Positions 1 to 32,596 of a DNA stretch of 32,596 bases are shown piece after piece (the first letter of the stretch is position 1; every line of letters starts with the position of its first letter). The position numbers and the translations under genes are program-made. The notes below the pieces were generated by a model. It was not told the origin of the DNA and did no database searches. It saw nothing but the letters and a program-made list of their open reading frames with translations. Source of the stretch: an uncultured Bacilli bacterium (GTDB lineage Bacteria > Bacillota_I > Bacilli_A > RF39 > UBA660); contig CALVSH010000005.1 in NCBI GenBank assembly GCA_944358945.1, forward strand, positions 1 to 32,596. Direction: 5' to 3'.

Positions 1-11
1 GAGTTTGTGAT

Positions 12-89
12 ATACTTGTCATAAGCAATAAGTCCTTTCGTATAATTTTTGTGTTCAATTAATATTTTATACGACTTATTGTTTTTTTT
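12..89 (+). terminator. AU-rich hairpin with T8 tract (terminator-like)
   Basis: CAATAAGTC (26-34) pairs with GACTTATTG (73-81). An inner pairing GTATAA/TTATAC follows across a small bulge, and the 3' arm is followed directly by eight T. This is the layout of a Rho-independent terminator, though AU-rich. An extended -10-like TGATATACT lies just upstream at 9-17, so the element could end a short RNA that starts here or a gene beyond the window edge. Nothing coding is seen in 1-202. Confidence 0.45.
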
Positions 90-154
90 CTATATTGATG
101 GTGTCACATCAATTGTAACTCTACACTGTTGTCAGTAATTTTTGAGGTTTCTCG

Positions 155-183
155 TTTACTTGCCTTTTTGTTTGTGATATACT
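155..183 (+). promoter_or_regulatory. Promoter of the surface adhesin gene
   Basis: A -35 box TTTACT (155-160), 17-base spacer and -10 box TATACT (178-183), with the extended -10 TG at 175-176. Transcription would start near 190, leaving a very short leader that carries the ribosome binding site AAGGTGAG (200-207). Confidence 0.6.
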
Positions 184-202
184 TTAGTTAATACAAGGTA
201 AG

Positions 203-3200
203 GTGAGATGTGTGTTACAGAAGGTAAAAATATGGTGGAAGCATGAAAAAAAATCTAGCAAAGTTTTGACTGTTTCCGCAGCTTTTTTGATTGTTTTTTC
301 TATGATTTTGATTGGTGTTTTCGGTGTTAGTTTTGCAGCTAGCTCATTGCCTGATTCTTTGACAACAGGTTCTATTTTTGATGAGAATAATAACAGGGTA
401 AATTTGTTTCCTGAATTAACTTCTCCAGAAGATAGAATTGCTTTAATTCCGTTTACAGGAACAGATTCTTCTAACAATACTTATATTATGTATTGTCTAG
501 AAAGAACGTTAGAATGGTATGATGATGCTACTATTACAAAAGGTGAACAATTGGATGCGGGATATGCTTATATTGTTCAGCATGGTTATCCTACGGTTGC
601 TTTGACTGATGAAGGTGATGGTGTTAATTCTTATCTTACTCAAGTTGCGATATGGTTATATCAAGATCGTTCACAAGGTGTTGAAGATACTGTTGATGGT
701 TCTTTAACGGCTAATCAAAAGAGTGCTATTACAAGAAGTAATAAGTATTATCCAATTATAAATTCACTAGTAACAGGAGCTATTGAAGCTAAGGAAAATT
801 ATTCTAATGTTACTCCAAGTTTTTCGGTTTCTTCTAGCGATTTTCATTTAGATAGTTCTATGACTTATTTGGAGACTGATGCGATTTCTGTTAGCTCTAA
901 TGTTACTTTTAATTCGTATACTGTTGCGGTAGATAGAAGTGATGCCAAAATTGTAAATGAAGCGGGGGAAGTTCTTCATTCTACTAATGCTATTGCGAGT
1001 GGTGAGAAGTTTAAAATCCGAATTCCAGTTGCTGGTATTGATGTTTCTGATTTGTCTGTTCATATTAGTGTTACTACAGATTATGAGATGGCTATTGCTT
1101 ATCAATATAATCCACCTGGTGAATATGATGATATGCAGAAATCAATGGCGTCTGCCGTGGCGATTGAGACTCGATCAGCTGTTGCTTCTGCCACTGTTAT
1201 GATTCCTACAGGAAGTTTAGATATTGAAAAAGTTGATGATGAAGGTACTTTGTTGGCAGGTGCTGATATTGAAGTTTATCGGGTACTTGGTGAGGGCAAT
1301 GAAAAATTGATAGAAAGCTTTACTACGACAGGTGAGGTTAAAACTATTAGTAATTTGATACCAGGACAATATAAAGTTGTAGAAACAGCTGCTCCAGATG
1401 GTTATTTATTAGATGTTAGTTCTACTTCGGTTATTATCAATACTCCTGGACTAGTAAATACTGCTCGACTTACTAATAAGCCTATTAATATTGATGTTTC
1501 TATTCGAAAGATTGATAAAGATACTAAGACTCCGTTAGCAGGTGCAGTGATTAAAATTGTAGATGATACAGGTCAAGAAGTTTATCGATTTACTTCTGAA
1601 GATGGTTATACAAAAATTCCAGGTTTAGAATTTGGTAAATATCAGGCAATTGAAGTTAGTGCTCCTAATGGTTATTATTTAGATGATACTCCATATGATT
1701 TTGAAATTACAGAGGATAATCCTAATGTATCTATTGATATGACAAATCAGAAGAATATGATTCAAGTATTAAAGACAGATGAAGATGGTAAAGCGATTAA
1801 AGGAGCTGTTTTAAAAGTTGTAAATGTTGATACTGGTGGAGTTGTTGAACAATGGACATCTTCTACTAGTCCTCATTATTTGACTAGTCTTGCTCCTGGA
1901 AATTATCGTGTTGAGGAAGTGAGTCCTCCTAATGGTTATACGCTAAACTCTAATTCTATTCCATTTACTGTTACTAATACTATGACAGATAGAATTGAGA
2001 TTTCTTTCCCTAATACCAAGAGTCAAATTACTATTACTAAAGTAGATGAACAAGGTCAAGTATTGAAGGGAGCTAAGTTAGAGATTTATAATGCAGCTGG
2101 TACTAAAGTGGATGAGTTTACAAGTGATACCACACCTACTGTTATTGATGGACTTGATATTGGAAGTTATACTCTTCGTGAGGTGGAAGCTCCAGATGGT
2201 TATCAATTAAATCCAATTCCTGTCAGTTTTGAAATTACTGCTGATACAGAAAATTTACAAGTATCTATGACTAATCATAAGAATTCTATTTCTTTTGCGA
2301 AGGTAGATAGTGAAACAGGTAATTATGTTTCTGGTGCTAAGATGAGACTTGTTACTGCTGATGGTGACTTGGTTGAGGAATGGACGAGTGCCAATGATGT
2401 TCATATTATAGCTGGTCTTGCAAGAGGTACTTATTACTTTGAAGAAGTTGAGGCTCCTGATGGATATATACGAAATACGGAAAGAATAGAAGTTGTTATT
2501 GATAAAGATACGACTACTCATACTTATACTATGAAGAATCAAAAGACGGGAGTTCGTATTGCGAAAGTGGATAGTGAAACAGGTGAAATTATAGCGGGTG
2601 CAACTTTGGAACTTTTAGATGAGAATAGAGAAGTACTTGCTAGTTGGACTACTACTGCTGATTATCGTAGTTTTGATGATCTTGGTGAAGGAGTTTATTA
2701 TGTTCGTGAGACAGTAGCTCCAAGTGGTTATATTTTAAATAGTTCCTTAGAAGAATTTACTATTGATAGTAGTAACCCTGTTGCCACGGTGCGTTTTGAA
2801 GATGAAAAAACAACTGTAAAAGTAGGTAAACTTGATGCTAATACAGGTAATTATATTGCTGGTGCGACTTTAAGACTTAGTCGACAAGATGGTAATATGG
2901 AACCTATTACTTTTGTTAGCGAGGATCATGCTACAGAGTTTAGAGGATTAGCTACGGGAGTTTATGTGTTAGAGGAGATAGAGGCTCCAAGTGGTTATAT
3001 TACGAGTTATTCAAAAATTACTTTTGAATTAGATTCTTTAGGAAAAACTAAAAATATTTCTTTAAAAAGTGATTTGATATCTGTTAGTTTACGTGATAAA
3101 AAATTATCTATTGATACAAATGGTGTTAGTGGATATAAGTTTGAACTTTCTGATAATGATGGTAATGTTTTAGATACTTATTCTGTTGATTCTGAAATCT

Positions 3201-3724
3201 TTACTTCAGAAGAATTGGAATTAGGAGATTATGTTTTGAAGGAAGTTGAAGTTCCGGATGGTGTAGTACTAAATTCTAATGCTTATTCCTTTAGTGTAAC
3301 TGAGGATGGTAATTCTGATATTGTATACTTTAATAATGATTATACTAAGGTAGATTTCAAAAAGCAGGAGATGATTGGTGAAAAATTATTAGAGGGTGCA
3401 CACTTTATTTTAAGAAATGAAGCAGGTGATGTCATTTCTGAGTGGGATTCTACTGATACAGCTAAGAGAATTGAAAAACTAGCACCAGGTACTTATACTT
3501 TGAGTGAAGTGGTTGCTCCTAGTGGCTATCAGTTAGATGATGCTATGTTGACATTTACTGTTGAAGAGACCAGTGATATTCAGACAGTTACTATGTTTAA
3601 TGCTATGATTGTTGATGTTCCTAATACTTCACAAAATTCATTATTATATTTATTTGTTGGTACTGTTATTATTATGACTGGATTAAGTATTTTTGGATAT
3701 GTTTATGTAAGAAGAAATGCATAA
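203..3724 (+). CDS. Sortase-anchored thioester-domain adhesin with SpaA/Cna_B repeats
   Basis: A large surface protein of 1173 residues, probably a covalent host- or matrix-binding adhesin. Residues ~20-46 form a signal peptide. The next part is a TQXA-type thioester domain: Cys98 (YCLE) and Gln147 (TQVAIW) are the expected thioester pair. About nine SpaA/Cna_B-like domains of 80-90 residues follow. Each starts with a Lys strand such as IEKVD or ITKVD, has a Glu before an APDGY-like turn, and most end in an Asn strand, the set that forms isopeptide bonds. Domains 8 and 9 are more degenerate. The C-terminus has a sorting signal: VPNTS at 1139-1143, a hydrophobic helix and an RR tail. VPNTS is an LPxTG variant, and no sortase is in the window. 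The start is non-ATG: GTG at 203, or GTG at 212, which sits better behind AAGGTGAG. The gene is monocistronic. Confidence 0.9.
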   Translation: MRCVLQKVKIWWKHEKKSSKVLTVSAAFLIVFSMILIGVFGVSFAASSLPDSLTTGSIFDENNNRVNLFPELTSPEDRIALIPFTGTDSSNNTYIMYCLERTLEWYDDATITKGEQLDAGYAYIVQHGYPTVALTDEGDGVNSYLTQVAIWLYQDRSQGVEDTVDGSLTANQKSAITRSNKYYPIINSLVTGAIEAKENYSNVTPSFSVSSSDFHLDSSMTYLETDAISVSSNVTFNSYTVAVDRSDAKIVNEAGEVLHSTNAIASGEKFKIRIPVAGIDVSDLSVHISVTTDYEMAIAYQYNPPGEYDDMQKSMASAVAIETRSAVASATVMIPTGSLDIEKVDDEGTLLAGADIEVYRVLGEGNEKLIESFTTTGEVKTISNLIPGQYKVVETAAPDGYLLDVSSTSVIINTPGLVNTARLTNKPINIDVSIRKIDKDTKTPLAGAVIKIVDDTGQEVYRFTSEDGYTKIPGLEFGKYQAIEVSAPNGYYLDDTPYDFEITEDNPNVSIDMTNQKNMIQVLKTDEDGKAIKGAVLKVVNVDTGGVVEQWTSSTSPHYLTSLAPGNYRVEEVSPPNGYTLNSNSIPFTVTNTMTDRIEISFPNTKSQITITKVDEQGQVLKGAKLEIYNAAGTKVDEFTSDTTPTVIDGLDIGSYTLREVEAPDGYQLNPIPVSFEITADTENLQVSMTNHKNSISFAKVDSETGNYVSGAKMRLVTADGDLVEEWTSANDVHIIAGLARGTYYFEEVEAPDGYIRNTERIEVVIDKDTTTHTYTMKNQKTGVRIAKVDSETGEIIAGATLELLDENREVLASWTTTADYRSFDDLGEGVYYVRETVAPSGYILNSSLEEFTIDSSNPVATVRFEDEKTTVKVGKLDANTGNYIAGATLRLSRQDGNMEPITFVSEDHATEFRGLATGVYVLEEIEAPSGYITSYSKITFELDSLGKTKNISLKSDLISVSLRDKKLSIDTNGVSGYKFELSDNDGNVLDTYSVDSEIFTSEELELGDYVLKEVEVPDGVVLNSNAYSFSVTEDGNSDIVYFNNDYTKVDFKKQEMIGEKLLEGAHFILRNEAGDVISEWDSTDTAKRIEKLAPGTYTLSEVVAPSGYQLDDAMLTFTVEETSDIQTVTMFNAMIVDVPNTSQNSLLYLFVGTVIIMTGLSIFGYVYVRRNA

Positions 3725-3727
3725 TGA

Positions 3728-3760
3728 AAGCTAGCATGAATTGGATGCTAGCTTTTTTCT
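3728..3760. terminator. Bidirectional terminator between adhesin and yigZ
   Basis: AAGCTAGCAT (3728-3737) pairs perfectly with ATGCTAGCTT (3745-3754) around a 7-base loop, followed by T6. The yigZ stop codon on the other strand (3748-3750) lies inside the 3' arm, so the hairpin serves two convergent genes. Confidence 0.85.
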
Positions 3761-4323
3761 ATATAGGTCTTTTCTAATTTTGTTACATAGTCTTTTTCTA
3801 GTAGAGGAGATGTTTCTTTTAGTCTCGCTTGATAAGTAATTTGTTCTAGGTAGGTTTTTGATATTATGTTTTGTTCTCCTATTTCTTTTATCGTTTCTTT
3901 TTCTAGTTGATATGGTATGGTTATGTTACATATTATACCAGGTACTAATTCTATAATTTCTATCTTTCTTAGGGCTTCTTTTACAGATTTAGAGTACGCT
4001 CTAACAAGTCCACCAGCACCAAGCTTTATTCCTCCAAAGTAGCGAATGGTGATTGCTAGAATGTTTGTGATATCTTCTTTTTCTAAGACATTTAACATTG
4101 GTAGACCAGCGGTTCCACTTGGTTCTTTATCATCAGATGTTTTTTTGATATTAGTTCCTATTTTATAAGCATAACAATAGTGATTGGCTTTAGGGTAAGT
4201 TATTTTTGCTTCTTGTAGTAGATTATCTACTTCTTCTTTATCTTTTATTTTATATAAAAGGGTAATAAACCTTGAATTTTTAATTATTAGTTCATTTTTT
4301 ATATTATCTTTTATTGTATACAT
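3748..4323 (-). CDS. yigZ: YigZ/IMPACT (UPF0029) family protein
   Basis: A conserved cytosolic protein of the YigZ/IMPACT family, whose eukaryotic members act in translation control; the bacterial role is not settled. The family signature is clear near the middle: DDKEPSGTAGLPML, then IRYFGGIKLGAGGLVRAYS. The C-terminal ~60 residues would be the second, ferredoxin-like half. I place the start at ATG 4323 (MYTIKDN), behind GGTGAAG; an in-frame GTG at 4332 would add three residues. The length of 191 residues is slightly short for the family (~200-215). It lies against the general gene direction of this arm. A TGATATAAT extended -10 on the minus strand (ATTATA at 4340-4345) is its likely promoter. 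The stop is TAG. Confidence 0.88.
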   Translation of the reverse strand: MYTIKDNIKNELIIKNSRFITLLYKIKDKEEVDNLLQEAKITYPKANHYCYAYKIGTNIKKTSDDKEPSGTAGLPMLNVLEKEDITNILAITIRYFGGIKLGAGGLVRAYSKSVKEALRKIEIIELVPGIICNITIPYQLEKETIKEIGEQNIISKTYLEQITYQARLKETSPLLEKDYVTKLEKTYIEKS

Positions 4324-4448
4324 TTTCTTCACCAGTTTTATTATATCAGATTTTGTTATGATGATATAGATGTTTGTTGTGGTGTGAGTGTTTTTAGTAT
4401 ATATATTTTAGAAAGTTAGAAATAGTTAGTGATTTGATTATTTTTTCA

Positions 4449-4478
4449 GAAAGTTTCTAAATAATAGGAACTTTTTTC
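4449..4478 (+). terminator. Hairpin plus T tract without an upstream gene
   Basis: AAGTTTC (4451-4457) pairs with GGAACTT (4467-4473, one G-U), followed by T6. It sits in the gap between divergent genes (yigZ and the AI-2E gene), upstream of the TATAAT of the latter. No + strand gene precedes it, so it may end a short or antisense transcript. The rest of 4333-4531 holds only the two promoters. Confidence 0.4.
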
Positions 4479-4495
4479 GTTAAATATGGTATAAT
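4467..4495 (+). promoter_or_regulatory. Extended -10 promoter of the AI-2E family gene
   Basis: TGGTATAAT (4487-4495) is an extended -10 box. The -35 region 17 bases upstream is poor (GGAACT), as is common with extended -10 promoters. The ribosome binding site AGGAGA (4519-4524) lies seven bases before the TTG start. Confidence 0.5.
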
Positions 4496-4531
4496 AAATA
4501 TGATATAAGGTAGTAGATAGGAGATGATATT

Positions 4532-5686
4532 TTGTTTCGACGAAAAAAGAGTGTTGATAAGATTGATGTAGATAGTTTAAATGATATTTTATTTATCGGT
4601 AAAAAAATTATTCGACTTAGCTATATTATGGTTCTTATTGTCTTGGTGTTACTTGCTACTTATTTAGTTAAAGAGTGGCAGGCATTACGTTTTGTAGGAG
4701 AGTTTTTAGCGGTTATTTCTCCTATCTTTATCGGATTAATTATTGCTTGGCTTTTAGATCCTTTTGTTAAGTTTTTACAGGGTAAGAAATTACCTAGAAT
4801 TGTTGCTTGTATTATTGTATATATTTTATTTATTGCTGTATTGTTTTTGATTGTTGGATTACTTATTCCTGCTATGGGAAGTCAAATTAGAGATTTTATT
4901 GGTAATGTTCCTGATTTGGTGGAAGCATTTAAAGATTTTTCTAATAATCTTGTTGGAGATTTAAATCATGCCTTTAATTATGATTTTAGTGGTGTTAAAT
5001 CACATTTATATCATACAGTAGAGACGTTTGCGGTTAATATGACTACTAAGGTTCCTAATATGGCAATTGGTGTAGTATCATCTATTATTAGTGGGGGAGT
5101 TTCTTTCTTTTTAGGATTAATGATAGGATTCTATATGCTTTTTGATTTTGATAAATTAAATCATACATTTATTTCTGTTTTACCTAAAAAGTGGCGTCGT
5201 AGTGCAACAGAGTTGATTGTTAGATTGAATGATTCTTTAAGAAGTTATGTTCAAGGTGTTTTGTTGGTAATGAGTTTGGTATTTATTACGCAGGCTGTTG
5301 GACTTACTTTGAGTGGATTACAAGCACCTTTAGTTTTTGCGTTATTTTGTGCTATTACTGATATTATACCTTATTTTGGTCCTTATATTGGGGCTATACC
5401 AATACTTATTGTTGGATTTATGATGGATCCTATTGTAGGAATTTGTTGTGTAATATCTATTGTTGTTGTACAACTTTTAGAGAATAATTTCTATCAACCT
5501 TTGATTATGGGACATACTATGAAATTACATCCTGTAACAATTATGTTAGGACTATTGATTTTCCAACATTTCTTTGGTATCATAGGAATGATTGTTGCTA
5601 CACCTGTGATTGCAGCAATGAAGATTGTTCTTACTTATGTAAATGAAAAGTATAATATAGTAGGAAAGATTGTTGAAAAAGAATAA
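4532..5686 (+). CDS. AI-2E family (YtvI/PerM-like) membrane transporter
   Basis: A 384-residue polytopic membrane protein of the AI-2E transporter family (PF01594). Relatives are proposed to export autoinducer-2 or exchange Na+/H+; the substrate here cannot be told. Membrane helices occupy ~28-48, 56-80 and 86-110. A soluble amphipathic middle (~115-170) follows, then a cluster of helices from ~175 to the end. The family hallmark is seen at ~282-292 as IIPYFGPYIGAIP, together with a C-terminal LLIFQHFFGIIGMIVATPVIA segment. The start is TTG, chosen because AGGAGA stands seven bases ahead and the charged MFRRKKS head fits a membrane protein. It ends 10 bases before the T-box leader of the next operon, so some read-through into that leader is possible. 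Confidence 0.88.
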   Translation: MFRRKKSVDKIDVDSLNDILFIGKKIIRLSYIMVLIVLVLLATYLVKEWQALRFVGEFLAVISPIFIGLIIAWLLDPFVKFLQGKKLPRIVACIIVYILFIAVLFLIVGLLIPAMGSQIRDFIGNVPDLVEAFKDFSNNLVGDLNHAFNYDFSGVKSHLYHTVETFAVNMTTKVPNMAIGVVSSIISGGVSFFLGLMIGFYMLFDFDKLNHTFISVLPKKWRRSATELIVRLNDSLRSYVQGVLLVMSLVFITQAVGLTLSGLQAPLVFALFCAITDIIPYFGPYIGAIPILIVGFMMDPIVGICCVISIVVVQLLENNFYQPLIMGHTMKLHPVTIMLGLLIFQHFFGIIGMIVATPVIAAMKIVLTYVNEKYNIVGKIVEKE

Positions 5687-5695
5687 TATATAAAA

Positions 5696-5873
5696 CGATG
5701 AGTAAAGATAAGTATTAAAGAAAAAAATCTTAAGAGAGATCGTGGTTGGTGCGAACGATTGGTTTTCTCTTTAAGAAGCTACTTTATGAGTTTTATCGGT
5801 TATGCCGTTATGAGAATTAAGACCAAGTTAGGATGGTACCGTGCTTATGCACTCCTAACTAGGTCTTTTATTT
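5696..5873 (+). promoter_or_regulatory. T-box riboswitch, alanine specifier (GCU)
   Basis: A tRNA-sensing leader before the kinase-kinase-alaS-holA operon. Stem I is closed by CGAT (5696-5699) and ATCG (5795-5798). Its specifier loop carries GAA-GCT-AC, so the specifier codon is GCT (5778-5780), alanine, matching alaS downstream. Conserved AGAGAG and GGTTGGTGCGAAC segments lie between. CGG/CCG (5797-5807) forms a short Stem III. The T-box core GGATGGTACCGTG (5831-5843) includes the TGG that binds the tRNA acceptor end. The terminator is strong: AAGACC-A-AGTTAGGA (5819-5833) pairs with TCCTAACT-A-GGTCTT (5853-5867), followed by TTTATTT. By the known mechanism, uncharged tRNA-Ala favours the antiterminator and expression rises on alanine starvation. 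Confidence 0.93.
5819..5873 (+). terminator. T-box-controlled attenuator
   Basis: A 15-base-pair stem with one A-A mismatch and a loop at 5834-5852, then TTTATTT. The 5' arm overlaps the T-box core, so terminator and antiterminator exclude each other. Confidence 0.88.
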
Positions 5874-5890
5874 GTATTGAGGAGGAAAAA

Positions 5891-6445
5891 ATGAAAATAT
5901 ATTTATTAGCTGGAAAAGCGGGGTGCGGTAAAGATTTGATGGGTAGGTATATGAAAAGGCAATATGATTTTGCTGGGCACAACGCTTGTATTTTACATAT
6001 TACTACTCCTTTATATGAATATGCTAAGAACTATTTTAGTTGGAATGGCAATATGGCAAATAAACCTAGAGAATTCTTACAGGAAATGGGAATTGAAGTC
6101 ATTCAAAAGAAATTGGGTAAGAAAGATTTTTTAATTAATCGATTATGTGAAGATATTGATATTTTGAAAAATTTCTTTGATGTTTTTATTATTACCGATG
6201 GTAGATTATTGTTTGAGTTTGAAGAGTTGAAAAGAAGATTTCTTGATATTAAAATTATTCATATTATACGAGAGAATTATGACAATCAGTTATCTGATGA
6301 GGAAAGGCAACATGTGACGGAAGTAGAGATGGAAGAATATAAGGATTACGATTATATTGTACGTAATACTTCTAAGGAAAGATTGTTTTCAGAGGCAGAT
6401 AAGATTATGGGGTTAGAAGAGAAAGAGGAAGGAGAAATTATATGA
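5891..6445 (+). CDS. P-loop kinase, deoxynucleoside-monophosphate-kinase-like
   Basis: A 184-residue cytosolic P-loop protein and first gene of the alanine T-box operon. The Walker A motif GKAGCGKD is at residues 8-15. KPREFLQEMGIE (~56-67) resembles the PR-x-x-x-Q-x-x-G region that binds the nucleotide in phage-type dNMP kinases. IITDGRL (~100-106) is a Walker-B-like or substrate strand, and a lid-like charged segment lies around ~125-150. I infer phosphorylation of a nucleotide or similar small molecule; the substrate is not known. The start is ATG 5891 behind GAGGAGG. The open frame extends upstream to 5759, but that part lies inside the T-box RNA and is not coding. The stop TGA overlaps the next ATG (ATGA), so the two kinases are translationally coupled. 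Confidence 0.72.
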   Translation: MKIYLLAGKAGCGKDLMGRYMKRQYDFAGHNACILHITTPLYEYAKNYFSWNGNMANKPREFLQEMGIEVIQKKLGKKDFLINRLCEDIDILKNFFDVFIITDGRLLFEFEELKRRFLDIKIIHIIRENYDNQLSDEERQHVTEVEMEEYKDYDYIVRNTSKERLFSEADKIMGLEEKEEGEII

Positions 6446-7008
6446 AAAATTTAATTGCGATTGTTGGTATGAGTGGTAGTGGTAAGAGTATTGCTACAGA
6501 TTATTTAGAAAATTTAGGATATACAAAATTATACTTTGGTGGTATTACTTATCAGTTGATGGAAGAAGCGGGTATTGAGCGTACGAGTGATGGTAAAAGT
6601 GAAAAAGAGTTTCGTGAAAAATTAAGACGTGAACATGGACCAGAGTGTTATGCTAAGTTTTTGGAGCCTAGCATTAGAGAAGGGTTGAAGAAAGGAAATG
6701 TTGTCTTAGATGGTCTTTATTCTTGGTATGAATATCAATATTTAATAGAACGTTTTCCTGAATTAAAACTAATTTGTATTGTCGTTGATAAAGAGATTCG
6801 TTATAAAAGAGTTAGTAGTCGTCCAGATCGACCATTTACTAGAGAAGATATTATTTATCGCGATGTGTCTGAGATTGAAAATTTAGCTAAAGGTGGTCCA
6901 ATTGCCTTTGCTGATTATTTCTTATTTAATAATGGTAGTATTGAAGATTATCATAAGAGATTAGAGGAAATACTAGAAGATATTAAAAAACATGAAGGAG
7001 AGAAGTAG
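6442..7008 (+). CDS. UPF0200-like P-loop nucleotide kinase
   Basis: A 188-residue P-loop kinase. Walker A is GMSGSGKS (9-16). Then come LYFGGITYQLM, an FREKLRREHGPECYAK segment (~66-81), VVLDGLYSWYEY (~96-107), the arginine-rich lid RVSSRPDRPFT, IIYRDVSEI, and IAFADYFLFNNGS. This motif order matches the UPF0200 / dephospho-CoA-kinase-like family that I know mainly from archaea. The chemical role is not established; small-metabolite phosphorylation is inferred. It overlaps the previous kinase by four bases and is followed two bases later by alaS, so it shares alanine T-box control. The stop is TAG. An alternative call is a generic AAA-family nucleoside kinase. Confidence 0.7.
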   Translation: MKNLIAIVGMSGSGKSIATDYLENLGYTKLYFGGITYQLMEEAGIERTSDGKSEKEFREKLRREHGPECYAKFLEPSIREGLKKGNVVLDGLYSWYEYQYLIERFPELKLICIVVDKEIRYKRVSSRPDRPFTREDIIYRDVSEIENLAKGGPIAFADYFLFNNGSIEDYHKRLEEILEDIKKHEGEK

Positions 7009-7009
7009 T

Positions 7010-9703
7010 ATGAAATATATGAGTCATGATGAGATTAGAAATACTTGGTTTCGTTTTTTTGAAAGCAAGGGACATAAGAAAGTAGAAAGTGCATCATTGA
7101 TACCAGTCAATGATAATAGTTTGTTATGGATTAATGCTGGTGTTGCGCCGTTAAAGAAATATTTTGATGGTAGTGAAGTACCTGATTGTAGAAGAATTGT
7201 TAATATTCAAAAATGTATTCGTACAAATGATATAGAAAATGTAGGTATTACGAAACGTCATCAAACTTTCTTTGAAATGATGGGAAACTTTTCTATTGGG
7301 GATTATTTTAAAGAGGAAGCGATATCTTTTGCTTATGAATTATTAACAGGAGAAGAATGGTTTGCTATTCCTAAAGAGAAGTTATATGTTACTGTTTATC
7401 CTGATGATACGGCTGCTTATCAAAAATGGATAGAAGTTGGACTTGATAAGGATCATATCGTTAAATTAGAAGAGAATTTCTGGGAGATTGGTGAAGGCCC
7501 TTGTGGACCAGATTCTGAGATTTTCTTTGATCGAGGAGAAAAGTATGATCCTAAGGGAGATGCTTTAGATAAATTTAAGAAAGATATTGATCAGGAACGT
7601 TATGTTGAAATTTGGAATAATGTTTTTAGTCAGTTTAATTCTAAAGAAGGCGTTCCAAGAGAAGAATATCAAGAACTTCCTAGTAAAAATATTGATACAG
7701 GAGCAGGACTTGAACGTTGGTGTATGGTTTTTCAAGATGTAGATAGTAACTTTGAGACAGATTTGTTTCAACCTATTATTAAACATATTGAACACTTAGT
7801 TGATTTTTCATATGATGGACAAAAAGAGTTTAAGATTATTGCTGATCATATTAGAGCTATTACTTTTGCTTTGGCAGATGGTGCTTTCTTTGATAATAAT
7901 GGTCGTGGTTATGTACTTCGTAGATTATTACGTCGTAGTGTACGTTTTGGAAGAAATTTAGGATTAAAAGGACCTTTTTTATATAAGTTAGTTTCTGATG
8001 TTGTTGAAGTTATGAAAGATGCTTATCCTTATTTAACTGATAACTGGGTTAAAGTTGAAACCTTAGTATTAGAAGAAGAAAAGCTATTCTTAAAGACCTT
8101 GGAAGCAGGAGAGCGACGTTTAAAAGAATTAGTAAAAGAATCTATGGATGGTACTATTAGTGGAGAAGATGCTTTTAAATTATATGATACTTATGGATTC
8201 CCTTTTGAACTTACAGAAGAATACTTAGCTGAACTTGGTTATAAAGTCAGTAAGGAAGAATTTGATAAATACATGAAGATTCAGAAAGAAATGGCTCGTA
8301 AAAGTTCTAAAAATAAGGCAGCAATGGCTAGTCAAAAGAAAGTGCTACTTGATTTTAAAGAAGAGAGTCAGTTTGTCTATGGTATTTATCGTTTAAAGAC
8401 TAATGTTTTAGCTATATTTTCTAAGGATAGTGTTGTAGATAGTATTGATCATGATTGTTATATTGCGTTGAAGAGAACTTGTTGCTATGCTGAGTCTGGA
8501 GGACAAGTTAGCGATACTGGTATGATTGTTGGGAAAAACTTTAAAGCACGACTACTAGATGTATTTAAAGCGCCTAATGGACAACATATTCATAAAGTTA
8601 AATTGTTAGATGGAGTTATTCATGCAGATGATGAGTGTGAAATTGTCTTAGATAAAGATCGTCGTAAGAGAACAGAATGTAATCACTCTAGTGTACATAT
8701 GTTACAATATGCTCTACAACAATGTGTTTCTAGTCAGATTAGACAGGCTGGTAGTTATGTAGATGGTGATAAACTTCGTTTTGACTTTACTTATGCCGGA
8801 AAACTTACAGATGATAAGATTATTGAAGTTGAAAATTTCGTTAATGATATGATCCATAAACATATTATTATTTCTACTGAGGTTATGCCAATTGATAAAG
8901 CTAAACAAATTGGGGCTATGGCGTTATTTAGTGAAAAATATGGAGATATTGTAAGAGTTGTTAAAATTGGTAAATCTATAGAGTTATGTGGTGGTACTCA
9001 TGCTGCAAATACTAGGGATATTTCCAAGTTTGCTATTTATTCTTATGAGTCTAAAGGAAGTAATTTGTATCGTATTGAAGCAACAACTGGTGAAAAAATC
9101 GAAAATATTTTATTTGATGTTATTAAACCTTATAATGATGAAATGATTAAGTTATTGATGAAAGCAAGAGAGATTTTGGATGAAGCTAAGGAAGTTGGTA
9201 TTCACTTAGACTTTGATGTTGAACTTAACCATGATAAGCCAGTCTCTTATAAAGATATTATCTTTAATCGTAATGAACTTCAATATGTTCAAAGTGAAGT
9301 TAGAGATTTAGAAAAGAAATATCATGATTTAAGAGAAAAACAAGTACTTTCCAATTTAAATATTTATCGTGAGAAAATTAAAGATTATAATGGTACTTTT
9401 GGATTATTGATGACTGTTGAAAATAAAGATATCAATTTATTAAAAGCAGTAGCTGATGCGATGATTGATGAAATGGGTACTGGTTTTGTATTCTTTGCTA
9501 ATGTAAAAGATGATGGTAGTGTTAATTTCTTAGCACGTAGTAGTTGTCATGTTAATAGTGGACTTATTGTAAAAGATGCTGCTATTAGTTCTTTAGGAAA
9601 TGGTGGTGGAAGTCCTACTTTCGCTCAAGGTGGAGGAAAGACCAAGGATAGTTTACCTAAGATTTATACGCATATTGAGAAAGTGTTAAAAAATGAAGCA
9701 TAA
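7010..9703 (+). CDS. alaS: Alanine--tRNA ligase
   Basis: Class II alanyl-tRNA synthetase of 897 residues, which charges tRNA-Ala in the cytosol and edits mischarged Ser/Gly. The N-terminal catalytic domain starts SHDEIRNTWFRFFESKGH and carries the FFEMMGNFSIGDYF region. The editing domain has the zinc-binding HSSVH (~559-563) and CGGTH (~660-664) motifs. The C-terminal C-Ala/DHHA1 domain ends with GGGSPTFAQGGG. The length is normal for bacterial AlaS. ATG 7010 (MKYMSHDE) is chosen as start; the upstream ATG 6992 in the same frame overlaps the end of the kinase gene and would add six residues. The GGAGAG at 6996-7001 fits 7010. holA overlaps its 3' end by 11 bases. The GCU T-box upstream supports the assignment independently. 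Confidence 0.97.
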   Translation: MKYMSHDEIRNTWFRFFESKGHKKVESASLIPVNDNSLLWINAGVAPLKKYFDGSEVPDCRRIVNIQKCIRTNDIENVGITKRHQTFFEMMGNFSIGDYFKEEAISFAYELLTGEEWFAIPKEKLYVTVYPDDTAAYQKWIEVGLDKDHIVKLEENFWEIGEGPCGPDSEIFFDRGEKYDPKGDALDKFKKDIDQERYVEIWNNVFSQFNSKEGVPREEYQELPSKNIDTGAGLERWCMVFQDVDSNFETDLFQPIIKHIEHLVDFSYDGQKEFKIIADHIRAITFALADGAFFDNNGRGYVLRRLLRRSVRFGRNLGLKGPFLYKLVSDVVEVMKDAYPYLTDNWVKVETLVLEEEKLFLKTLEAGERRLKELVKESMDGTISGEDAFKLYDTYGFPFELTEEYLAELGYKVSKEEFDKYMKIQKEMARKSSKNKAAMASQKKVLLDFKEESQFVYGIYRLKTNVLAIFSKDSVVDSIDHDCYIALKRTCCYAESGGQVSDTGMIVGKNFKARLLDVFKAPNGQHIHKVKLLDGVIHADDECEIVLDKDRRKRTECNHSSVHMLQYALQQCVSSQIRQAGSYVDGDKLRFDFTYAGKLTDDKIIEVENFVNDMIHKHIIISTEVMPIDKAKQIGAMALFSEKYGDIVRVVKIGKSIELCGGTHAANTRDISKFAIYSYESKGSNLYRIEATTGEKIENILFDVIKPYNDEMIKLLMKAREILDEAKEVGIHLDFDVELNHDKPVSYKDIIFNRNELQYVQSEVRDLEKKYHDLREKQVLSNLNIYREKIKDYNGTFGLLMTVENKDINLLKAVADAMIDEMGTGFVFFANVKDDGSVNFLARSSCHVNSGLIVKDAAISSLGNGGGSPTFAQGGGKTKDSLPKIYTHIEKVLKNEA

Positions 9704-10631
9704 TTATTTATTAGAAAGTAGTGATGAATACTTAATCTCTCTAAAGATTGATGAGATTATCAAGAAAGAGGGCTTTTCTTCAGCGGTTAAAAATGAATAT
9801 GACATGGAAGAAGTGGAGTTTTCTTCTGCTTTAGAGGATATTGATACTTATGGACTTTTTTCGGATAAAAAAGTAATTATTATTTCTCATATAGAGGCAT
9901 TACCTAGTAGTGAGCATGAAAAAGAAATCGATCATTTCTTTCAATATTTAAAAAATCCTTTAGATACTACGTTAGTGATTGTTACTGCTAGAAAGTTAAA
10001 TAATACTAAGAAGATGGTAAAACAGTTAAAGAAAGAATTAGAGTTTATACCACTTAGTATGAATGCTTTAGAGTTTGCTAAGAAGGAGTTAGATGGGTAT
10101 CGTCTAGAAAATGGAGTACTTAAAAAGTTAGTTAGTGACTGTTTAGAAGATATTGGTAGAATTCATCAAGAATGCGTAAAGTTAAAGATTTATCGTGAAG
10201 ATGAAAAAAGTATTTCTTTAGATGATGTTTCTTTGATGGTTGTCAAGAAATTAGGTGATTCTAGAGACTTAACATTTGAATTTGTTCGAGTACTTGCTTC
10301 TAAGGATAAGAAAAAAGCGTTAGAGATGTATCATGAGTTAGAAAAGTATTCGATTGAAGCTATTCCTTTGATAGGTTTACTTGCTAGTCAATTTTTGATT
10401 ATGTATCAAGTTAAGATTTTAGAGAAAAAGACTAGACTTAATCAAGAGATTGCGGATATTTTGGGAGAGAAACCTTATCGTATTCAAAAGACTAGGGAGT
10501 TAACAAGATATTATAGTGATAGTGAGTTACGTCATATTTTGAGAGAACTTGCGGATATGGATTTAAAAATAAAATCTACAGATGTAGATGGAAGTTTCTT
10601 AGTAGAGTTATTTATTTTAAAACATTGCTAA
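9693..10631 (+). CDS. holA: DNA polymerase III subunit delta
   Basis: The delta subunit of the clamp loader, which opens the sliding clamp during replication. The 312 residues start NYLLESSDEYLISLKIDEI, a typical HolA opening, and continue with a degenerate AAA+ fold: VIIISHIEAL at ~69, then LDTTLVIVTARKLNNTKKMVKQLKK. A helical lid and collar domain follows (DSRDLTFEFVRVLASKDKKKALEMY ... EAIPLIGLLASQF). As in other delta subunits there is no Walker A loop. It begins inside the last codons of alaS (11-base overlap), so it is likely coupled and partly under T-box control, an uncommon link between aminoacyl-tRNA supply and the replisome. A strong terminator follows at once. Confidence 0.88.
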   Translation: MKHNYLLESSDEYLISLKIDEIIKKEGFSSAVKNEYDMEEVEFSSALEDIDTYGLFSDKKVIIISHIEALPSSEHEKEIDHFFQYLKNPLDTTLVIVTARKLNNTKKMVKQLKKELEFIPLSMNALEFAKKELDGYRLENGVLKKLVSDCLEDIGRIHQECVKLKIYREDEKSISLDDVSLMVVKKLGDSRDLTFEFVRVLASKDKKKALEMYHELEKYSIEAIPLIGLLASQFLIMYQVKILEKKTRLNQEIADILGEKPYRIQKTRELTRYYSDSELRHILRELADMDLKIKSTDVDGSFLVELFILKHC

Positions 10632-10665
10632 AAAGACCAGGATTATTTTCCTTGGTCTTTTATTC
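10631..10665. terminator. Bidirectional terminator between holA and rarA
   Basis: AAAAGACCAGG (10631-10641) pairs with CCTTGGTCTTTT (10650-10661) with one bulged base, followed by ATT and T. The rarA stop codon (10643-10645) is in the loop. It serves both convergent genes. Confidence 0.82.
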
Positions 10666-11863
10666 TTTGTAATCGTTCATAGATTTCTTTTATGTTTTTT
10701 TCGTATCCAATGTCTTTTGGATGATAATACTTTTTATTTTTTAATTTATCAGGTAGATATTGTTGGATGATGTAGGCACCTTTATAGTCATGAGGATATT
10801 TATAGTCAGGAGAGTTTGTTTTTATATGAGAAGGGATACTTCCTACGTTTCCTTGTTCTATATCGTTTATAGCAGCATCAAAAGCGATGTGGGCGGTGTT
10901 ACTCTTTGGTGATAGTGCCATTTCGGTAACGATAGTTCCTAGAGGAATTCTAGCCTCTGGTAGACCGATTCTTTCGGCAGCGTTGATTGCGGCATCTAAT
11001 CTAGGTCCAATGGCAGGATTGGCTAGTCCAATATCTTCATAGGCTATTACGGATAGTCGTCGATAGATAGAGTCTAGGTCTCCTTCTACAGTTAGTCTGG
11101 CTAGATAATGTAGAGCGGCGTCTGGATCACTACCACGGATTGATTTTTGGAGACCACTTAAGACATCGTAATGACCTTCTCCGTTTTTATCTGAGAAAAA
11201 GACGGGTTTATTATTTATTTTTCTTATCTTTTCTTCGGTTATTGTTTTATCATCAGTAGAGTAGAAAGCAACCTCTAATAGATTATAGGCATATCTTAGG
11301 TCATTTCCAGATAGTTTTGCGATTAATTTGATACTTCTATTATCAATTTGAATTCCTTCTAAATCTGGGTGTTTTATGGCTTTATTTAGTCCTTCTATAA
11401 TATCTTCTGTTTCTAATTCTTTTAATTCAAATAATTGGCATCTACTTCTAATTGCAGGATTTATTGCATGATAAGGATTTGATGTTGTCATACCTATTAA
11501 AGTAATTAGACCACTTTCTAATTGAGGTAGTAAGATATCTTGTTTATCTTTATTAAGACGATGTATCTCATCCATAATTAGAATGATTCCATCATACATT
11601 TTTGCTTCTTCTATTACAATATCTAAGTCTTTCTTGGTGTTAATGGTGGCATTTAAAAAACGATATCTTAGATTTAAATCTTTTACAATAGCATTGGCAA
11701 TAGATGTTTTTCCTATTCCAGGTTTCCCATAAAGAATCATAGAAAATAATCTTTTGTTTTTTACTAAGTTTGTTAGTATTTTTCCTTCACCAAGAAGATG
11801 TTTTTGTCCAATTACTTCTGATAGGGTAGTATGAGCTAATTTAATTGCCAGTGGTTTATTCAT
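10643..11863 (-). CDS. rarA: Replication-associated recombination protein A (RarA/MgsA AAA+ ATPase)
   Basis: An AAA+ ATPase related to clamp loaders and to eukaryotic WRNIP1, acting at stalled replication forks. Counted from ATG 11863 it has 406 residues. It opens with PLAIKLAHTTLSEVIGQKHLLGEG, matching the RarA N-terminus. Walker A is GKPGIGKT (46-53), Walker B IILIMDEIHRLNK (~93-105), the sensor region GMTTSNPYHAINPAIRSRC. The conserved C-terminal half includes DPDAALHYLARL, YEDIGLANP and LPEARIPLGTIVTEMALSPKSN. ATG 11863 is preferred to 11875, because AAAGGATG sits 9-10 bases before it while it abuts the earlier ATG. It runs against the arm's gene direction. A promoter with an embedded LexA-like sequence lies upstream. 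Confidence 0.93.
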   Translation of the reverse strand: MNKPLAIKLAHTTLSEVIGQKHLLGEGKILTNLVKNKRLFSMILYGKPGIGKTSIANAIVKDLNLRYRFLNATINTKKDLDIVIEEAKMYDGIILIMDEIHRLNKDKQDILLPQLESGLITLIGMTTSNPYHAINPAIRSRCQLFELKELETEDIIEGLNKAIKHPDLEGIQIDNRSIKLIAKLSGNDLRYAYNLLEVAFYSTDDKTITEEKIRKINNKPVFFSDKNGEGHYDVLSGLQKSIRGSDPDAALHYLARLTVEGDLDSIYRRLSVIAYEDIGLANPAIGPRLDAAINAAERIGLPEARIPLGTIVTEMALSPKSNTAHIAFDAAINDIEQGNVGSIPSHIKTNSPDYKYPHDYKGAYIIQQYLPDKLKNKKYYHPKDIGYEKNIKEIYERLQRIKDQGK

Positions 11864-11913
11864 GAATTCTTTCATCCTTTCATTAGTTTATTACAAATAT
11901 AATGTTTTAATTT

Positions 11914-11942
11914 ATTATATCAAATAATTGTTCGTTTTTAAA
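11914..11942 (-). promoter_or_regulatory. rarA promoter with LexA-like operator in the spacer
   Basis: On the minus strand: -35 TTTAAA (11937-11942), 17-base spacer, -10 TATAAT (11914-11919). The spacer holds CGAAC-AATT-ATTTG (11921-11934). Its left half is the perfect Bacillus LexA half-site CGAAC and the right half matches GTTCG at three of five bases. The same ACGAACAATT stands in the same position in the promoter of the Y-family gene (28169-28182). Confidence 0.5.
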
Positions 11943-11971
11943 GATGTTTCCTTTCTGGAGTTATGATTTAT

Positions 11972-12001
11972 TTGTTTTTATGAAAAATAATGTGGTAGAA
12001 T
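11972..12001 (+). promoter_or_regulatory. Probable xerD promoter
   Basis: TTGTTT (11972-11977), an 18-base spacer and TAGAAT (11996-12001), preceded by TGG as an extended -10. The ribosome binding site AGGTGGTGAT follows and ATG is at 12037. The match is moderate. Confidence 0.4.
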
Positions 12002-12036
12002 TAATATAGATAAAGAAAGATATAGGTGGTGATGGT

Positions 12037-12951
12037 ATGAATATTCATGATGCGATTGTTGATTTTTTACAATATTGTTTATTTGAAAAAGGACTTACGG
12101 ATAAAACTATCGAGTCTTATAAGAATGATTTAGGTATTTATCAAGATTTTTTACAACAAAGAGGAGTTAGTTGTGTGGATAAAATTACTAGTGATGATAT
12201 TAAGGAACTTTTAAAAAGTCGTGGTAGTTTAGAAAGTGGAAGTACGGTTGCGCATAATTTGACAGTTGTTAAGAATTTTCATAAGTATTTGATTAAGGAA
12301 AATATTGTTAGTAGTGATCCTTCTTTATTTATTGCTAGACCTAAGTTACAGAAAAAGTTACCTAAGTGTTTATCGGTTGAGGAAGTAGATTTGCTTTTGG
12401 ATATTCCCTTGGTTACGGCATTTGACTATCGTAATAAAGCTATGTTAGAATTAATTTATGGTGCAGGACTTAGGGTGAGTGAGTTAGTGAGTCTTACCAT
12501 GAATCAAATTGATTTAGAAAATGGTTTGATTCGTATCATGGGAAAAGGTAGAAAAGAAAGAGAAATTCCTATTGGTGAGTATGGAATTTATTATTTGCAA
12601 TTGTACCTAGAACATCGAGGAGAGCTTTTAAAAAAGCAGAGTCAAGTAGGTAGTTTGTTTTTAAATAATCATGGAAAGCAAATTACTAGACAAGGCTTTT
12701 TTAAGATGTTAAAAGGTTTACTTACTTCTAAGGGATTAAATCCTGATATTTCTCCTCATACTTTACGTCATAGTTTCGCAACTCATTTATTGAGTCATGG
12801 AGCTGATTTAAGAAGTATTCAGGAGATGTTAGGACATTCTGATATTTCTACTACTAAAATTTATACCCAGGTAAGTGATGAGAAAGTTGCGAGCGATTAT
12901 AAGAAATATCACCCTAGGGAACATAAAGGAGATAAGGAAAATGAGATTTAA
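12037..12951 (+). CDS. xerD: Tyrosine recombinase XerD/XerC
   Basis: A 304-residue site-specific recombinase for chromosome dimer resolution at dif. The N-terminal SAM-like core-binding domain covers ~1-90. All catalytic residues are present: Arg146 (GAGLRVSEL), Lys170 (MGKGRKER), His241 and Arg244 (HTLRHSF), His267 (LGHSDI) and nucleophile Tyr276 (TKIYTQV). I call it XerD rather than XerC from the following gene, deoB, which follows xerD in Bacillus. Only one Xer gene is in this window. It lies 2.9 kb from the dif site, unusually close for a XerCD-type system. deoB starts inside its last codons (11-base overlap). Confidence 0.9.
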   Translation: MNIHDAIVDFLQYCLFEKGLTDKTIESYKNDLGIYQDFLQQRGVSCVDKITSDDIKELLKSRGSLESGSTVAHNLTVVKNFHKYLIKENIVSSDPSLFIARPKLQKKLPKCLSVEEVDLLLDIPLVTAFDYRNKAMLELIYGAGLRVSELVSLTMNQIDLENGLIRIMGKGRKEREIPIGEYGIYYLQLYLEHRGELLKKQSQVGSLFLNNHGKQITRQGFFKMLKGLLTSKGLNPDISPHTLRHSFATHLLSHGADLRSIQEMLGHSDISTTKIYTQVSDEKVASDYKKYHPREHKGDKENEI

Positions 12952-14107
12952 ACGTATATTTTTAATGGTATTGGATTCGTTAGGTGTTGGTGAAGCGATA
13001 GATGCGATTAATTATGGTGATACCGGGGCTAACACCCTGGGACATATTAAGGAAAAATATGATTTGTTTATTCCTAATTTAGCTAAAATTGGTTTTTTAG
13101 ATACGATTAATATGAATGATAATCCTAAAGTGGAAGCGTATTATACGATTGCGAAACCCAATAATGCTGGTAAAGATAGTTTAAATGGTCATTATGAGAT
13201 GATGGGGATTGAAAATCATATTCCATTTAAGACATTTAATCAAGGGTTTACTTTTGATATTTTAAGTGGAATTGAAGAAGTAACGAGTCGCAGGGTTATT
13301 GGTAATAAGTGTTGTCAAGACGCTTCTATTATTCAAGAGTTAGGTGAACGTCAACAGAATTATGGGGCTCTTATTATTTATACTTCTGCAGATTCTGATT
13401 TACAGGTTGCTGCTCATGAAGATTGCATTCCTATTTCAACTTTATATGAGTATTGTGAGAGAATTCGTGCGTTGACACTTCGTGATGAATGGCGTGTTGG
13501 AAGAGTTATTGCGAGACCTTTTACTGGTACACCTGGTCATTATCGTTTTATTCATAGTGCTAGAAGAGATTATTCTGTTAAGCCACCAGAGAAAAGTGTT
13601 TTAGACAGTTTAGTGGAAGCTAAATATAATGTTATTGGCATTGGTAAAATTAATGATATATTTGATGGACAAGGTATTAATAAACAAATGAAAGCTAATA
13701 ATAATATGGAAGCTATCAATAAGTTTACGGATATTATAGATAAAAATTTTACTGGACTTTGCATGGTTAATTTAGCTGATTTTGATAGTATGTAGGGTCA
13801 TACTAGAGATGTTGAGGGTTATGGAAAGGCAATTGAAGAGTTAGATGTTGAAATCCCGATTATATTAAATAAATTGGATACTGGTGATTTATTGATTATT
13901 ACGGCTGATCATGGAAATGATCCTACTTTTCCAGGAACTGATCATACTAGAGAAAATGTGCCTGTCATTATGTATAGTAGAGATTTCGTAGAACCTAAGA
14001 GATTAGAAGCATTTGATACTTTTGCAGATATCGGTGCAACGATTGCGGATAATTTTAATGTTGATATGCCACCAATTGGGGTTAGTGTTTTAGATGAACT
14101 TGAGTAA
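12941..14107 (+). pseudogene. deoB: Phosphopentomutase, interrupted by one in-frame TAG
   Basis: DeoB interconverts ribose/deoxyribose 1- and 5-phosphates in nucleoside salvage. The frame runs from ATG 12941 to TAA 14105-14107 (388 codons, normal length) but codon 285 (13793-13795) is TAG. The family has LYGH there, so one base change from a Tyr codon explains it. The stop falls between metal ligand Asp282 and ligand His287; the ligands in TADHGNDP and DHTRE are downstream, so a truncated product should be inactive. Everything else is intact on both sides: VLDSLG, GKDSLNGHYEMMG, TADHGND, TFADIGATI. The phosphoacceptor Thr of GKDT is Ser80 here. It overlaps xerD and the next gene, so translation of the far end seems to matter. 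It may be a recent nonsense mutation, a read-through stop or a base error. Confidence 0.85.
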
Positions 14108-15095
14108 GATTAAAATTGGTGATGTTTATGTGTTAGATTCTTCTAATCCTCATTCTTATTCTATTGATGTTGATGATAGTTCTTTTTGGAGTACGACTCA
14201 GGAATACCTTAGTGAAAACAGTCATATTCCTTTTGTGCATGAGAAGTATGTTGATTATTGGAATAAGGGAATTCCTATTGTTCATGTTGTAGGTCAAGTT
14301 AGAAAACGTGGACGTTCTATTACGACGTTATCTAAGAAGAATGTTACTGTCTTTTTACCTAGAAATGTCTCTTTTGATAATGCAAGATGTTTGATGGAAT
14401 GTTTAAATGAGATAGAAAATGATACAAAAGGCGAAGAAATTGTTCTGAATGAGAAATTGGTTTATATAACGGATAAGAAAAATTTTGGATATGATTATGA
14501 GAGATTTCCTCCTATGAATTCTGTATCTGTTGATTTTACTTTTAGAGAGGCTGTTTCTTTATTTATTCGTGATGGATTTGGTCAACTTAGTGAAGATGAG
14601 AGAAAGATGTTTTATAAGTTTCGTAACTTTAATCTTTCTGATATGCTTATTGATGATAGTTTTAATCGTTATCCTATTCATCATGATGGAAGTGGCGTAT
14701 TATTTATAAATAGAGAAGGGGAGAGATATTGTTCTCCTGTAAAGAAATATAGTCATTTAGAAGAGTTAAATTATTTGTTTTCTTGTATGTTAAATGAGGA
14801 TATTTCTTCTAATTGTGATAATATCACGGAAATGGTTAATAAGTATTCTTCTGTTTTAATGTTGTTTAGGGAAGGGGAGGTATATTCTTATATTCCGGAG
14901 GACATTTCTAAAAAACAATATGATGAATGCTTAAAGCTTAATGATGAAATGTTCCAATGTAATCCTTATCTTTTTATTTCTTCTGCAAGAGTTTGTTCTG
15001 ATTTTAGTATTACGAATGAGGAACTTTCTTTTAAAGATAACATTTTACTTTCCTTTCAAAATAATCAAGAAAAAAGTAGGGGAAGAAGTATATAA
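14094..15095 (+). CDS. Hypothetical protein
   Basis: A 333-residue protein that I do not recognise. It has no signal peptide or membrane helix, so it is probably cytosolic. The N-terminal ~120 residues look like a beta-rich unit (IKIGDVYVLDSSN, IVHVVGQVRKRGRSITTL, VTVFLPRNVSFDN); the rest is mixed and acidic. Met1 lies inside the 3' end of deoB (14-base overlap, ATGAACTTGAGTAA), which suggests translational coupling and expression with xerD-deoB. There is no clear ribosome binding site of its own, which fits coupling. Base composition matches its neighbours. A terminator follows immediately, so it ends the operon. Confidence 0.75.
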   Translation: MNLSKIKIGDVYVLDSSNPHSYSIDVDDSSFWSTTQEYLSENSHIPFVHEKYVDYWNKGIPIVHVVGQVRKRGRSITTLSKKNVTVFLPRNVSFDNARCLMECLNEIENDTKGEEIVLNEKLVYITDKKNFGYDYERFPPMNSVSVDFTFREAVSLFIRDGFGQLSEDERKMFYKFRNFNLSDMLIDDSFNRYPIHHDGSGVLFINREGERYCSPVKKYSHLEELNYLFSCMLNEDISSNCDNITEMVNKYSSVLMLFREGEVYSYIPEDISKKQYDECLKLNDEMFQCNPYLFISSARVCSDFSITNEELSFKDNILLSFQNNQEKSRGRSI

Positions 15096-15127
15096 AAAAT
15101 ACCTAAATTTGTTAGGTATTTTCTTTT
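15096..15127 (+). terminator. Terminator of the xerD-deoB operon
   Basis: AAAATACCTAA (15096-15106) pairs with TTAGGTATTTT (15112-15122) around a 5-base loop, followed by CTTTTT. It starts at the stop codon of the preceding gene. Confidence 0.82.
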
Positions 15128-15135
15128 TACTCCCC

Positions 15136-15300
15136 CTACTTTGCTTTTTTAAAACTTTGGCAGATGGTTTCTTCTGTTTTTTTACAGCAGTCTCCATCAC
15201 AAGTAGAACTTATTTTTACTTCGTTTAATTCACAGCAACCATTATCACAATTATTATGTTTACAAGTTGCGACATCACATTTAATTGTTCCTTTGTTCAT
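15136..15300 (-). CDS. DUF1540 Cys-rich small protein
   Basis: A 54-residue protein read from ATG 15300 to TAG 15136-15138. Nine cysteines (8, 13, 18, 22, 23, 34, 38, 39, 47) follow the DUF1540 pattern: IKCDVATCKHN at the start and TICQSF at the end. DUF1540 proteins are small presumed metal-binding proteins common in Clostridia and Bacilli; the function is unknown. A near-perfect AAGGAGGT lies 6-7 bases before the ATG, and a TATAAT (ATTATA at 15316-15321) just upstream. It is convergent with the xerD-deoB operon and is the last gene before dif. Confidence 0.82.
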   Translation of the reverse strand: MNKGTIKCDVATCKHNNCDNGCCELNEVKISSTCDGDCCKKTEETICQSFKKAK

Positions 15301-15364
15301 GTTTTACCTCCTTATATTATAGTATTTACAGTAAGGAAGTTTTTATGTAATAAAATACATCTCT

Positions 15365-15547
15365 TTATTTTAATCGAGCTTGGGAGTTCAACGTAGAAGT
15401 TTTTTTCGATTAATTTTAGAATTGTCTTAAATTAAATTGGGTTGGGTAATTGTTCATCTTTTTTACTCTCGATTGATTCTAGAGAAGTTCTCTATTTTAA
15501 ATCGAGGTGGATAATTACCCATCTTTTTTATTCTCGATTCATTTTAT
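15365..15547. repeat. Three degenerate ~64-base tandem units with AATCGAG/CTCGATT ends
   Basis: Three units start near 15370, 15434 and 15499. Units 2 and 3 align well: GGGTAATTGTTCATC (15444-15458) with GGATAATTACCCATC (15509-15523), both followed by TTTTTT, then ACTCTCGATTGATT or ATTCTCGATTCATT. Unit 1 has AATCGAG and TCGATT at matching places but a diverged middle. AATCGAG (15372-15378, 15500-15506) and CTCGATT (15468-15474, 15533-15539) form inverted pairs. In unit 3 TGGATAATTACCCA is a near-perfect palindrome. No coding potential is convincing here. Its role is unknown; protein-binding sites or short terminators are possible. Confidence 0.5.
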
Positions 15548-15568
15548 CACACTTCCCCTATTTTAATT

Positions 15569-15581
15569 TTATCAATAGAAG
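15569..15581 (+). repeat. Direct repeat, copy 1 (upstream of dif)
   Basis: TTATCAATAGAAG is identical to 15918-15930. The preceding ~18 bases are also similar (both start ACTTC and run through a T-rich stretch). The two copies bracket a ~340-base AT-rich segment that contains dif. Confidence 0.6.
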
Positions 15582-15875
15582 AGGGGACTTGTCCTTATAC
15601 GTAGAAGATGGAGATATAGATATTAATGTATTATGATAATGTATATTATATAGTAAGTAAGAATATTATTGATAATAAAAAAATATGTATATTACAATAC
15701 ATATATATAATGATTTAATTTTGTTAAATTAAAAGTTAATTTATATTTATTTATTGATTAATTGATAATAATTTATTTGGTTTATGATAATGAAAAGATA
15801 AGGTGTTATTGAAGTATTATCTATAAAATATAGGAAATTTGTATATATATCTTATAGTTTTTCTTTATATATCCA

Positions 15876-15903
15876 ACTTCCTATAATTGATATTATGTTA
15901 ACT
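15876..15903 (+). other. dif: dif site (chromosome dimer resolution, replication terminus)
   Basis: A 28-base site with an 11-base XerC-side arm ACTTCCTATAA, 6-base centre TTGATA and 11-base XerD-side arm TTATGTTAACT. Against the Bacillus subtilis dif as I recall it, each arm differs at one position (G to T, A to T); the XerD arm also matches E. coli dif at 10 of 11. It lies in a gene-free, very AT-rich stretch. Most genes on both sides are transcribed toward it, as expected where replication forks meet, and a XerD gene is 2.9 kb away. Confidence 0.92.
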
Positions 15904-15917
15904 TCTTATTTTTTAAC

Positions 15918-15930
15918 TTATCAATAGAAG
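15918..15930 (+). repeat. Direct repeat, copy 2 (just after dif)
   Basis: TTATCAATAGAAG, identical to 15569-15581; it begins 15 bases after the dif XerD arm. Confidence 0.6.
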
Positions 15931-15947
15931 GATACTACACTAAATTA

Positions 15948-16214
15948 TTATATTGCTTTTCTTCTAGTTTTTCTTTTTTCTTTCTTAGGTGCATTAAATA
16001 TATATTCTTGATGTTCTATATATGCTGTGTCATTATATGTTTTTTCTTTTTTAAATATATTAAATTTATCTTCTTGATTTATAGTTGCATTATCATTATT
16101 TGTTTCATAATTATTATTTTCATATATATAACAACCATTTAAAGATCCTAAAACAACTGTTGCGGATACCATAAATGTTTTTTTGGCTTTATTTGTTAAT
16201 TTAAAATTTTTCAT
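15948..16214 (-). CDS. Small putative lipoprotein
   Basis: An 88-residue protein that I do not recognise. The head is basic (KNFKLTNKAKK), then a hydrophobic stretch (~14-27) ends in SLNGC, a possible lipobox with the lipidated Cys at 28. The rest is polar, Asn-rich, and ends in a very basic tail (KKEKRKTRRK). The ribosome binding site AGAGGA is well placed. It is the last gene of the three-gene operon next to dif, 43 bases after the DUF2726 gene, and ends 45 bases from dif. The lipobox is short of ideal, so a single-pass membrane protein is the alternative. Confidence 0.6.
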   Translation of the reverse strand: MKNFKLTNKAKKTFMVSATVVLGSLNGCYIYENNNYETNNDNATINQEDKFNIFKKEKTYNDTAYIEHQEYIFNAPKKEKRKTRRKAI

Positions 16215-16257
16215 TGTTTATTCCTCTTCTCTTTCGATAATAGAACAACTCTAAAAT

Positions 16258-16854
16258 CTACATTTGATTGTTTATATTATTATTTATTACTTGTTGTGAA
16301 TTGTTGTTAGTATTGGAAATATTGTTATTTATTTCTGTTAATATTCGATTAACTACGTATTGTTGTTCATTTGGATATTTTGTATAAAATGTAATGATTG
16401 GAATATTTGCTGATTTACATATTTCATGAACTTTGTAGTCACGTTTTTTTCTATTTGATTGATTATGAGTTTCATCGTTTAGTTCAATTAATAGTAATAT
16501 ATTGGATAAATCATTGGTAAATATTCCAAAATCAATATTTCTAAATAGCTCTGTACGATAGTGATGTTTATTATCATCTGTTGTTTTATCGATGATTGCA
16601 CTTAAGTTTATTTGTGGTATTACTTTATATTGAGGCTCTATTAAGCGCAATTTGTTATAAAATAATTGTTCTGATTGTGTCATTAAATTTCTTTTTGTAT
16701 ATACTTTATTGTTTATATCAGTGGTAGATGGTTCTTCTTTTTTATTATTTAGAAGTATTGTTACTGCTTTTGATAAGAATATTAATATTAAACCTAATAA
16801 ATAATTGTCCCATATTACTCCTCTACTCTCTTTTTTTAGCTTTTCATTTTTCAT
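16258..16854 (-). CDS. Membrane-anchored DUF2726 (restriction-endonuclease-like) protein
   Basis: A 198-residue protein. A membrane helix at ~18-36 (NYLLGLILIFLSKAVTILL) is followed by the DUF2726 domain from ~57: LMTQSEQLFYNKL, VIPQINLSAII, RNIDFGIFTN, LLLIELNDETHN, RDYKVHEICKSANIPIITF. DUF2726 belongs to the PD-(D/E)xK nuclease-like fold. Its acidic residues map to the Asp of IDFGI and the Glu of IELND, where IELDD is usual. The C-terminal ~25 residues are Asn/Gln-rich and look disordered. Catalytic activity is unproven. It is the middle gene of the operon, 22 bases after the HTH gene, without a clear ribosome binding site. Confidence 0.78.
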   Translation of the reverse strand: MKNEKLKKESRGVIWDNYLLGLILIFLSKAVTILLNNKKEEPSTTDINNKVYTKRNLMTQSEQLFYNKLRLIEPQYKVIPQINLSAIIDKTTDDNKHHYRTELFRNIDFGIFTNDLSNILLLIELNDETHNQSNRKKRDYKVHEICKSANIPIITFYTKYPNEQQYVVNRILTEINNNISNTNNNSQQVINNNINNQM

Positions 16855-16876
16855 TAAAGAAAAATAGATTTAATCA

Positions 16877-17644
16877 TTATACTTTTCTTGATTGAATCTC
16901 TGCAATTTTTTCAAATACTTCTTTTGCGTTATCTTCGTTGATTTCTGTATATCCTAACTCTGCTAGTGCTTGAACTTTTGCAGAATTTAATTCTTGAGTT
17001 CTTGATAATTTTTCTTCTTTTTTATGTTCTATGTCTTGTACGAAACGTTTGTGTGTTTCACTTATTTTGTTTTTAGAAGCACCACCGTTATTGTATAAAG
17101 TCATAGCGCTAAACATGATACTTTCAAAGATAAATTGTTTGTCGTTATTAAAAGTAAATTCCATTGGATCTGTAAAACCTAAAGACTTTGACATATAGGC
17201 TAACATGTATTTTAATTCTTCTGTTGATTCCATTGATTGTAAGAAATGATGTAGGTATATATATGTATTATAAGTATCTTTTGTTTTATCTGTTGCTAGT
17301 TTTTCTTTTAATAATGTAATAATATCAGATAATAATTCTTGTTCTTTTTTATTAAATCCTTTTAAGTCAGCAATTACTTCTTTGTTAGAAGAATCTTTTA
17401 CTCCTTCTTTTAATCTATTTTCAACATCGATGATGTATTCTCCATTTATTTTTAGATCTTTTAATTGATTCATACTTTCTATATTTAATAAACTTAGTAA
17501 TTTAGCAGCTTTTTCTTTTGGCCAATCATTTAAATTTTCGATTGCTAGATAGTTATATAACATTTGTCTAGATACACCTAAGTACTTTGCTAATCTCACC
17601 TTGCTAATTCCTAGTTCTGTTAATACTACGTTTAATTCTTTCAT
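16877..17644 (-). CDS. HTH-domain regulator of the dif-adjacent operon
   Basis: A 255-residue protein with an N-terminal XRE-like helix-turn-helix: ISKVRLAKYLGVSRQMLYNYL (13-33 region). The rest is helical, charged and unfamiliar (LKGFNKKEQELLSDIITLLKEK at ~94-115; a conserved-looking EFTFNNDKQFIFESIMFSAM near 160-180). The C-terminus AEIQSRKV may form a short coiled coil. I infer a DNA-binding regulator with an unknown sensing or dimerisation domain. It has AGGAGGG before the ATG and a consensus promoter whose flanks carry repeated ATGTGTC sequences, which suggests autoregulation. It leads an operon with the DUF2726 and lipoprotein genes. Confidence 0.7.
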   Translation of the reverse strand: MKELNVVLTELGISKVRLAKYLGVSRQMLYNYLAIENLNDWPKEKAAKLLSLLNIESMNQLKDLKINGEYIIDVENRLKEGVKDSSNKEVIADLKGFNKKEQELLSDIITLLKEKLATDKTKDTYNTYIYLHHFLQSMESTEELKYMLAYMSKSLGFTDPMEFTFNNDKQFIFESIMFSAMTLYNNGGASKNKISETHKRFVQDIEHKKEEKLSRTQELNSAKVQALAELGYTEINEDNAKEVFEKIAEIQSRKV

Positions 17645-17663
17645 TTTTTACCCTCCTAATATA

Positions 17664-17692
17664 ATTATAGACACATCGATGAGAATAATCAA
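17664..17692 (-). promoter_or_regulatory. Strong promoter of the HTH-DUF2726 operon
   Basis: On the minus strand: -35 TTGATT (17687-17692), 17-base spacer, -10 TATAAT (17664-17669). The heptamer ATGTGTC occurs twice around it, within the spacer next to the -10 and again upstream of the -35. GTGTC-AATTT-ACAC forms an inverted repeat upstream of the -35. These fit operators for the HTH protein. Confidence 0.72.
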
Positions 17693-17724
17693 GTGTAAAT
17701 TGACACATTTTTAAAATGTCTAAT

Positions 17725-18759
17725 TTACTTATCTATTGTGGCTCCTCCTAGACATATTGATTTATCATTATAAAATACAATAAATTGTCCGGGAGTGATG
17801 GCTCTTATTTTGTTTTTAAAAGTAACTTTTAATTCTTTATTATTTTCTTCTATTGTTTCTACTTCCTCTAGATTACCTCTAGAACGTATCTTGGCATATA
17901 GAGGGCGTTTGTTTAGTTCTTCTTTATCTACTAAATAGTTCATGTTACTAGCGATTAATTCCTGTTTCATTAAGTCTTCATTTGTTCCGACTATTAGGTT
18001 GTTGTTCTTGGTATCTAGTTGTAGTACATATAATGGTTCTTTATAGGATATATTTAGGCCTTTTCTTTGTCCGATAGTATATTTATATAGTCCTGTGTGT
18101 TTACCTAAAATTTTGCCGTTTTTTAGTACGATATTACCAGGTTTATCTGTTTGTCCATTTTTTTGTAGGAAAGTTTTGTAGTCATCATTTGGTATAAAAC
18201 AAATTTCCTGGGAATCTTTCTTTTCACTAACTGGTAAGTTATATTTTCTAGCAAGTGCGCGGATTTCTTCTTTTGATTGGTATTTATTTAGTGGGAAGAT
18301 AATATGTGGTAGAACTTCTTTTTCTATTTGATTTAGAAAATAGGATTGATCTTTTCCTGTTGCCTCACTCATTACTAGTTTATTATCTATTATTTTTGCG
18401 TAGTGTCCTGTTGCGATATAGTCGGCATTTAATTCTTTGGCTTTTTGATAGAATAGACCAAATTTAAAGATGCGATTACATAGAATACAAGGATTAGGTG
18501 TTTTACCGTTTTTATAAGAATTCATAAAATTATCTATTATTTCTTGCTTGAATTCTTTTCTTAAGTCGAATACATAGTGTTTGATATTTAATTGGTTACA
18601 AATTTCTTTTGCGTCTTCTATCATTTTTTCGGTTTCTTCGTTATTTAATAACTGCATAGTTGCCCCTATTACTTCATAACCTTCTTCTTTTAATAGGCAG
18701 GCACTAACAGAAGAGTCTACTCCCCCACTCATTCCAATTATTACTTTCTTTTTTGTCAT
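17725..18759 (-). CDS. mnmA: tRNA-specific 2-thiouridylase MnmA
   Basis: Adds sulfur to U34 of tRNA-Lys, -Glu and -Gln in the cytosol, using a persulfide from a sulfur relay. It has 344 residues, slightly shorter than the usual 355-370. The PP-loop ATP-binding motif SGGVDSS is at 11-17. The catalytic Cys pair is Cys91 (NPCILCNRIFKFG) and Cys187 (SQEICFIPND). GHYAKI, GKDQSYFL and the C-terminal beta-barrel (TIGQRKGLNISYKEPLYVL, ITPGQFIVFY) are intact. The start ATG 18759 has GGTGAT ahead. It is followed by the divergently regulated HTH operon in the same direction, without a strong terminator between. Confidence 0.95.
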   Translation of the reverse strand: MTKKKVIIGMSGGVDSSVSACLLKEEGYEVIGATMQLLNNEETEKMIEDAKEICNQLNIKHYVFDLRKEFKQEIIDNFMNSYKNGKTPNPCILCNRIFKFGLFYQKAKELNADYIATGHYAKIIDNKLVMSEATGKDQSYFLNQIEKEVLPHIIFPLNKYQSKEEIRALARKYNLPVSEKKDSQEICFIPNDDYKTFLQKNGQTDKPGNIVLKNGKILGKHTGLYKYTIGQRKGLNISYKEPLYVLQLDTKNNNLIVGTNEDLMKQELIASNMNYLVDKEELNKRPLYAKIRSRGNLEEVETIEENNKELKVTFKNKIRAITPGQFIVFYNDKSICLGGATIDK

Positions 18760-18794
18760 GTTATCACCAGTTTTTATTATATCTTACTTTTTCA

Positions 18795-18823
18795 AAAGAA
18801 AAAAGATATCTTTTCATATCTTT
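18795..18823 (-). terminator. Terminator after spoIIM
   Basis: ATATCTTT (18816-18823) and AAAGATAT (18802-18809) pair, and on the minus strand a T-rich tract follows. The hairpin begins right at the spoIIM stop. Confidence 0.7.
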
Positions 18824-19419
18824 TAGAGAAGTTGTAGTAGTTTTGTGATACCAAATGTTTCTATTAGTGATATTATGATGGAAAATATAATAAAAGTGAT
18901 ACCAATTTTTCCATATCTTTTTACATATGGTGACCAAGTTATCATTTTCTTTTTAAATAAATTTTGATAGATGGCTAAGGAAAAAGAAATAGCATAATAG
19001 ATTAGTAATAGATAGCCAAGGACATTTAAGAAGTTAGGGAGAGAATAAATTATTGCACTTAGAATGCCTTTAATACCGTAGGTTAAAAAGATACTTGTTA
19101 AGGAAAAGCCTGCTAAGAATCCTTTAAAAAATAGAATTATTAGTAAAAAAGGAATACCAATGAATGATAGACCTAATATCCAGATAATGATAGTTACTAG
19201 GAGATTATTCGTTATACTTGTTATAAGTCCTGATAGATAGTTTATGTTATCTTTGTTTATGGCATCCATAAAATCTGTGATATTTGTCTTTATTAGAGTT
19301 TTATTACTGTCTGATAGAATAGCTGGAAATAGTATTCCTAATAGAATAGATACTGCTGTTATTATTGTTAGTAAAAGTAGTAGTTTGTTTTGACGAAGTT
19401 CTTGTATTATTTTTTTCAT
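18823..19419 (-). CDS. spoIIM: Stage II sporulation protein M
   Basis: A 198-residue polytopic membrane protein. In spore formers SpoIIM works with SpoIID and SpoIIP in septal peptidoglycan thinning and engulfment. Hydrophobic segments lie at ~13-34, 74-104, 107-125, 127-150 and 172-190, giving about five helices. The family pattern is seen in a central NNLLVTIIIWILGLSFIGIPFLLIILFFKG block followed by GFSLTSIFLTYGIKGI. The length is normal. AAAGGAG lies in good position before the ATG. With spoIVB nearby it suggests the lineage makes, or recently made, endospores; both genes look intact. Confidence 0.85.
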   Translation of the reverse strand: MKKIIQELRQNKLLLLLTIITAVSILLGILFPAILSDSNKTLIKTNITDFMDAINKDNINYLSGLITSITNNLLVTIIIWILGLSFIGIPFLLIILFFKGFLAGFSLTSIFLTYGIKGILSAIIYSLPNFLNVLGYLLLIYYAISFSLAIYQNLFKKKMITWSPYVKRYGKIGITFIIFSIIISLIETFGITKLLQLL

Positions 19420-19475
19420 ATGTTCTCCTTTGTACTACTTTATTCACTGTTTCCTTTATCTATGAAAAAAAGAAA

Positions 19476-19504
19476 TTTACTTTTTTAGACAATTGTTTTA
19501 TAAT
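19476..19504 (+). promoter_or_regulatory. Promoter of the 28-residue membrane peptide
   Basis: TTTACT (19476-19481), 17-base spacer, TATAAT (19499-19504). The start site near 19511 leaves a leader of about 14 bases carrying AGGTGG. Confidence 0.62.
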
Positions 19505-19524
19505 GGGTAATGAGGTGGTACTTG

Positions 19525-19611
19525 ATGAATGATAAAGTAGTAAAAGTTGTCGCTATTATCCTAGTTGCGGTAATGGTTATATCGTTTTTGAGTGTTTTAC
19601 TCTATATATAA
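19525..19611 (+). CDS. Single-helix membrane peptide, Prli42-like
   Basis: A 28-residue open frame from ATG 19525 to TAA 19609-19611. A short charged head (MNDKVVK) is followed by one hydrophobic helix (VVAIILVAVMVISFLSVLLYI). The layout resembles stressosome anchor Prli42 and similar miniproteins of Firmicutes, but the sequence is too short for a firm call. A consensus promoter, AGGTGG ribosome binding site and terminator frame it exactly, so I take it as a real gene. It is on + among minus-strand genes. Confidence 0.6.
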   Translation: MNDKVVKVVAIILVAVMVISFLSVLLYI

Positions 19612-19612
19612 G

Positions 19613-19645
19613 AAAAAGGCATCCTTAGTGATGTCTTTTATTTTT
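19613..19645. terminator. Bidirectional terminator after the membrane peptide gene
   Basis: AAAGGCATC (19615-19623) pairs with GATGTCTTT (19630-19638, one G-U), followed by TATTTTT. The convergent minus-strand gene ends at 19638 inside it. Confidence 0.75.
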
Positions 19646-19940
19646 CTATATATCCTTCTAGTTCGGCTTCAATATTTTGAACGATTCCGTCAGGTATATT
19701 GTATTTATTTACGATGTCATTGATTCTTTTTGTGTCTTTTGCTAGGTATAATAGTAGTATTCCTGCGATACGATTGGCAGTATATTGATCTAGTAGTTTT
19801 CTATCACTTGGTTTGATGTGATATTTTCTAGTGATATCTAGGATTGGTCCATATCCATATAGATAATTTGTTAATGATTTTGAAATGTTTTCTACGTCTT
19901 TATTTTTGTCCGTTAATCTTACTTTTGTCCATATTTTCAT
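19638..19940 (-). CDS. Small hypothetical protein
   Basis: A 100-residue protein that I do not recognise. It looks all-helical and soluble, with no signal or membrane segment: ENISKSLTNYLYGYGPILDITRKY, SDRKLLDQYTANRIAGILLLYLAKD, then an amphipathic C-terminal helix GIVQNIEAELEGYIEK. A good AAGGGGATG site precedes ATG 19940. It sits between spoIVB and the 28-residue peptide gene, with about 65 bases to spoIVB. Confidence 0.7.
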   Translation of the reverse strand: MKIWTKVRLTDKNKDVENISKSLTNYLYGYGPILDITRKYHIKPSDRKLLDQYTANRIAGILLLYLAKDTKRINDIVNKYNIPDGIVQNIEAELEGYIEK

Positions 19941-19984
19941 AACTTCATCCCCTTGGCTATATATTTTAACACAAAGAGGTTTAA

Positions 19985-20007
19985 AAATAAAGAGACAGTT
20001 GTCTCTT
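19985..20007 (-). terminator. Terminator after spoIVB
   Basis: AAGAGACA (19990-19997) and TGTCTCTT (20000-20007) pair; on the minus strand TATTTTT follows. The spoIVB stop codon is in the stem. Confidence 0.82.
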
Positions 20008-21001
20008 ATCCTTTATCTCCTTCTTCTAACATAGTTGTGATGAATATTCCATATCCTTTTTTTGTATCATTTACAATTACATAGTTTACGGCACCTATTA
20101 TTTTATTATTCTGAAGAATGGGAGAACCACTCATTCCCTGGACAACGCCTCCTGTTTTTTCTAAGAGTTTGGAATCTGTTATTTCAAAGAGGATATTCTT
20201 GGTTTCACTTTTTTTATCTATTCCTATGATATTAATAGTAAATTCTTCTACTTGGTTACTGTCAATTACAGTTTTTATGGTTGCTTGTCCTAATTTAATA
20301 TCATTAGCAGTTCCTACTTCCATTGTTTCTAGATTAGCTGCATCTATTTCTTCTTTGTAGGTACCATAGATTCCAGTGATATCGTTATTATCAATTTCAC
20401 CGGCGGTAGTGGATTTGTCATAGGTTGCATTTTTTTCTCCGGCTGCCCCATCCCTACTCTTTTCGATATTGGATACGGATGCATTAAAGATTTTTCCATC
20501 TTTAATTTCAAATTTTTGAGCTGTTGTTGATTCGATGATTTCGTGTCCTAAGGCTCCGAATCGTTTTGTTTCTGGATCAATATAGGTTAATGTTCCAATT
20601 CCGTTTATTTGATCTTTTACGTAGAGACCTGTTTTTAAAACGGCATTGGTGTCTTCTTTTAATGTTAGGGATACTTTTTTTTCTTCTTTACCTCTTAGTA
20701 TTGTAAATTCTATTTTTTTATTTTGACTATTATTTAGAGCTTCTACCATTTCCGAGATAGATGTTACTTCTGTTTTTTCAATTTTTGTAATTTTATCTCC
20801 TACTTCAAAGCCAGCATCTTTTGCGATGTATGCATTATCTACTTCATAGAAACCTACAACTAAGACACCTTTGGAATTTACTTCTATTCCTATTGTTTCT
20901 CCACTTGCGATTACGTAATTTGAATAAGCATAGATATTTATGGGAATAATAGTGATAAGAAGGATTGCAATTGTTAGTAGTAATTTATTTTTAAATTTCA
21001 A
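20006..21001 (-). CDS. spoIVB: SpoIVB peptidase (S55 family)
   Basis: A 331-residue secreted serine protease that in Bacillus signals from the forespore to activate the pro-sigma-K protease. An N-terminal signal anchor is at ~5-25. A PDZ domain follows (~45-120: GVLVVGFYEVDNAYIAKDAGFEVGDKI). The S55 peptidase domain has catalytic His153 in FGALGHEI and the nucleophile in GMSGSPI (residues 289-295). SNIEKSRDGAAGEKNA is also typical. The length is shorter than B. subtilis SpoIVB (~425), mainly in the N-terminal half. The start is TTG 21001 behind AGAGGTGA. The main processing target, spoIVFB, is not in the window. Confidence 0.92.
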   Translation of the reverse strand: MKFKNKLLLTIAILLITIIPINIYAYSNYVIASGETIGIEVNSKGVLVVGFYEVDNAYIAKDAGFEVGDKITKIEKTEVTSISEMVEALNNSQNKKIEFTILRGKEEKKVSLTLKEDTNAVLKTGLYVKDQINGIGTLTYIDPETKRFGALGHEIIESTTAQKFEIKDGKIFNASVSNIEKSRDGAAGEKNATYDKSTTAGEIDNNDITGIYGTYKEEIDAANLETMEVGTANDIKLGQATIKTVIDSNQVEEFTINIIGIDKKSETKNILFEITDSKLLEKTGGVVQGMSGSPILQNNKIIGAVNYVIVNDTKKGYGIFITTMLEEGDKG

Positions 21002-21102
21002 AAATATTCACCTCTTTTCTTTACTACAGTATTAGTTTTTCTAAATTAATTTTTATTATGTTAAATAGTTTTTACCATTTACACTAAAATTTTACATTTT
21101 TT

Positions 21103-21131
21103 TTGACTTTTATATTTTATTTGTTTATATT
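21103..21131 (+). promoter_or_regulatory. Promoter of the 21152-22077 gene pair
   Basis: TTGACT (21103-21108), 17-base spacer, TATATT (21126-21131). A ribosome binding site AGAGGTGAG follows, then ATG 21152. Confidence 0.6.
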
Positions 21132-21151
21132 TATAATAGAGGTGAGATGAT

Positions 21152-21856
21152 ATGAATAATAATGGTGGTATACCTAATTTTGTACATAATAAGGATATTG
21201 ATTGGGACGCTGTGAGAAGAGCATCTCAGGGGAAAACTATTCATGCTAAACATGGAAAACTAAATCTTAAAAAAGTTGCGATAACTGGAATTGTCTTATC
21301 GGTTTTAGGTACTGCAGGTTACTATTTAGGTAAGAGTGTTTATGATAGACATACAGAATCTAAAATTATCGATGAGGCAACTGAAGTAGTAAATGATCTT
21401 ATTACCGATTATACCATACGTACTGCTGATAATAATGGTTTTTATTTAAATGATCAAGCTATTGGAAATAAGTTAAAAGATTTGCTTACAACTGGGGAAA
21501 TTGATGAGGTTACTGCTGCTTATGCTGTTAGTACGCGTTTAGATGATGCTTATGAAAAAGATGAAATGAACAATATTTTTGAAAGAGCATTGGGAGTAGA
21601 TGCTGATACCTGGGCTCGTGAGCATGGTTATAGTGGCATTGATGATCCGGATTTTACTAAGGAAGCAGAAATGCAAATTTTACGTAATTATGAAGTAGAA
21701 AATTATAAAAAAGAAGAAACTGATGATTATGTTGTAGAGACAACTCGTGTTGATAATCCAGAAGAACAACAAAGTGATGAATTAAATACTATGTTTGTAG
21801 ATGATAATACAAATGCAAATGTTAATGATAATGCGAAAGGTATGGTTGGTAGATAA
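21152..21856 (+). CDS. Hypothetical membrane-anchored protein
   Basis: A 234-residue protein that I do not recognise. Residues ~1-43 are polar and basic (IHAKHGKLNLKK). A single membrane helix is at ~46-63 (VAITGIVLSVLGTAGYYLG), then a helical, acidic outer or cytosolic domain (~70-185). The C-terminal tail is Asn/Asp-rich and likely disordered. The lack of a signal-peptide-like head suggests a type II single-pass protein. It has its own promoter on + against the arm's direction, and its stop overlaps the next start (TAATG), so the two genes form a pair. Confidence 0.72.
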   Translation: MNNNGGIPNFVHNKDIDWDAVRRASQGKTIHAKHGKLNLKKVAITGIVLSVLGTAGYYLGKSVYDRHTESKIIDEATEVVNDLITDYTIRTADNNGFYLNDQAIGNKLKDLLTTGEIDEVTAAYAVSTRLDDAYEKDEMNNIFERALGVDADTWAREHGYSGIDDPDFTKEAEMQILRNYEVENYKKEETDDYVVETTRVDNPEEQQSDELNTMFVDDNTNANVNDNAKGMVGR

Positions 21857-22077
21857 TGCAAGAAATTGATGTTTATTCATGGGATGATAATAACTATATT
21901 TTATTTTCTAAGATAGGTAGATATTTGTATTTATCTAATGAAAAAAATCCTAGAGATATTATGATTCGTAAAGAAGATAGTAATGACCCTGATTTATTAT
22001 TACCACTGGATGATGATAATGAATTTAATAAAGCATTAGAATTATTTTATAATAATGCTAAGGTTGATGAAATTTAA
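21856..22077 (+). CDS. Small acidic hypothetical protein
   Basis: A 73-residue acidic protein with no recognisable family. It opens with IDVYSWDDNNYILFSKIGRYLYLSN, which suggests a small beta sheet, and ends in a helical acidic tail. It starts with the ATG that overlaps the upstream stop by one base (TAATG), so expression depends on coupling. A terminator directly follows. Confidence 0.65.
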   Translation: MQEIDVYSWDDNNYILFSKIGRYLYLSNEKNPRDIMIRKEDSNDPDLLLPLDDDNEFNKALELFYNNAKVDEI

Positions 22078-22100
22078 GGAAGCAATTGCTTCTTTTTTTT
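22078..22100 (+). terminator. Terminator of the 21152-22077 pair
   Basis: GAAGCAATTGCTTC (22079-22092) is a perfect palindrome followed by T8; it starts directly after the stop codon. Confidence 0.85.
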
Positions 22101-22103
22101 CAT

Positions 22104-22132
22104 GAAAAAAATATCAGATGTAGTCTCTGATA
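22104..22132 (-). terminator. Terminator of the mutS-nusB-xseAB operon
   Basis: TATCAGA (22112-22118) pairs with TCTGATA (22126-22132); on the minus strand a T7 tract follows. It lies two bases after the stop of the last operon gene. Confidence 0.82.
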
Positions 22133-22133
22133 C

Positions 22134-22580
22134 TTAGTTTAGTTTCATTTTTTGTCTACTTGGTTCATTATAGCCATAGATTGTTTCTTCTTCATAGATG
22201 GAAGTTGAAGTTTCTTTCCAGTTATATTTTTCTATTAAGTTATTTAAATAGCTCTTTTTTTCTTCTGTTAGATAGATAGTTGGACTCTCGGTATTTAGTT
22301 CATAAATTGCATATTCTATTAGGTTGTCTAGTATTTCTTCTTGTTCATATCCTTTTACTAGTTCCATATTATGAATTATTTTTCTATCGTTTTCTTCTTC
22401 GAAATCTATCCAAGCTATTATATTTTCTTCTTCATCTAAGGCAAGAAATGCATGACTGTTTCCTTTTTTTTCTAATAAGTCATCTAAATAAAGATTGGGA
22501 AAGGTCTCTTTTATTTCTTCTATTAGATAATCTTGTTCTTGAAATAGTAAATCTTCTAGGTTATAAAAATATAAATTCAT
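22134..22580 (-). CDS. Degenerate GNAT-like acetyltransferase
   Basis: A 148-residue acidic protein. The strand-turn-strand HAFLALDEEENIIAWIDFEEE and the later YEQEEILDNLIEYAIYELNTESPTIYLTEEKKSYLNNLIEKYNWKE follow the GNAT fold order, including a helix after a YxxxxI segment that normally binds acetyl-CoA. The classic Q/R-x-x-G-x-G/A loop is not obvious, so activity is uncertain. It is the last gene of the operon and overlaps xseB by one base (TAATG), so it is co-translated with exonuclease VII. Confidence 0.5.
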   Translation of the reverse strand: MNLYFYNLEDLLFQEQDYLIEEIKETFPNLYLDDLLEKKGNSHAFLALDEEENIIAWIDFEEENDRKIIHNMELVKGYEQEEILDNLIEYAIYELNTESPTIYLTEEKKSYLNNLIEKYNWKETSTSIYEEETIYGYNEPSRQKMKLN

Positions 22581-22813
22581 TATTCTTCTACCTTGAAATC
22601 ACTTAGAGAACCATCAGGATTTACTATCTTAGTGATTGCTTCTTCTGCGGATTTTAGTTTTTCATCACAACTTTTCGCAAGAGTCATTGCCCTATTAAAT
22701 TCTTTAATTGCATCATCTAATGGTACTTCTCCTGTTTCTAGTTTTTTTACAATTGTTTCTAATTGTTCTAAGTTTTCTTCAAATGTTAATTCTTTTTCTT
22801 CTTTTTTTGCCAT
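22580..22813 (-). CDS. xseB: Exodeoxyribonuclease VII small subunit
   Basis: The small subunit of ExoVII, which degrades single-stranded DNA in mismatch repair and recombination. The 77 residues match the family: LTFEENLEQLETIVKKLETGEVPLDDAIKEFNRAMTLAKSCDEKLKSAEEAI. The first ~8 residues are basic and acidic linker. AAAGGAG lies before the ATG, and it is 12 bases downstream of xseA. Both subunits are needed for the enzyme. Confidence 0.95.
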   Translation of the reverse strand: MAKKEEKELTFEENLEQLETIVKKLETGEVPLDDAIKEFNRAMTLAKSCDEKLKSAEEAITKIVNPDGSLSDFKVEE

Positions 22814-22825
22814 AATTTTTCTCCT

Positions 22826-24079
22826 TTATATTACTTTTGTATTAATTGTACCGTCTGTTAGTGTTATTTCTAACTGGTCATCTTTTTTTATTTCTTTTAC
22901 ACTAGTTACTACTTTTCCTTCTTTCTTGGTCATAGAATAACCTCTTTTTATCGTTAGTAGTGGACTTAGTGTTTCTAGTTTTGATATTAGTTGTAGGTAT
23001 TTGTTTTTACTTGGTTCTAACATCTTTTTAGGATTTTTAAAGATATAAGATGTCATTATTTCTAGATATTTTTTTTCTTTGATATTTGTGATATTTTTAC
23101 TAGCGAATTTTAATCGATCTAGGATGCTATCAAATTGTAATTCTTTTGCTTGATAGATTGCAATAGGGTTTTGGAAGATGTATCTACTTTTTATTTCTTC
23201 TAGTTTCTGGGTGTTAATATTTATTTTATGTTGTATTGTTTTATTTAGTCTTATTTTTAATTGATTAAGATAGTTTTCTACATCTCTTTTCTGTGGTACT
23301 GCTAGTTCAGCTGCTCCGGTTGGGGTTGGTGCCCTTAGATCGGCTACAAAGTCTGCAATGGTAAAGTCAATTTCATGTCCTACTGCGCTTATTACAGGGA
23401 TATTGCAGTCAAAGATACTTCTTGCGACTATTTCCTCATTAAATGGCCATAAATCTTCGATAGAGCCCCCTCCTCTTCCGACGATTAAGGTATCTAGATT
23501 ATAGTCTTTTGCTCTTTCAATTTGTCTTACAATATCTTCTTTTGCATTTTCTCCTTGGACAAGAGATGGAAAAAGAATAATTTCTGCTAGTGGCCAACGT
23601 CTTTTAATGGTTGAGATAATATCTTTTATAGCAGCTCCCGTTGGAGCAGTTACTACCCCTACTCTGCTTGGAATTTTAGGAATTGGTTTTTTGTATTCTT
23701 TTCTAAATAAACCTTCTGTTTCTAGTTTCTTTTTCAATTGTTCGAAGGCTATATATAAGTTACCAATTCCATCTTCTAACATTTCGTTAACATAGATTTG
23801 ATAGCCGCCATTTGCTTCAAAGACACTTATTTTTCCTGTTACTAGGACTTTCATTCCATCCTGGGGCATAAATTTAATTTTCTTAGCGTTTGATGCAAAC
23901 ATAATAGCGCTAATTCTTGAATTTTCATCTTTTAAAGTAAAATAGAAATGTCCTCTACTATGAGCTTTAAAATTAGATATTTCTCCTTTTAAAAACACTT
24001 CGTTTAGATTGACGTCATTATCTATTTTATATTTAATATATCTAGTTAATTGTGTTACTGTAATATATTTTTCATTCAT
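22826..24079 (-). CDS. xseA: Exodeoxyribonuclease VII large subunit
   Basis: The catalytic subunit of ExoVII, 417 residues. The N-terminal OB domain (~5-100) opens with YITVTQLTRYIKYKID and has GEISNFKAHSRGHFYFTLKDENS. The catalytic domain follows, with VGVVTAPTGAAIKDI (~135-149), the GRGGGSIEDLWPFNEE motif (~196-211) and ISAVGHEIDFTIADFVADLRAPTPTGAAEL. A coiled-coil region and a C-terminal OB-like tail (LTIKRGYSMTKKEGKVV) complete it. The start is ATG 24079 with AAAGGG in place. It lies 12 bases after nusB within the mutS operon. Confidence 0.96.
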   Translation of the reverse strand: MNEKYITVTQLTRYIKYKIDNDVNLNEVFLKGEISNFKAHSRGHFYFTLKDENSRISAIMFASNAKKIKFMPQDGMKVLVTGKISVFEANGGYQIYVNEMLEDGIGNLYIAFEQLKKKLETEGLFRKEYKKPIPKIPSRVGVVTAPTGAAIKDIISTIKRRWPLAEIILFPSLVQGENAKEDIVRQIERAKDYNLDTLIVGRGGGSIEDLWPFNEEIVARSIFDCNIPVISAVGHEIDFTIADFVADLRAPTPTGAAELAVPQKRDVENYLNQLKIRLNKTIQHKININTQKLEEIKSRYIFQNPIAIYQAKELQFDSILDRLKFASKNITNIKEKKYLEIMTSYIFKNPKKMLEPSKNKYLQLISKLETLSPLLTIKRGYSMTKKEGKVVTSVKEIKKDDQLEITLTDGTINTKVI

Positions 24080-24091
24080 AGGTATCCCTTT

Positions 24092-24493
24092 CTATTTTTC
24101 TTCTTCGTGATAGATTTTATCTAATACTCCGTTAATCATCTTAGTAACAGCTTCTTCAGAGTATTTTTTAGAAAGTTCTATTGCTTCATTAATGGCTACT
24201 ACACTTGGTGTATCCGTATATAATAACTCATAGATGGCAAGAGATAGTATTGCCTGATCTACTTTGTTTAATCTAGTAATTGTCCAGTTGTTCATGTATT
24301 TGTTTGCTTTTTCATTGATTTCTTTTTGATGTTTTATAATTCCTTCTACACAAGTATTTACGTAGTCATTTTCTACTTCTAATTGTTCTTTGATTAAGTC
24401 TTTTATGTCGTAGGTGTTTGTTGTTTTATCAAGTATATAAGTTTGATAAATTACTTTCATGATTACTTCTCTTAATTCGCTTCTACTTTTCAT
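24092..24493 (-). CDS. nusB: Transcription antitermination factor NusB
   Basis: A 133-residue all-helical RNA-binding protein that acts with NusE and the boxA of rRNA transcripts in antitermination. It begins SRSELREVIMKVIYQTYI (arginine-rich, typical of the family) and ends with the hallmark LSLAIYELLYTDTPSVVAINEAIELSKKYSEEAVTKMINGVLDKI. The stop is TAG. Its ribosome binding site AAAGGAA lies inside the last codons of mutS. It stands between mutS and xseA. Confidence 0.94.
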   Translation of the reverse strand: MKSRSELREVIMKVIYQTYILDKTTNTYDIKDLIKEQLEVENDYVNTCVEGIIKHQKEINEKANKYMNNWTITRLNKVDQAILSLAIYELLYTDTPSVVAINEAIELSKKYSEEAVTKMINGVLDKIYHEEEK

Positions 24494-24498
24494 AATAT

Positions 24499-27051
24499 TT
24501 ATTCCTTTCTATTTACTTCTTTTTTTAATTCATATAGATAGTTTAAAGCTTCCATTGGTGTCATTTCTAATGGATTTATGGCTTTTATTTTTTCTTCGAT
24601 TGGATTTACTTTAGGTTCTGACTGGCTTTCTGTTAATTCAAAAAGGGATGTTTGTGTGAATGTTTCTTTTTTGATGTTTTTATGTTCATAGATATCTAAT
24701 ATTTCATCTGCTCTTTTAATTAGTGATTGTGGTAAGTGAGCAAGGGACGCTACATGGATACCATAACTTTTATCCACAGCTCCATTTCTTACTTTATGTA
24801 AGAAGGTAATTTTTCCATCTTTTTCTACTGCGGAAACATGAACATTTTTTAGATGTTTTAAGTCTCTTTCTAAGGCTGTTAGTTCATGGTAATGAGTTGA
24901 AAACATAGTTTTTGCTTTTATTTTATCGTGAATATATTCTAGTATTGCTTGTGCTAGACTCATTCCGTCATAAGTTGCGGTTCCTCTTCCTAACTCATCA
25001 AATAAAATTAGGCTATGTTCGGTTGCTTCAGATATGGCAGTGTTAGCTTCTTTCATTTCTACCATAAAGGTTGATTCTCCACTGACTAAGTCATCACTGG
25101 CACCAATTCGGGTAAATATTTTATCAAATATTGGCATCGTACAACTTTTACATGGAACAAAGCAGCCTATTTGAGCCATGATTACGGTAATTGCACATTG
25201 TCTCATATATGTTGATTTTCCAGCCATATTTGGTCCCGTAATTAAAAGTATGTCTGTAGTTTTATCCATAATGATATCATTTGGTATATATTTTTCTTTC
25301 ATTACTTGTTCCACAACTGGATGACGGCATTCTAGCATTTTTATTGTTTTTTCTTCTGTTAGATTTGGTCTTACAAAGCGATATTCATCACTTACTATAG
25401 AGAATGATTGTAACATATCTACTTCACTTATAATCTTGGCAATTTTTTGTAGCTTACTGATATATCTTTTTACTACTTCTCTAATATCCATAAATAATTT
25501 ATATTCTAAAGATATTATTTTTTCTTCAGCACCAAGGATAATGTTTTCTTTTTCTTTTAGTAGAGGGGTTGTAAATCGTTCACAGTTTGCGAGAGTTTGT
25601 TTTCTATCATATCCATACTCTTCTTTTACTAAGTGTGTTTGTCCTTTTGATACTTCAATGTAGTAACCAAATACTTTGTTGAAGCCTACTTTTAAGTTTT
25701 TAATTCCTGTACGTTCTTTTTCTTTTTGTTCTAGTTCTAGAATGAAGTCTTTTGAGCCACTGCTTATTTTCTTTAGTTCATCTAATTCTTCATTATATCC
25801 TGGTTTGATTAAATGCCCTTCATGTAGTGTAAAGGGAGCATCTTCCATAATGGTTTTGTCTAATAAGGTATATAATTCTTCCAATGTTTCTAGTTTTTTA
25901 TCATATTTTAATTCTGTTAGTATTTCTTTTATTCTTGGAAGATGAGAAAGAGATGTTTTTAGTTGTAGTAAGTCCTTGGCATTTAGATTTCCATAGGTAA
26001 TTCTTCCTGCTAGACGTTCTAAGTCATAGACGTTAGATAATTCTTTTATTAAGTCATCCCTTAGTATGAATTCGGTTGATAGTTTTTCTATCATGTCATA
26101 GCGTCTTGTGATTTCTTCTTTGTTTGTTAAAGGGTTTTCGATATTATATTTTAAGTATCTTGATCCCATGGCAGTTTTATTTTTATCTAATAACCATAGA
26201 AGACTATATTGACGTTCCCTATTTCTTAGTGTTTCTGTTAGTTCTAGATTTCTTTTTGTATTGTTATCGAACTCTAGGTATTCACTGTTTTTTATTACTT
26301 TACATTTTTGTAGATGGTGTAAGTCTCCCTTCTTGGTATCTATAATATAGTATAGCAAGTGTTTGATGGTGGAAGTTATTCTTACATCTTCTATATCTTT
26401 GTAGATATATTCATAGTTTTTATCGTCTAGTTCTTCTTTTGTAATGGTTACTAAAATATTGTAATTTGTTCTTAGTGTTTCTACAATTTCTCTATTGGTT
26501 GCGTCGTTTACTATTACTTCTCTAAATCCGTGTTTTGCGACTTCTTTGATGGCTTTTTCTTTTTCGCCTTCAATTAACATGGCGTATACTTCACCTGTTG
26601 AAATATCGGCAAAACTAATTCCGTAACAATAGTCAAAAGAATAGATATTTGCGATAAAGTTGTTGGATTTGGAATCCATATTTTCATCGATTCTCGTTCC
26701 CTTGGTAATTACTTGTACTACGTCTCGTTTTACCATTCCTTTTGTTGATTTTGGATCTTCTAATTGTTCACAGATTGCAACTTTATAACCTTTTTCGATT
26801 AATTCATCGGCATAGGATGCATAGGCATGGTGCGGAATTCCACACATAGGAACTCTCTCTTCTAGGCCAGCTTGTTTTCCTGTTAATGTTAACTCTAATA
26901 CACGGGATGCGATAATGGCATCTTCAAAAAACATTTCATAGAAATCACCAAGTCTAAAAAAGATAATACTGTCTTCGTATTTATCTTTTATATCCATATA
27001 TTGTTGCATCATAGGACTTAATTTTTCTCTTTGTACTTCACTACGTTTCAT
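24499..27051 (-). CDS. mutS: DNA mismatch repair protein MutS
   Basis: MutS1-type mismatch sensor of 850 residues. The N-terminal domain has IIFFRLGDFYEMFFEDA, containing the Phe-x-Glu that stacks on the mismatch. Connector, lever and clamp domains follow. The ATPase has Walker A GPNMAGKSTYMRQ, the SGESTFMVEMKEA segment, Walker B LFDELGRGTATYDG and STHYHEL. The C-terminal helices carry FTQTSLFEL. ATG 27051 (MKRSEVQ) is chosen, with GGTGA upstream; a GTG at 27063 would add four residues. A TGC-TATAAT extended -10 (ATTATA at 27071-27076) is its probable promoter. It leads the operon mutS-nusB-xseA-xseB-GNAT. mutL is absent from the window. Confidence 0.97.
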   Translation of the reverse strand: MKRSEVQREKLSPMMQQYMDIKDKYEDSIIFFRLGDFYEMFFEDAIIASRVLELTLTGKQAGLEERVPMCGIPHHAYASYADELIEKGYKVAICEQLEDPKSTKGMVKRDVVQVITKGTRIDENMDSKSNNFIANIYSFDYCYGISFADISTGEVYAMLIEGEKEKAIKEVAKHGFREVIVNDATNREIVETLRTNYNILVTITKEELDDKNYEYIYKDIEDVRITSTIKHLLYYIIDTKKGDLHHLQKCKVIKNSEYLEFDNNTKRNLELTETLRNRERQYSLLWLLDKNKTAMGSRYLKYNIENPLTNKEEITRRYDMIEKLSTEFILRDDLIKELSNVYDLERLAGRITYGNLNAKDLLQLKTSLSHLPRIKEILTELKYDKKLETLEELYTLLDKTIMEDAPFTLHEGHLIKPGYNEELDELKKISSGSKDFILELEQKEKERTGIKNLKVGFNKVFGYYIEVSKGQTHLVKEEYGYDRKQTLANCERFTTPLLKEKENIILGAEEKIISLEYKLFMDIREVVKRYISKLQKIAKIISEVDMLQSFSIVSDEYRFVRPNLTEEKTIKMLECRHPVVEQVMKEKYIPNDIIMDKTTDILLITGPNMAGKSTYMRQCAITVIMAQIGCFVPCKSCTMPIFDKIFTRIGASDDLVSGESTFMVEMKEANTAISEATEHSLILFDELGRGTATYDGMSLAQAILEYIHDKIKAKTMFSTHYHELTALERDLKHLKNVHVSAVEKDGKITFLHKVRNGAVDKSYGIHVASLAHLPQSLIKRADEILDIYEHKNIKKETFTQTSLFELTESQSEPKVNPIEEKIKAINPLEMTPMEALNYLYELKKEVNRKE

Positions 27052-27112
27052 TTTTTTCACCACTAGACTTATTATAGCAAAATTTCTGGTTGTTTCCTAG
27101 TCAAATGTTGGT

Positions 27113-28132
27113 TTATATTTGTAAAAATGTGACTTTTTTAGGACTTGTTAGTGGTAGATGTTTTTTATAGATTATTCTTGGTAAATAGTTTTTTAGATTT
27201 TTCGTATTTGCCTTATTAAGATAGGTTTTATTTTCTTGTTTTTTTATATCACAGAATGAGATAGCTAGTTTTTCGATGGGAAAGAAGTCGTTAGATTTTT
27301 CTTTATAGGCATCCATAATTATTTTCATTAGATATAGATAGGAACTTGCCTCTTCTCTTAGTTTGATAGTGATTGTCTGTCTAGGAGTAATATTTTTAGC
27401 ATATTTAATATATAGATAAATTGTCTTGGTTTTTAAATTATCTTCTTTTAGTTTTAGAATGTTAAAATCTAGTAGTTTTTGTAATTCGTTTAGGCTTTCT
27501 CTTTTTGTTTTGATAGATTTAAACGTAATACTTGATGATATTGCCCTTGGAAGCGACTTGGTTCTAAGAGTTTTTATAGTTGTTCCCTCTACTCCTAAAG
27601 AGTGATTGATTAAATATTCAGCATTTAATCCAAATATTTCGTATAGTTTTTGATAAGAGTAATCTCTGATATTTTCCATGTTTTTGATACCTAATTTATT
27701 AAGTTTTAACATCGTACTGTTACTGATTTGCCAAAAGTCTGTTAATGGAGTGTGTTTGGAACAAGTAATGATAAACTCTTTTTCATCTAGATAAGCTATT
27801 TTTATATTTTTCTTTATGGTGATGATATCACAAGCGGTTTTAGCTAGAAATAGATTGGTTCCTAGACCGATTCTTACTGCTACTTTATATTTATTTGTTA
27901 TTTTATTTTTTAAATCTAGTGCTATTTGATAGGTACTTTTTTGATATAGTTCTTCATAGTTTGTAATATCTATAAAGTATTCATTCTTATTATATTTATA
28001 AATATCTTCATAGAAAAATTCGTCGGTTAAAAAATTCATTAAGTCCTCTGTTTGACTTGGTTTTAGCCATTTATTTATCCACTCTTTTTTACTATCCTTT
28101 TCTATTTTTAATACTAAATATTTCTTTTTCAT
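27113..28132 (-). CDS. Shortened Y-family DNA polymerase homologue (UmuC/DinB-like)
   Basis: A 339-residue relative of the UmuC/UvrX branch of Y-family polymerases, which copy damaged DNA. Matching parts are the late palm (VAVRIGLGTNLFLAKTACDI, ~83-102), the HhH thumb (HTPLTDFWQISNSTMLKLNKLGIKNMENI), FGLNAEYLINHSLGVEG, RAISSSITF and the little-finger domain. The first ~100 residues of the family, holding the first catalytic Asp and the fingers, are replaced by ~40 unrelated residues. The Ser-Ile-Asp-Glu motif reads KYNKNEYFID, so the metal-binding Asp is Asn50 before Glu51. Catalysis therefore looks unlikely. AAGGAGG and a strong promoter precede the ATG, so it is a designed start rather than a broken gene. 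Confidence 0.75.
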   Translation of the reverse strand: MKKKYLVLKIEKDSKKEWINKWLKPSQTEDLMNFLTDEFFYEDIYKYNKNEYFIDITNYEELYQKSTYQIALDLKNKITNKYKVAVRIGLGTNLFLAKTACDIITIKKNIKIAYLDEKEFIITCSKHTPLTDFWQISNSTMLKLNKLGIKNMENIRDYSYQKLYEIFGLNAEYLINHSLGVEGTTIKTLRTKSLPRAISSSITFKSIKTKRESLNELQKLLDFNILKLKEDNLKTKTIYLYIKYAKNITPRQTITIKLREEASSYLYLMKIIMDAYKEKSNDFFPIEKLAISFCDIKKQENKTYLNKANTKNLKNYLPRIIYKKHLPLTSPKKVTFLQI

Positions 28133-28163
28133 AATGTTTCCTCCTTATCTTTTTTCTGATATC

Positions 28164-28198
28164 ATTATAGTACAATTGTTCGTCTATTTCAATCGAAC
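28164..28198 (-). promoter_or_regulatory. Promoter with LexA-like operator before the Y-family gene
   Basis: On the minus strand: -35 TTGAAA (28187-28192), 17-base spacer, -10 TATAAT (28164-28169). CGAAC-AATT-GTACT (28169-28182) lies in the spacer, eight of ten bases matching the Bacillus LexA box halves. GTTCG/CGAAC also form a wider inverted repeat (28178-28182 with 28194-28198). This suggests DNA-damage control; no lexA gene is in the window. Confidence 0.6.
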
Positions 28199-28204
28199 AA
28201 AGTG

Positions 28205-28251
28205 AAAAAATCGAAAAAAATTTCGAGAAACATAAAAAGAGGTTCTCCCTC
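28205..28251 (-). terminator. Two tandem terminators after murC
   Basis: The first hairpin is GAGG/CCTC (28239-28242 and 28248-28251), followed on the minus strand by TTTTTAT. A second is TCGAAA/TTTCGA (28211-28216 and 28221-28226), followed by TTTTTT. Together they separate murC from the Y-family gene promoter. Confidence 0.7.
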
Positions 28252-28253
28252 CT

Positions 28254-29558
28254 TTATTTTATCAAGTTTTTAAAACTGTCAATTAATTTGTCAACTGATG
28301 CACAACCTAGGAAACAGACAACAGATGAAGTTTCGTCTTTTAATTTATCCATGGTGTCTAGGCTAATTATTTCTCCATTTTTTATTTGATTGACTATCTT
28401 TTTAGAGTTAATTCCAGGATAGTCAGCTTGTTTTTCTCTATTAGAGTCTACCTCTGTAAAGTATGTTTTATCAGATACTTGGAAAGCATTTACAAATTCT
28501 TGTTCAAAGTCTTTTAGCCTTGAATAAGTATTGGGTACGAATATCGTTACTAGACGTTTATTTGGATATTTTTGTTTTACAGCGTCTAGTGTTACTTTTA
28601 TTTCTGTAGGATGGTGAGCATAATCATCTATGATTACACAGTCTTTTATTTTTTCTTCGGCAAAACGTCTTTTAGCATTATGAAAAGTTTCTAGTAAATT
28701 ATGAATGGTATCTTTTTCTAGACCTAACTCTTTTGCCATTATAATAGCGGCTGTTGCATTTTGAATCATGTGGGAACCATATAATGGAATATCAAAGTGT
28801 CCAAGGAACTCATTTTTAATATATAAATCAAAAATAGAGCCTGATTCTTTATATTCCATATTTTTAATTACTACATCGTTATCTTCTTTGAATCCATAAA
28901 ATATTACCTTGGTATTATAATTAACCTTTTTTATTTCTTCGTTATCTCCGTTTGCAATTACTAATTTTTTTGTTTGATTCGCAAATTGTTTAAAGGTATT
29001 TCTAATATCATCGATATCTTTATAACATTCTAAGTGTTCTGCTTCGATATTGGTAATGATTGCGTAGGTTGGATGATAATCCGTAAAATGTCTATTGAAT
29101 TCATCACTTTCTACGACAAAGTATTTATTCTTTTTGTCAGCATAGCCATCTCCTGCTCCAATAAAGTAGTTACAGCCTAGGGTGTTTTCTAGTAAGTGTT
29201 TTATTAAAGACGAGGTTGTTGTTTTACCATGAGTACCACTTACACCAATTGTTTCAAACATATCAATAACGTCACCCATGATTTCACTATATTTTTTTAC
29301 TGTTAATCCTAGTTCTCTTACTCGTTTTAGTTCTTTATGATCTTCTTTAAAAGCTACACTGTAGGTTACGATAGTGTCTTTATCGATTGTGTGAGTTTGA
29401 TCATAATAGATAGGAATATTTCTTTTTTCTAGTCCGTCTTGTGTAAATTTATGGTCTTTAACATCATCATATCCTGATACTTCATTTCCTAAGTCATGTA
29501 ATATCTGGGCTAGTGTTGACATTCCTGTTCCTTTGATTCCTATACAATAATATTTCAT
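28254..29558 (-). CDS. murC: UDP-N-acetylmuramate--L-alanine ligase
   Basis: Adds the first L-Ala to UDP-MurNAc in peptidoglycan synthesis, using ATP in the cytosol. The 434 residues hold the N-terminal UDP-binding GIKGTGMSTLA (8-18), the ATP loop GVSGTHGKTTT (~108-118), FVVESDEFNRHF, ITNIEAEHLECY, and the C-terminal DDYAHHPTEI with RLVTIFVPNTYSRLKDF. The length is normal. GGATGTGAAAG precedes ATG 29558. It follows queH by 38 bases with the same direction. Confidence 0.96.
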   Translation of the reverse strand: MKYYCIGIKGTGMSTLAQILHDLGNEVSGYDDVKDHKFTQDGLEKRNIPIYYDQTHTIDKDTIVTYSVAFKEDHKELKRVRELGLTVKKYSEIMGDVIDMFETIGVSGTHGKTTTSSLIKHLLENTLGCNYFIGAGDGYADKKNKYFVVESDEFNRHFTDYHPTYAIITNIEAEHLECYKDIDDIRNTFKQFANQTKKLVIANGDNEEIKKVNYNTKVIFYGFKEDNDVVIKNMEYKESGSIFDLYIKNEFLGHFDIPLYGSHMIQNATAAIIMAKELGLEKDTIHNLLETFHNAKRRFAEEKIKDCVIIDDYAHHPTEIKVTLDAVKQKYPNKRLVTIFVPNTYSRLKDFEQEFVNAFQVSDKTYFTEVDSNREKQADYPGINSKKIVNQIKNGEIISLDTMDKLKDETSSVVCFLGCASVDKLIDSFKNLIK

Positions 29559-29596
29559 TCTTTCACATCCTATTCTATATTCATTTTAGTATATGT

Positions 29597-30223
29597 CTAC
29601 TTTTCTTTCAAGTGATTCGTCGTTTTTTGTTCTCTTTCTTTTTTAGAATAAATACAGCCACAGTAGTCTTGACGATATAGATTGAATTTTTTAGATAGTT
29701 CAATACTTCTTTTGTAACCGTTTTTCTTTTTAAAGTCTGCGTATAAATAAGTGGAATTATACACTTTATTTAGTTCTTCTCCTATTTCATTTAACCATTT
29801 ACTATTTTTATAGGGACTAATTGATAGTGTTGTTGTGAAGTAGGTAAAGCCTAGTTTTTCTGCTTGACGAGCGGTTTCTTCTAGTCTTAATTTATAACAT
29901 TTAAAACAACGTTTTCCTCGTTCTTTTTCTTCTTCTAGACCAGTTGCGATATCAAAAAACTCTTCTGGATTATAACGACCTGGTAAGACAGTTACATTAT
30001 CTAGGTTTAATTTTTTGACAAATGTTTTTATTTCTTCTAGTCGTTTGTTGTATTCTTTTTCTTCTGTAATATTAGGATTATAATATAGTATGGTAATATC
30101 AAAATATTTACTAATACGTTCTAATACTGCTGATGAACAGGGAGCACAACAGGCATGTAGAAGTAGTTTTTCTTTTTTCTTTAAAGCATCTATTTGGTGT
30201 GTCATTTCTAAATCATAGTTCAT
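29597..30223 (-). CDS. queH: Epoxyqueuosine reductase QueH
   Basis: The non-cobalamin enzyme (DUF208 family) that makes queuosine from epoxyqueuosine in the tRNA wobble position. The 208 residues carry the metal- and cluster-binding cysteines: HACCAPCS at 23-30, RCFKCYK mid-protein and DYCGC near the C-terminus. TLSISPYKNSKWLNEIG is also typical. ATG 30223 is chosen since AGAGG sits seven bases upstream; the open frame continues to TTG 30229. The stop is TAG. No other queuosine genes are seen nearby. MnmA in the same window also modifies position 34. Confidence 0.93.
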   Translation of the reverse strand: MNYDLEMTHQIDALKKKEKLLLHACCAPCSSAVLERISKYFDITILYYNPNITEEKEYNKRLEEIKTFVKKLNLDNVTVLPGRYNPEEFFDIATGLEEEKERGKRCFKCYKLRLEETARQAEKLGFTYFTTTLSISPYKNSKWLNEIGEELNKVYNSTYLYADFKKKNGYKRSIELSKKFNLYRQDYCGCIYSKKEREQKTTNHLKEK

Positions 30224-30286
30224 AACCAAACCTCTTTTCTCCTGGTATTATATCATATAATGCCTTGTTTTTTCATATTATTTGGT

Positions 30287-31036
30287 ATGAATTCAATTAT
30301 GATTAGTTTTTTTATTACTAGTATGGCTGGACTTTCTACTATGCTTGGTATTGTTCCTATTTATTGGAAGCGATATCAGGAGGAAGTTGTTTTACCGGTT
30401 TGTTTGATGTTTGCTAGCGGGGTTATGCTTACTATTTCTTTTTGTTCATTGATACCAGAAGCGTTTTCTTTAATTCGTGAGAATAATTTTTTATTTCCTA
30501 GTGTGTTACTTGTACTTATTTTTATTGTCATTGGTATTTTATTTTCTTCTAAGATAAGTAAAAAAATAGAAGAAAAGTTTTCTTCTAATTACTTATACCG
30601 GTTAGGTCTTATTTCGGTTATTGCGCTTTGTTTTCATAATTTGCCAGAGGGTATCATGACTTTTTTATCTAGTAATCATGATTTATCTTTAGGAATCAGC
30701 TTATCTTTAGGTATTGCCTTACATAATATTCCAGAAGGAATTTCTGTAGCGATTCCTATATATTACGCTACTCATAGTAAGAAGAAGGCAATTTTTTATA
30801 CCTTTATCTCTGGTTTTTCTGAATTACTGGGTGCCGTTATTGCTTATTTATTCTTATCCCCTATTCTTACTTCGTTTATTCTAGGAGTTATCTTGGCGAT
30901 TGCTGCTGGTATTATGATTTATATTTCTTTTTATGAACTTATTCCTACTGCTTTTCATTATCCAATTACTGGGTTTTATCTTTTATCATTTTTTCTTGGT
31001 ATTGGGGTTATGAGCTTATGTCATTTTTTCCTTTAA
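30287..31036 (+). CDS. ZIP-family metal transporter (ZupT-like)
   Basis: A polytopic membrane protein of about 249 residues that imports divalent metals such as Zn or Mn. Helices start at ~4, 35, 70, 105, 135, 165, 195 and 225, the eight expected of ZIP proteins. The two metal-site motifs are clear: HNLPEG in helix 4 and HNIPEG in helix 5; SGFSELLGAVIAY is in helix 6. An ATG at 30260 in the same frame overlaps a TATAAT (30256-30261), so I prefer ATG 30287; ATG 30299 is possible. No good ribosome binding site is visible for any of them. Its TAA stop overlaps the opposite gene's stop (TTTAAA). Confidence 0.87.
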   Translation: MNSIMISFFITSMAGLSTMLGIVPIYWKRYQEEVVLPVCLMFASGVMLTISFCSLIPEAFSLIRENNFLFPSVLLVLIFIVIGILFSSKISKKIEEKFSSNYLYRLGLISVIALCFHNLPEGIMTFLSSNHDLSLGISLSLGIALHNIPEGISVAIPIYYATHSKKKAIFYTFISGFSELLGAVIAYLFLSPILTSFILGVILAIAAGIMIYISFYELIPTAFHYPITGFYLLSFFLGIGVMSLCHFFL

Positions 31037-31413
31037 ATCTGGGTTGGCGCTAAAAAGTCAAAGAATGGAATATTTCTTAATATACCATAGATTATAAATA
31101 CTATAATGATTATTATCCATACTTTAGTTGGTATTTTATTATATAGTGGTTCTTTCTTTGAAATAATACTTTCTAAGTAAAAAAATATAAAGAACGGTAA
31201 ACATATAAAAAGTAAGGGATTATATCTAAATGCTTGATAAAAGTCTAGTTGTAAGATAGCAAGTAACATTCTAGTAATTCCACAACCTGGGCAGTTGAGT
31301 CCTGTTATTGTTTTTATTGGACAATCTATGTATATATGAAATTTATTTCCAAGATAGAGGTAAGTTATTAAGAGAACAAGTAAGGTGCTACTAATTAGTA
31401 TCTTTTTTTTCAT
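31033..31413 (-). CDS. DUF2752 membrane protein
   Basis: A 126-residue protein with three hydrophobic segments (~6-22, 68-82, 95-112). The DUF2752 signature is complete: Cys31, then LNCPGCGITRM with Cys41 and Cys44, then FYQAFRYNPL. The family's function is unknown; the cysteines may bind a metal. No ribosome binding site is seen before ATG 31413, and a hairpin ends only a few bases upstream, so it may depend on read-through from the DUF4234 gene. Its stop overlaps that of the ZIP transporter by four bases. Confidence 0.85.
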   Translation of the reverse strand: MKKKILISSTLLVLLITYLYLGNKFHIYIDCPIKTITGLNCPGCGITRMLLAILQLDFYQAFRYNPLLFICLPFFIFFYLESIISKKEPLYNKIPTKVWIIIIIVFIIYGILRNIPFFDFLAPTQI

Positions 31414-31419
31414 AGAAAG

Positions 31420-31440
31420 AAAAAAAGCATTATGCTTTTA
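31420..31440 (-). terminator. Terminator between the DUF4234 and DUF2752 genes
   Basis: AAAAGC (31423-31428) and GCTTTT (31434-31439) pair around ATTAT; on the minus strand T7 follows. The DUF4234 stop is in the loop. It would lower transcription of the DUF2752 gene. Confidence 0.6.
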
Positions 31441-31792
31441 CTCCTGCTTCTTTTCCTGCAAGCTGATTTAGTTCATTTTGCATTAAAGCGTAGTTAATAA
31501 TTCCAAGACCCAATAATTGAAGTATTAAATATAATACTGAATTATCTTCTGCTGGAAGATTTGCTTTTTGCTTTGCCATAACAAGTGTTTTACCCATTTT
31601 ATAAGCCCAGTAAATACCATAAATTCCGCAGGTAATTAGGGTTAATAAGAAAGCTATTCCACCTGATGGAGCTTGTTGGTCTCCACTTGCTAATCTTGTA
31701 TCATCTGTAAGAACAATAAACCAATAAATTCCATAGATTCCACAGGTTACAATTGTTAAGACGATTGCAACAGCAATATTTCTTTCTTTCAT
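31430..31792 (-). CDS. DUF4234 membrane protein
   Basis: A 120-residue membrane protein with an internal duplication: TCGIYGIYW occurs at 16-24 and at 54-62, each within a hydrophobic helix preceded by a Leu/Ile-rich stretch. A third helix is at ~87-103. This is the DUF4234 family, frequent in gut Firmicutes beside DUF2752 or TM2 proteins; the function is unknown. GAGAGGTGAG precedes ATG 31792. It is preceded by a 240-base untranslated RNA with its own strong promoter (start near 32029) and terminator-like hairpin. Confidence 0.85.
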   Translation of the reverse strand: MKERNIAVAIVLTIVTCGIYGIYWFIVLTDDTRLASGDQQAPSGGIAFLLTLITCGIYGIYWAYKMGKTLVMAKQKANLPAEDNSVLYLILQLLGLGIINYALMQNELNQLAGKEAGVKA

Positions 31793-31835
31793 TCTCTCAC
31801 CTCTCTATGTTTATATCATATCATAAAGAATATTA

Positions 31836-32030
31836 AAAAGCTAGAATATTTACTTTAATTCTATAACCTTTTTTCTATTTACTTTTTTGTAAATTTAGAA
31901 TACATAAACATTCTACATGTGTCATCTAATTATAACTGCAATGTATAGTTAATGTCGTACACCTTTTTATAACATATTAACTATGCTACAACAAACTATG
32001 TTCTCTGCATGCTAGTGACAAGTCTTTTCA
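31836..32030 (-). ncRNA. Structured untranslated RNA, leader of DUF4234 gene or free small RNA
   Basis: No gene fits here although a consensus promoter starts transcription near 32029. Four hairpins can form. A long rod pairs TGTCA (31920-31924) with TGACA (32016-32020) and ATAGTTAAT (31945-31953) with ATTAACTAT (31976-31984), with a large internal loop. Then come TAGAAT/ATTCTA (31896-31915), ATTTAC/GTAAAT (31877-31894) and a last TAGAAT/ATTCTA (31842-31863) followed on the minus strand by GCTTTTT. The first and last short hairpins have identical arms, so they could swap partners. This may be a regulatory leader or a 6S-like small RNA; I cannot name a family. Confidence 0.4.
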
Positions 32031-32035
32031 GTGTA

Positions 32036-32064
32036 ATTATATCACATTACCTTTCTAATTCCAA
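32036..32064 (-). promoter_or_regulatory. Strong promoter of the untranslated RNA
   Basis: On the minus strand: -35 TTGGAA (32059-32064), 17-base spacer, TG-A-TATAAT extended -10 (32036-32041). One of the best promoter matches in the window, with no coding start within 230 bases. Confidence 0.7.
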
Positions 32065-32171
32065 TCTAGCTCGAATATTTTCAATTGTTTTTCTTACTCT
32101 ACTTCTATTTTGATTTTTTTCAAAAAATCTATATCTGTGTTCCTAGAAATTAATCCAAAGTTTTTTTTCAG
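32047..32171 (-). pseudogene. Remnant or frameshifted small ORF
   Basis: A perfect AGGAGG (CCTCCT at 32176-32181) precedes CTG AAA AAA (32171), where an ATG would be expected. That frame reads MKKNFGLISRNTDIDFLKK and stops at 32094. The -1 frame takes over at G-A7 and reads NQNRSRVRKTIENIRARLELER to a stop at 32047, a plausible protein C-terminus with no start of its own. It may be a decayed small gene or use a frameshift; chance is possible. Confidence 0.25.
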
Positions 32172-32189
32172 TTTTCCTCCTATAAAAAA

Positions 32190-32214
32190 GAGCCTATCAT
32201 TTCTGATAATCCCA
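32190..32214 (-). terminator. Terminator after the window-edge gene
   Basis: TATCA (32197-32201) and TGATA (32205-32209) flank a short loop; on the minus strand GGCTCTTTTTT follows. A weak but typical AT-rich terminator. Confidence 0.5.
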
Positions 32215-32246
32215 TAATTATCTACTCAATAAATTGTAATTTGCAA

Positions 32247-32596
32247 CTATTTTAGCATTTCATTTAATTCTTCTAGCGATAGTCCTCTAATTAGCATACG
32301 ATTATCTTTTTCATCAATAACAAACTTCATAAGTTTGTTTATTGCCTCATAATAATCTATATCACCTAAAGCTCCATTATTTGTTGTACTTACAAGCACT
32401 AGTTTCCACTCATCAACTTCTGTATTATCTACTTTATACAATAATCTTGGATTTTTAGGAAAAGAAGTTAAAGTGCCTTCTGTTAATGCAAATGCACCAA
32501 ACGGCTTACCATCTTTACCATTATAAAAATTTGGATTTCCTACATAGGCATTTCCCCAATCATCATTTTCTTTTTTCTTAAATTTATCAAATAATC
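32247..32596 (-). CDS. Hypothetical protein, 5' end cut by the window edge
   Basis: The open frame runs off the window; 115 residues are visible up to TAA. It begins LFDKFKKKENDDWGNAYVGN. Since many proteins start MGLFDKFKKK, and the two edge bases are the end of a GGA Gly codon, the true start is probably one or two codons outside. Central GKDGKPFGAFALTEGTLTSFPKNP and DEWKLVLVSTTNNGALGDIDYYEAINKLMKFV suggest an alpha/beta protein; I do not recognise the family. There is no membrane segment. The TTG at 32441 is not the start, because the frame upstream of it is clearly coding. Confidence 0.7.
   Translation of the reverse strand, partial: LFDKFKKKENDDWGNAYVGNPNFYNGKDGKPFGAFALTEGTLTSFPKNPRLLYKVDNTEVDEWKLVLVSTTNNGALGDIDYYEAINKLMKFVIDEKDNRMLIRGLSLEELNEMLK

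Follow-up and report, generated by a model that had tools for sequence, protein, structure and literature searches.

In established XerCD biology, FtsK or SpoIIIE unites the sister copies of the dif site, the gamma domain of FtsK activates XerD, and XerC and XerD exchange strands. Bacterial main chromosomes are taken to replicate bidirectionally, and the inversion of strand skew is routinely used to locate their origin and terminus. A survey found xerC usually nearer to dif and xerD near the origin (PMC3025954), and the proteobacterial dif was described as having 'no apparent specific genetic environment' (PMC2731167). The recombinase gene lies close to the terminus site in the XerS/difSL system of streptococci and the XerH/difH system of epsilonproteobacteria (PMC5357621). 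Unidirectional replication was established experimentally for the Pseudoalteromonas chromids, which are secondary chromosomes with ter2 near ori2 (PMC7858055). About 250 chromosomes whose arms are strongly unequal appear in SkewDB, which describes such data as hard to explain (PMC8941118).

We analysed a window of 32,596 nucleotides, which is the entire contig C5 of the assembly of an uncultured Bacilli bacterium, together with genomes of its family and class, all of them draft metagenome assemblies. The dif locus of the window has much in common with the canonical XerCD/dif of B. subtilis and E. coli, i.e. a 28-bp site of layout 11+6+11, separate XerC and XerD, an FtsK with a gamma domain, and a single copy of the site at the gene-polarity terminus. 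It differs in its centre TTGATA, in an orientation that flips in place, and in having xerD only 1-6 kb from dif in most of the families concerned. A recombinase gene near its site is shared with XerS/difSL and XerH/difH, but those are single-recombinase modules, with a difSL of 31 bp, whereas here there are two recombinases and a 28-bp site.

The dif site and its recombinases

The 28-mer ACTTCCTATAATTGATATTATGTTAACT occurs exactly at 15876..15903 (+) in the window. This unique match consists of a XerC-side arm (15876-15886, +), the central region TTGATA (15887-15892, +) and a XerD-side arm (15893-15903, +), and both its position and its sequence are kept in relatives. The column information content of 93 aligned sites indicates that a TCT extension past the XerD-side arm (15904..15906, +) is conserved in the family and that an A is preferred at 15875, just ahead of the XerC arm. 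The initial annotation had placed a near-canonical dif here with one difference per arm, and this holds: the site differs by one base in each arm from the B. subtilis dif. Shuffled windows gave no match to dif at ≤3 mismatches. A single dif had been named as a check, and we found one copy in the whole assembly (1,296,425 bases in 102 contigs), which is 69% complete so that a second copy could have been missed; most relatives also carry one good copy per genome.

Dozens of genera have the same sequence at the orthologous position, and hence the dif of the window is no chance match. The phage-like integrases elsewhere in the genome and the flipping of the site in place would also suit an integration remnant of some Xer-using element rather than a chromosomal dif. 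We give this origin almost no weight, as the site is single-copy with neither a duplicated half-site nor an element adjoining it, and its orthologues across those genera have fixed neighbours.

The tyrosine recombinase gene at 12037..12951 (+) is xerD, as its product scores 325 bits against TIGR02225 and 293 against TIGR02224, and the R/K/HxxR/H/Y catalytic motifs are readable in its translation. It ends 2.9 kb from dif, the distance given in the initial annotation. The genome encodes four integrase-family genes: this xerD, a second Xer gene on contig C55 and two phage-like genes. The second Xer gene, which had been suggested as a further check, has TIGR02224 as its best model and is thus XerC. 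Both proteins score slightly below the equivalog cut-offs and above the PRK00283 subfamily cut-off. An FtsK-gamma domain is encoded on contig C93 (PF09397, E=1.9e-32). Separate XerD and XerC genes along with FtsK-gamma therefore make this a two-recombinase system, in agreement with the type first assigned to the dif. We rejected a single-recombinase XerS/difSL or XerH/difH module, since there are two Xer genes and the XerS model gives 112 bits against a cut-off of 267. The other two integrase-family genes (G000:C37:8836-9369 and C78:805-1290) probably belong to mobile elements.

Two Xer genes are found in nearly all of the 117 family genomes, and 84 of these have a site with arms at ≤3 mismatches. 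Three members (G094, G062 and G076) have neither an XerD match at the threshold used nor a dif at ≤3 mismatches, possibly through joint loss of XerD and dif or through incomplete assemblies.

It is nearly certain, in our judgement, that the dif is genuine and that the arrangement around it is conserved, and dif and its partners are confirmed, with a mechanism that would be conventional. FtsK/SpoIIIE would bring the sister copies together at dif, FtsK-gamma would activate XerD there, and the two recombinases would exchange strands across TTGATA. We consider 15876-15903 quite likely to be the XerC/XerD dimer-resolution site of the main chromosome, a role deduced from the parts present in the sequence.

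Gene neighbourhood of dif

Linkage of dif to xerD is widespread, and the view in the initial annotation that a xerD beside dif is uncommon was not upheld: the arrangement is kept family-wide and in eight more families of the class. All 58 family genomes that have both on one contig place dif downstream of xerD, at a median distance of 2.2 kb and a maximum of 29.6 kb, distances that this requirement biases towards short values in fragmented assemblies. Any near-terminus gene co-directional with replication is expected to have dif downstream, but not at so close a spacing. Outside the family, xerD is ≤10 kb from dif in 37/50 co-contig genomes of the class, and the families with close linkage are f3, f5, f8, f10, f13, f14, f16 and f21. 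The distance elsewhere in the class is 51-79 kb (f12 and f22), 111 kb (f17) or 172-236 kb (f11). Assembly fragmentation shifts these counts, too, towards short distances, but near and far patterns both occur among complete single-contig genomes.

The order of the flanks, alaS-holA-rarA-xerD-deoB > dif < orf255-mnmA-spoIIM, is largely conserved in 80 named relatives, the nearest of which are uncultured Bacilli including Candidatus Faecimonas. Within the family the linkage may thus reflect plain slow change of gene order, as the flanking genes are syntenic too. An ordinary bidirectional chromosome with xerD kept near dif as synteny by descent, devoid of functional meaning, would agree with this, since alaS, holA and rarA likewise stay beside xerD within the family. 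Descent explains less outside it, where of 26 window proteins tested only xerD and deoB remain near dif (6/6 sampled loci of other families), so that the xerD-dif linkage outlives general synteny. The xerD-deoB-dif linkage is older than the family, and orf255 was added within it. The dif lies where the two arms of gene polarity meet, and the order around it, xerD-deoB > dif < orf255, is inherited.

The phosphopentomutase gene deoB (12875..13795, +; PRK05362, 316 bits) adjoins xerD. Its frame has an in-frame TAG at 13793-13795, about three quarters through, while the frames of relatives run uninterrupted for 388-410 aa; the TAG is either a real nonsense mutation or an assembly error. Between deoB and dif lies orf333 (14094..15095, +), which has no Pfam or NCBIfam match and is found only in the closest relatives of the window. 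On the other side dif is adjoined by the small orf88 (15948..16214, -), for which no homologue was found. Both orf333 and orf88 fall within a fast-changing strip around dif. They are followed by orf198 (16258..16854, -), a DUF2726 protein (PF10881, E=1.8e-17), and orf255. Farther out are an mnmA-like gene (17725..18759, -), named by reading its translation and by synteny, spoIIM (18823..19419, -; TIGR02831, E=4e-23, below the curated cut-off) and spoIVB (20006..21001, -; TIGR02860, 305 bits). At 203-3724 the window encodes a repeat-rich surface protein of 1173 aa, which by eye has prealbumin/Cna-B-like repeats and a C-terminal membrane segment.

The first widely conserved gene beyond dif, on the side opposite xerD, is orf255 (16877..17644, -), which encodes a family-restricted protein of 255 aa with an N-terminal HTH. 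Of the family genomes sampled 36/38 carry it, against 0 of 258 genomes from the rest of the class. No protein of the window is more conserved than its product, which has a median identity of 82% in far relatives, compared with 81% for RarA, 72% for AlaS and 66% for XerD. The distance from orf255 to dif has a median of 647 bp over 57 loci; in another 24 genomes the median is 143 bp, and 12 of these place the gene ≤50 bp from dif. This linkage served to predict the location of missing dif sites. Four of seven family genomes without a match at ≤3 mismatches have a diverged dif-like site between xerD and orf255. The protein has weak HTH matches in Pfam and PHROGs, no match in NCBIfam and no PDB relative by sequence. 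The best E-value in Foldseek is 0.9, with HTH domains as the small matches, and the structure model (mean pLDDT 66) is confident only in the HTH part and the C-terminal end. Our guess is that orf255 encodes a terminus-associated DNA-binding protein. Another conserved protein, Fic-like by eye, is encoded 0.3-1.2 kb beyond dif in four of the six outgroup loci (L179-L182), across dif from xerD and at the place of orf255.

Among the 80 named relatives dif points either way while the flanking genes stay fixed. The fewest changes of orientation are six, five of which are forced by starred branches of a five-protein tree of 63 genomes. The window has the minority orientation, common to all of its 12-genome clade. 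We found no conserved flanks able to explain the inversion beyond the A before and the TCT after the 28-mer. Which way the 28-bp site points is immaterial to its retention, because the site flips repeatedly while its neighbours stay. A coupling of the orientation to the G+T-rich strand looked promising in G117 versus G118, but there were only four supported independent pairs, and these gave no consistent direction.

Gene polarity and neutral skew around dif

Gene direction flips around dif as first described, being mostly + to the left and mostly - to the right, and the bulk GC skew of the window goes from about +0.3 to about 0 across the site. Gene polarity and bulk skew both switch at dif on a 509-kb contig of G117 and a 518-kb contig of G118, where the two arms are unequal in bulk skew. 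The B. subtilis SRS motif GAGAAGGG proved too rare to mark polarity. The bulk GC skew alone is misleading here, because a coding-strand bias that switches with gene direction is mixed with a uniform component.

The uniform component appears at fourfold-degenerate third positions. On the coding strand these have a GC skew of +0.40 and an AT skew of -0.41 in the left arm, and -0.69 and +0.40, respectively, in the right arm. Since the signs are opposite in the two arms, the + strand is G+T-rich on both sides of dif. Across 203..31792 all 28 scored genes have positive values (+0.25 to +0.64), on either strand and on either side of dif, with no inversion at the site. The skew extremum expected at dif is hence present in the bulk skew and absent from the neutral skew. 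Likewise, the replication terminus placed there stands as a switch of gene polarity, but the mutational record does not show forks meeting at this place.

Neutral skew in the other genomes was computed on sampled stretches. It has one sign in 20/20 stretches over 487 kb of the G117 contig. The relative orientation of the G118 contigs C2 and C3 is not inferable from polarity, and each was therefore read alone, with G119 in addition: one sign runs along the dif contig of G118 and one along its dnaA contig. In G119, dnaA (at 160 kb) and dif (at 860 kb) share an 894-kb contig, and there one sign holds in 20/20 stretches over 880 kb, across both. The sign is the same on both sides of dif at 36/49 family loci, and the remaining loci are mostly near zero on at least one side. 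G099 shows the normal inversion at dif, and G013 a mixed pattern. The neutral skew reverses sharply at dif in L039 (around 13764) and L046 (around 12806), and in both the right flank with orf255, mnmA and spoIIM is missing beyond dif, consistent with a recent inversion that broke next to the site.

In the frame of xerD the neutral sign at dif differs among species. In 20/20 genomes, whichever the sign at dif, G and T are in excess on the dnaA-sense strand to either side of dnaA, and so this is the G+T-rich strand. In all 20 genomes dnaA is at the gene-polarity origin, and the 14 loci examined have DnaA boxes to its left and right. We did not find dnaA in the window's own assembly, and the window shows the dif side of the pattern only; the contigs of its genome are mostly of the two types expected of two arms.

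The outgroup families are without this pattern: in five single-contig genomes of other families the neutral keto skew is within 0.1 of zero, and the neutral GC skew inverts at dif in three of them. As a control, E. coli K-12 near dif has no uniform component, and its third-position bias follows the gene strand. The absence of a neutral inversion is very probably a real pattern. The SkewDB chromosomes with asymmetric skew are similar in having a bulk GC skew strong in one arm and weak in the other, but here the skew is resolved to neutral sites, its sign never inverts, and it is tied to the dnaA-sense strand in 20/20 genomes. Given the unequal arms in SkewDB, the phenomenon may be wider than the family.

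Replication direction and terminus organisation

A G+T excess usually marks the strand that runs co-polar with the fork, owing to cytosine deamination on the lagging template. One-directional replication is the simplest reading of the uniform neutral skew and fits it best, as such replication from oriC would leave one sign round the circle, anchored to the orientation of dnaA. Most replication, or most of the replication that causes mutations, would run one way, in the direction from dnaA to dnaN, and would pass through dif. The lack of neutral inversion that unidirectional replication implies was found at both origin and terminus in relatives, and on the dif side in the window. We put the probability of this reading at roughly 0.4, and no higher mainly because of the near-complete gene polarity in both arms, which one-way forks would not maintain. 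The family exceptions G099 and G013 also count against it. We found no report of one-directional replication of a main chromosome in the open-access literature searched.

The Pseudoalteromonas chromids are similar in having a strand skew without a two-arm inversion. In those replicons the terminus and dif are near the origin, whereas here the replicon is that of dnaA-oriC, dif is roughly opposite dnaA (700 kb away in the 1.5-Mb genome G119), genes keep a two-arm polarity, and the mode of replication is read from the skew.

An ordinary bidirectional chromosome, on which the neutral skew has a non-replicative cause, for example non-random segregation of parental strands or strand-specific damage anchored to oriC, is plausible as well, though short of an even chance. 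The gene polarity is textbook bidirectional in every genome, and the DnaA boxes to either side of dnaA resemble those of a bipartite oriC. To our knowledge, however, no non-replicative process marks one whole chromosome strand so strongly.

Unequal bidirectional forks could also have moved their meeting point far from dif, leaving the gene polarity as a record of the old terminus. The contigs of opposite type in G013 sum to just about 290 kb out of 1 Mb, which would suit a switch located past dif, and the neutral GC skew of G119 falls towards zero or below left of dnaA, although its AT skew does not. We consider this unlikely: a moved terminus alone is insufficient because the bias keeps its sign across dnaA too, with positive values on its two flanks in 20/20 genomes, and G119 stays positive for 160 kb left of dnaA.

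The neutral skew is unexpected and strong, and the dif arrangement is conserved and not a singularity. Dozens of related genomes separate two records, as gene polarity inverts at oriC and dif and the neutral bias at neither, and one can now ask what sets the strand bias, i.e. replication direction, segregation or damage. We tentatively suggest, with clearly less than even confidence, that this family of gut Bacilli may have a primary chromosome replicated essentially one way from oriC, in the direction from dnaA to dnaN, through dif and on round to the origin, with a dif opposite the origin, a two-arm gene polarity that is a fossil or otherwise selected, and orf255 perhaps being part of how the terminus works. 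The xerD-deoB-dif linkage, the flips of dif in place and the family-specific HTH protein offer handles on how the terminus is organised.
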